From Tolumonas osonensis (GTDB lineage Bacteria; Pseudomonadota; Gammaproteobacteria; Enterobacterales; Aeromonadaceae), in NCBI RefSeq assembly GCF_014202415.1, contig NZ_JACHGR010000003.1, positions 62,001 through 126,000 of the forward strand: a DNA stretch of 64,000 bases, in the 5' to 3' direction. The position numbers were made by a program, and so were the translations under genes. Shown in pieces: positions 1 through 64,000 of this stretch; the stretch's first letter is position 1, and each line of letters starts with the position of its first letter. The notes beneath the pieces are model-generated. The model had not been told where the DNA came from and searched no databases. It worked only from the letters and a program-made list of their open reading frames with translations.

Positions 1-11
1 ACATCAGGTGG

Positions 12-3000
12 GAAACACCCCCACGGGCGTGGGGACGACCAAACAAGGTGGCTTAAAATCATCTTATGATCAGAAACACCCCCACGGGCGTGGGGACGAC
101 ACGACCTTCGCCCAGGCGAAGAAGTCGGGACAAGAAACACCCCCACGGGCGTGGGGACGACTCTTTTTCTGCCTGTGCAGTGGCAGATTTAAGAGAAACA
201 CCCCCACGGGCGTGGGGACGACCTGCCCACCAAGCTTATCCACTTCACTGATAAGGAAACACCCCCACGGGCGTGGGGACGACGTCCTGGTAATAACTTT
301 TTAAGTCTTCGATCAGGAAACACCCCCACGGGCGTGGGGACGACCAAGACGGTAGCCAATAGAAAGACCTGTGATAGGAAACACCCCCACGGGCGTGGGG
401 ACGACGCACTTCTGGATCTGCGTTGTAGTGCATAGCCAGAAACACCCCCACGGGCGTGGGGACGACTTCAGATCCATCCATACTTCTGGTGTCCTGAAAG
501 AAACACCCCCACGGGCGTGGGGACGACCGATTGCTGTACCGGAGTCATTGATTGCTCAAGGAAACACCCCCACGGGCGTGGGGACGACGAGGGCCGCGAA
601 CCTGTCCAACTTCATCAAGAAGAAACACCCCCACGGGCGTGGGGACGACTAATCGCTTACCAGATGGAACAATACGCACCAAGAAACACCCCCACGGGCG
701 TGGGGACGACTGCAGACTGCATCATGTTTAACACATGGATCAAGAAACACCCCCACGGGCGTGGGGACGACCGGGGGAACCAAAAAGAACTAGCAGGCCT
801 ACTAGAAACACCCCCACGGGCGTGGGGACGACATAGTAACTCCTTAGCGCGTTTTGCTGACGCAAGAAACACCCCCACGGGCGTGGGGACGACCTTAAAA
901 TGCAGCATAAAAACTTCACAGAATCAGAAACACCCCCACGGGCGTGGGGACGACCCGGTTATAGCAATATCAACAAGTGACGCTGAAGAAACACCCCCAC
1001 GGGCGTGGGGACGACCAACCCAAGCCCATCAACATCAAACGATTTAAAGAAACACCCCCACGGGCGTGGGGACGACTTGCCTTTCTTATCAAATATAAAG
1101 AATCATTAGGAAACACCCCCACGGGCGTGGGGACGACACGGGAATTACAGGCTAGCCAATCATATGCTAAGAAACACCCCCACGGGCGTGGGGACGACGT
1201 TTTCAGGGTCATAGTTTTCATGATATCACCGGAAACACCCCCACGGGCGTGGGGACGACTAGTCAAAAACCTTACTAACGAAATGTTTTCAAGAAACACC
1301 CCCACGGGCGTGGGGACGACTTCGTCGATAGCCTTGCGCATGACATCGCGCAGGAAACACCCCCACGGGCGTGGGGACGACTGAATGGTGAATAAGCTGT
1401 CCAGATGTGCCACGGAAACACCCCCACGGGCGTGGGGACGACTGCTACAGATATTGCCAGCAAGTCGTTGGGCGAGAAACACCCCCACGGGCGTGGGGAC
1501 GACGCGGCCAAGGCATGGTGAATTCATAGTCACTCAGAAACACCCCCACGGGCGTGGGGACGACTCATTGATTAACCTGCTTTTTAATGGTCATATAGAA
1601 ACACCCCCACGGGCGTGGGGACGACTGGAATGGGAAGCGATAGCCGGTAGACGGGAAGGAAACACCCCCACGGGCGTGGGGACGACCAAGGTGGCACAAT
1701 TTACCAGGCTCTGCAAGAAGAAACACCCCCACGGGCGTGGGGACGACGGATTATATCATTGTTGATACTAAAACCGGTAGGAAACACCCCCACGGGCGTG
1801 GGGACGACTAATCTTCCAATTCGTAATGCATTAATGTTTTAAGAAACACCCCCACGGGCGTGGGGACGACCCCACAATAATGATCAACTTTTGCCCTCAG
1901 ATAGAAACACCCCCACGGGCGTGGGGACGACACTCTAGTGAAACAAACGCTGGAGAATATACAGGAAACACCCCCACGGGCGTGGGGACGACGAACTTAC
2001 CTACCTCTCCGCTGTAAAGCAGTAGGAAACACCCCCACGGGCGTGGGGACGACACACTATAAGCAAAGCTTTCTGGCGCCACTGGAGAAACACCCCCACG
2101 GGCGTGGGGACGACAGGCCCAGAATGTTTAAAACAGGCTGAAATCTAGAAACACCCCCACGGGCGTGGGGACGACCCAGATACCGCAATCAACCTACCCC
2201 GTGATATGGAAACACCCCCACGGGCGTGGGGACGACTCAAGCTGCAGGGCAGTTCTTTGTAGATAAGTAGAAACACCCCCACGGGCGTGGGGACGACCAT
2301 CCATCACGGCGGAGCGGAATGCAACGCCCAGAAACACCCCCACGGGCGTGGGGACGACAGCGTGGCATGGGAAGCTAAATGCTGGCATGAAGAAACACCC
2401 CCACGGGCGTGGGGACGACTATTGCGCGTTGCGTATAAATCATCATGCCAGAGAAACACCCCCACGGGCGTGGGGACGACCCCCGTATGTATCGCTCATG
2501 CGGTCTGTATCGGGAAACACCCCCACGGGCGTGGGGACGACAACCAGTGTTCTGCCACCCCAGGCTGCCCGTTAGAAACACCCCCACGGGCGTGGGGACG
2601 ACAAACAGACGAATACAAAGCTTTACAAGAAGAAAGAAACACCCCCACGGGCGTGGGGACGACAGGCTAATGCAGTGAATATGCAACGCTTGCCAGGAAA
2701 CACCCCCACGGGCGTGGGGACGACTTAAACGTGCCCAGGCTGCATTCAATGCGTACAGAAACACCCCCACGGGCGTGGGGACGACATACTCTGGCTTTAT
2801 TTTTTCATCACACTTGAAGAAACACCCCCACGGGCGTGGGGACGACCGTTTCGCTCTGTGATATGCCACTGCGCAAGCAGAAACACCCCCACGGGCGTGG
2901 GGACGACACGTGCAGGTAGCATTTGTTATCTTGTTGTTTAGAAACACCCCCACGGGCGTGGGGACGACGAATTGAACTGATATACTCACCGAATCGTTTT

Positions 3001-3700
3001 AGAAACACCCCCACGGGCGTGGGGACGACTCTTTTTCATTAAAATAAAACAATGACTTACCAGAAACACCCCCACGGGCGTGGGGACGACTGCCAGCATT
3101 ACGGCTGGTGAAGCAGGGCTTCAGAAACACCCCCACGGGCGTGGGGACGACCTTTTATGTATATGGTCTGAAACGCTTCGGTCAGAAACACCCCCACGGG
3201 CGTGGGGACGACCTTCACGCAACCACTCCGCTTTTTCTTCTGGTGGAAACACCCCCACGGGCGTGGGGACGACTCTGCGGCTGCCGTTGAGTTAGCTTTT
3301 AGCTTGGAAACACCCCCACGGGCGTGGGGACGACCCAGTGGCTGCGCAGCAGAAACGGTGTAACGGAGAAACACCCCCACGGGCGTGGGGACGACTAAGC
3401 CACACCACTGATAGACAATGTTGTTTCGGAAACACCCCCACGGGCGTGGGGACGACGTAGTCATAAACGAAACTAGCCATTATTCTGCGGAAACACCCCC
3501 ACGGGCGTGGGGACGACCAGAGCAAAAAGACGAGGAAGGGAATGTGGTGGGAAACACCCCCACGGGCGTGGGGACGACTCCCCAGCACAACGCTATGAAA
3601 TAAGTTCAATGGAAACACCCCCACGGGCGTGGGGACGACAAGAAGGCGCATCAGCGACATCTCGCTATACCAGAAACACCCCCACGGGCGTGGGGACGAC
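12..3700 (-). CRISPR. Type I-E CRISPR array, 61 repeats, continues past the left edge
   Basis: Sixty-one copies of one 28-nt repeat, all identical on reading. On the plus strand each starts GAAACACCCCC and ends GTGGGGACGAC. Repeat starts run every 61 nt from 12 to 1781, then 1843 (one 34-nt spacer at 1809-1842), then every 61 nt to 3673. That gives 60 complete spacers (59 of 33 nt, one of 34) plus a partial spacer at 1-11. The crRNA sense is minus: the repeat then starts GTCGTCCCC and ends GGTGTTTC, with a 7-bp stem CCCCACG/CGTGGGG, as expected for Cas6e cleavage leaving a GGTGTTTC-type 5' handle. The leader and cas genes lie on the high-coordinate side on the same strand. No degenerate terminal repeat is seen, so the old end lies outside the window. 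Confidence 0.98.
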
Positions 3701-3753
3701 ACCAATATATTGTGAAAGAGCGATAATTAAAACCCCATATATGATGGTTATAG
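3701..3753 (-). promoter_or_regulatory. CRISPR leader (short, AT-rich)
   Basis: Only 53 nt separate the cas2 stop codon from the leader-proximal repeat. The segment is AT-rich. It contains the perfect 10-bp palindrome CAATATATTG at 3703-3712, 2 nt from the first repeat. I could not find a good IHF consensus (WATCAANNNNTTR) in it. The array may therefore be transcribed from inside or upstream of cas2, or from a weak promoter here. Assignment as leader follows from its position between cas2 and the array and from the crRNA orientation of the repeats. Confidence 0.8.
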
Positions 3754-4035
3754 CTATTTTAGGGTTTCAATAATTAGCTGTAATCCGCTGATATTGATAA
3801 TCGGCTTTCTTACCTCACCTTTGTAGCGAATTTCGTAACCAGGTGGTTGAGGAATGCTTCTGAACAACATCAGACCAGATTCGGCTGGACAATGCTGCAT
3901 CAAGTACTCAACAACTGTTTGTGCGACAGAATCGTTAACACCAGATACAAACACATTCGGGCGCGGCTCCACGAACCAGAGTTTCATTCGTCCGCGAACT
4001 GCAGGCGGTAAGTCATTGGCGAGTACGACGAGCAT
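3754..4035 (-). CDS. cas2: CRISPR-associated endoribonuclease Cas2 (type I-E)
   Basis: A 93-aa protein matching the type I-E Cas2 size (about 94 aa in E. coli). It starts MLVVLANDLPPAVRGRMKLW, the I-E pattern of a hydrophobic first strand followed by PPxxRGR. Cas2 forms the dimer that bridges two Cas1 dimers in the spacer-integration complex. Its start overlaps the end of cas1 by 23 nt, which suggests translational coupling. It is the last cas gene before the leader. Confidence 0.95.
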   Translation of the reverse strand: MLVVLANDLPPAVRGRMKLWFVEPRPNVFVSGVNDSVAQTVVEYLMQHCPAESGLMLFRSIPQPPGYEIRYKGEVRKPIINISGLQLIIETLK

Positions 4036-4882
4036 GCTTAACCCCCATCAACTCATCAACATCAGCCGTTACCAGATTGAGCAAGTCTATGGCAATAACT
4101 CGCTTTCTGAATGCGTCAGATACTTTGTGTTTGTCATATCGGCCAGCCATTTCCCGGGTGAGGGAGAATGCCAAATCAATACAAAGCTGTTCCTTGTAAA
4201 GGTCAGCCAAATCGTACACAAACGGTAACGGACTACCAGAATGAATAAAGCCAATATGGGGGGAATATCCCATTGCATGAACAGCCGAACACAATATGCC
4301 GTAAAGCGCTGCGTTCGTGGACGTTAGTACTTGATTGGTCAAATCACTCAGTTGAAACTTGCCCGGTGTGAACTGACGCCCTTTCCAGCCGACTCCATAC
4401 TCTTCAGCTTTTTGCTGATACAAAGCCCGAACCCGATTCCCCTCCATCCCCATCATGCTATTTAGACTCTTACCATCAAGCTCTGTATCGGGAAAACGTT
4501 TAGCAAACATTGCCCTGGCGACTTTAAGCGAAGACTCCTCATCGGTAGCCAGCGTAATCTGTAATTTAAGGTTGCGCGTGTCGGCAGTAGGAAGAAAACC
4601 AGCCGCATAAAAAAGCAAACTATCCTCTCCTACCCAGCTCACAGAACAGTTAGCTGCCGTAGCAGTTTTAATTGCTTCATGCGTCACTGTAGTGCCGGGG
4701 CCTAGTAGTAATGTGTTTATGGTTGCGACAGGGATAGGCACTACATTGCAATCGGAATCAATCCACTTAACGCTACTGTCATCAATTTCCAGACGTCCTC
4801 GCTCCAGATATAAAAAAGGATATTTGTCCTTTACCTGAGGCAGTGATTCACGTGTCACTTTGACAAACAGGCGCTCTCCCAT
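4013..4882 (-). CDS. cas1: CRISPR-associated integrase Cas1 (type I-E)
   Basis: A 289-aa Cas1 that integrates new spacers at the leader-repeat junction together with Cas2. The three metal-binding catalytic residues of E. coli Cas1 (E141, H208, D221) have equivalents at a constant offset of six: E147 in GMEGNR, H214 in GFIHSG and D227 in FVYDLADLYK. All are intact, so the adaptation module looks functional. It overlaps cas2 by 23 nt and lies 6 nt downstream of cas5e, so it belongs to the same operon. Confidence 0.97.
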   Translation of the reverse strand: MGERLFVKVTRESLPQVKDKYPFLYLERGRLEIDDSSVKWIDSDCNVVPIPVATINTLLLGPGTTVTHEAIKTATAANCSVSWVGEDSLLFYAAGFLPTADTRNLKLQITLATDEESSLKVARAMFAKRFPDTELDGKSLNSMMGMEGNRVRALYQQKAEEYGVGWKGRQFTPGKFQLSDLTNQVLTSTNAALYGILCSAVHAMGYSPHIGFIHSGSPLPFVYDLADLYKEQLCIDLAFSLTREMAGRYDKHKVSDAFRKRVIAIDLLNLVTADVDELMGVKHARRTRQ

Positions 4883-4888
4883 AGCTAT

Positions 4889-5605
4889 TTACTCCATCTC
4901 CACCAGAGTCACTCGTCGATCCCGATAACGTTTACTTTCACCAAACTGTATAGGAACATCGTTGAGAGTGATGACTTCGCCATCTTGTTCACCTTCAACG
5001 ACTGAGTAACTGTGAATCCGCTGTTTGTTCTCAGCCAATTGTCCTGCACGATGCCAGGCAGACTCGGTATTATCAAACAGCCCCTGATAAATCAGCTCCG
5101 TTGGCACGCAGTTTTTACGCCCTAAGTACAGATCCCAAACCGGATTCTGCAACGCTTTGGCCAGCATGTCAGACTGTTCATTAGGCACCTCCACTACCAC
5201 GGCAAAAACAGTATCTTGCAGGTAATAGCGATAGGTCATTTTAGTGCCGCCACCGACCGCCTTTTTTCCATCAGACGTTTTAGGTATCAGCAGATTTTGC
5301 CAAGGATCACTGTCATCGTATCCACTGCCAACCATCTGAAAATCACACAATGCAGGTTCACGTAGGTGCGGCCGGCCGTTACTATCGGTACGGGCATAAG
5401 CCCGTACCTCCATGTTCATGCTATTCATTTGTGACAGCCATTCAACTTCGGGGCCACCAGCACCCCGAGCGCAACAAAGCAGTCCCAGGATGCCTGAACG
5501 GGTCGGGAAGTTCAGTGTGTCCCGCACCCCAAACTTTGAGTCGTGCCCCCAGGCTTGCAACGGCCCTTCGAGCCACAGAAGCATATATTGGGTAGATTTG
5601 CTCAT
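4889..5605 (-). CDS. cas5e: Cascade subunit Cas5e (CasD)
   Basis: About 238 aa. The N-terminus (LLWLEGPLQAWG, then a conserved RxT-P--SG-GLL pattern) is the Cas5e signature; this RAMP subunit caps the crRNA 5' handle in Cascade. I chose the ATG at 5605 (MSKSTQY) because the purine-rich AAGGGAG lies at normal distance before it; the in-frame ATG two codons earlier sits directly on the Shine-Dalgarno sequence. It starts 11 nt after the cas7e stop and is followed closely by cas1. Confidence 0.93.
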   Translation of the reverse strand: MSKSTQYMLLWLEGPLQAWGHDSKFGVRDTLNFPTRSGILGLLCCARGAGGPEVEWLSQMNSMNMEVRAYARTDSNGRPHLREPALCDFQMVGSGYDDSDPWQNLLIPKTSDGKKAVGGGTKMTYRYYLQDTVFAVVVEVPNEQSDMLAKALQNPVWDLYLGRKNCVPTELIYQGLFDNTESAWHRAGQLAENKQRIHSYSVVEGEQDGEVITLNDVPIQFGESKRYRDRRVTLVEME

Positions 5606-5616
5606 CTCCATCTCCC

Positions 5617-6651
5617 TTACAGGTGAGACTGTAAGTCAGCAATCAAGCTGTCAATGCTGTATTCCAGGTTATCGCCCCATTCATAATCCCCCTGCTTACC
5701 AAACAGCGAACCAGAGAGTTTCTCTTTTTTGTCGAGCCAGGATTTCAGTTCGTCTTTGCTCGGGTTGAGGAAGCCTTCACCCTTGCTCTTCACTGGCTGC
5801 TCAAAAGACGCTTGCAGACGTTGACCTTTACGCACCAGTACGCGGGCGTATTCCCATGGACAAGCACCAGATTGTGTGGTCTGTCGGGCATCAGGTACGG
5901 CAACATACAATGCCTTCACGAACGCATCGACCGCAGTTTTCAAGTCAGCACCTTCACCCAAGGTCTGCTCCAGTTGCCCCAGATCAAGGCTCACGTAACG
6001 ATAGTAAGTAGCTGAGTTGTATTCCAAACTACCCATGTGTGCAGAACCGCTTTCATCTTCCGTTTTGCAATCATCCACTGCCGTGAAAAATTCCACTTCG
6101 TTGCTGACTTTATGGGTTGAAATAGCATGTGCGAATGAAGCTGCCGCCTCAACATTCATATCAGGAGCTTTAGCGACCATGCGTCCAAACAACGCGATAT
6201 CCAGAGCATCAAGAGTTTTGTTAACTACTTTTTTGGAAACTTTCACTAGCTCCTTGTCTTTCAATTTCGACGCCTCAAAGCCATTTTCCTGTGCATAGGC
6301 AGCAAAGGCTTTGGCTTCGGTATCACTCAGGAACAACAAGGTATCGTCGGCAAAAAATGCAGCCATAGTCTCGCCACAGCTGGTCGCCTGAGCCTCACTA
6401 GCACCCAGTGCCAGACATTCATTAGCCAGCATGGTGGCAATCTTTTTGCTGCGCACACCCAGTCGAATACCAAAATCGGGCATGGCAAGGCGTACTTGGC
6501 GTTTCCAACACTGTGACGACACACGTGCGCGTGGCACACCACCGATCATGGCGGACTTGGGCGCACCAACGTCATCACGGTTCAAACAGGTGACAGGGAA
6601 AGACTGCAGGATATGGAATTCGATACGGGTGTTTTTAAATGCGTTAGTCAT
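5617..6651 (-). CDS. cas7e: Cascade backbone subunit Cas7e (CasC)
   Basis: About 344 aa. The N-terminal pattern IEFHILQSFPVTCLNRDD, followed by GAPKSA and RARVSSQCWKR, is the canonical Cas7e/Cse4 signature. Six copies form the crRNA-binding backbone of Cascade. I took the start at MTNAFKN (6651), preceded by AAGGACAAGAAC, rather than the longer frame starting at 6690, because the AGGA lies 7 nt before this ATG. In this locus it follows cas6e instead of preceding it as in E. coli. Confidence 0.95.
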   Translation of the reverse strand: MTNAFKNTRIEFHILQSFPVTCLNRDDVGAPKSAMIGGVPRARVSSQCWKRQVRLAMPDFGIRLGVRSKKIATMLANECLALGASEAQATSCGETMAAFFADDTLLFLSDTEAKAFAAYAQENGFEASKLKDKELVKVSKKVVNKTLDALDIALFGRMVAKAPDMNVEAAASFAHAISTHKVSNEVEFFTAVDDCKTEDESGSAHMGSLEYNSATYYRYVSLDLGQLEQTLGEGADLKTAVDAFVKALYVAVPDARQTTQSGACPWEYARVLVRKGQRLQASFEQPVKSKGEGFLNPSKDELKSWLDKKEKLSGSLFGKQGDYEWGDNLEYSIDSLIADLQSHL

Positions 6652-6682
6652 GTTCTTGTCCTTGAAAAAGATTCGGTGAAAA

Positions 6683-7330
6683 TCAGGCAAACGGGTTGTC
6701 GATGATGGGCACTATTTGCAACAAGCCGCAGCCAAACGCCCGCCCCTTGCCAATGCCGTTTTTAAAACTGTTGTGAAATTGCTGCAGGTCGGTCACGGTG
6801 AGTTGCCCCTGAATATGGGCTTTGCCAAGGGTTACCAGGCGACCGATCTTGTCTTTGAATTGCAGCACTTCAATGGTGTCAACCTGCAAGGTTTGCGGGT
6901 CAACCTCAAAGCCCCAGCTCTTGACTGCACGCTGCATAAACCAGCTGGCGGTATCGGCGCGGCCTTTGACCGCCACTCGCTTACCACTCTGTTTATCCTT
7001 GCGTACCGGGTTCACCTGCACCTTGAAGCGATAGCGCGGATAGCCCAGAAACGATTCGGCAATTGGCTTACAGATCACCTCACCGTGTTGATCATCGACC
7101 TGCGCCAGTGGCTGCCGATCCGAGACGATCAGTACCTTGCGACCATGAAAGTCGCCACCCTGATCGGCATAGACGATGCCACTCTGGATATGACTTTGCT
7201 TTTCATGCTCGCTACGCACATCCGGAAACAGGCTGTAGACCACCCGGTGCAGCGAATAGGTATCGGTTATTTTCAGTGCTTTGACAGCCGCACGATCAAG
7301 GTGCAGAGCGCTTGCGTATAACTCAGTCAT
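6683..7330 (-). CDS. cas6e: CRISPR RNA endonuclease Cas6e (CasE)
   Basis: About 215 aa from the ATG at 7330, which overlaps the cse2 stop by 8 nt. Cas6e cuts pre-crRNA at the base of the repeat hairpin and stays bound to the 3' hairpin. Near the N-terminus, YSLHRVVYSLFPD matches the E. coli YQLHQGLWHLFP segment that carries the catalytic His/Tyr. The C-terminus has the glycine-rich loop GIGKGRAFGCGLLQIVP diagnostic of Cas6e. A longer frame reaches 7417, but it runs inside cse2 and lacks a Shine-Dalgarno sequence. Confidence 0.95.
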   Translation of the reverse strand: MTELYASALHLDRAAVKALKITDTYSLHRVVYSLFPDVRSEHEKQSHIQSGIVYADQGGDFHGRKVLIVSDRQPLAQVDDQHGEVICKPIAESFLGYPRYRFKVQVNPVRKDKQSGKRVAVKGRADTASWFMQRAVKSWGFEVDPQTLQVDTIEVLQFKDKIGRLVTLGKAHIQGQLTVTDLQQFHNSFKNGIGKGRAFGCGLLQIVPIIDNPFA

Positions 7331-7889
7331 GCACGGCCTCCGTAACGTTCTCATCAGCGTCAGTGGTGCGACGATAGAATTCTTGTGCCCACCGAGCCCG
7401 AATCCGTTCCTGACCATTGCCGGAGTACCACAGAAGTTGCTCCAGCAACTGGCTGAAATCCGGTGTCACACCACGACTCGCCATCAGCGTTAGCAATGGC
7501 CGCAAAATACGGCAAGCTTCAGTGGTACTGGTACAAGCCAACAAGCGGCGTAAACGAGCTTTAGCCTGATCAGATTGGTTGCCATCGTCAAAGCAGGCTG
7601 CAATCGCACTGCCCAAAGGTAACTTGCCATCTGTTACAGGTTTAGCTCGTGCCAGTGCAGCGCCTACAGTGCAAAATGGTAGGCGCTCCCACTCCTTTTC
7701 AAGGTCAACACCAAATCCGGCCAATAACTCCCAACTCTGATATTCGGTGGCAGGGTTGTCAGCCCGCTTAAGACGAGCGGCAAAGCCGTTGTCCTTGTTG
7801 ATACGTTCAATCACATAACCGACAAATCGTTCAGCCCTGGATAACTTGCCAGTGCTTTCGGCAGTGGCGACTGCAGATTGCTGATCCAT
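7323..7889 (-). CDS. cse2: Cascade small subunit Cse2 (CasB, Cas11)
   Basis: A 188-aa all-helical protein of the Cse2/Cas11 type. Two copies stabilise the R-loop in Cascade. It is recognised from its position between cas8e and cas6e, its length (E. coli CasB is about 160 aa), and the typical basic segment near the C-terminus (ARLRRLLACTSTTE, then RPLLTLMASRGV). It is weakly conserved, so the call rests partly on context. Its last codons overlap the cas6e start. Confidence 0.9.
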   Translation of the reverse strand: MDQQSAVATAESTGKLSRAERFVGYVIERINKDNGFAARLKRADNPATEYQSWELLAGFGVDLEKEWERLPFCTVGAALARAKPVTDGKLPLGSAIAACFDDGNQSDQAKARLRRLLACTSTTEACRILRPLLTLMASRGVTPDFSQLLEQLLWYSGNGQERIRARWAQEFYRRTTDADENVTEAVHD

Positions 7890-7902
7890 ACAAACTCTCT
7901 CC

Positions 7903-9426
7903 TTAATCGGCTTTCAGATATTTGGAAAAATTGGGGCGCGCCTGGGCCCATGCGTCCATTTGGCGGGCACTGTCGTTGGGGCATATTTGGTCAAATACTT
8001 GGGTGGCATAGGCTGCGAAGGTTTTGCGCAATTGTAGGCGTTGTAACTTAGCTTCTTCGGTCGAGTCGCAGGCATCGATCAGTGCCTGTGACTGACGTTC
8101 GCAGAGCTGCCAGAATGTTCCGGTCGCTTTTTCAGCCTGGTTGGCCACAAAGGGCTGAGCCTTACCAGAGCCGGATTTATCGATATCGGACAACTGGCGG
8201 AAATACCGAACAACTGCCCCCCAGAGAAGTTTCTGCATGGCTTCTAGTTGCGCCATTTCCTGCTTGATCTGCTCCAGAAACAGACTGCCTAGCAGTTCCG
8301 ATACCAGCCAGATTTCAGACTGCACATAGTCGTCTGTACCTGAGGCGTATTGTTCCCCCGCATTACTACTGACCCGGAGTCCACCCGACCAAATAGCGAA
8401 TTGATCGGTGCTGCGGCACACTCGCTTCAGGGTGCGTTTCAGTTGCGGAGTTTCCACTCCACCGGTTTTACCTTGCTCGATAAACTGCAATAACGAAGTC
8501 AGTTCTCGCCATGGTCGCTTGTCTGGATTAACCCAAAGCGCCTTGGGCTTTTTCTGGGCAAAATCCACCGATGCCGTCGGATCAGCTTTGCCTTCCAGAT
8601 AACCAGCATGGGCAATCCCATCGGTGTAGTGGATACCGCCATCAGCCAGCAGGCAAAACTTGCCCATGGGCACTAGGCGACCGATCAGAGATTCTTGCAA
8701 GGCTCTGGCAATGTCATCGTCTTCACCAGCAGGCATCTGCTCCCAAGGCGCTACCCCCAGTGTCGGATACATCATCAGATCAGCAATATCCTCGTGAGTA
8801 AACAGGTTCAGCCAGACGCTGTGGGCAACAGAGTCACCCAGCCAGAATGAATGCAATAAACCCATATGGCCAACAGCAATACCAGCTTTGCCGCTGGCAG
8901 GTTTGCCCTTATCGTTTTGTTTACCTTGATAACTTGCGGTCAATATGACCGAGTTATCGGTTTTCTTCCCACTGAGACCAAATCCCATCTGAACGATAAC
9001 TGTAATAGCCTTATCAGCATCATTGGCTTTCCGCTCTTGTTGGGTTTCAGTCAATACGGTCGTGTTGCCGGTACTGACCTCTGGCGACAATACGCCAAGC
9101 GATTTGACTTCAGCAGCCCGAATAGCTGGCATCTGCAAAAAAGGTTTATCACCATACAGATAAAAGCAGTCATGCCATTGATGCAGATAACTCAGGCACT
9201 TATCTGCCATGCCTTGCCAGCCCATACGTTTCCAGTCGTCATCGTCTTGCGGCGTAGCAGCTGACTGAGCAATAGCCAATAACAGTTTAGTAAGCGCAAT
9301 TTTCTGCACCGGATTGCCGCCTAATGCACGTAAATTCGGATTACTGAAAATCTCTTTCAGGCTGACCCGGCCAATATCCGCGACCGGTATCCAGGGTTCA
9401 TCGATCAGGTTAAAGCGGTTTTCCAT
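7903..9426 (-). CDS. cas8e: Cascade large subunit Cas8e (Cse1, CasA)
   Basis: A 507-aa protein, close to the 502 aa of E. coli CasA, starting with the typical FNLIDEPWIPV. Cas8e recognises the PAM and recruits Cas3. It starts 3 nt after the cas3 stop and lies 13 nt before cse2, as expected for one transcript. The unusual spacer-edge pattern of this array (a pyrimidine inherited base) implies a PAM different from the E. coli AAG, so the PAM-reading loop of this protein would be worth comparing. Confidence 0.96.
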   Translation of the reverse strand: MENRFNLIDEPWIPVADIGRVSLKEIFSNPNLRALGGNPVQKIALTKLLLAIAQSAATPQDDDDWKRMGWQGMADKCLSYLHQWHDCFYLYGDKPFLQMPAIRAAEVKSLGVLSPEVSTGNTTVLTETQQERKANDADKAITVIVQMGFGLSGKKTDNSVILTASYQGKQNDKGKPASGKAGIAVGHMGLLHSFWLGDSVAHSVWLNLFTHEDIADLMMYPTLGVAPWEQMPAGEDDDIARALQESLIGRLVPMGKFCLLADGGIHYTDGIAHAGYLEGKADPTASVDFAQKKPKALWVNPDKRPWRELTSLLQFIEQGKTGGVETPQLKRTLKRVCRSTDQFAIWSGGLRVSSNAGEQYASGTDDYVQSEIWLVSELLGSLFLEQIKQEMAQLEAMQKLLWGAVVRYFRQLSDIDKSGSGKAQPFVANQAEKATGTFWQLCERQSQALIDACDSTEEAKLQRLQLRKTFAAYATQVFDQICPNDSARQMDAWAQARPNFSKYLKAD

Positions 9427-9429
9427 AGT

Positions 9430-12057
9430 TTATTCCTTGTTGGAAATGGCCCGGAAGCCAAGGTCTTCACGGTATTCAAGGGTATATTTATCACCAGCTG
9501 AGTGACCGTCCAGAGTTAGCAGTTCCCCCGCCGGGCTGACGATAGCCACACGTAGCAGCGCCTCGTCATCTTCTGGCCGGCCAAGATAAAACACTTCGTG
9601 AAGATGTAGTTTTTCCAGTTCATGTTTGGCAATTTTGACCGGGCAATAAGCCGGGCTAACTCGCACCAACTGCTGATGAAGCACCGCAGCTAGTTTGCGC
9701 CACTCAGCTTTGGTTAGACGATGGTGACCATGAGGAAGGGTTAATTCTCGGCCATCAAAGAGACGGATTTGTGTAGCGCCATCCTGCGAGCGCAAACTGC
9801 GAAGCAATAGCAGGTCGTGAGTATCCTGATCGCTGTAACGGGTTTCGGCCTTGTGCTCAGGCAAGGTCTTACCGCCTTTGGACAAAGTCAGTTTGGCTAG
9901 CGCCTGTTGGGCTTGTTCGCCTGTGCGGAAACGGCTGCCATTTTTCAATTCGTGTAACAGGCTGGCCCATTGCTCAGTTTCCGGACGTTCCGCATAGGTC
10001 TGATCGATCAAGGGGCGAATGTCCGACGGTAACCGGATTGACCAAAGCTCTTGCCAAGCCTCGAGGCTACGGCACAACACATAGGGCGAATACACCATGG
10101 CGCTCAGGCCAAAGGCAGAGTGAGGTGTAGCCAATGCTTGCTCTAGTGTTGGGGCCAGTAACCAACATTCTGCTCTAGCACTGGCATGGCGGGGGGCGTC
10201 TGCATGCCGCCATAAGCGACCAAGACGCTGCAATAACATATCAGTGGGGGCAAAGCGACTGACCAGAAAATCAGCATCGATATCGAGCGATTGTTCCAGT
10301 ACCTGTGTACCCACCAAAATTCGCCCGCATTTCGCACGTTCAGACCAGCCAGTTTTCCCATACAGTGCTACCCAACGCTCCTCGTTAGCAGCTCGATGCT
10401 GAGGGGTAAAACGAGAATGCAACAAGCCGGCTTCACACCCGGCCTGAACCGCACGACTGGCGATATCAAGATATCGCTGTTGGGCTTCAGCGACGGTGTT
10501 TTCAATCCATAATACTTGCTGCCCCTGAGCTGCTCGCTTAAGAGCTTCTTCCACCGCAGGTTCATCTTTATCACATAATCGTAGACTGACGGGAGCACCA
10601 TCCTCTGCTGGTACTCCCACTTCATTTAGCCGCGACATCTGCTTACATGCTATTTCGGCGACAGGTATAGCAGTAATCAAGGGGTAAGCCTTGTTGGTTG
10701 TTACCTGATCTAATAGGGCCTCTCGTCGCGTTTGATTCAACGTAGCGCTTAGAATAATTACGGTGCAGTCGATCTGACGCAGAAATGCCACCAGCTCATT
10801 CAAAATGGTTCCCGTGTAGAGATCATAACTGTGCACTTCATCCAGAATCACGACTTTGCCAGCCAGACCAAAAGCTCTTACAAAACCGTGTTTGACGTTC
10901 ATTACAGCCATCAAGGCCTGATCAATCGTGCCAACAGCAAAGGGAGCCAATAAACCGCGCTTATTCTGGTTGAACCATGCCCCGCCTGGGCTACCCTCTT
11001 CACCCATTTCCGTATCAAGCAACCAGGCACCAGAATGCAGCAGTAAACTCCGTTTGGGCGTTTCTGCGCTGACAATTTGTCCCAGAAAGGCATTAAAGCG
11101 ATCGTAAATCTTATTAGAAGTCAGCTGCGTTGGCAGCGCAAAGTAAATGCCTGTGGCCTTTTCCTGTTCCAGCATCTGATAAGCGGCATATAAGGCCGCC
11201 TCAGTTTTCCCCATACCCATCTGGGCTTCGAGAATATACACACCCGGCCCCGAAACCTGCTCAATAAACAGAGACTGAGGTTCACGTGGTTTCATGATGA
11301 GATTCACGGGGTCAAAGACTTCAGTAAAAGATAATCCACTACGAATAACAGGCTTGATAAACCCAGCATCATTCAAGGCCGCTGTGATATTCGGTTCCCA
11401 GTCTTCTTCTGGGTTTTCAAAAAACTCACCAGATCCAATCCAGTCGGCTACCGAAGTTAATCCTGCAACCACACGGGCTTGCGCTGCAAACTCAAAATTT
11501 GGCCAGTCTGCTTGCAGGCACTCTTTCAAAGCTGCCACCAGCTTTTTGCGTTCCTCGAACCAAGGAACACCACCAAAGGATTCGGCATCTCCGCGTTTGT
11601 CATCAACCTGAGGGTTATAGCCATGGTGCTGGCCGAGAATTTCGGCAACATATTTGGGCGTCCCGATATCTTCTGCTGTGGCCTGACTGACCCCAGCATG
11701 ACCTCCCCATTGTTTCTCAAGATCAGGACTTACCCTGGCCAACTCAGGCATAGTCTTGTAGTTGATACCGCAAGCAGCGAGAATTTTAGCCACGAATGTC
11801 GGACTGACCTTGCCGATGTCATGGCCACCTGCAGCCATTTCACTGCCTTGTGGAAACAAGTGGATACGCATCGATTCAGGGAAACGAGACATCAAACAAC
11901 GAGCGATTTCACCCACTATCTGACAGTGGCTCAGTACCGAACGACCTTGTACTAAGGTTCCATCGTCCCGCCTCCAAGTTTTCGCAGGACAATTTTCGAA
12001 ACGAATCACTGATGCTGTTATGTCGGTTTGTGATGCTTTATTTGTAAATCGTCGCAA
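9430..12057 (-). CDS. cas3: CRISPR-associated helicase/nuclease Cas3
   Basis: An 875-aa HD-nuclease plus SF2 helicase that degrades DNA marked by Cascade. HD residues are visible at H44 and HD79-80 in a GGHDIGK context. A Walker A motif (MGMGKTEAALYAAY) lies near residue 280, a DEVH box (VILDEVHSYD) near 400, then SATLN and the motif VI segment LLQRLGRLWRH. The start codon appears to be TTG at 12057, preceded by AAGGA; an ATG just upstream is out of frame and stops quickly. It is the first gene of the cas operon, 122 nt downstream of a WYL regulator. Confidence 0.96.
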   Translation of the reverse strand: MRRFTNKASQTDITASVIRFENCPAKTWRRDDGTLVQGRSVLSHCQIVGEIARCLMSRFPESMRIHLFPQGSEMAAGGHDIGKVSPTFVAKILAACGINYKTMPELARVSPDLEKQWGGHAGVSQATAEDIGTPKYVAEILGQHHGYNPQVDDKRGDAESFGGVPWFEERKKLVAALKECLQADWPNFEFAAQARVVAGLTSVADWIGSGEFFENPEEDWEPNITAALNDAGFIKPVIRSGLSFTEVFDPVNLIMKPREPQSLFIEQVSGPGVYILEAQMGMGKTEAALYAAYQMLEQEKATGIYFALPTQLTSNKIYDRFNAFLGQIVSAETPKRSLLLHSGAWLLDTEMGEEGSPGGAWFNQNKRGLLAPFAVGTIDQALMAVMNVKHGFVRAFGLAGKVVILDEVHSYDLYTGTILNELVAFLRQIDCTVIILSATLNQTRREALLDQVTTNKAYPLITAIPVAEIACKQMSRLNEVGVPAEDGAPVSLRLCDKDEPAVEEALKRAAQGQQVLWIENTVAEAQQRYLDIASRAVQAGCEAGLLHSRFTPQHRAANEERWVALYGKTGWSERAKCGRILVGTQVLEQSLDIDADFLVSRFAPTDMLLQRLGRLWRHADAPRHASARAECWLLAPTLEQALATPHSAFGLSAMVYSPYVLCRSLEAWQELWSIRLPSDIRPLIDQTYAERPETEQWASLLHELKNGSRFRTGEQAQQALAKLTLSKGGKTLPEHKAETRYSDQDTHDLLLLRSLRSQDGATQIRLFDGRELTLPHGHHRLTKAEWRKLAAVLHQQLVRVSPAYCPVKIAKHELEKLHLHEVFYLGRPEDDEALLRVAIVSPAGELLTLDGHSAGDKYTLEYREDLGFRAISNKE

Positions 12058-12179
12058 TTTTAATCATCCTTGCGTAACCCTGTCATTGGTATGCCAGCGT
12101 GCAACTTATCAAAATCGTTCTCAATCCTGTAAATTTGCACAGGTTAACTCAGATTACCTATGGGATGCTACCGGAGCCG
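12058..12179 (-). promoter_or_regulatory. Upstream region of the cas operon
   Basis: The 122 nt between the WYL regulator stop and the cas3 start, on the minus strand. It is the only gap in front of the eight-gene cas run, so an operon promoter probably lies here, unless cas3 is co-transcribed with the regulator. I see no convincing -35/-10 pair and no intrinsic terminator for the regulator. Confidence 0.4.
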
Positions 12180-13016
12180 TCAACTATTAAAAAGCCACTG
12201 CTTGACGTCATCTCTGTTTACCAGCACCAGTTGCTGCGCTTCGGGTTTGCCATCGAGATATTTGATGTTCACCTGCATTTCTCTAAGCAGATAGTCGGCG
12301 AGTGCGGCGCGGGTTTTGATGTGGAGCGTGCCATTTTTCATCTGGTAATCATTGGCAAGAACATCACGCTGGGCGGGGCTTAAACGAGGATCGGGCGATA
12401 AAATCAGGGTTACACTGGTTTGCCAGGCTTCATCTTTGTCGATGGAGTGAGGTGATGGTCCTTCTATTTCAGCTTCGCCACGAAAACGACTCAGCACCAA
12501 ATCGCGAAATCCCTGCGATTTCTCACAATATCCCCTGACATGAAAGCGGGTTCCTGCTTTGACCAGGCTGTGCGGGCTGAAAATCCGACCTTCATTTTCG
12601 GGATTGGAAAGTGACACATAATTTACTTCTACCCGTGCGTGCTGATGGATGGCTTTCACCAGCGTTGCGATAATCCGGCGGGAAATATTGCGCTCAGGCA
12701 ATTCAAGCCGGGCTGCACAGGTATTGGGTAAGGGATGAGATAAAGCAAAGTGACCTGTTTCGAGCCAGACGAGAAATTCATCCAGTCCGCCATGGAAGTA
12801 TTGAGGTTGTCGGTCATCGGCAAAGCCGTAGCAGGCTTTATCCAGTTTGATGAGATGTGCGGGGTGCAATCGCTGGTGAAGGGCAAAATCTTTATATGCC
12901 TGCTGACGGGTAATACCAAACTGGGTTTCGAGGTCCTTGTTGCGAACTTCTCCCATCCAAAAAGTGAGCATTTCGAGAAATGCTAATCGCTCATAGGGTA
13001 GTTTGGTACTACTCAT
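12180..13016 (-). CDS. WYL-domain transcriptional regulator, upstream of cas3
   Basis: About 278 aa. An N-terminal winged helix (LAFLEMLTFWMGEVRNKDLETQFGITRQQAYKDF, split here as a description of residues 10-45) is followed by a WYL-type domain with the blocks VEVNYVSLSNP and FSPHSLV-RFHVRGYC. WYL domains sense nucleic acids or nucleotide ligands and are common regulators beside CRISPR and phage-defence operons. The start at 13016 (MSSTKLPYERL) has a strong GGAGG 5 nt upstream. Its orientation and position suggest it controls the cas operon; that is inference. Confidence 0.85.
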   Translation of the reverse strand: MSSTKLPYERLAFLEMLTFWMGEVRNKDLETQFGITRQQAYKDFALHQRLHPAHLIKLDKACYGFADDRQPQYFHGGLDEFLVWLETGHFALSHPLPNTCAARLELPERNISRRIIATLVKAIHQHARVEVNYVSLSNPENEGRIFSPHSLVKAGTRFHVRGYCEKSQGFRDLVLSRFRGEAEIEGPSPHSIDKDEAWQTSVTLILSPDPRLSPAQRDVLANDYQMKNGTLHIKTRAALADYLLREMQVNIKYLDGKPEAQQLVLVNRDDVKQWLFNS

Positions 13017-13261
13017 ACACCCTCCATGGAATACTGATATCTCATCCGGATTCACCCACAGCAGGACTCATTTTTACACTAAATTTATATAAACAATCTT
13101 GAGGTCTCTCAAATAAATAACCTCTATTATTTTGATCTAATTTGTATTCTGCTGATTTTTTCAAAAACGATTACTGATCATTTATCAATTTATGATCACT
13201 CATACAACTGATAGCTATAGCAATCTATTCCAAACTTTATTTAGCAACTATTGAGAGTAAT
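13017..13261. other. AT-rich intergenic region
   Basis: About 245 nt of AT-rich sequence between the WYL regulator start and a decayed helicase fragment. It must hold the regulator's promoter. The segment around 13169-13204 contains overlapping TGATCA-type palindromes, but nothing I can name. The upstream frame of the decayed helicase fragment may reach into its right part. Confidence 0.4.
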
Positions 13262-13543
13262 GCCAAGGAAGACACACACTATTGTGTTGAAAAGATAAGA
13301 CATCCGAAAGTTAAGGTAGATGGTAAGAATGTGAATGATAAGTCCACGATCATCTATAACGGCCGGATTACCATTAAAAATATACCGTCAGATGCTTATC
13401 TCTATGTGGTTAATGGCAAACCAGCTATTGATTGGGTAATGGAACGTCAGTATGTCAAAACCGATACAGATAGTGGCATTGAGAGCGATGCCAACGTGTG
13501 GGCGACAAAAATAGTAAAGATGGCATCCCAGTTGCTGCTATAG
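13262..13543 (+). pseudogene. Remnant of a restriction-type DEAD/DEAH helicase, C-terminal end
   Basis: The open frame from about 13262 encodes a C-terminal fragment including KNIPSDAYLYVVNGKPAIDW, then VMERQYVKTDTDSGIESDAN. I recognise this as the tail of large type ISP/DEAD-box restriction helicases (typical form VVNGKPALEWVMERQ, then DKDSGIVNDAND). The rest of the protein (usually well over 1000 aa) is absent. Between the DAN block and the final TKIVKMASQLLL, the roughly 20-30 residues normally found there are missing, which indicates an internal in-frame deletion. No proper start or Shine-Dalgarno sequence is visible. It is probably a scar of a lost restriction system beside CRISPR. Confidence 0.65.
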
Positions 13544-13568
13544 GGAGATAGACTTTGATTTTAGTAAA

Positions 13569-13967
13569 TCAGTCAGAAGTGTTCACTCTCAACCGGAATT
13601 GATGTTTAGCCGCTATCAGTCGTGCTTTAGCTTCCAGCAGTTCAGTCTTCGCCTCTCTTCGTTTAGCTTCGATGTCTTTGAGTCTATCTTTCGACTTTTT
13701 TCGTGTAGCCTGAATAATTTTGTCAGTAACCCAGCCAGACATGCCATTCAGTCGTAGATATTCTCTCACTTCAGATGGGGTACCTTTGCCCATCTCAGGC
13801 AAAGAAAACTGGATTCGCAAAATCGCAGCATTCATTACACGCAATTCTCTTGTGCTGGAACAGTCAACATCTACCTTGGGACGGCAATAATCACCATGCT
13901 GAACTGCATTATTATTACCTTTGGGCGCTCCAGCACCTGTTCTACGACCACCCCAACCATTAGCCAT
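13569..13967 (-). CDS. Small basic protein of unknown function (mobile-element type)
   Basis: About 132 aa from the ATG at 13967, which has GAGGA 8 nt upstream; a GTG five codons earlier is the alternative. The N-terminus (GWGGRRTGAGAPKGNNNAVQ) is a Gly/Arg/Asn-rich tail of the kind often seen in small phage and plasmid proteins. The C-terminal half is a charged Lys/Glu/Ala-rich helix, probably a coiled coil (residues about 85-130). I do not recognise a function. Four dyads that could be its operators lie 175-320 nt upstream. Confidence 0.6.
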   Translation of the reverse strand: MANGWGGRRTGAGAPKGNNNAVQHGDYCRPKVDVDCSSTRELRVMNAAILRIQFSLPEMGKGTPSEVREYLRLNGMSGWVTDKIIQATRKKSKDRLKDIEAKRREAKTELLEAKARLIAAKHQFRLRVNTSD

Positions 13968-14142
13968 ACTGCGAATCCTCACTTGATTGAATCAGGCAAA
14001 AATGGATTTTAGAGTGTCATTATTGCGATTTCAAACCACCTCAAACCTTCATCACTCTTCGCATGCTTTGTGCCCATTCACGTTAAACAGGCCCTTTTCT
14101 AATCAGAAATTAAACCCTGTAGATCTGGTAATATTATAAAGT

Positions 14143-14289
14143 GCTACGATTGTCGTAGTGTGGGATAGGCCAAAAGCAGCCTTTTTACTACGATAACCGT
14201 AGTGATTTTGATTAAAAAAAATCACCAATCCCGCAAAACGAACTCAATTACAACGATTATCGTAGTAAATCATTACGATTATCGTTGTG
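14143..14289. repeat. Four copies of a short dyad (iteron or operator cluster)
   Basis: Four related dyads with core CTACGA-N3-TCGTAG: 14144-14158 (perfect), 14188-14203 (CTACGATAACCGTAG), 14251-14265 (CAACGATTATCGTAG) and 14274-14288 (ACGATTATCGT core). They lie in the 418-nt non-coding gap between the winged-helix gene and the small basic protein. Regularly repeated palindromes of this size are typical of operators for a dimeric regulator, or of iterons bound by a replication initiator. The neighbouring winged-helix and AlpA-like proteins are candidates to bind them. Confidence 0.7.
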
Positions 14290-14333
14290 GGAAAAAATCG
14301 AAATTCAGTGTTTTTTTAAAGATCGCTATAAGC

Positions 14334-14363
14334 AAAAAAGCCCACGCCATAATGGTAGTGGGC
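14334..14363 (-). terminator. Intrinsic terminator after the winged-helix gene
   Basis: Read on the minus strand, GCCCAC/GTGGGC arms enclose a short loop with an inner CCAT/ATGG pair, followed by TTTTTTG. It lies 23 nt past the stop of the 14386-14880 gene. Confidence 0.7.
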
Positions 14364-14385
14364 CTCTGGTTATTAGATAAGACAT

Positions 14386-14880
14386 TCAGGCTGTTTGGTA
14401 CTTAAATTCCCCATCATGCGGTTTTGAAAAATCTAATCGGAGTGCTGTTTTAGTTCCTCTTATTTCTGTCATCCACTTCGATCCAAATTTTTTTCCGATC
14501 TCATCAACGGCTAACCATGAAAGCGCATACAAGGTGCATAAGCGATGACCATTAACACCTGATATACCAGAACGTGTTTTAACAATCATGCCTCTTTGTA
14601 ATAACTCCTTAAGTGTCCGAGTTAAAGTGTCTGGACTTTTTATCCCATGTTTTGCCATTTCACTCTGCGTTGCACACAGATCACCATTATTTGCACCATT
14701 GTATTGGCTAACTAAAGCCATCAACACACGGACAGATGCATGATTGAGACTGATATAGTCCTCACTCATCAGTACTTGTCTTGGGATCTGACAAATACCT
14801 CCGTTATTTTTCCAATCCTTCCACAACTGTCCTTGTGATGCGTTTTTATTCTTTCGTCTTTGAACACTAGGCGAACTCAT
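14386..14880 (-). CDS. Winged-helix protein, possible replication or regulatory protein
   Basis: A 164-aa protein with a winged-helix core around residues 48-105: HASVRVLMALVSQY, then LCATQSEMAKHGIKSPDTLT and LLQRGMIVKTRSG. This layout resembles the DNA-binding domain of plasmid-type replication initiators and of helix-turn-helix proteins carried by integrative elements. The N-terminus is basic. It is followed by an intrinsic terminator and then the dyad cluster, which could be its target. Function is inferred only from fold and context. Confidence 0.65.
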   Translation of the reverse strand: MSSPSVQRRKNKNASQGQLWKDWKNNGGICQIPRQVLMSEDYISLNHASVRVLMALVSQYNGANNGDLCATQSEMAKHGIKSPDTLTRTLKELLQRGMIVKTRSGISGVNGHRLCTLYALSWLAVDEIGKKFGSKWMTEIRGTKTALRLDFSKPHDGEFKYQTA

Positions 14881-14889
14881 GCTGTCCCC

Positions 14890-15021
14890 CTAATGAACCA
14901 GCTGATAATCACTGAAGATGTCAAGCAATATTAATTTGGTGACACCTTTGCGATCAGCCGATGAAAGTATAGTAAAGGTTTGATCCATTGCAGGGATTGG
15001 ACTTTTTTTCTTTACAGTCAT
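14890..15021 (-). CDS. Tiny protein of unknown function
   Basis: A 43-aa frame starting MTVKKKSPIPAMDQTF with a very strong GAGGGGGGA ahead of its ATG. That is why I take 15021 as the start rather than 15078, which lies inside the AlpA-like gene. It is packed between the AlpA-like gene (19 nt) and the winged-helix gene (9 nt), so it is probably translated in the same message. No recognisable domain. Confidence 0.5.
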   Translation of the reverse strand: MTVKKKSPIPAMDQTFTILSSADRKGVTKLILLDIFSDYQLVH

Positions 15022-15040
15022 AAATCCCCCCTCACATTGT

Positions 15041-15220
15041 CTACAGACCATCAATCCAAGCTTGAATATCAGATTCACGCCAGCGAATAGAACGGCCTAG
15101 TTTGATGTGTTTGGGGAATTTACCTTCCCTCTCCCAACGCCAAATAGTTACACGGCTTAATTGAACCTGTGGCTGTACTTGGTGGAATGTTAAAAGGCGA
15201 TTTTTTACATCGTTGCTCAT
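15041..15220 (-). CDS. AlpA-family regulator / excisionase-like protein
   Basis: A 59-aa MerR/AlpA-type helix-turn-helix: LTFHQVQPQVQLSRVTIWRW, then EREGKFPKHIKLGRSIRWRE and SDIQAWIDGL. This is the classic AlpA layout (HTH, then PxxxxLGxxxxW, then Ixxxi). AlpA proteins activate or assist excision of P4-type elements, which fits the integrase two genes away. The ATG at 15220 is preferred over an upstream TTG because AGGAG lies 8 nt before it. That AGGAG is buried in a 12-bp stem-loop (15225-15261). Confidence 0.85.
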   Translation of the reverse strand: MSNDVKNRLLTFHQVQPQVQLSRVTIWRWEREGKFPKHIKLGRSIRWRESDIQAWIDGL

Positions 15221-15224
15221 AGAC

Positions 15225-15261
15225 AATGCTCCTGAATGCTATTGATTGTTTCAGGAGCATT
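15225..15261 (-). promoter_or_regulatory. Stem-loop covering the ribosome-binding site of the AlpA-like gene
   Basis: A perfect 12-bp inverted repeat, AATGCTCCTGAA (15225-15236) and TTCAGGAGCATT (15250-15261), with a 13-nt loop. On the minus-strand transcript the right arm contains the AGGAG that serves the ATG at 15220. A readthrough message from the upstream genes would hide this Shine-Dalgarno sequence, while a transcript starting inside the hairpin would expose it. On the plus strand the hairpin is followed by TTTT, so terminator function on that strand is possible. Confidence 0.65.
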
Positions 15262-15291
15262 TTTGCTGATTGGAAAGAGTCACAATCCGAA

Positions 15292-16209
15292 TTAAGGCTT
15301 ATCTCGGTCCGAGATAAGCTTATCTACCAAAGAAATTATTGTTTGACGTTCTATCCATGTTTTTATTGTATCCCCGGTATTCACTGGGCATCTCATACCA
15401 TTCCTAGCAAACATTTCTTCAAGTAAATCAAAAAGCTTATATGGGTTGTATAGTAATTCGCGTCCTATCTCAGGATGTAATGCCATTAATCCTATAACCA
15501 TATCTATTTGTGTGGTTGTAACTCTTGGTCTTGGCTCATTTTGATTTTGAACAGCCAATTTTTCTCTGCTACTTTTCATCTCCGCCAAATTAGTATTATT
15601 AAATATATTTTTTAATGGCATTTTACTTACAATGGCCTCATAAAGACGCTCTAAGTCTGGTTTCATAATCCAGAGGTCTTTAGCTTTTATTTCTGCATAG
15701 TCATTCGGCGTATCGTTGATAAAGCAACTGATAGCTTTATCAACAGAATGGAGTCTAGCAGAGATTGATATTGTCTCTCCATATGGATAAATGTCGCAGA
15801 ATGAAGTGATGTCAGTTTCAGGTCCACTATCTTCTGGTATCCAAAGTAAACTCCAGAAACCTGTTAACTGAACAGAAGTAGGCCAAACATCTTCTGCCGG
15901 CATATCATTAATTTCATCGATAGATTCATTGTTATATCTTGATTTTTCAGCAGATGTGTATTTAGTGAAACTAACACCTTCATTTATATACACATCTGTA
16001 ATTAATTTTTTTGTTGCCTTATAGTCGACACCATTCCCATCCTCTCGGAAAACCCTAATTATTCCTTCACCAGGATCTTTCACACAAAGCTCTATCGCCC
16101 CTATAGAAAACCAATGAATTATATCTGCAAACTCACACTTAAGGAGTCGAGTCGCCCTATCCAGTTGACAATACTCTATTGGTAATAATGACGATACTTT
16201 TTTACCCAT
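15292..16209 (-). CDS. Hypothetical 305-aa protein, element cargo
   Basis: A 305-aa soluble protein without signal peptide or membrane segment, starting MGKKVSSLLPIEYCQLDRAT. No domain recognised. The first 40 residues (LLPIEYCQLDRATRLLKCEF, then ADIIHWFSIGAIEL) look like a small DNA-binding or targeting helix bundle often found at the start of element proteins. The C-terminal 90 residues are helical, with a segment TTQIDMVIGLMALHPEIG. It lies between the integrase and the AlpA-like gene, the usual cargo or regulatory slot of such elements. Confidence 0.6.
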   Translation of the reverse strand: MGKKVSSLLPIEYCQLDRATRLLKCEFADIIHWFSIGAIELCVKDPGEGIIRVFREDGNGVDYKATKKLITDVYINEGVSFTKYTSAEKSRYNNESIDEINDMPAEDVWPTSVQLTGFWSLLWIPEDSGPETDITSFCDIYPYGETISISARLHSVDKAISCFINDTPNDYAEIKAKDLWIMKPDLERLYEAIVSKMPLKNIFNNTNLAEMKSSREKLAVQNQNEPRPRVTTTQIDMVIGLMALHPEIGRELLYNPYKLFDLLEEMFARNGMRCPVNTGDTIKTWIERQTIISLVDKLISDRDKP

Positions 16210-16246
16210 AACATAGTCCTTTATGCTTCACTGAGTGGCTTATTGC

Positions 16247-17470
16247 TTATAGTGCTCTTATAAACGTTGCGGCTATAACATTTTTCTGTGGTTCTGCGAG
16301 TAGTTCTAAACGGTCAAGGTAACAGTTTAATACTTGCAATTTTTCAGACAAATACTCTCCTCTGTTATAAATACTGAACACACCGCCCAATTCATGTCCC
16401 GCTAATAATTCGACCACATGTGGTGCTGCGCCTAAATCAGCGTTTTTAGTTATGAATGTGTGTCGTAAATTGTGAAGCGTCCAAGGCTCTTTATGCTTCA
16501 GACGCTTGCATAATATTCTGCCGTATTGACTCACCGTCGTACCCTCTTTAAATTCACCAAGGATGAAAGGACCATTATTGTGCTGACGCATATCCACCAA
16601 CCATGGTATAACGCGATCTGGAATAGGTCTGGTAATACGTATTCCGTTTTTGCTGTTATCTTTGGGTACCGTCCAGAGTTTGGCGTCAAAGTCCCATTCA
16701 TCCCAGGTGGACAAGCGAACTTCTTTTGTTCTGGCACAGAATACGAGCATCAGCTTGATTAAATCACGATAGTACGGCTGTATCCTGTTCGTATTAAGCC
16801 ATTTCAAGAGATCACTTAATTCCGAATCAGTTAAAACACGATCATCTTTCTCCTGTTTTTTACCCACATCAGGAATTGTTAATCTTTCCAAAGCAGTGCT
16901 GGTGGCGTAACCTCTGCGATCACAATAGCGTAGAGCCTGCTTGCACATTTGGAGTACATAACCTGCTGCCACTGGTGAACCTTTACGGCTAATATTCTCT
17001 AAAGCATCCAGCCAATGCCTACGCTCAGCCATGCTTAACGGCATGGCGCCAATCTTTGGGTATATATGCGCTATTAACTGGGACCGGTGCTTTTCGTGGT
17101 TTTTGCGGTTGTGTACTGCGTAGTTATTCAGCCAATATTCCAAAGCATCTTTTACGGTAACAGGTTTTAATGCCTCCTGAGTGATCCTGTCCAGCATAAA
17201 ACGGGGATCTTTGTTATCAGCCAACCAATTCCGGCATTTGTCTTTTAGCTTTCTAGCCGCTGCCAGTGGAAGGTCAGGATATTTACCAATAAAAAGTCGT
17301 TCCAGCTTACTATTTCTTCCCCCTAGCCTGTATCGAAAGTACCACGAAAGATTACCCCCTCTCTGCATCCGTAAAGCCAACCCCTCACCATCAGCAATCC
17401 ATGTTTCCTTTTCTGGTAAGTTTTTTAGCAGTGCTTTTAACTTATTGTCATTCAGCTTATTTGTTGCCAT
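16247..17470 (-). CDS. int: P4-type tyrosine recombinase (integrase)
   Basis: A 407-aa integrase. The N-terminal third has the DUF4102-type arm-binding domain (WIADGEGLALRMQRGGNLSW, YRLGGR, LPLAAARK). The catalytic domain shows the conserved Arg in FCARTKEVRLSTW, the HxxR box HNLRHTF, a GHELGG block and the nucleophile Tyr in FSIYNRGEY. It catalyses site-specific integration and excision. P4-type integrases usually use tRNA 3' ends, but none is visible here. It reads leftward, so its att site is expected just right of 17470. Confidence 0.93.
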   Translation of the reverse strand: MATNKLNDNKLKALLKNLPEKETWIADGEGLALRMQRGGNLSWYFRYRLGGRNSKLERLFIGKYPDLPLAAARKLKDKCRNWLADNKDPRFMLDRITQEALKPVTVKDALEYWLNNYAVHNRKNHEKHRSQLIAHIYPKIGAMPLSMAERRHWLDALENISRKGSPVAAGYVLQMCKQALRYCDRRGYATSTALERLTIPDVGKKQEKDDRVLTDSELSDLLKWLNTNRIQPYYRDLIKLMLVFCARTKEVRLSTWDEWDFDAKLWTVPKDNSKNGIRITRPIPDRVIPWLVDMRQHNNGPFILGEFKEGTTVSQYGRILCKRLKHKEPWTLHNLRHTFITKNADLGAAPHVVELLAGHELGGVFSIYNRGEYLSEKLQVLNCYLDRLELLAEPQKNVIAATFIRAL

Positions 17471-17666
17471 ACAACGCCTTATAGCAAATTAAAAGTGATA
17501 CACCCAGTGATACACATAGTATAGTATCTATGCGAATTTGAGGAAAATAACCAGAAACAATAAGAACAAAAAAAGACGGTTTTTCTTTTTAATCAATATG
17601 TTATAAATATCATTGAGACACAAAAGAAAACATTGGGAAATATATACTTTGTTAATACGGCATGAA

Positions 17667-17879
17667 CTAACAGCTCTTCGCTAGTTCATTGAAATAAAAG
17701 GCACTTTCCTTAATTGGGTAGTGCCTTTTTGTTTTCAGGCAATAACGTCGCCCCACCCATTCAATCAACGAATTCTCTTTTAAAGATTCCATTAACCGGC
17801 TTTCAGCGGTAAATTCCTCTCTCCCGTCGCGGTGCAGCCAACTAACCAGTAAAGGCGGGATGCCTTGTTCAGTTTTCAC
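17667..17879 (-). CDS. Possible small protein, divergent from mltB
   Basis: A 70-aa frame (starting GTG, MKTEQGIPPLLVSWLHRDGR) ending ELAKSC, with a plausible composition but no recognisable domain and no clear Shine-Dalgarno sequence. It overlaps the plus-strand terminator at 17700-17730 and a second dyad at about 17662-17689, which argues against it. It could be a real host gene, or a chance frame in the junction between the integrated element and mltB. Confidence 0.3.
   Translation of the reverse strand: MKTEQGIPPLLVSWLHRDGREEFTAESRLMESLKENSLIEWVGRRYCLKTKRHYPIKESAFYFNELAKSC
17700..17730 (+). terminator. Intrinsic terminator without an upstream gene
   Basis: GGCACT (17700-17705) and AGTGCC (17720-17725) followed by TTTTT. 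The nearest plus-strand gene upstream is more than 4 kb away, across the integrated element. It may be the terminator of a host gene separated from its end by the insertion. On the minus strand it lies inside a doubtful 70-aa frame. Confidence 0.6.
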
Positions 17880-17900
17880 GATAAAGAGATGGAAATTCTA

Positions 17901-19028
17901 ATGCGCAATCTGATTCCTTTACTGACTCTTTCTTTCCTGCTGTCAGCCTGCAGTAGCAACGATGGTAACGCTGACCAGCAGTCTCAGCGTACTTCAGCGC
18001 AGAGTAACAGCGGGATGGTTGCATCCCAGCAATACAGCCTGTCAGGTGAAGCCCGAATCACCCATGGTGATTTTAAAGACAACGCAGACGCTCAGCGGTT
18101 TATCGACTACATGGCGGCAAAGCACAACTACGATCGCCGTCAACTGGAATACTGGCTCGGTCAGGCTAAACGCCTGGATTCGGTGCTCCGTCTGATGGAT
18201 CGTCAGGCGCCGAGTTATAGCACCAAACCTTCAGGCCCGACAGGGGCCTGGTTACGTTACCGCAAGCAGTTCATTACGCCGGATAATGTCCGTAATGGGG
18301 TGAATTTCTGGCATCAATATGCCGGAACACTGGATCGGGCGTATCAGCAATACGGGGTACCACCGGAAATTATTGTTGGCATCATCGGTGTGGAAACCCG
18401 CTGGGGACGTGTCACAGGCAAGACCCGTCTGCTGGATGCGCTGGCTACCTTGTCATTCAACTATCCGCGTCGCGCCGCCTATTTCACGAAAGAACTGGAA
18501 ACTTTCCTGCTGATGGCACGTGACGAGCATGTTGATGCTCATGAACTGCGCGGCTCTTTTGCCGGTGCCATGGGGTATTGCCAGTTCATGCCCTCTTCCT
18601 ATAAAAGTTATGCCGTCGATTTCAACCAGGATGGTCATGTCAACCTGTGGGATCCGGAAGATGCAATCGGCAGTGTTGCCCGCTACTTCCAGGCGCATGG
18701 CTGGACACCGGGAGACGACATTGCCATTCGTGGCATGGGCCAGGCTCCGGGTCTGAAATATGGCTTTGAAAACCGCTATCCGGTAAAAACGCTGATGTCT
18801 GCCGGCCTCAAACCAACCCGGAGTCTTGGTAATCATACGGAAGCCAGTGTGCTGCGTCTGGATGTCGGTACAGGCTATGAATACTGGTATGGTCTGACAA
18901 ACTTCTACACCATTACACGTTATAACAAGAGCGTTCATTACTCGATGGCCGTCTGGCAACTTGGTGAAGCCGTGAAACAGGAAGCCCGAATTTCAGGCTC
19001 TCCGCTCCGGTTAGCAAGCAGCGAATAG
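17901..19028 (+). CDS. mltB: Membrane-bound lytic murein transglycosylase B
   Basis: About 375 aa from the ATG at 17901. The N-terminus MRNLIPLLTLSFLLSACSSN is a lipoprotein signal with lipobox LSAC, so it is anchored in the outer membrane facing the periplasm. The SLT_2 domain is clear: WLRYRKQF, then GVETRWGRVTG carrying the catalytic Glu, then GSFAGAMGYCQFMPSSY and VNLWDPEDAIGSVARYF. It cleaves the MurNAc-GlcNAc bond of peptidoglycan to form 1,6-anhydro ends. The longer frame from 17865 would bury the signal peptide. Confidence 0.95.
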   Translation: MRNLIPLLTLSFLLSACSSNDGNADQQSQRTSAQSNSGMVASQQYSLSGEARITHGDFKDNADAQRFIDYMAAKHNYDRRQLEYWLGQAKRLDSVLRLMDRQAPSYSTKPSGPTGAWLRYRKQFITPDNVRNGVNFWHQYAGTLDRAYQQYGVPPEIIVGIIGVETRWGRVTGKTRLLDALATLSFNYPRRAAYFTKELETFLLMARDEHVDAHELRGSFAGAMGYCQFMPSSYKSYAVDFNQDGHVNLWDPEDAIGSVARYFQAHGWTPGDDIAIRGMGQAPGLKYGFENRYPVKTLMSAGLKPTRSLGNHTEASVLRLDVGTGYEYWYGLTNFYTITRYNKSVHYSMAVWQLGEAVKQEARISGSPLRLASSE

Positions 19029-19128
19029 CGACGAAAAATACCGCGCTAAATTTCTTTTTTGTGGCGCTGATTCCCTAGTCAAATTACATCTACACTAAAT
19101 GTAAATGTGTGTTTTCAGGGAAGATAAA

Positions 19129-20547
19129 ATGAGCAAGCGCAAAGCTGAACCTGCAACAGACAAAGACGATGCCATCAAAAACAACAGGGAAGTCCTGTCT
19201 GCCGAACAACGTCGGTCAGAGGGCAAAGCTTTGCGTACCCGGGTTCCCCGGGAGTCACATAGTGGCTGGGCTCCACCTGAAGATCGAAGAGATCCTATTG
19301 AAATACTGATTGAATCAAACGCCGGCCGCGTGCCGGAATTGATTCCGATCCGGTTTGGTCGGATGCTGCAATCCCCCTTTGCGTTTTATCGTGGTACTGC
19401 GGCCCTTATGGCAGCCGATCTGGCAAATACGCCGGTATCTGGCCCCCGCGTACAGGCCTGCGGTGATGCGCATCTGATGAACTTTGGCGGATTTGCCACG
19501 CCGGAACGCCAGATTATTTTTGACATTAATGACCTTGATGAAACACTGCCTGCTCCCTGGGAGTGGGATCTTAAACGTTTAACGGCAAGTATCGCCGTTG
19601 CAGCCCGACATATTGAGTTATCCGAAAGCGAAGCGGTCAAGGCAGTTAAAGCGACAGCCTGTGCGTATCGGGAACAAATGCTGGACTATTCATCCATGCG
19701 GGCACTGGATGTCTGGTATGACATGATAACGCTCGACAAGTTTCTCGCCAGATTGCCTAACGATGAACTCCGGGCGCAGGTATTGAAACGTGTACAAAAA
19801 GCCCGATCCGACAGCACCACCGAGGCCATATTCCCGAAACTGGCCGAATACGATGGTGTCAGCCCGCGGATAAAAGATAACCCTCCTCTTATCTTTCATC
19901 CGGATAAAGAGCTGACTCCCGGGTACGAAACCCAATACAGAGACGTGATTGCCGCATATCGGGCTTCTTTGCCAGAACATGTCCGGGTGCTGTTTGATCG
20001 TTTCCATTTCTGTGATGTGGCCTTCAAGGCCGTGGGGGTTGGCAGCGTTGGCACATACTGTTTCGTGTCCCTGTTTATGGCCGCCGATAATGATCCATTA
20101 TTCCTGCAGATCAAGGAGGCCCGCCCCTCCGTGCTTGAACCCTATGCAGGAGCAAGCCAGTATACAAATCATGGAGAACGCGTCATTGCAGGTCAGCGGT
20201 TGATGCAGGCCGCCAGTGATATATTCCTTGGCTGGACTATCGCTAAAAATGGCAAGCACTTATATTTCCGACAGCTCAGGGACGTGAAAATAAGTGCCAT
20301 CATTGAGGGATGGGATGTAAAAATGCTGTCTGGCTATGGCCAGCTATGTGCGTGGGCACTCGCCCGAGCGCATGCCCGCTCAGGCGATGCGGCACTCATT
20401 GCTGGTTATATGGGGACCAGCAATGTCTTTGACGAGGCTATCTGTGAATTCTCTATCGAATATGCAGATCAGGTTCAAAAGGACTACAAGGCATTTGTCA
20501 AAGCCATCCGACAGGGTAAGCTGGAAGCATCGAACGAATCCGTTTAG
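19129..20547 (+). CDS. DUF2252 family protein
   Basis: A 472-aa soluble protein of the DUF2252 family, recognised from the blocks IPIRFGRMLQSPFAFYRGTA, CGDAHLMNFGGFATPE, FDINDLDETLPAPWEWDLKR and SVGTYCFV. The GDAH-NFG and DxNDxDE motifs recall a kinase-like (aminoglycoside phosphotransferase-type) fold, but no substrate is known. The start at 19129 (MSKRKAEP) follows GGGAAG. It is convergent with the DUF4239 gene. It lacks the GGACCAARGTCC promoter site found in front of six other transcripts in this island. Confidence 0.88.
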   Translation: MSKRKAEPATDKDDAIKNNREVLSAEQRRSEGKALRTRVPRESHSGWAPPEDRRDPIEILIESNAGRVPELIPIRFGRMLQSPFAFYRGTAALMAADLANTPVSGPRVQACGDAHLMNFGGFATPERQIIFDINDLDETLPAPWEWDLKRLTASIAVAARHIELSESEAVKAVKATACAYREQMLDYSSMRALDVWYDMITLDKFLARLPNDELRAQVLKRVQKARSDSTTEAIFPKLAEYDGVSPRIKDNPPLIFHPDKELTPGYETQYRDVIAAYRASLPEHVRVLFDRFHFCDVAFKAVGVGSVGTYCFVSLFMAADNDPLFLQIKEARPSVLEPYAGASQYTNHGERVIAGQRLMQAASDIFLGWTIAKNGKHLYFRQLRDVKISAIIEGWDVKMLSGYGQLCAWALARAHARSGDAALIAGYMGTSNVFDEAICEFSIEYADQVQKDYKAFVKAIRQGKLEASNESV

Positions 20548-20576
20548 TGAATAACGCCTTTCTCTTTCATTCCTTT

Positions 20577-20607
20577 ATCTGTAGTGACCAGCCCGGCCAC
20601 TACAGAT
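20577..20607. terminator. Hairpin between convergent genes
   Basis: ATCTGTAGTG (20577-20586) and CACTACAGAT (20598-20607) form a perfect 10-bp stem between the ends of the DUF2252 and DUF4239 genes. No U-run follows on either strand, so it may be Rho-linked or only stabilise 3' ends. Confidence 0.45.
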
Positions 20608-20641
20608 ATCGACAGAAGATATATTCTGGTTCATTTCTGCT

Positions 20642-21409
20642 TTATTGCCCACGCAGGGACTCAGCGAGACTGATCAGGTTATCAGGAACAACACGAATAA
20701 TCCCCCAGCTGGGACTGTCTATATCCATGATGAGTAAAAACGCGATCGACACGATCACTGGCAGAAGAAGAAACAGTCGCCGTTCTGATTCCGGACTTCG
20801 CGAAGAATAACCCAGCATGGCATTACCGAACATCGCAATCAGTGTCATCAGCACCGTTGCTGCAATCGGGATCCGGTTTAACCAGGCTGCCTGCGTATGC
20901 CTTTGCGAATTCAGCACATCATTCATACCTGACACAGTTAAAGAACCGATAGGTGATGGCTGTGCTTTAGCCGGCTCACGCACCACAGCCCACATATCTG
21001 CCTGCAATGCAGCTGTCCGCTTGTTGATCTGCTGTAGTTCCTGTTTATTGCTCGTTGTATAAAACAGAATGCGCAGATCAAGATAATCTTTCAGCATCGC
21101 TTTCAACTTCACGGTTTCATTCGCTGGCAACAGTTCAGCCCTGAGATATTCTGTGCCAATCGCATTCGTCTCTTCCTTTTCATAGTTTTTGCGTTGATCG
21201 TAACGACCAATCGACATCGAAAAACTAAAACCGATGAGAAGCGCTAATAAACTCAGCGTAGAGGCCTGAACAATGCTGAAATCTTCCCGTGTAACAGTAT
21301 CCGGCGCCCGCCATTTCCTGAGCACAAATGCGCCGAACAATGCCGAAAACCACAGCAAGAAAAAGGAAATGATAAAGACAATAAACGGGTAATCCTTAAA
21401 GAAAATCAT
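20642..21409 (-). CDS. DUF4239 (bestrophin-like) membrane protein
   Basis: About 255 aa from MIFFKDYP (21409), which has GGAGG 7 nt upstream. Transmembrane segments lie at residues about 8-28 and 47-65 (SLLALLIGFSFSM) and as a C-terminal pair (AATVLMTLIAMFGNAMLGY, then FLLLPVIVSIAFLLIMDIDS). The motif FSMSIGRYDQRKNYEKEETNAIGTEYLRA followed by a soluble loop is typical of DUF4239. Function unknown. It follows the arylsulfatase on the same strand with a 154-nt gap and may share its promoter. Confidence 0.8.
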   Translation of the reverse strand: MIFFKDYPFIVFIISFFLLWFSALFGAFVLRKWRAPDTVTREDFSIVQASTLSLLALLIGFSFSMSIGRYDQRKNYEKEETNAIGTEYLRAELLPANETVKLKAMLKDYLDLRILFYTTSNKQELQQINKRTAALQADMWAVVREPAKAQPSPIGSLTVSGMNDVLNSQRHTQAAWLNRIPIAATVLMTLIAMFGNAMLGYSSRSPESERRLFLLLPVIVSIAFLLIMDIDSPSWGIIRVVPDNLISLAESLRGQ

Positions 21410-21563
21410 CGCCAAACCTCCATATCGCAAAATAAGAAATCTGGATGTTCTGAGATTAACCCGAACGCCAATTTAAGTTGTTAAGCGCCCATGACTTCAT
21501 TATTTCCTCCATATCATGGGGATCTGTATTGGGAGGAGGCTCATCACCTCCCCCAATCCTTCA

Positions 21564-23930
21564 CTATTGCCGCGCCAATGCCATCTGAATAGCCAACGCC
21601 GGATCAACCTGATGGCCTTCTCCCTCGTCTTCCGCTATCGACAGCAATACACCTTTCACTTTACCGTTGAACGAATTGTGTCCCGGTGGATAATCAGGAG
21701 AAATTGCCGCACCGCTATCCTCGCCAACATCGCAACCATCGTCTGCGGAGAAAATCATCGCCAGTGTTGCATCGATCCTGCCTTCGCCGACTTTTTGGCC
21801 ATCAATGAAAAGCGTAGCCATGCCACCTTTACCCATTCCGCCACCATCGTAAGCAAACTCCATACGAACCTGGTGTTCTCCTGCTGGGATCCGATCTGCA
21901 GATTCCACCATAAAGAGTTTCAAACCACCCCAGTTGTAGCAGTACTTGAGCTTGCCGTCTTTCGCATACAGAACCCAGCCACCAATATTGGCCCCCTGGG
22001 AGATAATCACCCCTTCAGCGCCTTTTTCAGGCACCACAATTTCAGCGGTGACCGAGTGCGACTTATTCTTGAGGTTCAGAACGCAGTTCTCAGATAACCG
22101 CCCCATTCCACCGAACAACAGTTGCGTTTTACCCTTGACCAGCACAGGCCGGCCGGCTGTATCCGGATTAATTTTTTCGATCATTCGATCATCAAGCGGT
22201 AATACTTTGTATCGTGTTGCTTCAATCAACCAAAGTCGTTGTAACTCGAGCAATTTTTGCGGATTTGTTTTAGCAACGTCGTTTGCCTGGCTCCAGTCAC
22301 CCGGTTCATAGAGCTCCCAGATATCGTCGTCAAAAGCAGGAACTTCAGCCCCCATTGGAGCCCACGGCGTGCGATGCTTAGTAACTGCAGTCCACCCTTT
22401 GTGATAGATACCCCGGTTGCCGAACATTTCGAAATACTGCGTTTCGTGACGGTCCGGTGCCTGCTCTTCGTTAAACGAATAGAGCATGCTGGTACCTTCA
22501 ATCGGGTCTTGCTGAATACCATCAACAGATACAGGCTGAGGAATGCCAGCCGCTTCCAGAATGGTCGGCGCAACATCGATCACATGCGAGAATTGCATCC
22601 GCAGTTCATTTTTAGCTTTGATCCCATTAGGCCAGGATACAATGGTACCGTTACGTGTTCCGCCCCAGTGTGATGCAACCTGTTTAGTCCACTGATAAGG
22701 AGTGTTCATCGCCAGCGCCCAGGCCGCCGAGAAGTGGTTATACGATTCCGGCCCGCCAAGCTTATCAAGCCGTTCAGTCAGGTATTCAGGTGTCTCATAC
22801 AACTGCAGCATGTTGAAATAGCTCATTTCGTTGAAACAGCCATTAACGCCACCTTCTGCGGAAGCACCGTTATCACCGATAATGTAGTAAATGAGCGTGT
22901 CTTCATAGACGCCGAGTTTCTTCAGACCATCGATCACGCGGCCAATATGGTAGTCGGTGTATTCCATGAAGCCAGCGTAAACTTCCATCTGGCGGCGCAG
23001 TACTGGCTTCATATCTTCAGGTACTGAATCCCATGCAGGCACTTCGCTGTTAGGCGCCGTGAGCTGGCAATCTGGCGAAACAACGCCCAGTCTTTTCTGA
23101 CGTGCTAGCGTTTCTTCACGTAACTTGTCCCAGCCTTGATCAAACTGGCCTTTATATTTGTCGGCCCACTCTTTCGGTACATGGTGCGGAGCATGTGTTG
23201 CACCTGGCGCAAAATAGACAAAAAACGGCTTATCAGACGCTAATGCCTTCTGCTGTGAAATCCAGCCGTTCGCTTTATCAGCCAAGTCTTCCATGAGGTG
23301 ATAACCCTCTTCCGGGGTTTTCTTCACTTCAATAGGTGTCGTACCCTCGAAAAGGGTTGGGTACCACTGGTTGGCTTCACCACCTATGAACCCGTAAAAG
23401 TATTCAAACCCACCGCCACCGGTTGGCCACGCATCAAACGGGCCGGCAGAGCTTGTCTGCCACACAGGCACTTCATGGCACTTACCAAACTGCGCCGTAG
23501 AATATCCGTTGAGTTTCAGTGTTTTTGCCAGTGGTGACATAGAGTTAGGAAGAACTGAGCAGTAACCCGGTGCACCGGTTGCAATTTCGGTGATGCCACC
23601 CATGCCCGCTGAATGGTGATTACGGCCTGTGAGTAATGCCTGCCGTGTTGGTGAACACAATGCTGTTGTGTGGAATCGGTTGTATTTTAGTCCCTCTTCT
23701 GCCAGTTTTTCTGCAGCAGGAGTCTGACATGGCCCACCAAAGGCACTGGAAGAGCCAAACCCGGCATCATCAATCAGGATCAGCAGTACATTAGGTGCGC
23801 CTCTAGGTGGCCGCAATTGTTCAATGGGAGGAAATTTACTGTCAGGATCCTTTGCATCGTATGCAATGAATGAAGGCTTCTCTGTATTCGGCATCGGAAG
23901 ATGGGAACGATGTTTCTTTCCGTCGCTCAT
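21564..23930 (-). CDS. Arylsulfatase, Cys-type, apparently cytosolic
   Basis: A 788-aa sulfatase hydrolysing sulfate esters. The metal-binding LLILIDDAGFGSSSAFGG lies at residues 49-66. The formylglycine signature CSPTRQALLTGRN starts at Cys92. Further conserved blocks are FGKCHE, PFFVYFAPGATHAPHH and YYIIGDNGASAEGG. The C-terminal ~200 residues form an extra beta-rich domain typical of large AtsA-type enzymes. There is no signal peptide. Being Cys-type, it needs formylglycine maturation, which the radical-SAM enzyme at 32134-33525 can supply even without oxygen. The start at 23930 follows AGGAG, and a FixJ-type site lies about 65 nt upstream. Confidence 0.95.
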   Translation of the reverse strand: MSDGKKHRSHLPMPNTEKPSFIAYDAKDPDSKFPPIEQLRPPRGAPNVLLILIDDAGFGSSSAFGGPCQTPAAEKLAEEGLKYNRFHTTALCSPTRQALLTGRNHHSAGMGGITEIATGAPGYCSVLPNSMSPLAKTLKLNGYSTAQFGKCHEVPVWQTSSAGPFDAWPTGGGGFEYFYGFIGGEANQWYPTLFEGTTPIEVKKTPEEGYHLMEDLADKANGWISQQKALASDKPFFVYFAPGATHAPHHVPKEWADKYKGQFDQGWDKLREETLARQKRLGVVSPDCQLTAPNSEVPAWDSVPEDMKPVLRRQMEVYAGFMEYTDYHIGRVIDGLKKLGVYEDTLIYYIIGDNGASAEGGVNGCFNEMSYFNMLQLYETPEYLTERLDKLGGPESYNHFSAAWALAMNTPYQWTKQVASHWGGTRNGTIVSWPNGIKAKNELRMQFSHVIDVAPTILEAAGIPQPVSVDGIQQDPIEGTSMLYSFNEEQAPDRHETQYFEMFGNRGIYHKGWTAVTKHRTPWAPMGAEVPAFDDDIWELYEPGDWSQANDVAKTNPQKLLELQRLWLIEATRYKVLPLDDRMIEKINPDTAGRPVLVKGKTQLLFGGMGRLSENCVLNLKNKSHSVTAEIVVPEKGAEGVIISQGANIGGWVLYAKDGKLKYCYNWGGLKLFMVESADRIPAGEHQVRMEFAYDGGGMGKGGMATLFIDGQKVGEGRIDATLAMIFSADDGCDVGEDSGAAISPDYPPGHNSFNGKVKGVLLSIAEDEGEGHQVDPALAIQMALARQ

Positions 23931-23966
23931 GGAATTGCTCCTGTATTACTCCATTGTTGTTTATTT

Positions 23967-24009
23967 ATACTAGATGCCAGATTCATCAGCTGCCATTAGA
24001 CTTTGGTCC
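23967..24009 (-). promoter_or_regulatory. Regulon promoter 1 (arylsulfatase)
   Basis: In gene sense, GGACCAAAGTCTAAT (23995-24009), then 22 nt, then the -10 box TAGTAT (23967-23972). One mismatch (T for C) to the shared 15-bp site GGACCAARGTCCAAT. The site abuts the -35 position, as expected for an activator contacting RNA polymerase. The arylsulfatase ATG lies about 37 nt downstream of the -10 box. Confidence 0.75.
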
Positions 24010-24102
24010 TACTCCTCCCCCCCACCTGTGTTTAATTCGGCAAATGACACTGACCTCACACTTTGATTTGATCAAATTACGAATCAATGACCTCTATAAA
24101 TG

Positions 24103-24144
24103 GGACCAAAGTCCAATTCTCCATATCTCTATACGCGCTATAAT
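24103..24144 (+). promoter_or_regulatory. Regulon promoter 2 (Gly-zipper / MBL genes)
   Basis: A perfect copy, GGACCAAAGTCCAAT (24103-24117), then 21 nt, then a consensus TATAAT (24139-24144). It points right toward the Gly-zipper gene (start 24315), leaving a long 5' leader of about 165 nt in which I see no named RNA element. It is arranged back to back with the arylsulfatase promoter, with 93 nt between the two sites. Confidence 0.78.
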
Positions 24145-24314
24145 TTTTAAATACCTTTAACTTAATGTTCACATGGAAATATTTCCCCATGTCTCTGTTT
24201 CCACTGATTAGTACATTTGTTTATCCCGGATATCCGGAGATGTAGTGTCGCTTGCGGCAGACATGCCCTTAGTCAAACAAGTCTGAATCAAGCAAGCCTG
24301 AAAGGAGTCTGAAT

Positions 24315-24827
24315 ATGAATAATCTCAAACGAATTGCCATAGTTGCCGCAACAATGTGCATTGCCTCCACTGCTATGGCACAAAAACCTGTTATCTATCC
24401 GGCAAAAGGACAAAGTTCGCAGCAGCAGAGCAAGGACGATGGTGAATGTTATACCTGGGCTAAACAGACTACCGGTATCGATCCGGCTGCAATAGCACAG
24501 ACGCCACCTCCTCAAACAACAACTACGACAACGACTTCCACAGCAGGAGGTCAGCGCGTTAAAGGTGCATTACGTGGCGCAGCCGGTGGCGCGATCATCG
24601 GTGAAATCGCGAATGATGATGCAAGCGAAGGCGCAGCTATCGGCGCAGTTGTGGGTACTATGGCTGGCGGACGTCAGGCTCGCCAGCAGCAACAGCAGCA
24701 AGCGCAACAACAGCAGCAGGCACAGCAACAGCAACAACAGGCGCAACAGCAGCAGCAACAGAAAATTGATACGTTCTATGTGTCTTATGGAGCATGCATG
24801 GAAGGGAGAGGATATACCGTCAAATAG
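24315..24827 (+). CDS. Secreted Gly-zipper protein with poly-glutamine tract
   Basis: A 170-aa protein with a signal peptide (LKRIAIVAATMCIASTAMAQ). The mature part starts QKPVIYPAKGQSSQQQSKDD, then a YMGG-type Gly-zipper helix pair (ALRGAAGGAIIGEI, then EGAAIGAVVGTMAGG). It continues into about 25 residues that are almost all Gln with a few Ala (coded by mixed CAG/CAA at 24688-24762), and ends YVSYGACMEGRGYTVK. Gly-zipper segments insert in or pack against membranes. The start follows AAAGGAG. Regulon promoter 2 lies upstream and the MBL gene follows 91 nt later. Confidence 0.85.
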   Translation: MNNLKRIAIVAATMCIASTAMAQKPVIYPAKGQSSQQQSKDDGECYTWAKQTTGIDPAAIAQTPPPQTTTTTTTSTAGGQRVKGALRGAAGGAIIGEIANDDASEGAAIGAVVGTMAGGRQARQQQQQQAQQQQQAQQQQQQAQQQQQQKIDTFYVSYGACMEGRGYTVK

Positions 24828-24918
24828 CAGCACCAATACCCTGACTTGGCATTCCAAAAACGGGATTACTATACTCATCATGAGCCCATAGGCAGACAGC
24901 AGAAGGAAAACAAAATAA

Positions 24919-26061
24919 ATGGGAAACAGCCAATCTACAGCATTGCCGGCGCTCTCCTATGAGGGGGGAACAAAAGCCATAACAATGACGCCGATCGTCG
25001 GTACACCACAACGGGAGTATGCTGAGACGTTCATCCCGGGCGAGGAAGCTCTTGAAGATGGCGAACTGCGCGTGACGATACTCGGCAGTGGCAATCCCTG
25101 GCCTACACGCGCCCAGGCCTCGGCGAGCATCCTCGTCGAAGTCGGCAACCCCGAGCGCGACGTCTTCGTTTTCGATCTGGGGACTGGTTCCCTCTCGAAT
25201 TATGCAAGCCTGAAGCTGCCGGTGAACAAACTCAATAAGGTATTCCTGACCCATCTGCACGCCGACCACATGGGCGATCTGCTCACACTCAGCGGCAGCT
25301 TCTCGAAGATTGGCCGGGCAGACGGCCCTGTTTCTGTGTGGGGTCCCAGCGGATCTGAGCCACGTTTGGGCACTCGTCACTTCGTCGAAGCGATCGAAGA
25401 AGCGCTGGCCTGGGATACTGCCGCCGGAAATGGTGCAATCAACCCGGACAGCATGAGGATCGTGGCAAACGAGTCTGACTTCAGCAAGACCCAGGTCGTC
25501 TACGAGGCTAATGGCGTGAAGGTGACTTCATTTCCTGTCGTCCACTGCATCGATGGTACCGTCGGCTACCGCCTCGATTTCGCTGGGTTATCATTCGCCT
25601 ACTCCGGAGATACACGTCCGTGCTGGCCGCTCGTGCGCGCCTGTGAAGGCGTCGACGTCCTCATTCACGAATGCTTCCCTCCGGCAGCTGCACTGGCGGC
25701 GGCATCGGGTCTTTCTATCGAACGGGCAACGATCGCACTCACAGCCGCGCATACCTCCCCAGAAGCTGCCGGTAAGGTATTCCAGCTCGTAAAACCTCGC
25801 CTGGCTTGCCTCTGGCACACGCTGCTATCGCCTCAGGTGGTGCCAATGATATTTGCGGAGTTGAACGCAGTATATGACGGTCCAACCCTCCAGACTCAGG
25901 ACTTAACGGTGATCAACATCACCCGGGAAGCTGTTGTCTCCCGTCAGGCCAAGGTATCGAATCAGTTGCCGCCGATTCCGGGCAAGCAGAGCGCAACCTT
26001 CAAACCCGTTGCGGTACCGCCGCCTGAATGGTGGGCGGAAGCGCTTATCCATTTCGACTAA
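24919..26061 (+). CDS. MBL-fold metallohydrolase (RNase Z / GntH-like)
   Basis: A 380-aa metallo-beta-lactamase-fold protein. VTILGSGNPWPTRAQASASI begins the fold. The zinc motif HLHADHMGDLL, a later His in FPVVHCIDGTVGYR, the Asp in SGDTRPCWPL and His in LIHECFPP and LWHTLLS complete the site. No signal peptide. The block order resembles database entries labelled GntH-type MBL hydrolases, but the substrate here is unknown. Codons favour C/G in third position more than the flanking Gly-zipper and DUF2845 genes, suggesting separate acquisition. It is followed by a strong terminator. Confidence 0.85.
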   Translation: MGNSQSTALPALSYEGGTKAITMTPIVGTPQREYAETFIPGEEALEDGELRVTILGSGNPWPTRAQASASILVEVGNPERDVFVFDLGTGSLSNYASLKLPVNKLNKVFLTHLHADHMGDLLTLSGSFSKIGRADGPVSVWGPSGSEPRLGTRHFVEAIEEALAWDTAAGNGAINPDSMRIVANESDFSKTQVVYEANGVKVTSFPVVHCIDGTVGYRLDFAGLSFAYSGDTRPCWPLVRACEGVDVLIHECFPPAAALAAASGLSIERATIALTAAHTSPEAAGKVFQLVKPRLACLWHTLLSPQVVPMIFAELNAVYDGPTLQTQDLTVINITREAVVSRQAKVSNQLPPIPGKQSATFKPVAVPPPEWWAEALIHFD

Positions 26062-26091
26062 CAGGTAAACGGTAACAAAGACATGCAAGGC

Positions 26092-26128
26092 AAAAGGTTC
26101 TGATTAGCAGTAGCTATCAGAACCTTTT
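26092..26128 (+). terminator. Intrinsic terminator after the MBL gene
   Basis: AAAAGGTTCTGAT (26092-26104) pairs with ATCAGAACCTTTT (26116-26128), ending in a U-run. It closes the Gly-zipper/MBL transcript. Confidence 0.85.
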
Positions 26129-26180
26129 ATACAGCAATTGTAACAAAGGGTTTAATGCTGAATATCCCCGGAGAAGAACT

Positions 26181-26492
26181 ATGAAAACACACGGACTAAT
26201 TTTAATAGGAATGTTACTTTCAACCTCTGTATTTGCTGACAACTCTCTGCGTTGTGGCGGTTCAATTATCTCTGTTGGCGATACCAAAGCTGAACTACTT
26301 ATGAAATGTGGAACAGCAGTAAGTGTTGTAGAAAGTAAGTCATCACTCGTTGAAAATACTAATGGCTCTGTATCAATGGTTACCGACAGTGAGACCTTAA
26401 TGGTAGATATGGGTAAAAATAAAATTATGATGTTAGTGACCATAAGAGATGGCGTGATTAAAGAGATAGAGAACGGCCCTCGCAATGACTAG
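26181..26492 (+). CDS. DUF2845 periplasmic protein
   Basis: A 103-aa protein with signal peptide MKTHGLILIGMLLSTSVFAD. The mature region NSLRCGGSIISVGDTKAELL, then MKCGTAVSV, is the DUF2845 signature with its two conserved cysteines, which probably form a disulfide. Function unknown. The start follows GGAGAAGAACT. It has no visible copy of the regulon site and sits between two terminators, so it is monocistronic. Confidence 0.85.
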   Translation: MKTHGLILIGMLLSTSVFADNSLRCGGSIISVGDTKAELLMKCGTAVSVVESKSSLVENTNGSVSMVTDSETLMVDMGKNKIMMLVTIRDGVIKEIENGPRND

Positions 26493-26507
26493 CGATATAG
26501 AAATATA

Positions 26508-26536
26508 AATGGTCGGGTAAAAATCCCGACCATTTT
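26508..26536. terminator. Bidirectional terminator
   Basis: AATGGTCGGG (26508-26517) and CCCGACCATT (26525-26534) with T/A-rich flanks on both sides, between the convergent DUF2845 and patatin genes. Confidence 0.85.
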
Positions 26537-26568
26537 CTTTCCGGATACATGATATTCCCTTTTTCTAT

Positions 26569-28791
26569 TTAAAAAGGTCTCCCAAGATAGAAGTACAGAG
26601 CACTGTTGCCATCTTCTGCATACCCATACCCCAGATACGCGCCGCCAAGAGGGGTATCACTACCAATAAAAATGGCACCGGATTTGAGTACTTCGTCGAA
26701 ATAGCCGGGTATCAGTGGATCGCCAACCTTTCCAGCCTCAAGTGATACACCACCGTATGCACCATCCAGAAAGGTTCCCTGCATTATTCTGCGATAATAC
26801 ATAACCCGGCCATACCGCAAACTTTCACCAACTAATTGACCTGTGGAATACCCTGATTGCTGGAGGAACCCACCCCATTGAAATTGGTCATATCTTGGTA
26901 GTGGATCGTCACCAAATTTGCCACCTGCTTTAGCCGAAAAGTTGAATATATTATCACCAGAGGAGATAACAAACGTGCCGTCAACATCCCATTTTGTATA
27001 CGGTTGATCTGTACCGAGACTTGCATTGGAGTTAAAGACATTCACACCGCTACGCCATCCTGATCTCGGAAATTGCGCACTATCCAACTGATCGAAGCGT
27101 AATTTCAGCGTATAAGCACCCTGCTTGATTTCGGACTCACCTGGCGATAAGGCTTGCGGGCCTGTATCCAGTGTCGGATTGAGTAAACCGCCCACAACCC
27201 CCAGCCGTAATTCACCATACCGGTTAAACTGTGAACCCAAGTCCACACCTGCAAGTGTGCTGAGTACGTCATAACTGGCAATACGGTTATTACCTGCATA
27301 CAGGTTAGTAGATCGTTGTTCAAATTTTGCATGCGGGGCGACAAACAGATAACTTTCTTCATCAAGTGGCTGATAGAACTCTGTTGCTATGCTGCTGGTG
27401 CGACCTAATTGAAGATCATTCCGCCACTCAGCGCCCAATGAGTTAAGCCATGTCTGACGATAGCTCACCAGCAAATTGTAGTAAGCGTCACCGCTAAAAT
27501 CACTTGATAAGCCCAGACCAAACCGCAAATAGTCCGGTCCCCACGATTTTTCCACAGCTTCAACGGCTAATACCCGCTTGTTGGGTTCTTCCAGGAAGCG
27601 ATAATTCACATGTTCGAAATCGCCGGTGCCATAGATGCGCCGCATGTCACTATCAATGGTTGCCTGATCAACTGGCTTGCCAACTTCTGTCTTCATTGTC
27701 GCCTGAACAGATGCCGGATTTACACGTTTTAAGTTATCAAATCGGATCTCATTGACTGGCCGGGTATCTGCAACAGCGACTACTTGCTGCTTCCTGCGCA
27801 CCGCTGCATATTCTTCAGCAGGCATGGAGAGCGCTGTCAGTTTTCCCGATACTTTAAGTGCTGCAGCTTCGCCAAGAGGGGCAATCTTAGTCAGGTGATC
27901 AAAGTCACCGGTCGAATAATCACCAAGCTCCGGGGAAATGAGAATATCGTCAGGCCCCAGCAGGGCAAGCGACTCTTGCACATTCTGCTCTGTCAGGATA
28001 CTAAGCATCTGACCCGATACACCAAATATCCCGGTTAATTGCTCCCGTTTCAGCAATGGCGTGCCCACATTCACGGCAATGATAATATCCGCGCCCATCT
28101 CCCGTGCAGTCTGCACCGGCAAGTTACTGGTCAGCATGCCATCCACCAGCATCATCCCATTAAACTCAGCTGGCGATACCGCACCGGGAACCGACATACT
28201 GGCCCGCATCACCAACGCCAAATCGCCTTCACTGAAAACCACTGCCTTACCAGTTACAAGATCGGTTGCAACAGCACGATAAGGTATAGGTAACTCATCA
28301 AACTGATAGTAGCCCTTTATCTTGGCCAGACGGCGTAACACGGTTTCCAGTTGCACACCCGAGACCAAACCTTTACCAACCTTAACTTCACCATTAGAAA
28401 GGCCCACTTCGGGCGTAAATAAAATCGAGTTATCGTCTTGCTTGCGACGCATAGTCAATTGCTGGCGAGGCGGATCTTCTTTAAACAACAACTCAGTAGA
28501 GATAGTTGAAAGAATTTTATCCATTTCCGGCAATGTGGTACCTGTCGCATAGGCTGCCCCGACCAACGAACCCATACTGGTACCAACGATGCAATCGATC
28601 GGCACGCGGTATTGTTCCAGCACTTTGAGAACACCAACATGCGCTGCGCCACGAGCACCACCGCCGGACAACACCAGGCATATTTTAGGGCGTTTGTGTG
28701 GATCGGTGTTCTGCACAGCATCTTCAGCTCTGACCGAGAACGCTGTAATAGAAAGCACCATGAGCAGTGCCCGTAAAATCCATGTACTCAT
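26569..28791 (-). CDS. Patatin-like phospholipase with POTRA and outer-membrane barrel (PlpD-like)
   Basis: About 740 aa from MSTWILRALLMVLSITAFSV (28791), a signal peptide. The patatin lipase domain shows the oxyanion loop SGGGARGAAHVGVL, the nucleophile Ser in GTSMGSLVGAAYATG and the Asp of the dyad in LVDGMLTSNLPV. It is followed by a POTRA-like segment (VNEIRFDNLKRVNPASVQ, then YGTGDFEHVNYRF) and a C-terminal BamA/Omp85-like barrel ending in Phe (LYFYLGRPF). This is the architecture of type Vd autotransporters such as PlpD. It follows DUF4105 on the same strand with a 66-nt gap. Confidence 0.92.
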   Translation of the reverse strand: MSTWILRALLMVLSITAFSVRAEDAVQNTDPHKRPKICLVLSGGGARGAAHVGVLKVLEQYRVPIDCIVGTSMGSLVGAAYATGTTLPEMDKILSTISTELLFKEDPPRQQLTMRRKQDDNSILFTPEVGLSNGEVKVGKGLVSGVQLETVLRRLAKIKGYYQFDELPIPYRAVATDLVTGKAVVFSEGDLALVMRASMSVPGAVSPAEFNGMMLVDGMLTSNLPVQTAREMGADIIIAVNVGTPLLKREQLTGIFGVSGQMLSILTEQNVQESLALLGPDDILISPELGDYSTGDFDHLTKIAPLGEAAALKVSGKLTALSMPAEEYAAVRRKQQVVAVADTRPVNEIRFDNLKRVNPASVQATMKTEVGKPVDQATIDSDMRRIYGTGDFEHVNYRFLEEPNKRVLAVEAVEKSWGPDYLRFGLGLSSDFSGDAYYNLLVSYRQTWLNSLGAEWRNDLQLGRTSSIATEFYQPLDEESYLFVAPHAKFEQRSTNLYAGNNRIASYDVLSTLAGVDLGSQFNRYGELRLGVVGGLLNPTLDTGPQALSPGESEIKQGAYTLKLRFDQLDSAQFPRSGWRSGVNVFNSNASLGTDQPYTKWDVDGTFVISSGDNIFNFSAKAGGKFGDDPLPRYDQFQWGGFLQQSGYSTGQLVGESLRYGRVMYYRRIMQGTFLDGAYGGVSLEAGKVGDPLIPGYFDEVLKSGAIFIGSDTPLGGAYLGYGYAEDGNSALYFYLGRPF

Positions 28792-28857
28792 ATACCAACA
28801 CCTTTTTATAGTTATCTGCATCATGGTCGCCTTAATCACCTGGACAGTATTTCCGTC

Positions 28858-29856
28858 TTATTTACGGATTAGCTGGGAAAAATCCGCAGCGCTGTCTGCA
28901 GCATGGGCCCGAACATTGGCATATGAGCGCTGCTTAAGTTCATCAAAACTCAGTCCATTAGCTTCGAGCCGTCCTTGCTCATAAAGGTACTGAGGCAAAT
29001 ATCCGCTAACCAGAATTTTCCAATCAAGAGGTATGTGTTGCTGATTAACCCGCGTTGACATCCATATGCTAGTAGTACAGTTTGTTAATAACGTGTTGTA
29101 AAATTCAGGCTCGGTTGTCAGCGCATTGATGCGACGGACATATTCGAGGAATAAGCGACGCCCGCTTTCGAGCTCTCCTTTTGCCCGATAGATATAAACG
29201 TCTTCAGGCGGGTTTTGACGATAGTTTGTGCGCAAGCGGATAACATCACGCTCATCAGCAACCACATAAAATAGTTCGTATTGACGGAAAAAACCCTTAA
29301 TTGAGGAGTAGTCTTCCCCCTTCTCTTTACGTGTTTCAATCGAAATAGCGATATGGTCGTTGTGGTTAAATTCAAAACTTAAAAATACATGGGCAATGGC
29401 CGGCCCCATCCAGTAAACGGCGATCACATCCACACCTGTCAGTTCACGCAAATCGACACGCTTATCGTAATAATGAGGTGTGTAGTCCGTTTCGCTGCGG
29501 TACTCGGAGTTGCGGATGTTATGCAGAGTGACCATGTCACCGTCGATAGTCGCCGAAGGAAGTACTGCCACATCAGTTTGCCAGTCGCGCTCATTTGATG
29601 GTTCCATACTACCCCACCAGACCAGCACAACAGCAAACAACATGATGTATCCGGTTATGGCATAACTGCGCCAGGAACGGAAAAACATGGCAAGCAGCAC
29701 GGCTAACAGAACCACAGCAAAACTTGCTGCCAGAATGTTACGCACCATTTCACTGTACGGACCTGCATTAATGAGCGCAAGAATTGCCCAGCAGCCACTT
29801 ACCGCTATCAGTAATATGAGTATCAGTAGTCCGAAGATTCGCATGATGACTTTCAT
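28858..29856 (-). CDS. DUF4105 membrane-anchored protein
   Basis: A 332-aa protein with three N-terminal membrane segments (residues about 5-28, 38-58, 65-83) and a C-terminal soluble domain of DUF4105 type. Recognisable blocks are VAVLPSATIDGDMVTLHNIR, AHVFLSFEFNHNDHIAISIE and EFYNTLLTNCTTSIW. The conserved Cys (NCTTS) and His pattern suggest a papain-like or NlpC-like fold, but activity is not established. Its ATG overlaps the stop of the upstream membrane gene (ATGA), so translation is coupled. Confidence 0.85.
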   Translation of the reverse strand: MKVIMRIFGLLILILLIAVSGCWAILALINAGPYSEMVRNILAASFAVVLLAVLLAMFFRSWRSYAITGYIMLFAVVLVWWGSMEPSNERDWQTDVAVLPSATIDGDMVTLHNIRNSEYRSETDYTPHYYDKRVDLRELTGVDVIAVYWMGPAIAHVFLSFEFNHNDHIAISIETRKEKGEDYSSIKGFFRQYELFYVVADERDVIRLRTNYRQNPPEDVYIYRAKGELESGRRLFLEYVRRINALTTEPEFYNTLLTNCTTSIWMSTRVNQQHIPLDWKILVSGYLPQYLYEQGRLEANGLSFDELKQRSYANVRAHAADSAADFSQLIRK

Positions 29857-31022
29857 AGGCCAAACAACCCCTCGAACATATTTATCATCAATTCATAAGA
29901 AGAATATTTGAACAGAGCCAGAGGCAATAATGGCAGCAACGCAGCTCCAGTGAAGCTAAGTAGTAACCGTTTGCTCACTGGCACCCACCCCATCTCGCGA
30001 ATAACATCAACACTGTTACCCAGATCGGCAAGCGACTGCAGATCCGCAGTACCCAGAAGTGGTTCATCGCTAACGCCTTTTGAGTCTATCCATTTTTTCT
30101 CGAAGTCTTCGACATAATGTGCCGCAAAATCCATATACTCATTCAGCCCCTGGACTTTACAGTCCCAGAGCTTAGGCGAGAATAAAAATAACGGCCCGAT
30201 AAACAGAAAGGCATCAATCAGCAATATGACCAGAAACACGCCATAGACAGCCTCAAAGGCCATTTCTCCGCCAATAAAAACTTCTGCGAATGCCGAACAT
30301 TGCACCGATGAAATAGCTATAACCAGAGGTAAAAAATTAACATGAACTACCTCCAGATAACCCAGACCAGCAAAACCATCAGGATGCGTCGGTATCAGAT
30401 GCAGAGGCAATCTCGATAAGCGCCAGAGGAAATACACCCATAGACCCAATTGCCACAAACAGCGCAGTACCAGAAAACGGAACAATGACATGCTCACAAT
30501 CCAATACCAGTCACCTGCCTGCGTGATATGTACGGAAACATTTGGATCATTATTTGTTGAAACCCCAAGCAACGGTGTTGCCAGGTGTAGCAGCGAAAAA
30601 ATAATAGCACTCAGCAGAAATACGGCTTCAGGTAGCCAGGAGTCTACTCCGCGACGGGTACGGATAATTGCTGCCTCCAACGCCGGAAGCGCACCCTCAG
30701 GTATAATCTTCGAACGCACAAGGTAGTTCACGAAATCAGCACAGCGGGGATTCAGCATTGATTCGAACAAAAATAACAGGGGAATAACAACTAATAGACG
30801 AACATGATCACCGACTAGTGAGAAGGTAAATAATTGATCAGTAACACCCTGTACCAGGGTCACGGCCACCAAGCCTAACCAGAAAAAGACGCCGATCGCA
30901 ACGCCCAGTGGAACGGAGTCTGTTCCGCTACGGATGAGTCCTGTATAACAACCAACGCGATACAGAGGACCACCAAGCAACGAAAAGCTGCTGTTTCCAT
31001 TTTTCTCAAGACGTTCCATCAT
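29853..31022 (-). CDS. Polytopic inner-membrane protein of unknown function
   Basis: About 389 aa (start at 31022, or 31019 one codon later; GGGGGA precedes both). I count six or seven hydrophobic segments, including VAIGVFFWLGLVAVTLVQGV, LLVVIPLLFLFES, AVFLLSAIIFSLLHLATPLL, VFLVILLIDAFLFIGPLFLF and LLLSFTGAALLPLLPLALF. The soluble stretches contain conserved-looking EYMDFAAHYVEDFEKKWIDS. No family recognised. It is the first gene of a group with DUF4105 and patatin, under regulon promoter 3. Confidence 0.75.
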   Translation of the reverse strand: MMERLEKNGNSSFSLLGGPLYRVGCYTGLIRSGTDSVPLGVAIGVFFWLGLVAVTLVQGVTDQLFTFSLVGDHVRLLVVIPLLFLFESMLNPRCADFVNYLVRSKIIPEGALPALEAAIIRTRRGVDSWLPEAVFLLSAIIFSLLHLATPLLGVSTNNDPNVSVHITQAGDWYWIVSMSLFRFLVLRCLWQLGLWVYFLWRLSRLPLHLIPTHPDGFAGLGYLEVVHVNFLPLVIAISSVQCSAFAEVFIGGEMAFEAVYGVFLVILLIDAFLFIGPLFLFSPKLWDCKVQGLNEYMDFAAHYVEDFEKKWIDSKGVSDEPLLGTADLQSLADLGNSVDVIREMGWVPVSKRLLLSFTGAALLPLLPLALFKYSSYELMINMFEGLFGL

Positions 31023-31056
31023 CTGATCCCCCGTGTACACCAATAATCACTTATAA

Positions 31057-31099
31057 AATATAGCAATAGGATCAGCCGGCAGCTATTGGACCTTGGGGT
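31057..31099 (-). promoter_or_regulatory. Regulon promoter 3 (membrane protein / DUF4105 / patatin)
   Basis: In gene sense, ACCCCAAGGTCCAAT (31085-31099), then 22 nt, then TATATT (31057-31062). The right half-site AAGGTCCAAT is perfect; the left half has two changes. The predicted transcript start lies about 30 nt before the ATG, which has a good Shine-Dalgarno sequence. Confidence 0.72.
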
Positions 31100-31194
31100 A
31101 AGACTCCTTAATAATCAAATAAAATTGAGCTCTCCAGCTATTCAGAAATGACTTAATGGATGTATGAACACCCGTTCTTAAAAACTCAAATAGT

Positions 31195-31219
31195 GCGGCC
31201 GCTGTATTACAACGGCCGC
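31195..31219 (-). terminator. Hairpin after the outer-membrane protein gene
   Basis: GCGGCCG (31195-31201) and CGGCCGC (31213-31219), read on the minus strand 27 nt past the stop of the 31246-31986 gene and followed by a loose T-rich run (GAGTTTTT). Confidence 0.55.
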
Positions 31220-31245
31220 CACCTGAATAACAGTTCGGCTAAAGG

Positions 31246-31986
31246 TTAAAAAGTGATACCTACACCAATGATCGGTCCTTCAAACGATCCATCGAAAGAA
31301 TTACCGTTCTCATTTTCAATTTTGTAATGAAGTTTCCGGTAACCGAAACGGAATGCGGTATTTTCCCAGGCTTGATACTGGAACTGTGGTTGTAATTCCC
31401 AGGTTTCTTCTGAGTCACCACCAGTGCCATAGGATAAGGTTGGATTGAAGCGCCATTTTTCCGAAATCTGGAAGCTTGGCCGAACAATGATGACTGGATC
31501 GACAAAATCGCTATCCTTGCTAAATGTACCCACTGAATCAATAGACAGTTCATTTTCAAGCGTCATTGTGCGGACACCGAGCAATACATCGACAGTTTGT
31601 CCTTCTTTCCAGCCAGAGAACTGATAACCAAGACCAAAGGTGCCCATGGTCTGTTTAATATCCAGTGCTCCGGTATGTTTATGGCCAGCCAGATCAAAAT
31701 TAAGATTAATATAATCAAATTGTACCCAGGTTACCCAAGACTTATATTGTGCAGTGCCCAGAAAGGCGGCTGACGCATCCATTTTATCCATCAGATCATT
31801 GAAGCTTGCATCCACAGATCCGGAGTGACCTCTGACTTCAACATCAGCCTTCATGCTGGCGGCCCACAAATAAGGCGTGAACTCGAACTTCCAGTCACTT
31901 TGCTCTGCAGCACTTGCAGGCATAGCAGATGCTGCCATCAATGACAAACCAAGTATTGAAGCCTTTGTTTTCATGCTGTTTTTCAT
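31246..31986 (-). CDS. Outer-membrane beta-barrel protein, unknown function
   Basis: About 246 aa from MKNSMKTKASILGL (31986), preceded by AGGGGAAATAAA. A signal peptide ends at ASA. The mature protein alternates beta strands with aromatic girdle residues (WKFEFTPYLWAASMKADVEV, WVTWVQFDYINLNFDLAG, FGYRKLHYKIE) and ends in Phe (GPIIGVGITF), typical of a small barrel. It lies between the membrane-protein operon and the sulfatase maturase. I found no good copy of the regulon site upstream, only a poor one (9 of 15). Confidence 0.75.
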   Translation of the reverse strand: MKNSMKTKASILGLSLMAASAMPASAAEQSDWKFEFTPYLWAASMKADVEVRGHSGSVDASFNDLMDKMDASAAFLGTAQYKSWVTWVQFDYINLNFDLAGHKHTGALDIKQTMGTFGLGYQFSGWKEGQTVDVLLGVRTMTLENELSIDSVGTFSKDSDFVDPVIIVRPSFQISEKWRFNPTLSYGTGGDSEETWELQPQFQYQAWENTAFRFGYRKLHYKIENENGNSFDGSFEGPIIGVGITF

Positions 31987-32133
31987 TTTATTTCCCCTGT
32001 CCCTGTTAAATTCGATCACGAGGTCCATTTGATTACATTTATTAAAGTAGATGTTCCTTGAACCAGACCATCATTACTTCAACATTCAAACAATCCAGGT
32101 GACCCCACTGCATCTATAAAACATAGAATATTT

Positions 32134-33525
32134 CTACCATTGTGGTGCGACCTCATTGACGGATGAATCCGGACTGATATCTCCATGGCAAGATTGCAAT
32201 TCCCGGCCACTACCACAAGGACATGAGTGATGAAGTCCTCGCCGGTTATCCTCAGCCAACGTTATCGCCATTAAATCTGCGGGATAACGGTTTTGCTGCA
32301 ATAACTTCACCATAGTCCGCATTGCCGGCTGTGTATGAGTAAAGAATAGTTCAAGACCAGCACAAAGATAATTCTGGCCTGGTTCACCATCATGAGATTG
32401 TGCAAACCGGTCTTTTGGACAGCCGCCATTGCACAGTGGCCTCGCCGCACAGCTTTTGCATTGTGCCGTCAAGGTATCAAATTTATCCTGCCCGAATTTT
32501 TGCTGCTTAGTCGAAACAATCAGGTCAAGCATATGCGTTTCATGGATGTTGCCCAGCTTGTAATCCGGCTCTACAAAGTGATCACAAGAGTATAGATCGC
32601 CGTTATATTCCAGTGCCGGGCCATAGCCGCATGTGGGGGCGTGAATGCACAGCAGATGACTACCGAAATAAGCCTCCAGCGTTACATCAAAGAGCTGAAC
32701 GTATACCTCGCCAATATCATGACGCACCCACTCTTCGAAGATATCAATCATGAAACGACCGTATTGTTTGCTATCGACGGAACGCTCAGTCACCAGATTA
32801 CCGGTCTGCGTGTAGAGCAGCCGCTGGCGACCAGGTTGATCACTCCAGCCCTGATTCGCAATATCAATGGTCTGTGCCGTGGCACGCTCGACGATGGGAA
32901 TGAATTGCATCCAGGTTGCCCCCAGCTCGTCACGCAGGAAGCGATAGACCGCTCGCCCATGATGCTGATTGGCGGCGTTAACCGTGCACAGAATGTTGAC
33001 GTCGACCCCATGCCGTTGCAGGCAGCGCCAGCCTTCCATTACCTTGTCGAAGGTGCCCTTTTTCTGGCGGGTAAGACGGTAAGTGTCATGTAGCTCACGC
33101 GGGCCATCAACACTGAGGCCAACCAGGAAATTGTATTCTTTAAAGAAAGCACACCAGTCATCATCAAGTAGAATGCCGTTTGTCTGGAAGGTATGCAGTA
33201 TCTCCTGCTGTGGACGACGATACTTTTCGACCAGTTCAACCGAATGGCGGAAGAAAGCCAATTTCATCAACGTGGGCTCCCCCCCCTGCCAGGCAACTGT
33301 GACCTGAGATGAACGATGAGACTCCAATAGTTGACGGATATAAGTTTCGAGAGTTTGCTCTGACATCCGTTTTTTTTCATTCGGATACAGCGCATCTTTG
33401 GATAAGAAAAAGCAGTAGGTGCAGTCAATGTTGCATGTCGAGCCACTCGGTTTAGCCAGTAAGTGAAACCCAGGCGGCGCATTAGAGCGTGATTCTTTAC
33501 TGAATTCTGGCGACCGATTCAACAC
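32134..33525 (-). CDS. Anaerobic sulfatase-maturating enzyme (radical SAM, SPASM)
   Basis: About 463 aa. The radical-SAM cluster motif CNIDCTYC lies near residue 27, followed by VTVAWQGGEPTLM and FQTNGILLDDDWC. The SPASM region shows CGYGPALEYNGDLYSCDHFV and CKSCAARPLCNGGCPKDRF. This is the anSME family, which oxidises the sulfatase active-site Cys to formylglycine. The C-terminus carries an extra SEC-C zinc motif (CPCGSGRELQSCHG). I chose the GTG at 33525 because AGGAG lies 7 nt before it; a TTG at 33555 is less likely. Its partner is the arylsulfatase at 21564-23930, and both have the same promoter site. Confidence 0.95.
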   Translation of the reverse strand: MLNRSPEFSKESRSNAPPGFHLLAKPSGSTCNIDCTYCFFLSKDALYPNEKKRMSEQTLETYIRQLLESHRSSQVTVAWQGGEPTLMKLAFFRHSVELVEKYRRPQQEILHTFQTNGILLDDDWCAFFKEYNFLVGLSVDGPRELHDTYRLTRQKKGTFDKVMEGWRCLQRHGVDVNILCTVNAANQHHGRAVYRFLRDELGATWMQFIPIVERATAQTIDIANQGWSDQPGRQRLLYTQTGNLVTERSVDSKQYGRFMIDIFEEWVRHDIGEVYVQLFDVTLEAYFGSHLLCIHAPTCGYGPALEYNGDLYSCDHFVEPDYKLGNIHETHMLDLIVSTKQQKFGQDKFDTLTAQCKSCAARPLCNGGCPKDRFAQSHDGEPGQNYLCAGLELFFTHTQPAMRTMVKLLQQNRYPADLMAITLAEDNRRGLHHSCPCGSGRELQSCHGDISPDSSVNEVAPQW

Positions 33526-33567
33526 TGGGTTTCTCCTGGCAGCAGTAGCTGACAAACAAATGCTAAA

Positions 33568-33610
33568 ACCTTAACAAGCGTATATAGGGGTCGCTATTGG
33601 ACCTTGGTCT
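33568..33610 (-). promoter_or_regulatory. Regulon promoter 4 (sulfatase maturase)
   Basis: In gene sense, AGACCAAGGTCCAAT (33596-33610; one change from the consensus), then 22 nt, then the weak -10 TAAGGT (33568-33573). It is placed in the 94-nt gap between the upstream membrane-protein gene and the maturase start. Confidence 0.75.
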
Positions 33611-33619
33611 AATACTCAT

Positions 33620-33991
33620 TTAACGGGCGATACGCGTAACCAGTCCACGCAGGATCAGATACGGCAGGATCGCCAGTGCAATCGCTACGATGATTGCCTC
33701 CCCCGGATACACGAAATGCAGCACTTTGATCTGGAATATGACATCAAGGACTATCGCCAGAACAAATACCTTGCCAACACCTTTCCAGCCATCTTTTAAC
33801 ATTTCCGCCCGATTGACCGGATCGGTGAAAAGAGACCAGAAATACGGTGCCCGACCTTCTCTGGCATCTTTCAATCCTGCAATAATGGCAAAGATTGCCG
33901 CCATTACCGGTTGTAGCAGCAATCTGAAATGCAATGGTCCGCTGATCCTGTCAACCATATTTTCCATAATCCGCAGCCATATATCGTGCAT
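33620..33991 (-). CDS. Small integral membrane protein
   Basis: A 123-aa protein with three or four hydrophobic helices (LLLQPVMAAIFAIIAGL, VFVLAIVLDVIFQI, EAIIVAIALAILPYLILRGL) and a short cytosolic loop DAREGRAPYFWSLFTDPVNR. No family name recognised. It ends the receiver/DUF202/membrane transcript, 31 nt after the previous gene. Confidence 0.75.
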   Translation of the reverse strand: MHDIWLRIMENMVDRISGPLHFRLLLQPVMAAIFAIIAGLKDAREGRAPYFWSLFTDPVNRAEMLKDGWKGVGKVFVLAIVLDVIFQIKVLHFVYPGEAIIVAIALAILPYLILRGLVTRIAR

Positions 33992-34022
33992 ATCCCTAGC
34001 CCTCTTATGTCAGAAAAACGAC

Positions 34023-34742
34023 TCACCCTAGCGGTAACAGAATCAACGCATAACACACGCCGCCAGCCACAAATGGCAGAAAACGCCCATCTTTTTCTTT
34101 AGGTAATTCCATGATGATACTGTTAATGATGATCCCGCCCGAGATGAATGCAACCATCAGAGCGAGAACCATATGAGGCAGTGCAAATAGTTGTCCCGCG
34201 GCCCAGCCAAGCATGCACATGCCAGCAAGAATGAAACGCTCACGCAGTCCGTACAAGACGCCATATTTCTCCGGCAATTCGTGTGATATTGCCAAAAAAT
34301 GAAATATTGTTGCCATTGCGTATAACACGAGCGAATCTTCCGGATCGAGTCGCTGTACCAGCATATAACCTATCAGCCAGACATAAGCGGCTAAACTTCC
34401 GATATGCAGCTGTAATTTCCACCTTTCCTGCTTTGAATATCCAGTTTCCGACACACTATGAGACAGGTTATTGAGACCGTAGAACAGCAGGAAGCCCAGC
34501 AGAGCCAGCAGATAAATGACTTTCCCTTCAAACCACAATGGCACAGGCGCGGATGCCACGAAAAGACTGCGTACCGTCTGCAATTCCGGCATGATTTGCA
34601 TAAAAACATAAGCCACAGCCATTCCAGACCCAAAAGAAACCAGACTTCGGTTATCATGAACTAGCTGTTTAAAAGGATGCACATACTCCCCGGCCAGGAA
34701 CGTCGCAGTAAGCAGTAGTACAATCACGGCGGTTTCAATCAT
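34023..34742 (-). CDS. Polytopic membrane protein, ZIP-like
   Basis: A 239-aa protein with seven or eight hydrophobic segments. The N-terminal half (FLAGEYVHPFKQLVHDNRSL, then VSFGSGMAVAYVFMQIMPEL) and the His in FHFLAISHELPEKYG recall ZIP-family metal transporters, but the fit is loose. It lies 14 nt after the DUF202 gene in the same operon. Confidence 0.7.
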   Translation of the reverse strand: MIETAVIVLLLTATFLAGEYVHPFKQLVHDNRSLVSFGSGMAVAYVFMQIMPELQTVRSLFVASAPVPLWFEGKVIYLLALLGFLLFYGLNNLSHSVSETGYSKQERWKLQLHIGSLAAYVWLIGYMLVQRLDPEDSLVLYAMATIFHFLAISHELPEKYGVLYGLRERFILAGMCMLGWAAGQLFALPHMVLALMVAFISGGIIINSIIMELPKEKDGRFLPFVAGGVCYALILLPLG

Positions 34743-34756
34743 CTTGATGCCCGATA

Positions 34757-35155
34757 TCAGAACAATCTGGTGACAATGCTGATGAACGTAACAAGACCAA
34801 TTGTAGCCATCACTATCGCCATCACAATTGTGCTTCGCTTAAATCGCACATTAAACTGATGTAACTCTTTGATTGATATCCAGTACTCAATTGTACCCAT
34901 CACCATGGCGACAGTACCCATCCCCGTAAGAAATAAACCTATACTCTCGGGGGTATGTGTTTTTGGCAGCATACCACCTGCACTTTCAATGCCCTGAAGA
35001 ACTTTATAAATTGTAAATCCGAAACTAATCAATGAAAGTGAAGTGCGCAGCCAGGCCATTAATGTACGATCTGCAGCCATCATAGAACGTTTTGCAGCCA
35101 ATGATGTCCGTATCTGAGCCAGTTCATTGGATGACATTTTTACTTCGTCAGTCAT
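34757..35155 (-). CDS. DUF202 (YidH-type) membrane protein
   Basis: A 132-aa protein of the DUF202 family: LAAKRSMMAADRTLMAWLRT, then SLSLISFGFTIYKVLQ, a second membrane helix (LFLTGMGTVAMVMGTIEYWI) and a third at the C-terminus. These small proteins often accompany transport or stress genes; function unknown. No strong Shine-Dalgarno sequence is seen at 35155; an internal Met at 35137 is an alternative. Confidence 0.85.
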   Translation of the reverse strand: MTDEVKMSSNELAQIRTSLAAKRSMMAADRTLMAWLRTSLSLISFGFTIYKVLQGIESAGGMLPKTHTPESIGLFLTGMGTVAMVMGTIEYWISIKELHQFNVRFKRSTIVMAIVMATIGLVTFISIVTRLF

Positions 35156-35218
35156 ATCAGCTATTCCTCAATCAAAAAAACATCACAGTATCTGTAGCGC
35201 GATACACTTACGCTGCTT

Positions 35219-35599
35219 TCAGCTGTTTTTTACAGATACAACTGATCCAATCGCATCAAATAAAACCCGCTCGTCAATAGGCTTTAGCAGGTAGGCAACC
35301 GCGCCATCACCGCGCGCACGAACACCCCACTCAGGCATATCATGGCCTGTCATAATAATTACTGGCAGTAACTTGCCTGCGTTAATCAGCTGAGCCTGAA
35401 CATCCAGGCCATTTGTCTCCGACATGAGCACATCAAGAATCACACAGTCGATAGACAACGTCAGCCCGGCATCAAGAAACTCAGCGCCTGATTGAAAAGT
35501 CTTAACATGCATTCCGGCTGAGCGAATAAGCCGCTCCAGCGCCTTGCGTACAGACTCTTCATCGTCAACAACGGCAATTAAGGGTGATGTTCTATTCAT
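35219..35599 (-). CDS. Stand-alone response-regulator receiver domain
   Basis: A 126-aa single receiver domain with no output domain: acidic pair in IAVVDDEESVRKALERLI, phospho-acceptor Asp56 in CVILDVLMS, the Thr in IIMTGHD and Lys in YLLKPID. It resembles the receiver of the FixJ-type regulator at 36715-37350 (VDDxxSVRKAxxRLxR) and may compete for the same kinase. The ATG at 35599 has no Shine-Dalgarno sequence and coincides with the predicted transcript start of regulon promoter 5, so the message may be leaderless. Confidence 0.9.
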   Translation of the reverse strand: MNRTSPLIAVVDDEESVRKALERLIRSAGMHVKTFQSGAEFLDAGLTLSIDCVILDVLMSETNGLDVQAQLINAGKLLPVIIMTGHDMPEWGVRARGDGAVAYLLKPIDERVLFDAIGSVVSVKNS

Positions 35600-35605
35600 A
35601 ATAGT

Positions 35606-35648
35606 AAACTAGTGTGCTCAAGGCGGTCCTGGTATTGGACTTTGGACC
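35606..35648 (-). promoter_or_regulatory. Regulon promoter 5 (receiver/DUF202 operon)
   Basis: In gene sense, GGTCCAAAGTCCAAT (35634-35648; one change), then 22 nt, then TAGTTT (35606-35611). With the outer bases it forms the dyad TATTGG-N8-CCAATA. The predicted start of transcription falls on or next to the A of the receiver gene's ATG. Confidence 0.75.
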
Positions 35649-35725
35649 AATATTTACTGTAACACACAAATAGAACTGCAGGAATATCGCTAAATGCAGG
35701 TGCGTTCACGAAAGCGGAAGAACAT

Positions 35726-35768
35726 AGACTAAAGGCCAATTACCACTTTATTGTGGATCTACTACGAT
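35726..35768 (+). promoter_or_regulatory. Regulon promoter 6 (outer-membrane transporter-like protein)
   Basis: AGACTAAAGGCCAAT (35726-35740; three changes from GGACCAARGTCCAAT), then exactly 22 nt, then TACGAT (35763-35768). It points right to the gene at 35829. The most degenerate of the six, but the spacing to the -10 box is the same. Confidence 0.62.
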
Positions 35769-35828
35769 TTGGATAGGAAGCCGACTGACTCTCCCCGACG
35801 TTGACTTCAACTCCGGAGGAATAAACTT

Positions 35829-36686
35829 ATGATATTCAGTGATCCCAGTGAAAAAAAAGCGATTAAACATGGAGAATGGCTCACGTCAGGCCAGGCTTTG
35901 GCACCAGCATTAGCAGCGCTGATATCCTGCGGTGTGGTACAGCAATCAGTGGCAGCCGATGACAGCGCTGAACTGGCAAAGAAACTGGCAAATCCAATCG
36001 CAAACCTGCTCAGTGTGCCTGTGAAACTCGACTGGGATACCGGTATTGGGCCGGAAGATGCGGATCGCTCCACTTACGTTATTCAGCCAGTTATCCCTGT
36101 TACCCTGAATCAGAACTGGAATCTGATCTCTCGCACGATCGTCCCATTTATTGACGCAGAATCGCCGGTGGCAGGCGGTAGCAATGAGTCAGGTCTGGGG
36201 GACATCACGCAAAGCTTCTTCTTTTCACCTAACGCACCGACCAGTAATGGCTGGATCTGGGGCGGCGGACCAGTGCTGCTCATCCCTTCAGCCACCAATG
36301 ATATGGTCGGAAGCGAAAAATGGGGAACCGGCCCGACCCTGGTTGCGCTCAGACAGACCAATGGCTGGACATACGGTATTCTTGCCAATCATATCTGGTC
36401 GGTCGCAGGCAGCGACCAACGAAGTGATATCAGCACAACCTTCCTTCAGCCTTTCCTGTCGTATACCACCAAAACCTATACGACTATCGGTGTAAATACC
36501 GAGTCCACCTACGACTGGAAAAACGAGCAATGGCTTGTACCGATCAACCTGAGCGTAAGTCAATTAGTGAAGTTCGGTAAGCAACCGGTCAGCTTCGCAC
36601 TCGGTACCCGTTCATATGTTGAAGGTCCGACTGGTGGCCCGGATTGGGGACTGCGGTTCTCGGTTACGCTCCTGTTCCCGAAATAA
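35829..36686 (+). CDS. Outer-membrane transporter-like protein (neuromedin U-type)
   Basis: A 285-aa protein of the group often annotated as transporter/neuromedin U. It has an N-terminal export signal after a polar stretch (LAPALAALISCGVVQQSVAA), then an amphipathic beta-rich body: DTGIGPEDADRSTYVIQPVI, SGLGDITQSFFFSP, WGGGPVLLIPSATNDM, SEKWGTGPTLVALRQ, ending in LRFSVTLLFPK. It is probably a small barrel or periplasmic beta protein with unknown cargo. The start at 35829 follows GGAGGA. Promoter 6 lies upstream. Confidence 0.82.
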   Translation: MIFSDPSEKKAIKHGEWLTSGQALAPALAALISCGVVQQSVAADDSAELAKKLANPIANLLSVPVKLDWDTGIGPEDADRSTYVIQPVIPVTLNQNWNLISRTIVPFIDAESPVAGGSNESGLGDITQSFFFSPNAPTSNGWIWGGGPVLLIPSATNDMVGSEKWGTGPTLVALRQTNGWTYGILANHIWSVAGSDQRSDISTTFLQPFLSYTTKTYTTIGVNTESTYDWKNEQWLVPINLSVSQLVKFGKQPVSFALGTRSYVEGPTGGPDWGLRFSVTLLFPK

Positions 36687-36714
36687 AAATAACCGCTGGT
36701 CAGGCTGGTTCCGG

Positions 36715-37350
36715 CTACTGCCCGAGAGGCGAGTGACCGGCGACACCAGCCTTTACAGCCAGCATGACCAGTTCCGCAAGCGATCTGACCTGTAGTTTTT
36801 CCATGACCCGGGCACGGTGGACTTTGATCGTTTTTTCTACTGTGCCAAGTTCACTGGCTATCTGTTTGTTCAGTTTGCCGGCAACAACATAGCTGAACAC
36901 CTGTTTCTCCCGGGGCGTAAGCATATCCACGGTTTTTTTAATCCTGTCCAGCTCAGCACGCATTGATCTGTCAAGCTGATCTTTTTCAATAGCGCTGAAG
37001 ACGGCTTTCAGCAGCTCATCCTCATCTACTGGCTTGGTAAGAAATTCAACCGCGCCATGTTTAAGTGCCTGCACGCTATCGTGGACAGTGGCCTGACCTG
37101 AGAGAAAAATGATAGGTGAAACAACACCTTTCGTAGTAAGTACATCCTGCAACTCAAGCCCACCGATCCCCGGCATATTTACATCTAACACCAGACAGCC
37201 AGGAACATCCGGATCATATTGTTCAAGATATTCCTGTGCTGATGCACAGACCAATATCTCTAATTCAGCTGTACGCAACAGGCGTGCAATGGCCTTGCGC
37301 ACAGAACTGTCATCATCAACTATCGCTACCCTTGCTCCATGATTGTTCAT
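36715..37350 (-). CDS. FixJ/NarL-type response regulator
   Basis: About 211 aa from MNNHGARVAIVDDDS (37350), with AGGG 8 nt before the ATG. A receiver domain (acidic residues DDD12-14, phospho-acceptor Asp56 in CLVLDVNMPGIGG, KPVDEDEL) is joined to a LuxR-type HTH (LTPREKQVFSYVVAGKLNKQ, then IASELGTVEKTIKVHRARVM). Such regulators activate transcription from sites overlapping -35. It overlaps the kinase gene by 35 nt. It is the best candidate to bind the six GGACCAARGTCCAAT sites in this island; that is inference. Confidence 0.93.
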   Translation of the reverse strand: MNNHGARVAIVDDDSSVRKAIARLLRTAELEILVCASAQEYLEQYDPDVPGCLVLDVNMPGIGGLELQDVLTTKGVVSPIIFLSGQATVHDSVQALKHGAVEFLTKPVDEDELLKAVFSAIEKDQLDRSMRAELDRIKKTVDMLTPREKQVFSYVVAGKLNKQIASELGTVEKTIKVHRARVMEKLQVRSLAELVMLAVKAGVAGHSPLGQ

Positions 37351-39097
37351 TCTTCGATCCCTCATACACAGGTACGGTGAAGAAAAAGGTTGTACCGCCG
37401 TTCGCATTACCGGAGGCCCACAAATGGCCGCCATGCGCAATAATTATCCTGCGACAGACAGACAGCCCTAACCCAAGTCCTTGTGGTTTTGTTGTAAAAA
37501 ATGGCTCGAAAATCCGATCTATTGTTTCAGCCGGGATGCCGTGACCTTGATCACTTACACTAATCCGGATGCCCTGCTGCGGATCCATCTCTGTAGTGAT
37601 CAAAAGTAAGCGGTTTGATTCCACAATGCCGGCCATAGCATCACAGCCATTCATAATCAGATTAATCAATACTTGCTGAATCTGTGCCCGGGCTGCATTA
37701 ATTTCAGGCAGATCCAGAGTAAGGTTTACTTTACAAAGAACGCCGGCATTCATCATTTCACTGCGTAGCAAATTGAGAGTATTTCCGACCACCGAGTTCA
37801 TATCTGTCAGTTCAAACTGCATGCAGCCTTTTTTGTATAACAGACGCATTCCCTGGATCACTTCGCTGGCTCGTTTATTATCGCTGACGATGTCCTGCAA
37901 AATTTCACGAACCTCACCAAGATCCGGTGAATCCTGCGCCATAAAACGCAATGCCGCCTGTGCATTACTGAGAATTGCAGCCAACGGCTGGTTCAGTTCA
38001 TGAGTGAGTGAGCCGGATAATTCACTCAGCATCATCACCCGGGAACGATGAGCCTGTTCCTGTCGCTGCTGAGCCAGATCCAGCTCCATTTCTTTGCGTT
38101 CGGTAATATCAATAGCCGTACCAAGCACGAGGCTGACAACTCCATGTGAATCAAATACAGGCAATTTGATCGTTTCCAGCCAACGAGTTTTTCCGTTCGC
38201 ATCAGTAATTCGTTCTTCCGGAATCACCTGCTTTTGCAAAGAATCTAATACTTCTGTGTCTGATTGATGAAACCATTGCACTTCTTCTGCACTGGTATTG
38301 AAGTCAGCATCTGTCTTGCCTATTAAGTCATCAACAGTGGTGCCATAAATATTGGCTACGGCCTGGTTAGCCAGTGTAAATCTGCCCTGCCGATCTTTAG
38401 TAAAAATCAGATTCGGGTTGATATCAATTAACTGTTTCAGAAATGCTTTCTCTTGTTTCAGCAAATCGGAACTACGTTTGAGCTCACTGATATCAAAAGA
38501 GACACCGCGTATCTTCTTTTTATTATCAGCAGCAATGTCAACAATACCCTGGGCAGCTATCCAGCGTACCTGCCCACCGGGCAACACAACCCGGTACTGG
38601 CGTGAGAACTCACCGCCATTTTCCATCAATTGCAGTACACCGGTCCGGACCATGTCTCGATCATCATCATGCACCACACTTAAAATACGGTTAAAACTAA
38701 TCTGCTCTGCGGGAGCAAAACCATAGAGCGTCCGTATCTGATCCGTAACCCAAATATTATCGGCACCTACAGTCCATTCCCAAACGCCCCACTTTCCGGC
38801 TCTGGCTGCCTGAGCCATGCGTTGCTCACTTTGGCGTAATTCCGCTTCTGCCATCCGGAGTTGATGTACAAGCTTCGCAGACCGAATCATGCCCACTGAC
38901 AACTTAAAACCGATTGCAGCTATTACAACTAGCAGGCAAAAACCAAACACGTAGGCAGCCTGTATTGCACCCCTGTAAATCAGCAGCGCAATAAGCCCCA
39001 CAGAGGCAATAACAAAGAGATAACTGCCTGAAACAACCAATGCATGGTGAAGTTCAGGGCGGGTACTACGAAGACCGTACATCATGTATCCATCCAC
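37316..39097 (-). CDS. PAS-domain sensor histidine kinase (FixL-like)
   Basis: A 593-aa kinase with two N-terminal membrane helices (about 21-40 and 47-68), two PAS domains (about 95-205 and 215-335; the second contains FTKDRQGRFTLANQAVANIY), a dimerisation/phospho-acceptor segment with His366 in SLTHELNQPLAAIL, and a HATPase domain (VNLIMNGCDAM, DQGHGIP, GLGLGLSVCRRI). The HELNQPL form is typical of FixL/DctB-type kinases. No haem-binding site is evident, so the signal is unknown. It is paired with the downstream FixJ-type regulator. Confidence 0.93.
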   Translation of the reverse strand: MDGYMMYGLRSTRPELHHALVVSGSYLFVIASVGLIALLIYRGAIQAAYVFGFCLLVVIAAIGFKLSVGMIRSAKLVHQLRMAEAELRQSEQRMAQAARAGKWGVWEWTVGADNIWVTDQIRTLYGFAPAEQISFNRILSVVHDDDRDMVRTGVLQLMENGGEFSRQYRVVLPGGQVRWIAAQGIVDIAADNKKKIRGVSFDISELKRSSDLLKQEKAFLKQLIDINPNLIFTKDRQGRFTLANQAVANIYGTTVDDLIGKTDADFNTSAEEVQWFHQSDTEVLDSLQKQVIPEERITDANGKTRWLETIKLPVFDSHGVVSLVLGTAIDITERKEMELDLAQQRQEQAHRSRVMMLSELSGSLTHELNQPLAAILSNAQAALRFMAQDSPDLGEVREILQDIVSDNKRASEVIQGMRLLYKKGCMQFELTDMNSVVGNTLNLLRSEMMNAGVLCKVNLTLDLPEINAARAQIQQVLINLIMNGCDAMAGIVESNRLLLITTEMDPQQGIRISVSDQGHGIPAETIDRIFEPFFTTKPQGLGLGLSVCRRIIIAHGGHLWASGNANGGTTFFFTVPVYEGSKNEQSWSKGSDS

Positions 39098-39512
39098 GGC
39101 GAAATAATATGAGCATTGAAAAACTCAACTTGCCAACCACAGTTAACGCTTTACCAGACAGATTAATCTGATGAAATACAATAACTAACGTCGCTAATAC
39201 AAACACCATAACCAATATTCAGCGAATCCATCTTCAGAGCCTGGTTAAGTTTAACCAGTACGAGTATACCTTCATCACTGCTCCAAAATCGGGCAATTTC
39301 GGGGTTGCAGGTCACAAAGCCACAAGATTTCCAATCGAAGATTCATCAGAGCGGCACAGGACATCCCCCAGCGCGTCAATTATCTATCATATATGTGAGA
39401 CATGTTTCATATGCAACACATCGTTGCTGCTAGCATCAATTGTGCTGAATTTAATCAAAACGATATGGTGAACATAAATACGGATTTATCTTATAAACCA
39501 AGGAGAAACGGC
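39098..39512. other. Divergent intergenic region, kinase / DUF3313 lipoprotein
   Basis: A 415-nt gap that holds promoters for both directions. It contains the 18-bp dyad CTGGTTAA-GT-TTAACCAG (39241-39258). No copy of the GGACCAARGTCC site was found. A longer frame from 39402 covers part of it, but has no signal peptide in the right place. Confidence 0.5.
39241..39258. promoter_or_regulatory. 18-bp dyad, possible operator
   Basis: CTGGTTAA and TTAACCAG separated by GT, placed between the divergent kinase gene and the lipoprotein gene. The symmetry and position suggest an operator of a dimeric regulator; the protein is unknown. Confidence 0.5.
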
Positions 39513-40181
39513 ATGAGAATAAGTAAAGCAATGGTTCTGGTTTCGGCAATTTTGCTGGGTGCTTGTGCGTCAACCCCGCAAACAAGCAGTAATACCGCTA
39601 TGTATTCCGGTTTCCTCGGTAATTATTCCGATATGAAAACGGTAATGGATAGTGAAAAAAATGAAGTACTACGTTGGGTAAAACCAGATCTGGTGAAAGG
39701 TAAATACTCCAAATTAATCATCAAGCCAGTAACCTACTATCCATATCCCAAAACCAACGAGCAAATCACCCAGGCAAACCTCGATAAGATTGCCAGTTAC
39801 CTGACCGAGCGAGTCAAACTTGAGCTTGGAAAAAACTTTGTATTAACCGACAAGCCAGGGAGCGATACGGCTGAAGTTTCAGTTGCCATCACTGGCGTGG
39901 AAACCTCCCTTGAGGGGTTGAAAATTTATGAAGTCACACCAGTTACCCTTGTCTATGCAGGTGCTACCGCCGCATTGGGTAAACGGGATAAGGTTGTTGC
40001 TGTCTACGTAGAAGGTATCACTAAAGACTCACTATCCGGAGAACCATTGGTCAAAGCGGTTCGTAAGGGAACTGGTGAGAAACTGCCTGACGACAAACAA
40101 CAACTACAAGTCGAGAATCTCAAAACAGTACTGGATAGCTGGGCCAAGGGAACCGGAACACTTGCAGCTCAATTGAAATAA
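39513..40181 (+). CDS. DUF3313-type lipoprotein
   Basis: About 222 aa from MRISKAMVLVSAILLGACAS (39513), a lipoprotein signal with lipobox LGAC and a strong AAGGAG before the ATG. The mature part contains SGFLGNYSDMK, LRWVKPDLVKGKYSKLIIKP and VTYYPYP, typical of DUF3313 outer-membrane lipoproteins of unknown function. It is followed by the DUF1254 gene 118 nt downstream on the same strand. Confidence 0.85.
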   Translation: MRISKAMVLVSAILLGACASTPQTSSNTAMYSGFLGNYSDMKTVMDSEKNEVLRWVKPDLVKGKYSKLIIKPVTYYPYPKTNEQITQANLDKIASYLTERVKLELGKNFVLTDKPGSDTAEVSVAITGVETSLEGLKIYEVTPVTLVYAGATAALGKRDKVVAVYVEGITKDSLSGEPLVKAVRKGTGEKLPDDKQQLQVENLKTVLDSWAKGTGTLAAQLK

Positions 40182-40299
40182 GTATCATGCATTCCGCTAT
40201 TTATGCTTATTCAGAAACGCTATGCAGAATAATTCAACTTAATAAACAGTTAGTTGAATCAGAAGGTTACCTGAGTACGATATCGAAAAGGGGATAAAA

Positions 40300-41724
40300 A
40301 TGAAGATGACTACAGACATTCCGGCTGGGGTTGCTTCACCGAACACAGTGCAAACGCGGCTGGGCACGCTGAACTTTTTTGATGGTTTTCCGGACCAGGA
40401 AACCGTCAATAAAGTTTACGACAACCTCGACTTCCAGCGCGCGGTTCAGGCTTACTTGCTGGCATTGGCACCGGTGAACGTAGCTGGGTTGCGCGAGGGA
40501 TTGCTGACCGTCGGCCCCGCAAATGTCACGATCCCAACATTTGAAGAAAACCTGAACGCCCGGTCGATCTTTCTAACGCCGAATGCAACAACACCCTACA
40601 CATGGATCTGGATCGATCTGCATAAAGGTCCTCTGGTCGTCGAAGTGCCCCCTATGACACTGGGCATGATTGATGACTTCTGGTTCAAGTATGTAACCGA
40701 CATCGGCATCGTCGGCCCGGACAAGGGTAAAGGCGGCAAATACCTGCTGCTGCCTCCGGGGTACGAAGGCGACGCGCCCGAAGGATACATGGTGGTGCGC
40801 GTGCCCACGTTCGAGTCCATCCTCGTGTGGCGCAACATGCCAGTGCAAGGAGACATCAAGCCAGCGATCGAAAGGCTGCACAAGAACACGCGCATTTATC
40901 CCTTGTCGCAGGTCGCTAATCCGCCAGCCAACACCTTCGTCAACGTGTCTGATCGGGATTTTTCAACGGTAGCACCAGCAGATTACCGCTTTTGGGAACT
41001 GCTTAACTACGTCGTTCAGAATGAACCCGTCGAGTCGCTTGACCCGATCACGCTCGGTTTCTTTGCCTCGATCGGCATTGAGAAAGGCAAGCTGTTTGCA
41101 CCTGACGAGCGCATGAAGAAGATACTGACTGAGGCTGCTGCGGTGGGCGACGCTACCGCTCGCACTCTCACCTATCAGAGCCGCATACCTGAGGCTTTCT
41201 ACTATCCGAACAGCACCTGGCGCCAGTGGCTCGGCGGATACAAGTTCCAGTCGCAGCCCGGTGTCGCCCATCTCGATGCCGCCGCCTTTTTCTACTTCTA
41301 TGCCACAGGCGTCACACCAGCCATGGAAGCCAAGATGGTGGGTCAAGGTTCCCAGTATGCCGTCGGACTTCTGGATTCCCAGGGCAATCCGCTGGACGGT
41401 GGCAAAACCTATCGGCTGCGTGTATTGCCTAACGCTCCAGTAAAGGATTTCTGGTCAGCAATAGTGTATGACAACCAGACCCGCTCCATGCTCCAGACCG
41501 ACCAAGACTTTCCTCAAGTGAGCAGTTTGGATCAAGGCTTGGTAGTCAATCAGGATGGGTCAGTAGACGTTTACTTCGGACCAAAAACCCCGTCAGGTAT
41601 GGAACCAAACTGGATTCAGACCATTCCCGGCAAGGGCTGGAACATGCTGTTCCGGCTGTACGGCCCGTTTGAGCCTTGGTTCGATAAAACCTGGAAACTA
41701 AGCGAGATCGAACTGGTTCAGTAG
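40300..41724 (+). CDS. DUF1254/DUF1214 domain protein
   Basis: A 474-aa protein with an N-terminal DUF1254 domain (TRLGTLNFFDGFPDQETVNK, YDNLDFQRAVQAYL, LTPNATTPYTW) and a C-terminal DUF1214 domain (YRLRVLPNAPVKDFWSAIVY, DNQTRSMLQ, VYFGPKTPSGMEPNWI). There is no signal peptide, unlike many homologues. Function unknown; members appear in many soil and water bacteria. GC-rich codons (frequent GTC, ATC, GGC) differ from the preceding lipoprotein gene, which suggests recent transfer. The start follows AGGGGATAAA. Confidence 0.9.
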   Translation: MKMTTDIPAGVASPNTVQTRLGTLNFFDGFPDQETVNKVYDNLDFQRAVQAYLLALAPVNVAGLREGLLTVGPANVTIPTFEENLNARSIFLTPNATTPYTWIWIDLHKGPLVVEVPPMTLGMIDDFWFKYVTDIGIVGPDKGKGGKYLLLPPGYEGDAPEGYMVVRVPTFESILVWRNMPVQGDIKPAIERLHKNTRIYPLSQVANPPANTFVNVSDRDFSTVAPADYRFWELLNYVVQNEPVESLDPITLGFFASIGIEKGKLFAPDERMKKILTEAAAVGDATARTLTYQSRIPEAFYYPNSTWRQWLGGYKFQSQPGVAHLDAAAFFYFYATGVTPAMEAKMVGQGSQYAVGLLDSQGNPLDGGKTYRLRVLPNAPVKDFWSAIVYDNQTRSMLQTDQDFPQVSSLDQGLVVNQDGSVDVYFGPKTPSGMEPNWIQTIPGKGWNMLFRLYGPFEPWFDKTWKLSEIELVQ

Positions 41725-41743
41725 AATCTTTGCCAGCTAACAA

Positions 41744-41781
41744 CCGGTTCAGCGGATGACATTATGCCGCCGCTGAACCGG
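41744..41781 (+). terminator. Strong hairpin after DUF1254
   Basis: CCGGTTCAGCGG (41744-41755) and CCGCTGAACCGG (41770-41781) form a perfect 12-bp stem 20 nt past the stop codon. No U-run follows. The rest of the 324-nt gap to modF (to 42048) is AT-rich, with no feature I can name apart from the modF promoter that must lie there. Confidence 0.55.
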
Positions 41782-42048
41782 AGCAATCTGTAATTACGCC
41801 AGCAAGTACGAAAAACTGAAAAATGCGCAAAACCGAGAAGGGGGAAATCTATAATTTACTGATTTTATTGGTTATGAAATGGGAAATCGAACCTCGGCCA
41901 ATTTCAATAACTGAGCAGCATCCATGTCGAAAGTTGGCTTGGTCATGAGTCATCTCTTTAGGTTATAGTTTCATGAAATGAGACAAAATTTTGACCACTA
42001 CCCTACCCGTAATTTCTACCGGGCATTATCTCCTTTCCCGAGGTATTC

Positions 42049-43500
42049 ATGTTATCCATAAATTCAGCAACATTCTCTTTTGGAACCGATAAAAAGCTAA
42101 CTATCTCTTCTTTTTATCTGACGGCAGGAAGCTGCTGCGCCATTATCGGTAACAACGGCAGCGGTAAAACCATGATGGCGCGCGCACTAGCGCAGGAACT
42201 GGAGGCCGAATCAGGTGAATATGCCTGTAATCTGCGCCCGGAACTGGTCTCTTTTGAAAAGCAGCTCAAACTGTATGACGATGAATGGCAACGGACCAAT
42301 ACCGATATGCTGGGCACGGAAGAAGAAATAGCCGCGACGGCTGCCGCGATTATTCAGCAACACCGGCATGATGATGTTTATTGCCAGGAACTGGCACAGC
42401 AATTTGGTATTACTCACCTTCTGGAGCAACCCTTTACCGCTTTATCCAGCGGAGAAGGTCGCAAGGTCCTGCTGGCGCAGGCATTGATGTCAAAACCTCA
42501 GTTGCTGATTCTGGATGAACCGTTTGACGGGCTGGATGTATCCGCCCGTACACAACTGATGACTACACTGGCGCAGTTACAGCAACAGGGGATGGCGCTG
42601 GTGATCATCGTCAATCGTCCGGATGAACTTCCCGCCTTTGCACAGAAACTGGGCTGGATACTGGATTGCCAGTTCACACAACAGCGCAGCCGGGAGGCAT
42701 TTTTTGCCGATCCACTGACACAACAGCTGCTGCACTGTGCCTCAGACCACGACATCACCCTCCCGCCACCACTGCAGTCTGGCGGAAATACCGCATTCAC
42801 CGATCCGTTGATTGATTTGCAGCAGATACAGGTCAGTTACGGAGAGCGCACGATATTGCATGACTTAACCTGGCAAGTGAATAACGGCGAGCACTGGCAT
42901 ATTGCCGGCCCGAACGGCTGCGGCAAAACCACGCTGCTGCACCTTATCACCGGCGATCATCCGCAGTGTTACAGCAACAAAGTCACGCTATTCGGCAAGC
43001 GCCGTGGTTCCGGCGAAAGTATCTGGGATATCAAACAGAATATGGGCATTGTCAGCCCGGCGTTTCATATGTCATACCGTGTTGCGGGTACACCGCTGAC
43101 GGTGATCCTGTCGGGTTTTTATGATTCTATCGGGCTCTATCAGCAACCCGGCGATCAGGAGCTGGCGCTGGCCCGGCAATGGCTGAAACTACTGGGCATG
43201 GAAAAGATGGAACAGAGTGCATTTCTGCAACTGTCTTACGGGCAACAACGCTTGCTGTTAATTGCCCGGGCCATGGTGAAACATCCGCCGCTGCTGATTC
43301 TGGACGAGCCGTTGCAGGGACTGGACAGTCTGAACCGGCATCTGGTGCTGCAGTATATTGATCGCCTGGTGGCTAACAGCCGCAGTCAGTTGCTGTATGT
43401 GTCGCATCACGCCGAAGATGTTCCGCAGTGCATGACTCACCGTCTGCAATTTGTGGCACAACCGGATGGTCACTATCGCTATGAACAGACCCGTCTTTAA
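42049..43500 (+). CDS. modF: ModF-like twin ATP-binding protein
   Basis: A 483-aa protein with two ABC ATPase domains in one chain. Domain 1 has Walker A IGNNGSGKTMMA, signature LSSGEGRKVLLAQAL and Walker B LLILDEPFDGLD; domain 2 has GPNGCGKTTLLHLI, LSYGQQRLLLIARAM and LLILDEPLQGLD. Size and layout match E. coli ModF (about 490 aa), linked to molybdate metabolism. No permease gene is next to it. The start at 42049 follows GAGGTATTC. Confidence 0.9.
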   Translation: MLSINSATFSFGTDKKLTISSFYLTAGSCCAIIGNNGSGKTMMARALAQELEAESGEYACNLRPELVSFEKQLKLYDDEWQRTNTDMLGTEEEIAATAAAIIQQHRHDDVYCQELAQQFGITHLLEQPFTALSSGEGRKVLLAQALMSKPQLLILDEPFDGLDVSARTQLMTTLAQLQQQGMALVIIVNRPDELPAFAQKLGWILDCQFTQQRSREAFFADPLTQQLLHCASDHDITLPPPLQSGGNTAFTDPLIDLQQIQVSYGERTILHDLTWQVNNGEHWHIAGPNGCGKTTLLHLITGDHPQCYSNKVTLFGKRRGSGESIWDIKQNMGIVSPAFHMSYRVAGTPLTVILSGFYDSIGLYQQPGDQELALARQWLKLLGMEKMEQSAFLQLSYGQQRLLLIARAMVKHPPLLILDEPLQGLDSLNRHLVLQYIDRLVANSRSQLLYVSHHAEDVPQCMTHRLQFVAQPDGHYRYEQTRL

Positions 43501-43508
43501 TTCAGGAT

Positions 43509-43991
43509 TCAGCCGAGCTTTTTCTGCCAGAATAATGCCTGTCCCTGTGCCGGATCGAGTTCGTATCCGGCAAAGCCGCAGCGAAGATAGGTGCGCTGTG
43601 CCGTCTGGTTTCCGGATAACACTTCCAGCGTTAACTTGCAGCAATCGCGTTCGCGGGCTATCTGTTCGATACGTTGCAATAGTGCGGTCGCGATCCCCTG
43701 CCCCCGGTATTCCGGCGCCACCGCCAGATCATGCACATTAATCAGCGGGCGGGCTGCGAAGGTAGAAACCGTCTGGAAAGCATTCAGTAGCCCTGCCGGC
43801 TGACCATCCTGATAGGCCAGCAATGAGATGGCGGCCGGACATTGTTGTAAGGTTTGCGGCAATTGCTGGCGGCATTCGGCAGATAAAGGTTCGGCGCCCC
43901 CCATCGGGTCCTGCGCATAGAGATCCAGTAACATCAGCAAATCAGACACCTGCTGCTCATCGTGGTAGTCAACATATTGAATCTTTAACAT
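43509..43991 (-). CDS. GNAT-family N-acetyltransferase
   Basis: A 160-aa GNAT enzyme. The acetyl-CoA binding block is VHDLAVAPEYRGQGIATALL (R/Q-x-x-G-x-G/A in RGQGIA), then LTLEVLSGNQTAQRTYLRCGFAGYEL. The substrate is unknown. It is convergent with modF with an 8-nt gap. The start at 43991 follows GGAGATAAGTA. Confidence 0.88.
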   Translation of the reverse strand: MLKIQYVDYHDEQQVSDLLMLLDLYAQDPMGGAEPLSAECRQQLPQTLQQCPAAISLLAYQDGQPAGLLNAFQTVSTFAARPLINVHDLAVAPEYRGQGIATALLQRIEQIARERDCCKLTLEVLSGNQTAQRTYLRCGFAGYELDPAQGQALFWQKKLG

Positions 43992-44111
43992 TACTTATCT
44001 CCAGGACAAATTCTGCTGTTGAAGCTGACACAATTTGCCACATATTTCACATAAATTTGTGACGATTTATACTTAGTGTGAACCTGCCAAAAGGCGATTT
44101 GGAGAGCTTTT

Positions 44112-44609
44112 ATGAAATACCGTCGGATCATTTCGTTGTTTATGGTTGCTGCGCTGTTGCCTCTGGCTCAAGCCCAGGCCAGACCTCATTTTGACGGTGA
44201 CGATGATCATCGGTGGGAACATAGAAAACACCATCACCGTGATTACGGACGGGTTTATTACCCAGGTCCGGTACGGGTATATCCGGCTCCTGTGCATGTC
44301 CATGCGCCGGCCCGTTACACCATCATGCCACCGGGATATAAGACCGTGATTGCTGCCGGTGTGACTTATTTCGTCCTGAATGAACTCTGGTACCGTATGC
44401 ATGGCGGTGCTTATGAACAGGTTGCTGCACCCGCCACCAGCAATGTCACCATCATTAATAACGGTGCTACCACCACCACCATCGCCAATACCGGTTCAGT
44501 CATGAATGTCGTCGATGTTAACGGTACCCGTTATTATGTGCAGAACGGCCGTTATTACCGGCACACACCTGATGGCCAGTATCTGGAAGTGGCCCCGCCA
44601 AACTATTAA
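44112..44609 (+). CDS. DUF6515 secreted protein, His/Tyr-rich
   Basis: A 165-aa exported protein (signal peptide ending LAQAQA). The mature N-terminus is rich in His, Asp and Arg (HFDGDDDHRWEHRKHHHRDY), which may bind metal. A hydrophobic helix (VIAAGVTYFVLNELWY) and a C-terminal repeat-like part (VNGTRYYVQNGRYYRHTPDG) follow, as in DUF6515. Function unknown. The start follows GGAGAGCTTTT. Confidence 0.8.
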   Translation: MKYRRIISLFMVAALLPLAQAQARPHFDGDDDHRWEHRKHHHRDYGRVYYPGPVRVYPAPVHVHAPARYTIMPPGYKTVIAAGVTYFVLNELWYRMHGGAYEQVAAPATSNVTIINNGATTTTIANTGSVMNVVDVNGTRYYVQNGRYYRHTPDGQYLEVAPPNY

Positions 44610-44640
44610 TTCCCGGCTGAATGTAAAATAAAAACAGCAA

Positions 44641-44676
44641 TGGCGTAACTCGATATGTAGTTACGCCAAGCCTTTA
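44641..44676. terminator. Bidirectional terminator
   Basis: TGGCGTAACT (44641-44650) and AGTTACGCCA (44659-44668) with a T-rich run to the right and an A-rich run to the left, between the convergent DUF6515 and ubiX genes. Confidence 0.8.
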
Positions 44677-44688
44677 TTTTTTCAACCG

Positions 44689-45291
44689 TTATTCTGCCCA
44701 GCGCGGAGAGATGGATTGTCGGATTTGCAGATGATCCAGCACCCGGGCCACCATAAAATTAACCAACTCATCGATACTCGTCGGCTTATGATAGAAACCG
44801 GGAGAGGCAGGCAATATTGTTGCTCCCAGCTGAGTGAGTTTCAGCATGTTTTCCAGATGAATGGCGGAATAAGGTGTTTCGCGCGGAACCAGCAGCAAAT
44901 GTCCCCGCTCTTTCAATACCACATCGGCGGCGCGTTCAATCAGGTTATCTGACATACCGTGGGCAATCGCGGCCAGGGTCCCCATGGAACAGGGGCAAAT
45001 AACCATCTGTCCGGGCGCGGCAGAGCCGGAAGCGACCGGCGAGAACCAGTCTTCTTTGCCATACACACGCAGTTGTTTTTCATCACAACCATATTGCCGG
45101 ATCAGATATTGCTGACAGGCCTGCGGATCTGCCGGCCAGGCCAGATCCAGTTCCGTTGCCAGCACGACCTTGGCTGCCGAAGACATCAGCAGATGCACCT
45201 GGCAGCCCGCCTGAAGTAATTGTTCCAGCAAACGAACACCATAGATGGCACCGGAGGCGCCGGTCATCGCCAATGTGATCGCCTGTGTCAT
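44689..45291 (-). CDS. ubiX: Flavin prenyltransferase UbiX
   Basis: A 200-aa enzyme that makes the prenylated FMN cofactor used by UbiD in ubiquinone synthesis. The flavin-binding pattern [19 protein letters not shown], then [20 protein letters not shown] and [21 protein letters not shown] are the typical UbiX blocks. It starts 2 nt after the mpl stop, so the two form an operon. AGGAG precedes the ATG. Confidence 0.95.
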
Positions 45292-45293
45292 AT

Positions 45294-46664
45294 TTACTCC
45301 TGTGGATGTTGCTTGGTTAATTTATCCAGTAATTTGTTATGGATGCCTTCAAAGCCACCATTACTCATTACCAGGATCTGATCACCCGGTTTGGCTTCTG
45401 CCACCAGCATATCCACCAGATGATTAATATCGTGCTGAACCGAGGTCGGGATCGGTGCTTTCTGCGCCAGCTGATGAATGTCCCAGCCTAGTCCGGTCGG
45501 CGCAAACATATACGCCTTGTCCGCCTGTACCAGACTCTTGATCAGCTCACCCTGATGCACGCCCATTTTCATGGTGTTCGAGCGGGGTTCCAGTACAGCC
45601 AGAATACGGGCGGTGCCGACCTTCGCCCGCAAGCCGGCAATGGTCGTGGCAATGGCGGTCGGATGGTGGGCAAAATCATCATAAACCTTGATGCCGGCCA
45701 CTTCGCCCCGCAGTTCCATGCGACGTTTCGGCATCACAAACTCATTCAGAGCCGCAATGCCATCCTGAACCCGGACACCGGCATGCCGCGCCGCGGCAAT
45801 CGCCATCAGGCCATTATGCACGCTGTGACGGCCCAGTCCGCTCCAGTGCACTTCGCCCTGCACTTCCCCATTCAGTACGACTTCAAATGCAGAACCGTCT
45901 TCTTTCAGCAGTTTTGCCTGCCAATTGGCACCGTCGCCTTCTACCAGCTCAACTTCGCTCCAGCATCCCATAGTACGCACTTCGGCCAGTGCCGGATCAT
46001 GCGCCGGCATCAGAATACGACCATTACCCGGTACCGTTCGCACCAGATGATGGAACTGACGCTGAATGGCTGCCAGATCCGGGAAGATATCGGCATGGTC
46101 ATATTCCAGATTATTCATGATCAGTGTGCGCGGACGGTAATGCACAAATTTGGAACGCTTATCGAAGAAGGCGCAATCATATTCGTCAGCTTCAATAACG
46201 AAAAATGGCGCCTTCCCCAGACGCGCGGAAAACGGGAAGTTGCCCGGTACGCCACCAATCAGGAAACCCGGTTCCAGACCGGCATGCTCCAGAATCCACG
46301 CCACCATACTGGCTGTCGTCGTTTTGCCGTGCGTACCGGCAACACCCAATACCCAGCGCTGCTGCAGGACATTGTCACGCAGCCATTCCGGACCGGAAGT
46401 ATATGGCAGATTCCGGTTTAACACATATTCCACACAAGGGTTACCCCGGCTCATGGCATTCCCGATCACCACCATGTCTGGCGCCGGATCCAGCTGGGAT
46501 GGATCATACCCCTGAATCAGTTCAATCCCCTGCTCCTCTAACTGAGTGCTCATCGGCGGATAAACATTGAGATCTGAGCCTGTTACCTTGTGACCCAACT
46601 GTTTTGCCAGCACCGCAATACCGCCCATGAAGGTACCGCAAATGCCCAGAATGTGAATATGCAT
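45294..46664 (-). CDS. mpl: UDP-MurNAc:tripeptide ligase Mpl
   Basis: A 456-aa Mur-ligase family enzyme that reattaches recycled L-Ala-gamma-D-Glu-mDAP to UDP-MurNAc. Starts with [23 protein letters not shown] loop [15 protein letters not shown]; then [20 protein letters not shown] and [15 protein letters not shown]. Length and motif order match E. coli Mpl. It is the first gene of the mpl-ubiX pair and is divergent from ppa. Confidence 0.95.
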
Positions 46665-46819
46665 ACAGGACTACCTGAATTTAAGGAAACTAAAACCCTG
46701 ATTCTAATGAAGCAATGCTTTTTGTGCCATCACTCTGCGGTGCTGGTTGGTAGCGATTTATCGCGGCGTGGTTATAATAGAGCGCTGCAACTTACTATTA
46801 CTTTTAAAAGGGAAACGCC

Positions 46820-47353
46820 ATGAGCTTGAATTTGGTTCCTGCTGGCAAAGATCTGCCGGAAGATATCTACGTTGTCATCGAAATTCCGCAGAACGCTGAT
46901 CCAATCAAATATGAAATCGACAAAGCGTCAGGTGCTGTATTTGTAGACCGTTTCATGGCAACTCCGATGTTCTATCCATGCAACTACGGTTACATCAACA
47001 ACACCCTGTCTCTGGATGGTGATCCGGTTGACGTACTGGTTCCGACTCCGTATCCGCTGGTTCCTGGTTCAGTGATCCGTTGCCGCCCTGTTGGCGTTCT
47101 GAAAATGAGCGACGAAGCAGGTCAGGACGCGAAGCTGGTTGCGGTTCCGCACAGCAAGCTGACCAAACTGTACGATCACATCACTGACGTACACGAACTG
47201 CCAGAACTGCTGAAAGGCCAGATCAAACACTTCTTCGAGCGTTACAAAGAACTGGAACACGGCAAATGGGTTAAAGTAGAAGGCTGGGGCGACAAAGCTG
47301 AAGCCATCGCTGAAATCCAGGCGTCTTTAGTTCGTTACGAAGAAAGCAAATAA
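46820..47353 (+). CDS. ppa: Inorganic pyrophosphatase
   Basis: A 177-aa family I pyrophosphatase, the same size as E. coli Ppa. The blocks [40 protein letters not shown]-type (conserved DxDPxDxLV) and [17 protein letters not shown] are intact. It hydrolyses pyrophosphate from biosynthesis, including that released by the CysDN sulfate adenylyltransferase nearby. The gene uses highly biased codons, as expected for an abundant protein. Confidence 0.97.
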
Positions 47354-47363
47354 TTGTTAAAAC

Positions 47364-47391
47364 AAAAAGCCATGCATTGCATGGCTTTTTT
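47364..47391 (+). terminator. Intrinsic terminator after ppa
   Basis: AAAAAGCCATGC and GCATGGCTTTTTT with a 3-nt loop, 11 nt past the stop codon. Confidence 0.9.
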
Positions 47392-47429
47392 GTCTCAGGA
47401 CCTGAAGATCCTTTAATTATCATGTGTTG

Positions 47430-47528
47430 TTACAAATACAGATAAACCGCTAACCCGATTACCAGCGCAATGTACACCAGCAGCAAAACGAGTAATTTTG
47501 TCTTCGGCATCTTATTGTCATTTTTCAT
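47430..47528 (-). CDS. Small single-span membrane protein, 32 aa
   Basis: An ATG at 47528 opens MKNDNKMPKTKLLVLLLVYI, followed by ALVIGLAVYLYL and TAA. It has a basic N-terminus and one hydrophobic helix of about 20 residues. GAGGA lies 9 nt upstream. Small single-span proteins of this form are easily missed by gene callers. No function known. It is convergent with ppa and its terminator. Confidence 0.6.
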   Translation of the reverse strand: MKNDNKMPKTKLLVLLLVYIALVIGLAVYLYL

Positions 47529-47669
47529 TATGCTACATCCTCGCAGACCTCGCAGCTGGCCTACCGGTTAACAATAGCATAACAATTTTGTTAACTCTAT
47601 CCGTACAGTTAATATGACTATTGTTAATTGCTGATCTGACTCACAGCCTGGCCAGAACGATTCAGCAAC

Positions 47670-48269
47670 TCATACTGATAACAGTCCACGCGCCTGCAAC
47701 TGAGTCAACAACTCGGCAACAGCCTCGTCAACAGAGCGGCCATGATTGTGAATATGTACTTCGGGTTGTGCCGGCGCTTCGTAGGGATCATCAATACCGG
47801 TAAAGTGCTTGATCTCCCCGGCGCGGGCTTTCTTATACAAGCCTTTCGGGTCGCGTTGCTCGCATTCGGCCAGAGGTGTATCAACAAAGACTTCGACAAA
47901 TTCACCTTGCGGGAACAAGGCACGGATGGCATCACGATCGGCGCGGTAAGGAGAAACAAACGCCGCCAGGACCACCAACCCCGCATCCACCATCAGTTTG
48001 GCCGCTTCACCGACGCGACGCAGATTCTCTTGCCGATCTTCAGTAGAAAAACCCAGCCCTTTGCATAAGCCATGACGGACGTTATCGCCATCGAGCAGAT
48101 AGGTATGCACCCCGCGGCGGAACAGTTCCTGTTCCAGTGCGCCGGCGATGGTGGATTTGCCGGAGCCGGACAAGCCGGTGAACCACAGCAGAAATGCTTT
48201 ATGGCCTTTTTGTTCTGCCCGGGCCGCTTTATCAATGGCATGTTCATGCCAGACGATATCTTTGTTCAT
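47670..48269 (-). CDS. cysC: Adenylylsulfate (APS) kinase
   Basis: A 199-aa APS kinase that phosphorylates APS to PAPS in sulfate assimilation. The Walker A loop is [18 protein letters not shown]. The APS-site blocks [36 protein letters not shown] and [24 protein letters not shown] are complete. It lies 211 nt after cysN. A terminator and REP-like hairpins in between suggest it is at least partly transcribed on its own. Confidence 0.96.
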
Positions 48270-48344
48270 TCTTTCCGAACCTATTCAATGCAACTGAGGC
48301 AAGTTAACCACGTTGAATACGGACAAGGAGATTCATTCTTCCGG

Positions 48345-48403
48345 CACGCCGTAAACCCATCCATGGGGGCTCCGCCGCGTCATCCATGACGCGGAGGGCC
48401 TCC
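48345..48403. repeat. REP-like palindromic intergenic repeat
   Basis: Two adjacent dyads with CC centres: CCCAT-CC-ATGGG near 48357-48368 and CCGCGTCAT-CC-ATGACGCGG at 48375-48394. They are flanked by GGC/GCC-rich arms (GGGGGCTCCG and GGAGGGCCTCC). The arrangement of GC-rich hairpins with CATCCATG-type centres between genes is typical of REP/BIME-like elements dispersed in Gammaproteobacteria. Only one copy lies in this window, so repetition in the genome cannot be shown. Confidence 0.5.
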
Positions 48404-48446
48404 AGAATGATTCCCCTTATCCTCTCTAATTCCAATCATTAAAACT

Positions 48447-48474
48447 AAAGAGGTAACCAGATTGGCTACCTCTT
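48447..48474 (-). terminator. Terminator after cysN
   Basis: On the minus strand AAGAGGTA and TACCTCTT arms, with inner CCAA/TTGG pairing, followed by a T-rich stretch, within 35 nt of the cysN stop. Confidence 0.65.
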
Positions 48475-48480
48475 CGAACA

Positions 48481-49896
48481 TTACAGCTTGCTGATATCCA
48501 GCGCCTGCCAGTGCGGGAAGTGTTTCCGCACCAGTGCATTCAGCTCCAGCTCAAATTCGCTGAACTGGGTTTTGGTGGTTTTATCTGCCAGCGCGTCGAC
48601 CACCATACCGGCACCAATGGTGACGTTACTCAGGCGATCGATGATGATAAAACTGCCGGTATCGTGTACTGCATCATAAGGATCCACGCCGACTGCGTTG
48701 GTCAGTGACAATTCCAGCAGCCCGATTTCATTCAGTTTCAGTTCGGTCGCTTCATGATGTTCCAGTGTATTCACATCAATCCGGTGACGAATGGCATCGA
48801 CATGGCCCCGGGTTTTACGGGTAGCCAGTTTGATGTCGTACTGACGGTGTGGTTGCAACGGCTCTTCGGTCATCCAGACCACATTGGCCAGCACACGCTG
48901 TGTAACCTGCGTATCCGCATCCGGTGCCACCAGCAGATCACCACGGCTGATATCGATTTCATCTTCCAACGTGATGGTAACTGCTTCGCCCGGCAGCGCG
49001 TAATCGAGATCGCCATCAAAGGTGACAATGCGTTTGACCTTGCTCTCTTTGCCGGACGGCAACACCTTGACCACATCACCGGGTTTCACCACACCGGCCG
49101 CAATCGTGCCCATATAACCACGGAAGTCGAGGTTAGGACGCGATACCAGTTGCACTGGCATGCGGAATGGCAGATCAGCATCACGGGTGCCGACTTCGGC
49201 GTTTTCCAGCAATGTCAGCAGCGGTTCACCGTCATACCAAGGTGTCTGCTCGCTCTTGCTAACCAGGTTGTCACCATCCAGTGCTGAAATTGGCACGACT
49301 TTGATGTCGATTTTCGGCAAACCGGCCGCGAATTCCAGATACTCTGTTTTGATCCGGTTGAATACCGCTTCGTCGAAACCAAGCAGATCCATCTTGTTCA
49401 CCGCCACGATGAACTGACGGATCCCCAGCAGGCTGGCAATGAAGCTGTGACGACGGGTCTGTTCCAGCACACCGCGGCGCGCATCAATCAGGATGATCGC
49501 CAGATCACAGGTCGACGCACCGGTCGCCATGTTACGGGTGTACTGCTCATGGCCCGGCGTGTCGGCAATGATGAACTTGCGTTTTGCCGTGGAGAAATAA
49601 CGGTACGCCACATCAATGGTGATGCCCTGCTCACGTTCAGCCTGCAGACCATCAACCAGCAACGCGAAATCGAGTTTCTCACCGGTGGTGCCAATCTTCT
49701 GGCTCTCTGATTTCAGCGTATTCAGGTGATCTTCATACACCTGACGGGAATCATGCAGCAGACGACCAATCAGCGTACTTTTGCCATCGTCCACACTACC
49801 GCAAGTCAGAAAGCGCAGCAGGCTCTTGTGCTGCTGCTTTTTCAGGTAGGTTTCGATACCTTCTTCTTTGATTGCTTCGGCAATAGTTGTATTCAT
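48481..49896 (-). CDS. cysN: Sulfate adenylyltransferase subunit 1 (GTPase)
   Basis: A 471-aa EF-Tu-like GTPase that drives ATP sulfurylase. G1 loop [28 protein letters not shown]3 [12 protein letters not shown] and G4 [11 protein letters not shown] are all present. It forms a heterodimer with CysD and starts 37 nt after cysD. There is no APS-kinase fusion at the C-terminus; CysC is separate. Confidence 0.97.
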
Positions 49897-49933
49897 TTTC
49901 TGTTCCTTAATCCGTTTCTGTAACCCGCAAACC

Positions 49934-50848
49934 TTAGAAATAACCCTGACGCTTTTTCAGCTCCATCGAGCCGGCCTGATCGCTGTCGATCAGACGCCCT
50001 TGCCGTTCACTGGTCGTGGACACCAGCATCTCTTCGATGATTTCCGGCAGGGTTGAGGCTTCAGATTCGACCGCCCCGGTCAGTGGGTAACAGCCCAGCG
50101 TACGGAAACGCACAGACTCCAGTTTGGGTTCTTCGCCCGGATTCAGCGGCATACGATCATCATCCACCATGATCTTCACGCCATCGCGTTCCACCACCGG
50201 CCGTTTCGCCGCGAAGTACAGAGGAACAATTTCAATGTTTTCCAGATAGATGTATTGCCAGATATCCAGTTCGGTCCAGTTGGACAACGGGAATACGCGG
50301 ATGCTCTCCCCTTTGTTCACCTGACCGTTATACAGACGCCACAGTTCAGGACGCTGATTTTTCGGATCCCACGCATGGTTTTTATCGCGGAAGGAGTACA
50401 CACGCTCTTTCGCACGCGACTTCTCTTCATCACGACGCGCACCACCGAAAGCCGCATCAAAGCCGTATTTATTCAGCGCCTGCTTCAGGCCTTCGGTTTT
50501 CCAGATATCGGTGTGTTTCGAGCTGCCGTGTTCAAACGGGTTCAGGTTCATCGCAACCGCATCCGGGTTAATATGCACCAGCAATTCCAGACCGTATTTT
50601 TTCACGGTCTCATCACGAAACTTGATCATCTCGCGGAATTTCCAGGTGGTATCCACGTGCAGCAGCGGAAATGGCAAGGTCCCCGGATAGAAGGCCTTAC
50701 GAGCCAGATGCAGCATGACGGAGGAGTCTTTACCAATGGAGTAGAGCATCACCGGATTCTGAAATTCGGCGGCAACTTCACGGATGATATGGATACTTTC
50801 CGCTTCCAACTGCTTTAAATGGGTTAATCGTGCGGTGTCCAGTTGCAT
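49934..50848 (-). CDS. cysD: Sulfate adenylyltransferase subunit 2
   Basis: A 304-aa PAPS reductase-like fold that adenylates sulfate to APS. The PP-loop [20 protein letters not shown] and the blocks [33 protein letters not shown] and [16 protein letters not shown] are canonical. It lies between cysG and cysN on one transcript; AGGAG precedes the ATG. Confidence 0.97.
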
Positions 50849-50896
50849 ATGCTTACTACTCCTGTTTACGCCTTTGCCTGACAGTGCAGACAGTGA

Positions 50897-52303
50897 TCAG
50901 GCAAGATTGATCAAATGTTCTTTACCGGAGGCGGTAGCACCACCAAACCAGCTTAATGTGTCAGCCAATGCTGCTACTTCACCAATCACAATCAGTGATG
51001 GGCTGTGTGCATCTTTGGCCAGTTCAGGTAATTCCTGCAGCGTACCGCGCAACACGCGTTGTCTGACGGTCGTACCACGTTCAATCAGCGCCACCGGTGT
51101 TTCCGGACGACGGCCATGCGCGATCAGTCGTTCTGTGATCGTTGGCGAACCAATCAGGCCCATGTAAATCACCAGAGTCTGATTGCTGGCGGCCAGTGCC
51201 GCCCAGTCCGGCTCCTGTCCATCCTGTTTGCAGTGGCCGGTGATAAACACGGCGCTTTGCGCACTGTCACGATGGGTCAGCGGGATACCGGCATACGCCG
51301 TTGCCCCTGCCGCTGCGGTAATGCCCGGCACGACGGAGAACGGAATACCTTCTGCTCTCGCAGCCTGCAGCTCTTCCGCACCGCGACCGAACATAAACGG
51401 ATCACCGCCTTTCAGACGCACCACGCGTTTACCGGCGCGGGCATGGCTTAATAACAATTCGTTGATTTCATGTTGCGGCACACTGTGTGCGCCCGCTTTT
51501 TTACCGACGCTGATGCGTTCGGCATCGCGGCGAACCAGATTCATCACTTCCGGCGATACCAGTTGGTCATACAGCACCACTTCGGCCTGCTGGATTTGTT
51601 GCAACCCTTTCAGCGTCAGCAGGCCGGCATCGCCCGGACCGGCGCCTACCAGCACAATTTCGCCACCGGCGTAATCTTCCGCATCCAGTTGCTGCGCCAT
51701 CCACTGTTCTGCCGCTTCGTGCTGTTCGGTTTCCAGTAACGTAGCCAGTTGCGGCGAGGCAAAGGCTTTCTCCCAGAAACGGCGACGGGCCGTGATATGC
51801 GATAACGTGGTTTTGATACGGTCGCGCCATTCACCGGACAAAGTAGCCAGTGCACCGAGGTGTTTTGGCAGCAGCGCTTCTAAACGTTCGCGCAGCATGC
51901 GCACCAGTACCGGTGCCTTTCCGCCGCTCGATACCGCCACCATGATCGGTGAACGATCGATAATCGACGGGAAAATGAAGCTGGAGCGATCCGGATCGTC
52001 CACCACGTTCACCCAGATATTCGCGGTGTCGGCAGCAGCGGCGACATCGGCATTCACCTGTTCATCATCCGTTGCGGCAATAACCAGCATCTGGTTCGTT
52101 AAATGTTCTGCATGGAAACGGGATGGAATATAGGTATGTCCAACCAGCAATTCAGTCAGCTCTTCGTGCAGCGAAGGAGCTACCACGGTCAGACGGGCGC
52201 CGGCATCCAGCAATAAACGTGCTTTGCGCAGGGCGATATCGCCACCGCCGACCAGCAGTACCGCACGATTATTTAATCTGGCAAATAACGGCAGATAATC
52301 CAT
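50897..52303 (-). CDS. cysG: Siroheme synthase (trifunctional CysG)
   Basis: About 468 aa from [20 protein letters not shown] (52303), preceded by GGGGGA. The N-terminal part is the NAD-dependent precorrin-2 dehydrogenase/ferrochelatase; the C-terminal part ([50 protein letters not shown]) is uroporphyrinogen-III methyltransferase. Siroheme serves sulfite reductase, which fits its place ahead of cysDN. The longer frame to 52447 has a hydrophobic extension with no Shine-Dalgarno sequence and is probably not translated. Confidence 0.95.
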
Positions 52304-52453
52304 GATGATTCCCCCTATTTCTGAAATGTGAATATAGACATGTATGTATAAGATGTAAAATACTAAAAAGGCACTTTCTATGGCTAAAAAGTAATATGTA
52401 TATCTGATTATTAGATATAGAAAATGATGTGATTTTTTGAATGACAAACGGAC

Positions 52454-52789
52454 TCATTTGGTTGTTTCATGCAGGGCTTTTGTCAGACAATCAGGACACA
52501 GACAATCGCCGATACTGCCCGCCAGCGGTGCCTGGTTTGGCAGATCCTGACACCAGCATCCACCCTGTTTGCCACCACTGCCACACACAAAATGCTGTCC
52601 ACACTGTGAACAGGATTTTTCTTTGACCGGTAACGGCAGACTCAGCAGCCGGGCCCATATCCGTTGCTTTTCTTCTTCACCGAACTGCGGCCAGCCGGCA
52701 ATCTCGTCCAGCGTCCGCTGGCAACTCGTGCAGAATTTTCCGCCAGCATCAAGCTGACAGATGCCACGACAAGGCGACCCCACTGTCAT
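52454..52789 (-). CDS. DUF1289 plus cysteine-rich CWC protein
   Basis: A 111-aa protein with 13 cysteines. Residues 5-35 (SPCRGICQLDAGGKFCTSCQ, then RTLDEIAGW) are a DUF1289 domain. Residues about 58-105 (KSCSQCGQHFVCGSGGKQGG, then CWCQDLP and CLCPDCL) match the cysteine-rich CWC family. It probably binds zinc or iron. It is divergent from qmcA; between it and cysG are about 150 nt that should hold the cysG promoter. Confidence 0.85.
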   Translation of the reverse strand: MTVGSPCRGICQLDAGGKFCTSCQRTLDEIAGWPQFGEEEKQRIWARLLSLPLPVKEKSCSQCGQHFVCGSGGKQGGCWCQDLPNQAPLAGSIGDCLCPDCLTKALHETTK

Positions 52790-52891
52790 ACAACCTTCCT
52801 GTTCATATCAATTCGTCCGTCATGCTAATGTTCTATACTTTTGATTGTATGTGAAAAAATATAATCAGAAAGTAACTTCAGGGAGATCGCT

Positions 52892-53815
52892 ATGGATTTA
52901 AGTTTATTGCTGCTTTTTGTCTTTATCGTACTGGTATTCGTGACGCTCAGTTCGATCATCAAGGTGGTTCCACAAGGCTATAACTGGACGGTTGAACGTT
53001 TTGGCCGCTACACGCGCACGCTGACTCCCGGCTTGAATCTGCTCATCCCGTTTATCGATCGTATTGGCCATAAAATCAATATGATGGAACAGGTGCTCGA
53101 TATTCCGCCACAGGAGGTCATCTCCCGCGATAACGCGAACGTCACCATTGACGCCGTGAGTTTTGTACAGGTGATCGAGGCACACAAAGCCGCCTATGAA
53201 GTCAATGACCTGATGCTGGCGATCCGCAATCTGACCATGACCAATATCCGTACCGTATTAGGCGCGATGGAGCTGGATCATATGCTGTCACAACGTGACA
53301 CCATCAACGAAAAGCTGCTGATAACCGTCGATGCGGCAACCAACCCGTGGGGGGTCAAAGTCACCCGTATCGAGATCAAGGATGTACGGCCACCGCAGGA
53401 TCTGATCGCTTCGATGAATGCCCAGATGAAAGCGGAACGGCAAAAACGGGCGGAAATTCTGGAAGCGGAAGGTGTCCGGCAATCCAAGATATTAAAAGCG
53501 GAGGGGGAAAAACAGTCACAGATCCTGAAAGCCGAAGGGGAACGTCAGGCCGCGTTTCTGGCCGCAGAAGCCCGGGAACGTCAGGCTGAAGCCGAGGCGA
53601 AAGCCACCCAGCTGGTTTCTGATGCCATTGCCAACGGAAATACACAGGCGATCAATTACTTCGTGGCACAAAAATATACCGATGCACTGGCCAGAATTGG
53701 CGATGGTCAGAACAGCAAGCTGGTACTGATGCCGTTGGAGGCATCACAACTGATCGGTTCGATCAGCGGTATCAGCCAGCTAGTGAACGAGATCGCCCCG
53801 AAAAAAGGACAATGA
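52892..53815 (+). CDS. qmcA: SPFH-domain membrane protein QmcA (YbbK)
   Basis: A 307-aa stomatin/prohibitin family protein. N-terminal membrane anchor [20 protein letters not shown], then the SPFH core ([40 protein letters not shown]) and a long Ala/Glu coiled coil with three ILKAEGE repeats at residues about 190-220. It organises membrane microdomains, and pairs with the NfeD-type gene that starts 3 nt later. Confidence 0.93.
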
Positions 53816-53818
53816 TAG

Positions 53819-54286
53819 ATGATGCATGACTGGATATGGCTGTCTGAATGGAGTTACTGGCACTGGCTGATCCTGGGCTCCATCCTGTTATTGCTGGAAT
53901 TATTCGGTACCGCCGGTCTGCTGCTGTGGACCGGTATTGCTGCGCTGCTGACAGCGGTGATCGTTTTTCTTGCAGAACCCGGTATCTATACGCAATGGAG
54001 CCTGTTTGCCATATTCAGCATTATCACCACCTGGTGCTGGTTCCGGCTTAACAAGCAGGATAAGCCATCCGCCGAAGTGAAAGTGCTGAATCAGCGCATA
54101 CAGCGTTGTATCGGTGTACAAACCACCTTGCTGGAAGATGTCAGACTGGGAAAAAGCCGGGTACGGATCGAAGATACCGTCTGGGTGGTGCTGACGAATG
54201 AAGCGCTACCGGCCGGAGCCGTGGTTAAGGTTGTTGCCGCAGAAGGTACTTATCTGGTTGTGAAATCAATCACTACCGGCAGATAA
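53819..54286 (+). CDS. ybbJ: NfeD-family membrane protein (YbbJ)
   Basis: A 155-aa protein with three N-terminal membrane segments (HWLILGSILLLLELFGTAGL, LLLWTGIAALLTAVIVFLA, WSLFAIFSIITTWCWF) and a C-terminal OB-fold domain (GKSRVRIEDTVWVV, LPAGAVVKVVAAEGTYLVVK) typical of short NfeD. It is the usual partner of QmcA. Confidence 0.92.
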   Translation: MMHDWIWLSEWSYWHWLILGSILLLLELFGTAGLLLWTGIAALLTAVIVFLAEPGIYTQWSLFAIFSIITTWCWFRLNKQDKPSAEVKVLNQRIQRCIGVQTTLLEDVRLGKSRVRIEDTVWVVLTNEALPAGAVVKVVAAEGTYLVVKSITTGR

Positions 54287-54287
54287 A

Positions 54288-54307
54288 AAGGGAGCGGATG
54301 CTCCCTT
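54288..54307. terminator. Bidirectional terminator
   Basis: AAGGGAGC and GCTCCCTT with a 4-nt loop, between the convergent ybbJ and aroP genes. Confidence 0.75.
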
Positions 54308-54313
54308 AACCTC

Positions 54314-55699
54314 TTAATGCTCAGTTATCCCTACCAGCACATCAGAACCTGCATATTTACATTTAATCTGATAGCCCACCGCCATCACCAGCAACCAGAT
54401 CGGGATCAGCCAGACCGAAATCTGGATACCCGGCGTCATGGCCATCACCAGCAGAATACCCAGCAGGAAGAGCAGACACAGCCCGTTAGTCAGCGGATAA
54501 CCCAGGCTTTTAAAACGAGTTGTCTGCTGGTGCGCTTGCTTGGCCTGACGGAATTTCAGATGCGTAATGCAGATCATGATCCAGTTAATCACCAGTGCCG
54601 ACACCACCAGCGACATCAAGAGCTCAAAGGCCTTGCCCGGCATGGCAAAATTGAGCAGAACACAAAGTCCGGTCGCCAGAGCCGAAATACTCAGTGCCTT
54701 GAGCGGGATCCCCCGTTTATTCACCCGGCTGAACGTTTGTGGCGCATTACCCTGCTGTGCCAACCCCAGCAACATGCGGCTATTGCAGTAGACACAGCTG
54801 TTGTAGACCGAAAGGGCGGCGGATAACACCACCAGATTCAGAATATTGGCCACCCACTCGCTGTCCAGCGCGTGGAAAATCATCACGAACGGACTGCCAC
54901 CCTCAACCACTTTTGTCCACGGATACAGCGAAAGCAGCACCGCCAGTGCGCCCACATAAAAGATCAGAATACGGACCAGCACCTGATTGGTGGCTCGCGG
55001 GATGCTCTTCTCCGGTTCATCGGCTTCTGCGGCCGTAATACCGACCAGTTCCAGCCCTCCAAACGAAAACATGATCACCGCCATCGCCATCACCAGACCG
55101 GAGATACCGTGTGGGAAAAAACCGCCGTGCTGCCATAAATTACTGACCGAGGCCTCCGGACCGCCGGTGCCGCTCATCAACAGATAGCTGCCGAACAGGA
55201 TCATCCCGATGATCGCGGCCACCTTGATAATGGAAAACCAGAACTCCAGCTCACCATACATTTTGACCGTGGTCAGATTCAGGGTATTGATGATGACAAA
55301 GAAGACCGCAGCCGAAACCCAGGTCGGAATGGCCGGAAACCAGTACTGAACATAGATACCGACGGCGCTCAGTTCCGCCATACTGACCAGCACATACAGC
55401 ACCCAGTAATTCCAGCCCGACATGAAACCGGCAAAAGGACTCCAGTATTTATTGGCAAAGTGGCTGAATGAACCCGCGACCGGCTCCTCTACCACCATCT
55501 CCCCGAGCTGACGCATGATAAAAAACGCGATCAGACCGGCAATCGCATAACCGAGCAATACCGCCGGGCCAGCCATCTGGATCGTCTGCGCGATCCCCAG
55601 GAACAAACCGGTGCCGACAGCACCGCCCAAGGCTATCAGCTGAATATGCCGGTTTTTGAGACCCCGTTTTAATTGTCCGTGCTGCTGGGATGAATCCAT
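54314..55699 (-). CDS. aroP: Aromatic amino acid permease AroP-like
   Basis: About 461 aa from MDSSQQHGQLKRGLKNRHIQ (55699). Twelve membrane helices of the amino acid-polyamine-organocation family. The first part (LKNRHIQLIALGGAVGTGLF), PVAGSFSHFANKYWSPFAGF, FSFGGLELVGITAAEADEPE and SVYNSCVYCNSRMLLGLAQQ follow E. coli AroP/PheP very closely, with AroP slightly closer in the second half. It imports Phe, Tyr and Trp by proton symport. A possible Lrp-type regulator is divergent from it. Confidence 0.9.
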   Translation of the reverse strand: MDSSQQHGQLKRGLKNRHIQLIALGGAVGTGLFLGIAQTIQMAGPAVLLGYAIAGLIAFFIMRQLGEMVVEEPVAGSFSHFANKYWSPFAGFMSGWNYWVLYVLVSMAELSAVGIYVQYWFPAIPTWVSAAVFFVIINTLNLTTVKMYGELEFWFSIIKVAAIIGMILFGSYLLMSGTGGPEASVSNLWQHGGFFPHGISGLVMAMAVIMFSFGGLELVGITAAEADEPEKSIPRATNQVLVRILIFYVGALAVLLSLYPWTKVVEGGSPFVMIFHALDSEWVANILNLVVLSAALSVYNSCVYCNSRMLLGLAQQGNAPQTFSRVNKRGIPLKALSISALATGLCVLLNFAMPGKAFELLMSLVVSALVINWIMICITHLKFRQAKQAHQQTTRFKSLGYPLTNGLCLLFLLGILLVMAMTPGIQISVWLIPIWLLVMAVGYQIKCKYAGSDVLVGITEH

Positions 55700-56005
55700 C
55701 TTGAATCTCCAAAGAATAAAATCCATCCGGATAAAGCAGCAAACAGACCAGTTTTATCACTTTTAAATTAACTCATTGATTTAAGAGAATATATTTTTAT
55801 TCCGATCCACATCTAAAAACGATAAGTGCCTGCCACGCGCTTATATTGTGCATAAAGATCAATGATGACGCACTAAATGTGCAGTAAAGATCCATAAAAA
55901 GGGTGATATGTGAATTGTGATACCCACATAAGCGGTGTTTGATTAGGTCTGACGGAATAAAACTGATAGGCTCACGATAAACCGATGTGACTAAATGTGG
56001 ATCGT
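55700..56005. other. Divergent intergenic region aroP / Lrp-type regulator
   Basis: About 306 nt of AT-rich DNA holding both promoters. I looked for a TyrR box (TGTAAA-N6-TTTACA) and did not find one. No RNA structure is obvious. Confidence 0.4.
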
Positions 56006-56494
56006 ATGTATCAGATTGATGATTATGACTTAAAAATATTAACCCTGTTGCAATCCAACGGGCGGCTGACCAATGCGGAACTCAGCGAGTTGACCGGTCT
56101 CTCTTCCTCGCAATGTTCCCGCCGGCGTATTGCGCTGGAGCAGGCACAACTGATTCTGGGTTATCATGCCCGCCTGGCGCCGGATGCGGTGGGTCAGGAA
56201 ATGATTGGTTTAATTGAAGTTAAACTGATTAACCATACCCCTAACTGTGTGGCAACCTTCCACACTATGCTGGAAAACGTTGATGCCATTATTGATGCCT
56301 TCAAGACGACCGGCGATGCCGACTATCTGCTAAAAGTGGCCGTGGCGAATCTGCAAAGCCTGAGCGAGCTGATCAGTCAGATTCTGGCGCAAAACAGCAG
56401 CGTGGCGCACCTGAAAACCTCTGTAGTTCTCAATCGGCTAAAGGAAAATGGCATCATGATTCCAGCCCTGCCGACGACTGCAGGAAAAAACTAA
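56006..56494 (+). CDS. Lrp/AsnC-family transcriptional regulator
   Basis: About 162 aa. The HTH (YDLKILTLLQSNGRLTNAEL, then SELTGLSSSQCSRRRIALEQ) is followed by the RAM effector domain (GLIEVKLINHTPNCVATFHT, AFKTTGDADYLLKVAVANL). It probably senses an amino acid. A GTG three codons upstream (55997) is an alternative start. It is divergent from aroP, so control of that permease is a reasonable guess. Confidence 0.9.
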   Translation: MYQIDDYDLKILTLLQSNGRLTNAELSELTGLSSSQCSRRRIALEQAQLILGYHARLAPDAVGQEMIGLIEVKLINHTPNCVATFHTMLENVDAIIDAFKTTGDADYLLKVAVANLQSLSELISQILAQNSSVAHLKTSVVLNRLKENGIMIPALPTTAGKN

Positions 56495-56633
56495 GAAACC
56501 TCCTGAATGGCGACAATATCGCACGATTCATGCATTGATTTGAGTTTTCATGCATGTATCATGCGTTTCGTTTTCTTTTTCCGGTTGATGAAGAAGAAAG
56601 CAGCGCCAGTCAGAACTGAGGGAGTAAGCGTAT

Positions 56634-57251
56634 ATGAGTAGTCAGCAGATGGCCGCCGTGCCGTTAACGCACCGGATCTATGAAGATCTTTTTGCCATTG
56701 TCATTGGTACATCCATGGTTTCATTCGGTGTGATCCTGCTGAAACAGGCCGGGGCGTTGACCGGTAGTATCGCCGGACTCGCTTTTCTGCTCCATTATCT
56801 GACGCATACCGCCTTCGGTGTCTTTTTCTTCCTGCTCAATCTGCCTTTCTATTATCTGGCTATTCGCCGGATGGGCTGGCCGTTCACCATCAAGACCTTC
56901 ACGGCTGTTGCGAGTGTCTCCGTGTTTTCGGAATGGCATCCCTTATTCATCCATATTGATCTGATTAATCCTTTCTATGCCGCCATCTTCGGCAATGTGC
57001 TGATGGGGGTCGGATTTATTGTCTTGTTCCGTCACAAAATGAGTCTGGGTGGTATTAATGTACTGGCACTCTATTTACAGGAAAAAGGTCTGATCAAGGC
57101 CGGCAAGCTGCAGATGCTGATTGATACGCTGGTGTTGTTTGCCTCATTCTTTATTGTCGATATGCAGATGCTGATTGCCTCGCTGATCGGGGCTTTTATC
57201 ATGAACATGATTATTACGATTAATCACCGGCCGGAACGTTATCTGGGGTAA
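56634..57251 (+). CDS. YitT-family membrane protein
   Basis: A 205-aa protein with five or six membrane helices, starting MSSQQMAAVPLTHRIYEDLF. The pattern IGTSMVSFGVILLKQAGALT, GSIAGLAFLLHYLT and NVLMGVGFIVLFRHKMSLGG matches the DUF161/YitT family. Its C-terminal DUF2179 domain is missing, as in the short members. Substrate unknown. The start follows GAGGGAG. Confidence 0.85.
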   Translation: MSSQQMAAVPLTHRIYEDLFAIVIGTSMVSFGVILLKQAGALTGSIAGLAFLLHYLTHTAFGVFFFLLNLPFYYLAIRRMGWPFTIKTFTAVASVSVFSEWHPLFIHIDLINPFYAAIFGNVLMGVGFIVLFRHKMSLGGINVLALYLQEKGLIKAGKLQMLIDTLVLFASFFIVDMQMLIASLIGAFIMNMIITINHRPERYLG

Positions 57252-57273
57252 ATAGCCTGATCCGTAAAAGCAG

Positions 57274-57299
57274 AAAGGGAGCCAACGCTCCCTTTGTCT
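57274..57299. terminator. Terminator between yitT-like gene and mdh
   Basis: AAAGGGAGC and GCTCCCTTT with loop CAAC, followed by a T-rich run; works for the plus-strand gene and probably also for mdh on the minus strand. Confidence 0.8.
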
Positions 57300-57312
57300 T
57301 AATTTAAAGCAC

Positions 57313-58299
57313 CTATTTCTTTTCAGCTTTTCCCGCCTCTGCCGGCTGATCCTGAAACAGCTCCGGTTTCAGAATAAAGTCCTCGCCCATCCGGATTTCG
57401 TCACGTAACGTTGGCAGCATCGCCTCCAGCGATGCTTTCTCTGCCTGTGTCAGCGGCCCATACGGCAATACCTTGTACCAGCCTTCTTTGCCCAGACGCA
57501 TCGGTTGCGAGAAGAACCGGCTGTGCTGACTGCCACCTTCCACATAGGCGCATTCAATCACGTTCTCTTCATCCATCAGCCCACGGACGACGGCATTAAT
57601 GAAACGGTATCCTGCCGCCGCCATCGCCAGTGTGGCAGATCCATTGCCGGCTTTGGCATCCACCACTTCGGTACCGGCATCCTGAATATGACGGACCAGG
57701 GCAGCCGCTTCTTCGTCAGTAAATTCAAATCCCCCCACCTGCGACATAACCGGCAGGATGGTTTGACCACTGTGGCCACCAATCACATTGACCCGAATGG
57801 TCCCTGCCGCCCGATCCAGGAATTTCGCCACAAAGGTTTCAGCCCGGATCACATCCAGCATGGTGACGCCAAAAAGTTTCTGCGGATTATAAACCCCGGC
57901 TTTTTTCAGCACTTCTGCCGCTACCGGCACCATGCTGTTCACCGGATTGGTAATAATGCAGAAACAGGCATTCGGACAAATCGCGGCACCCGTAGCAATC
58001 AGATCCCGAATAACACCGGCGTTGAATTTGAATAAATCACTGCGGTGCATACCTGGTTTGCGGGCAATACCGGCACAGATCACCACCACATTGCTGCCTT
58101 CCAATGCCAGAGGCAGATCGTTACCGGTGAAACCTTTGACCGCAACGTCGGTAGGAATATGGCTTAAATCCACCCCGATCCCCGGCGTGACCGGTGCGAT
58201 GTCATACAAGGCCAGTTTAAAACCCGCCGGCAATTTCATTTTTAATAACAGAGACACCGATTGTCCTATACCACCAGCAGCACCAAGAACAGTTATTTT
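57313..58299 (-). CDS. mdh: Malate dehydrogenase
   Basis: About 328 aa from [20 protein letters not shown] (58299), with GGAG 8 nt upstream. The NAD-binding Gly motif, [20 protein letters not shown], the catalytic Asp/Arg and His blocks ([30 protein letters not shown]) are intact. It oxidises malate to oxaloacetate. It is a little longer than E. coli Mdh (312 aa) because of a charged C-terminal tail. The frame reaching 58422 adds 41 unlikely residues. Confidence 0.96.
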
Positions 58300-58602
58300 C
58301 ATAGCAGGCTCCACAGATTTTGTTGTTGTGATGGTAGTAATCAGATCTTGCTCTTTAATGAAAATAGTAGAAAGTGGCGCCCTCTCCAAACATTGCATTA
58401 TGAAGTGTGAACTGCGTTTCACTCTTTATTTTCCGGAACTGAATCGTTTAACTGATTTCTTATGTCATTTTTACATGTCGGCAAACGAAAACTGCCGCAC
58501 ACTTCCCGCATTCAGGTATCAATTTTTATGCAACGATCATTGAAATATATGCAGCCAGACTGCAAAATTATCCTTTTATGAACGATTCATCTCGGATTTT
58601 AA
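58300..58602. other. Divergent intergenic region mdh / argR
   Basis: A 303-nt gap with both promoters. Just before argR is the dyad ATGAA-CGA-TTCAT (58578-58590), which loosely resembles half of an ARG box and could serve autoregulation. Nothing else is recognised. Confidence 0.35.
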
Positions 58603-59073
58603 ATGAAGCCCGGCGAAAAACAGGAACAACTCGTTAAAGCGTTCAAAGCCTTGTTGCGGGAAGAACGGTTCGGCTCACAGGCCGAAATCGTCACCGCGCT
58701 CAACGAAATCGGTTTTGAAAACATCAACCAGTCTAAAGTCTCCCGCATGCTGAGCCGGTTCGGCGCGGTACGTACCCGTAATGCAAAAATGGAGATGGTG
58801 TATTGTCTGCCCGTAGAACTGGGCATTCCGACCATCAACAGTCCACTGAAAAATCTGGTTCTGGATGTGGATCATAACGGCATCATTCTGGTCATTCACA
58901 CGACGCCCGGTGCGGCGCAACTGATTGCCCGCATGCTGGATTCGCTGGGTAAAGCGGAAGGTATTCTCGGCACTATCGCCGGCGATGACACTATCTTCAT
59001 CACGCCGACCGCCGAATCCGATATTGATGAGTTATACGACTCTGTGCTTGAGCTGTTCGAACAGACCAGTTAA
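58603..59073 (+). CDS. argR: Arginine repressor
   Basis: A 156-aa ArgR, the same size as in E. coli. The N-terminal winged helix ([20 protein letters not shown], then [20 protein letters not shown]) is followed by the C-terminal hexamerisation and arginine-binding domain ([33 protein letters not shown]). Its position divergent from mdh is the normal arrangement in gammaproteobacteria. Confidence 0.96.
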
Positions 59074-59083
59074 CTGCGTCACA

Positions 59084-59110
59084 CCTTCCCCCTTGTCATG
59101 CGGGGGAAGG
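59084..59110 (+). terminator. GC-rich hairpin after argR
   Basis: CCTTCCCCC (59084-59092) and GGGGGAAGG (59102-59110), 11 nt past the argR stop; a weak T-rich run follows. Confidence 0.6.
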
Positions 59111-59144
59111 ATCTCTCATTGGCAGTCTCAGCCACGATGCCCGG

Positions 59145-60758
59145 TTATGATTCAGCCACCTTGCCGGCATAAGGCAGGGTCACGATAAAGCTGGCGCCCC
59201 GATCCGGATTATTCCGGCATTCAATCGAACTGTGTTCCAGTTTGGCCAGGCTTTCTTTGACCAGATAAAGCCCGAGCCCCCGCTGCGTCCCTTTGGTGGA
59301 AAATCCCCGCTCAAAAATATGGGGGATCACATCCGGTGGAATGCCCTTGCCGTTATCCTTGACCACACAAAACAGCGAACCGTCCTCATAATCCAGTGCC
59401 ACCGTAATGGTTGGGTCAGGAACCCCTTCCAGCGCATCTATTGCATTTTCCAGCAGATTGCCCAGCATCGTCACCAGGACATGCAATTGCTCCAGCTGGC
59501 TGGATTCGGGCAGATAGCTGTCGTCGGTGACGATCACGGTGATCCCCGCCTCCCGCGCCCGGTTGATTTTACCCAGCAGAAATCCGGCAATGACCGGATC
59601 TTTTATTTGCCGAATCAATGCACCGACATCACTCTGATACTGCCCGGCGATCCCCATGATGTAATGTTCCAGCTGATCAAAAGCCCGGATATTGACCATG
59701 CCCAGAATGACTTGCAGCTTGTTCATAAACTCGTGCGTCTGCATGCGCAGCGCTTCGGCATAATTCGACATGCCGCTCAGGCGCTGAACCAGCTGGCTGA
59801 CCTCCGTCTTGTCACGAAACGACACCACGGCCCCGGCGATCTGGCCATTCACCCGTACCGGCACGCTGCTGCTCAGCAGAACAAGTCCGTTAAACTTCAG
59901 CTCTTCATCATGCCGGGCGGTTCCCGTTTGCAACACTTCCTGCAGATTCAGCAGTTTGGGCCAGCTTTTGCTGCCCTTATCCTGCAACAGTTCATTGAAC
60001 GAACCACTCAGTCGTAACAGGCGTTTTGCCTCATCATTGATCAGCGTAATTTCGGACTGTGCATTGACCGCAATGACGCCCTCGCGAATCGATTGCAACA
60101 TCGCACTGCGTTGTTCCAGTAAACTGGCGATTTCGGAAGGCTCCAGGCCAAACATGATTGATTTGATTTTATGCGCCAGATAAAACGCGCCGATAGCGCC
60201 AACTACCCCCCCAAACAACAACGCAATATAAGCAAATAAGAGGTTAGCAGAGATAGTGGCCTCTATTTTTTCCGTTGAAAGCCCCGCAGCGATCGCACCA
60301 ACCTGCTTGCCCTGATAATAGAGCGGGCTGATCACTCGCACCGAATTTCCTAACGAGCCCATGGCTTCGGTTATAGACTCCTCTCCTCGCAGCGCTTTCT
60401 TTTCATCGCCGCCCTGAAAACGCTGGCCGATCATTTTCGGATCAGGGTGGGTATGACGGATCGCGTTCATGTCCATCACCGTGATGTAGAGCAATTCATT
60501 GTGTTTTCGGACGGATTCTATGTATTTCTGTAAGGCTTGCTGCTGCTCAGGATCATTGATCGCCGCACCCACAAACGGGGTTTCCGTCAGTGTACGTGCG
60601 ACTGCCCTGGCCTTTTCTTCCAGACTGCTTTTAGTAAGGGCGGTTGATTGTGTAACAAAGATGGCATGCACCACCAGTAACACCAGCGCAATCACAGTAC
60701 AAACCAGTAGCATGATTCGGGTACGAAGTTTCAAAGGAGAAGACAGTCTGAGCACCAA
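59145..60758 (-). CDS. DcuS/CitA-type sensor histidine kinase
   Basis: A 537-aa kinase. Membrane helix at about 14-34, a periplasmic sCache domain (TPFVGAAINDPEQQQALQKY, YITVMDMNAIRHTHPDPKMI, RVISPLYYQGKQVGAIAAGL), second helix at about 170-190, a PAS domain, then the H-box MQTHEFMNKLQVILGM and ATPase (LGNLLENAIDALEG, DNGKGIP, RGLGLYLVKE). The family senses C4-dicarboxylates or citrate. The start is TTG or the following GTG after AAAGGAA. No response regulator lies next to it; fumarase and a dicarboxylate carrier follow upstream on the same strand. Confidence 0.9.
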   Translation of the reverse strand: MVLRLSSPLKLRTRIMLLVCTVIALVLLVVHAIFVTQSTALTKSSLEEKARAVARTLTETPFVGAAINDPEQQQALQKYIESVRKHNELLYITVMDMNAIRHTHPDPKMIGQRFQGGDEKKALRGEESITEAMGSLGNSVRVISPLYYQGKQVGAIAAGLSTEKIEATISANLLFAYIALLFGGVVGAIGAFYLAHKIKSIMFGLEPSEIASLLEQRSAMLQSIREGVIAVNAQSEITLINDEAKRLLRLSGSFNELLQDKGSKSWPKLLNLQEVLQTGTARHDEELKFNGLVLLSSSVPVRVNGQIAGAVVSFRDKTEVSQLVQRLSGMSNYAEALRMQTHEFMNKLQVILGMVNIRAFDQLEHYIMGIAGQYQSDVGALIRQIKDPVIAGFLLGKINRAREAGITVIVTDDSYLPESSQLEQLHVLVTMLGNLLENAIDALEGVPDPTITVALDYEDGSLFCVVKDNGKGIPPDVIPHIFERGFSTKGTQRGLGLYLVKESLAKLEHSSIECRNNPDRGASFIVTLPYAGKVAES

Positions 60759-60912
60759 TGCTATTCCTTTCAGAAATACAAACCGGAGGGTTCACTAAAA
60801 AAGAGAAAATCAAGATACGGGAAATGAGAGAGAAACTGTGAATGATTTTGCTCAAACGGTAAACATTTCTGAAAACCCGCTGACTATCAGGCTTTCGGAA
60901 ATGCTCAGTTAA

Positions 60913-60943
60913 AAAATCCAGTGCCTTGCGGTCACTGGATTTT
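60913..60943 (-). terminator. Terminator after fumarase
   Basis: AAAATCCAGTG and CACTGGATTTT arms with T/A runs on both sides, 44 nt past the fumarase stop on the minus strand. Confidence 0.8.
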
Positions 60944-60986
60944 TATCTGATTTCACGTCAGTTTTCGCTGACTGAATACCAGGTGA

Positions 60987-62633
60987 TTACTTCATCGCAC
61001 AGCCAGCGCATTTCGCCTGGATCTGCTGGAAGAAATCGTTACCTTTGTCATCCACCAGAATGAATGCCGGGAAGTTTTCAACTTCGATCTTATAGATCGC
61101 TTCCATCCCCAGTTCAGGGTAAGCCACACATTCCAGACTCTTGATGCTTTCCTGCGCCAGAATCGCCGCCGGGCCACCGATACTGCCCAGATAGAAACCA
61201 CCATGTTTATGGCAGGCATCGGTCACTTGCTGACTACGGTTACCTTTCGCCAGCATGATCATGCTCGCGCCATGGGATTGCAGCAGATCAACATAGGAAT
61301 CCATACGACCAGCAGTCGTCGGGCCCAGTGAACCGGATGCATAACCTTCCGGAGTCTTGGCAGGGCCTGCGTAATAGATCGGGTGATCTTTCACGTATTG
61401 TGGCAGTTCCTGACCGTTATCCAGCAGCTCTTTCAGTTTGGCGTGCGCAATGTCACGGGCCACGATGATGGTACCGGACAGAGACAGACGGGTTGAAACC
61501 GGATATTGCGACAGCTGACCCAGGATCTCTTTCATCGGACGGTCCAGGTTGATCTGCACCGCTTCGCCTTCACCGGCCTGACGCAGTTCTTCCGGAATAT
61601 ACTGGCCCGGATTGGTTTCCAGTTTCTCGATCCAGATACCATCACGGTTGATCTTCGCTTTGATGTTACGGTCAGCCGAGCAGGAAACACCCATACCAAT
61701 CGGGCAGGATGCACCGTGACGCGGCAGACGGATCACGCGAATGTCGTGCGCGAAATATTTACCACCAAACTGCGCGCCCAGACCCAGATTCTGTGCTTCT
61801 TTCAGCAGTTCCTGTTCCAGTTGAACATCACGGAACGCCTGACCGTGCGCGTTGCCTTCGGTTGGCAGACCGTCATAGTAGCGGGTAGAAGCCAGCTTCA
61901 CGGTTTTCAGCGTGCTTTCCGCTGAAGTGCCACCGACAACAAAGGCGATATGATATGGCGGGCAAGCTGCGGTACCCAGTGAGCGCATTTTATCTACCAG
62001 GAACGTTTTCAGTTTTTCTGGCGTCAGCAGCGCTTTGGTTTCCTGGTACAGGTAGGTTTTGTTGGCAGAGCCACCGCCTTTGGCGATACACAGGAATTTG
62101 TATTCGTTACCATCCACGCTGTACAAATCGATTTGTGCAGGCAGGTTGGTACCTGTGTTGGTCTCTTTATACATATCCAGCGCGACGGTCTGTGAGTAGC
62201 GCAGGTTGTGTTCGGTGTAGGCATTGTAAACACCACGGGTCAGCGCGGCTTCATCGCCACCGCCGGTCCAGACGCGCTGGCCTTTCTTACCCATGATGAT
62301 AGCCGTACCGGTATCCTGACAGGTCGGCAGCACACCTTTGGCAGAGATTTCAGAGTTACGCAGGAATTGCAGGGCAACGTATTTATCGTTTTCGCTGGCT
62401 TCCGGATCATGCAGGATCGCAGCAACCTGTTGCTTGTGCGAAGTACGCAGCATGAAAGAAGCATCGTAGAACGCTTGCTGCGCCAGTAAGGTCAGCGCTT
62501 CAGGCGCTACTTTCAGGACTTCCTGACCTTCAAACTCACTGACAGAAACATGATCTTTGGTCAGCAGATAGTATTCGGTGTCGTCTTTTGCGAGTGGGAA
62601 CGGATCCTGGTAATAAAATGGTTTATTTGACAT
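60987..62633 (-). CDS. Class I (iron-sulfur) fumarate hydratase
   Basis: A 548-aa FumA/FumB-type enzyme interconverting fumarate and malate with an oxygen-labile 4Fe-4S cluster. Cluster cysteines are visible in [36 protein letters not shown] and the later region. The C-terminal beta domain has [20 protein letters not shown]. It lies between the DcuS/CitA-like kinase and a dicarboxylate carrier, suggesting fumarate respiration or malate/tartrate use. Confidence 0.95.
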
Positions 62634-62713
62634 TGCTCTACTCTCTCATCATTTTTATGACCACCGCAGCAGAAATCTTTCTCCCTGCTTACGGCGCAGA
62701 TTCAAATACAAAA

Positions 62714-62742
62714 ACAGCCGTCCCGGTGGGTCGGCTGTTTGT
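62714..62742 (-). terminator. Terminator after the dicarboxylate carrier
   Basis: On the minus strand ACAGCCG and CGGCTGT arms followed by TTTTTGT, about 10 nt past the transporter stop codon. Confidence 0.75.
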
Positions 62743-62745
62743 TTA

Positions 62746-64000
62746 TCAGAACATCATTGCCATCCATGGATAGCCAATGATCAGCAGTGCCGCCAGGAAA
62801 ATGGCACCGAAGATAGTCCCGAGACGCCAGTAGTCTGCAGTCGGCAGATAACCACTACCGTAGTAAATCGGGCTCGGACCTGTGCCGTATGGAGTGATAA
62901 TGCCCATCACGCCCAGCGAGGTCACCATCATCAGACAGAACACTTCCATATTAACACCCGGAATCGTGGCGGCGATAGTCAGTGCAGCCGGCAGCAGTGC
63001 CGTGGTGTGGGCCGTAGCGCTGGCAAACAGGTAATGCAGCAGGTAGAACGCGACCACGATCAGAATAGTAGCCACCGTTGGAGAAAATCCATTCATCAAC
63101 ACCCCACCTTCTTTGCCTAACCAGGCAATGAAACCGGTAGTTGATAAACCGTTCGCCAAGGCAACCAGCGTCGCAAACCAGAAGAAGGTATTCCAGGCTG
63201 GTTTGTTACCAGTAATGTCGTTCCAGTTCAGCACGCCGGTCCACAGCATCAGACCGATGATCAGCAACGCCGCCATCGCAGGTTCAATCACGGATGCCGC
63301 GAAGATCCACATGATCAGTGCCGCACAAACGAACACCAGCAGCAGCATTTCGTTACGGGACAGACGACCCAGTTTCGCCAGTTCGGCACTCGCCCAACGC
63401 GGTACTTCATCGTTAAACTTCACTTCTGGCGGATAGAAGATGTAAGCCAGCAGCGGCATGGTCAGGATCAGCAGGATACCCAGTGGCAGGAACGCCATGA
63501 ACCAGTTACCCCAGGTAATATTGATACCGACGGTGCTTTTTACCAGCGCCAGGGCCAGCAGGTTCGGTGCCAGTGCCGACAGGAACATCGAGCTGGTGAT
63601 ACAGGTTGCAGTGATCGCCACCCACATCAGATAGGAACCGATTTTACGGGCACTTGGATCATTCGGTTTTGAACCGTACAGCGGCGGCAGGTTGGCAATG
63701 ATTGGGAAAATCGTGCCGCCACTACGCGCGGTGTTTGACGGCGTGAAAGGTGCCAGCAGCAGATCAGCGAAGGTGATCGCATAACCCAGAGTCAGACTGC
63801 GGCGACCCAGATATTTCACCAGAATCAGCGCCAGACGACGACCAAACTGGGTCTTGTCGTAGCCGGCCGCGAACATGAAGGCGCCAAAGATCAGCCATAC
63901 CGTGGAGTTACCAAAACCACTGACGGCCCATTTGAAGGATTCGGCGGCCAGTTTAAATTTCGGCGCCGCCATATCTTCCGGGCTGAACAACACCCACTGG
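62746..64000 (-). CDS. DASS-family anion/dicarboxylate transporter, 5' end cut by window
   Basis: At least 415 aa, still open at the right edge, so the N-terminus is missing. It is a polytopic carrier of the CitT/TtdT (divalent anion:Na+ symporter) family: WLIFGAFMFAAGYDKTQFGR, PFTPSNTARSGGTIFPIIAN with the conserved SNT motif, and the second SNT-like region ASATAHTTALLPAALTIAA. It likely exchanges fumarate, succinate, citrate or tartrate. The downstream fumarase is on the same strand, 112 nt away across a terminator. Confidence 0.9.
   Translation of the reverse strand, partial: QWVLFSPEDMAAPKFKLAAESFKWAVSGFGNSTVWLIFGAFMFAAGYDKTQFGRRLALILVKYLGRRSLTLGYAITFADLLLAPFTPSNTARSGGTIFPIIANLPPLYGSKPNDPSARKIGSYLMWVAITATCITSSMFLSALAPNLLALALVKSTVGINITWGNWFMAFLPLGILLILTMPLLAYIFYPPEVKFNDEVPRWASAELAKLGRLSRNEMLLLVFVCAALIMWIFAASVIEPAMAALLIIGLMLWTGVLNWNDITGNKPAWNTFFWFATLVALANGLSTTGFIAWLGKEGGVLMNGFSPTVATILIVVAFYLLHYLFASATAHTTALLPAALTIAATIPGVNMEVFCLMMVTSLGVMGIITPYGTGPSPIYYGSGYLPTADYWRLGTIFGAIFLAALLIIGYPWMAMMF

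Follow-up and report, generated by a model that had tools for sequence, protein, structure and literature searches.

Envelope and stress genes as the main members of a predicted FixJ/NarL-type two-component regulon, marked by an 18-bp dyad in Tolumonas osonensis and in bacteria of many phyla

DosR/DevR is an actinobacterial dormancy regulator with the dyad GGGAC...GTCCC, whose GGAC/GTCC half-sites also occur in the box found in the stretch of Tolumonas osonensis DNA analysed here (64,000 nucleotides, hereafter the window). Its helix-turn-helix (HTH) is more distant from the group of the window regulator (1zlj, E 0.0017). StyR (StyS/StyR) and FixJ (FixL/FixJ) consist of a receiver and a GerE HTH, as does the window regulator, and they are the best solved structures matching its profile (StyR 1yio, 272 bits; FixJ 5xso, 221 bits); their boxes and targets differ from those of the window system. 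The canonical FixJ recognition helix RT[VI]E was not found in the window group, which has EKT[IV]K, and FixJ (RTIEVYR or RTVEVHR) has a glutamate where this group has Lys176. The lysine is not exclusive to the group, since StyR shares Lys176, with Val at 173.

The excerpted text of PMC5715377 describes CrbS/CrbR (MxtR/ErdR) of Pseudomonas, with its ACTU motif, as likewise combining a LuxR-family response regulator with an imperfect inverted repeat; activation depends on this CrbR box, which occupies -52 to -36 in front of a sigma-70 promoter. The core of the CrbR motif is similar to the window box (ACCAAAGTC in one of the matches listed there). The systems were compared by box and kinase architecture, and within that text they differ in both: the window dyad ATTGGAC/GTCCAAT is not the CrbR box, and CrbS is a kinase fused to an SLC5 symporter with acetate targets, whereas the window has a PAS kinase and envelope genes. 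Membership in CrbS/CrbR, whose kinase has SLC5 symporter and STAC domains, was rejected because the window kinase matched only the PAS, HisKA and HATPase_c families in Pfam (E 1e-5). The acs and actP families were not found in the island that holds the locus or among the 25 listed of 55 families in 102 downstream ORFs of other genomes. The excerpt on EL222 (PMC10521638) gives the consensus RGNCYWWRGNCY, which contains the window-box core GGACCAARGTCC. This consensus matched the window six times (shuffle mean 3.4), and five of the six matches were sites listed in the initial annotation. The EL222 HTH helix EKTVKMHR resembles the EKT[IV]K-x-HR of the window group, but EL222 is a one-component, light-driven LOV-HTH protein without a receiver domain, unlike the window regulator. 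The RpuR box, according to the excerpt of PMC9100948, is a direct repeat, unlike the window dyad. A literature match to GGACCAA in Azospirillum was a primer and not a box.

The initial annotation had proposed six 15-bp sites, each followed by a -10 hexamer, as a local regulon. On re-reading the window, all six site sequences, orientations and spacings were borne out, with TANNNT 22 nt after the site in five of six and TATAAT at 21 nt for the site at 24103. The length was not, for other genomes reveal a full box of 18 bp, ATTGGAC-CAAR-GTCCAAT, of which the 15-mer lacks the leading ATT. With up to three mismatches, GGACCAARGTCCAAT had eight matches in the window against a mean of 3.06 in 100 shuffles (sd 1.48, largest 7); these were the six sites, the opposite-strand reading of 33596 and an unrelated match at 14996. 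With up to two mismatches there were five matches in the whole 3.29-Mb genome, four of them inside the locus, while a reversed control pattern had 16 genome-wide, and thus the unusual feature is the clustering and not the number. No TANNNT was found at 19-25 nt from the fifth match (C7:35623). The degenerate pattern RGNCYAARGNCYAATN{21,22}TANNNT, composed after the sites were known, had five matches in the genome, all in the locus, and its reversed control had none; 31085 is the one of the six sites outside it. A scoring matrix derived from other genomes only gave 33.6 at 35634, 32.7 at 33596, 31.9 at 24100, 27.2 at 23995, 14.3 at 31085 and 7.4 at 35726, and the best of ten shuffled windows reached 13.3 (next 1.8). 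Therefore, four of the proposed sites are strong, 31085 is borderline and 35726 is weak on its own. Two weak sites and loose matches that are fewer genome-wide than those of the control could suggest promoter-like words gathered by eye, but the clustering and the conservation in other genomes speak against chance, which we rejected for the four strong sites and consider next to impossible as an overall explanation. The sites are real.

A scan of public genomes gave at least 119 loci over at least 13 named phyla, some of which are chance matches (about 30 by a rough estimate for the whole collection). Eighty loci (L048-L127) were studied first and 39 (L128-L166) served as a held-out test. The scan pattern itself lacks ATT, and A, T and T precede it at 73, 71 and 59 of 89 sites and, in the held-out loci, at 32, 37 and 28 of 42. 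Between the end of the box and the -10 there are 22 (in some cases 21) nt, which places the box at about -52 to -35. Among 110 sites of relatives with [TC]ANNNT at 21-23 nt, most of which came from a pattern already requiring 21-22, the spacing was 22 in 96, 21 in 14 and 23 in none. In 32 further sites failing the scan pattern, TANNNT was found at 22 nt in seven and at 21 nt in three, against seven times in total over the other 36 spacings (0 to 37). CANNNT, a class noticed post hoc, was at 22 nt in 11 of the 25 scan-failing sites with up to two mismatches. Downstream of the box, the relatives' sites show no conserved -35 hexamer (0.54, 0.51, 0.29, 0.10, 0.01 and 0.05 bits).

A fixed distance to a second element would also be expected if an alternative (ECF-type) sigma factor used the box as its -35 region. 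However, the element is an 18-bp dyad, its spacing is 22 nt and the -10 TANNNT is sigma-70-like, and on these grounds the sigma-factor reading was rejected as very improbable. ECF promoters usually have a spacing of about 16-17. The position fits that of the dyads bound by FixJ/NarL-family regulators, which overlap or abut the -35, and binding to the box is predicted. Dyads can also serve as operators, and EL222 has been engineered as a repressor with its sites placed in a promoter (excerpt of PMC10521638), so that the regulator might repress these promoters. We regard repression as unlikely, since the box covers about -52 to -35 and is not followed by a conserved -35 hexamer, a position equal to that of the activating CrbR box in the excerpted text.

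Box 1 (GTAGGACCAAAGTCTAAT, 23995-24012, minus strand, -10 TAGTAT at 23967-23972) precedes an arylsulfatase gene (21564-23930), which is followed on its strand by a bestrophin-like gene (20642-21430). In Thiobacillus (L164), a close homologue of the arylsulfatase is preceded by a site of its own at a distance of 98 nt; for a bestrophin-like homologue in Paraburkholderia (L088) the distance is 309 nt. Box 2 (ATGGGACCAAAGTCCAAT, 24100-24117, plus strand, -10 TATAAT at 24139-24144) precedes genes for Gly-zipper (24315-24827), MBL-fold (24919-26061) and DUF2845 (26181-26492) proteins. Gly-zipper homologues had a site within 450 nt upstream in 4/9 cases in the first 80 loci and in 2/6 in the 39 held-out loci. 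The borderline Box 3 (CTTACCCCAAGGTCCAAT, 31085-31102, minus strand, -10 TATATT at 31057-31062) scores near the best shuffle and precedes a membrane protein gene (29853-31043), an Lnb_N/DUF4105 gene (28858-29856) and a patatin-Omp85 gene (26569-28839). L104 has a strong site immediately upstream of the homologue of 29853-31043; L144 has a matching three-gene set (membrane, Lnb_N, patatin-Omp85), on whose strand no site was found. Box 4 (ATTAGACCAAGGTCCAAT, 33596-33613, minus strand, -10 TAAGGT at 33568-33573) precedes a radical-SAM/SPASM sulfatase-maturase-like gene (32134-33555) and an outer-membrane-like gene (31246-32028), and in L164 a close maturase homologue (E 6.5e-170) is preceded by a separate site at 44 nt. 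By eye, the likely true start of the maturase-like gene is a GTG at 33525 preceded by AGGAG. Box 5 (ATTGGTCCAAAGTCCAAT, 35634-35651, minus strand, -10 TAGTTT at 35606-35611) precedes genes for a receiver-only protein (35219-35599), a DUF202 protein (34757-35155) and two further products (34023-34742, 33620-33991). The weak Box 6 (CATAGACTAAAGGCCAAT, 35723-35740, plus strand, -10 TACGAT at 35763-35768) precedes an outer-membrane-like gene (35829-36686). Its matrix score is low, yet it is among the genome's five matches to the degenerate pattern, as are the four strong boxes, and its variant AAAGGCCAAT recurs in L085, L091, L093, L112 and L113.

The proposed reader of the boxes is a FixJ-type response regulator (36715-37350, minus strand) with a receiver and a LuxR/GerE HTH (Pfam Response_reg 2.8e-26, GerE 4.2e-20), whose recognition helix is VEKTIKVHRARVMEKL. 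Its domain order, its Asp and Lys residues and the adjoining kinase gene all agree with the FixJ/NarL family. D56 and K106 are invariant in an alignment (A1) of the window regulator and 21 others, from which L103 was left out as an over-long ORF. The box-linked regulators, the window's included, have the recognition helix EKT[IV]K-x-HR with Lys176; position 176 is Lys in 22/22 group members and Glu, Asp or Gln in 27/27 outsiders, all of them drawn from the window's class. The regulator gene is overlapped by that of a sensor histidine kinase (37316-39097, minus strand) with PAS_3, PAS_4, HisKA and HATPase_c domains, which is probably its cognate partner and was matched on 29/80 loci at E 1e-6. 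By eye, the kinase has N-terminal hydrophobic segments. The receiver-only response regulator behind Box 5, also on the minus strand, has an acidic pocket and Asp56 (Pfam Response_reg 2.2e-24), and D12, D13, D56 and K106 are invariant among 19 such sequences.

In the first 80 loci, a full-length FixJ-type regulator (E <1e-45 to the window protein) was found in 22, and 20 of these had a site within 600 nt downstream of the gene. Outside the 22 are L068 and L105, with regulators cut by the contig end, and L054, with a distant one. Sites 3' of the FixJ-type genes usually precede a receiver-only gene. The regulator was found in 13/39 held-out loci, 12 of the 13 with a downstream site and all 13 with EKT[IV]K. 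Among mechanically chosen downstream ORFs, some of them false, 21/102 matched Response_reg, two of these also a LuxR-type domain; the 102 were scanned out of 108, and the remaining six, judged to be probably spurious or redundant, were L085:3090-3431, L115:7735-7971, L115:4239-5141, L119:3676-4374, L122:3-494 and L124:3111-3464. The regulators found next to a site come from nine named phyla and cluster with the window's protein. The tree placed 23 site-linked regulators and two others on one side of a 100/100 branch, and the label changed twice, against 17.8 times in shuffles (0/500 as low). In G416 the site-adjoining regulator falls inside the group and its paralogue outside. With the held-out proteins added (a quick tree of 51 earlier rows plus 13), 35 were site-linked and there were still two changes, against 21.4 in shuffles.

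Among 33 genomes outside profile building, a strong profile match (290 bits or more) was found in 15/18 genomes with at least three sites and in 4/15 with fewer (p = 0.0016). G470, G483 and G486 have 3, 4 and 9 sites, yet their best profile scores are only 266-278 bits. In 49 site genomes (one locus per genome, 50 taken from 64 loci, less L088) there were 211 17-mer matches with up to one mismatch, including both-strand readings of symmetric variants, against two for the reversed control. In a sample of the window's class, 11/369 genomes had a 17-mer match and 12/369 a control match, so that a single match in this sample is no more than expected by chance; more than one was found only in G000 (3) and G416 (5 matches at 4 places). 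In the same sample, with eight candidates scored per genome, 140/369 genomes matched the regulator profile, nearly all without sites. The box is predicted by the sub-group only, not by the broad regulator family, and the sub-group helix also occurs in G086 and G239, where the 17-mer is absent.

Another LuxR-type regulator, such as a CrbR-like one, might read the box, with the FixJ-type gene as a mere neighbour. The CrbR boxes of P. fluorescens in the excerpted source are similar (TACTACCAAAGTCTAAT, CTAGACTTACGTCCAAT) and in the same position, and in three genomes (G102, G210, G434) a good site with a -10 at 22 nt was present and no sub-group regulator was found. We nevertheless consider another reader improbable: sub-group membership tracks the site over the nine phyla and the held-out loci, the FixJ-type gene adjoins the sites in nearly all loci that have it, and in the window genome the strong boxes occur only in this island and a single protein matches the regulator profile at E 1e-35. 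The assignment of the regulator at 36715-37350 to the boxes, made in the initial annotation, is well supported by this co-occurrence in other genomes. The regulon is not merely local, as had been suggested, because box and regulator recur together in many phyla.

A self-contained two-component system with class II activation through the 18-bp dyad is very probably the best explanation as a whole. The membrane kinase would phosphorylate the FixJ-type regulator, and a dimer of the latter would bind the dyad and act from about -43.5 as a class II activator that recruits sigma-70 RNA polymerase, at promoters without a recognisable -35 in which the dyad ends 22 (occasionally 21) nt ahead of the -10. 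The receiver-only target probably exerts feedback by taking phosphate away from the kinase. Most of the remaining predicted targets are envelope-associated: arylsulfatase and its maturase, bestrophin-like, Gly-zipper, patatin-Omp85, Lnb_N and outer-membrane proteins. Many phyla share this regulator group together with the box and its spacing.

Our searches, made in the open-licence literature, from which most subscription journals are missing, gave no earlier description. The genes, most of them with envelope and stress functions, are likely to form a FixJ/NarL-type two-component regulon that is new and widespread, with their regulation predicted from sequence. The boxes of response regulators are commonly expected to change from lineage to lineage. 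In this system, the recognition helix, the box and its spacing have stayed linked in phyla as different as Pseudomonadota, Nitrospirota, Gemmatimonadota and Acidobacteriota, and thus the regulon may be definable by sequence alone in genomes on which no experiments exist. Many genes of unknown function (DUF202, DUF2092, DUF3300, DUF3313, Lnb_N, Gly-zipper) would gain a common regulator, and the system would be a natural test case for receiver-only proteins tuning a kinase. It is an even question whether a portable cassette, made up of the kinase, the FixJ-type regulator, its receiver-only partner and promoters with one fixed 18-bp code, has moved from phylum to phylum and kept its specificity. 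If so, EKT[IV]K-x-HR would predict the box, and the box would predict the regulon in uncultured bacteria.

The locus lies in a likely acquired island (16247-41724), which extends from what we take to be an integrase-like gene (16247-17470) to a presumably DUF1254-like gene (40300-41724). Of the 21 island proteins, ten were unmatched in the 80 short loci studied first. The right-hand neighbour of the island (42049-43500) has different genes to its left in the three congeners examined.

The six sites placed by the initial annotation at 23995, 24103, 31085, 33596, 35634 and 35726, each followed after 21–22 nt by a TANNNT -10 hexamer, were all found in the window sequence as described. Comparison with relatives made visible the full box, an 18-bp inverted repeat ATTGGAC-CAAR-GTCCAAT, lying at about -52 to -35 if the -10 is taken to start at -12. 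With a matrix whose training set came solely from other genomes, four sites scored as strong, but 31085 as borderline and 35726 as weak. The 15-mer (at most two mismatches) has five matches in the 3,285,284-base genome, four of them at this locus, and no -10 was found at the fifth. Since the reversed control has 16 matches across the same genome, it is the clustering and not the number that is notable. A degenerate box plus -10 pattern, designed once the sites had been seen, has five genome matches, all at this locus, and its reversed control has none.

The regulon had been regarded as local, but box and regulator occur in other genomes as well. A scan for the 15-mer, N21–22 and TANNNT, in which each species was represented by a single genome, gave at least 119 loci. 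The first 80 represent 11 named phyla, with 31 loci from Paraburkholderia, Burkholderia and Caballeronia, and the 39 loci held out as a test set bring in Planctomycetota and Chloroflexota. Many loci are from metagenome bins, and some single matches must be due to chance. The three bases ahead of the 15-mer, which were absent from the scan pattern, are A, T and T in 73, 71 and 59 of 89 sites at the first loci; for the 42 sites of the held-out loci the counts are 32, 37 and 28. In 49 site genomes, the 17-mer (at most one mismatch) has 211 matches versus two for the reversed control. It is rare in the window's own class, being present in 11 of 369 genomes versus 12 with the control by our count; only the window's genome (three matches) and genome G416 (five matches at four places) have more than one. 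The system belongs to the FixJ/NarL-type two-component regulons as a new one, and its conservation across phyla is what makes it unusual among them. Tandem or abutting boxes were seen at L051, L069:1400-1432 and L103:1766-1798, and a symmetric variant, TTGGACCATGGTCCAAT, is repeated on contigs C103 and C141 of genome G460 (six strand-wise matches at three places).

A full-length FixJ-type regulator (E < 1e-45) is encoded at 22 of the first 80 loci, and at 20 of these the same strand carries a site (matrix score at least 18) no more than 600 nt 3' of the regulator gene. The order regulator, site, receiver-only gene is found at 17 of the 22, counting L060, which has an extra gene between, and L111 and L122, where site and called receiver start overlap. 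Among the 39 held-out loci, 13 have the regulator gene and 12 of these have the site at that place. Burkholderiaceae loci (L057:3638, L082:1390, L100:1200, L127:7395 and others) have a second box 3' of the receiver-only gene, with CANNAT, not TANNNT, at 22 nt. The regulator profile is broad, matching 140 of 369 class genomes at E 1e-50. Among 33 genomes outside the profile building, a match of at least 290 bits, a cut-off picked after the scores were seen, was found in 15 of the 18 genomes that have at least three sites versus 4 of the 15 below that number (p = 0.0016; Spearman 0.56); at 300 bits the counts are 13 of 18 versus 3 of 15 (p = 0.005).

In a tree of 55 regulators, all 23 site-linked ones, including the window's, and two others are on one side of a 100/100 branch. 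G416 has two paralogues; the one beside a site is inside the site-linked group and the other is outside. With 13 held-out proteins added (64 rows, quick method), the site label changes twice versus 21.4 times in shuffles, and the nearest relative of the window's regulator is from L161 (Methylomicrobium sp. RS1). At residue 176, in the recognition helix, all 22 site-linked rows have Lys, whereas the 27 outsiders have Glu (24 rows), Asp (2) or Gln (1); all 13 held-out regulators have EKT[IV]K. Lys176 is not exclusive to this sub-group, since StyR, the best solved match of the window's HTH, has EVTVKVHR; EL222, the second best, has EKTVKMHR versus EKTIKVHR in the window. Together with the association at other loci, the tree and Lys176 support, at the level of sequence, the initial assignment of the box to the FixJ-type regulator at 36715-37350 (-). 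Any account must accommodate several exceptions. Three genomes have sites, with the -10 at 22 nt, and no sub-group regulator: G102 (L186:6756, preceding a DUF1254-like gene), G210 (L187:9009 and 9520, flanking a receiver-like gene) and G434 (L188:1952). G470, G483 and G486 have several sites but a lower profile score, and G086 and G239 have the sub-group helix but no 17-mer.

Most likely, the kinase (37316-39097, -) would sense a signal and phosphorylate the regulator, a dimer of which would bind at about -43.5 and activate promoters that lack a good -35. The product of the receiver-only gene (35219-35599, -) would then compete for phosphate. The CrbR box for activation in P. fluorescens is at -52 to -36 (PMC5715377), compared with about -52 to -35 here. 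The EL222 consensus, RGNCYWWRGNCY (PMC10521638), has six matches in the 64-kb window, which is unremarkable against a shuffle mean of 3.4; five of them are sites of the initial annotation, all except 31085.

Pfam was run on 102 mechanically picked downstream ORFs. Among the 25 families listed of 55, response-regulator receivers account for 21 ORFs, patatin for four (DUF3734 three), Ysc84 for four, DUF2092 for two and sigma-70 regions (Sigma70_r2 and r4) for two; single ORFs include Na+/H+ antiporter, carbonic anhydrase, sulfatase, DUF3300, DUF3313, fasciclin, OmpW and desulfoferrodoxin. Sigma-70-family genes are under the box at L069:497-1264 and L103:840-1658; they presumably resemble RpoH, and a cascade is possible. 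At the first 80 loci, homologues of several island proteins (16247-41724) are preceded, at no more than 450 nt, by a site of their own: the bestrophin-like protein (1/1), Gly-zipper (4/9), membrane protein 29853 (1/1), sulfatase (1/3), DUF3313 (1/1) and, repeatedly, receivers. Ten of the 21 island proteins have no match at these loci, and three more have matches, none with its own site. In the held-out Thiobacillus bin L164, homologues of the arylsulfatase (21564-23930) and the maturase (32134-33555) have their own sites 98 and 44 nt upstream. Held-out L161 has homologous kinase and regulator genes and, on the opposite strand, receiver, DUF3313, Gly-zipper and sulfatase genes, with a site heading the receiver; it shares much island content with the window. 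In G416, a Lnb_N-patatin cluster is 3' of a site that has no good -10 on that strand. By eye, the window's maturase gene probably starts at GTG 33525, not TTG 33555.

The regulator profile matches 31 of 75 genomes of the family, at best with 205 bits outside the window's genome versus 305 within it, and at E 1e-35 it has no match in any of ten congeners. Box plus -10 is found in one of the 75 genomes, and maturase-like relatives in 12 including the window's, with at most 51% identity elsewhere. The right-hand neighbour gene (42049-43500) is present in nine genus genomes including the window's, and in three congeners taken from these its left side holds other genes. Thus, the module was probably acquired. 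At 1-13055, Cas-like genes, by eye apparently of type I-E, adjoin the island together with a CRISPR array whose repeat is GAAACACCCCCACGGGCGTGGGGACGAC.
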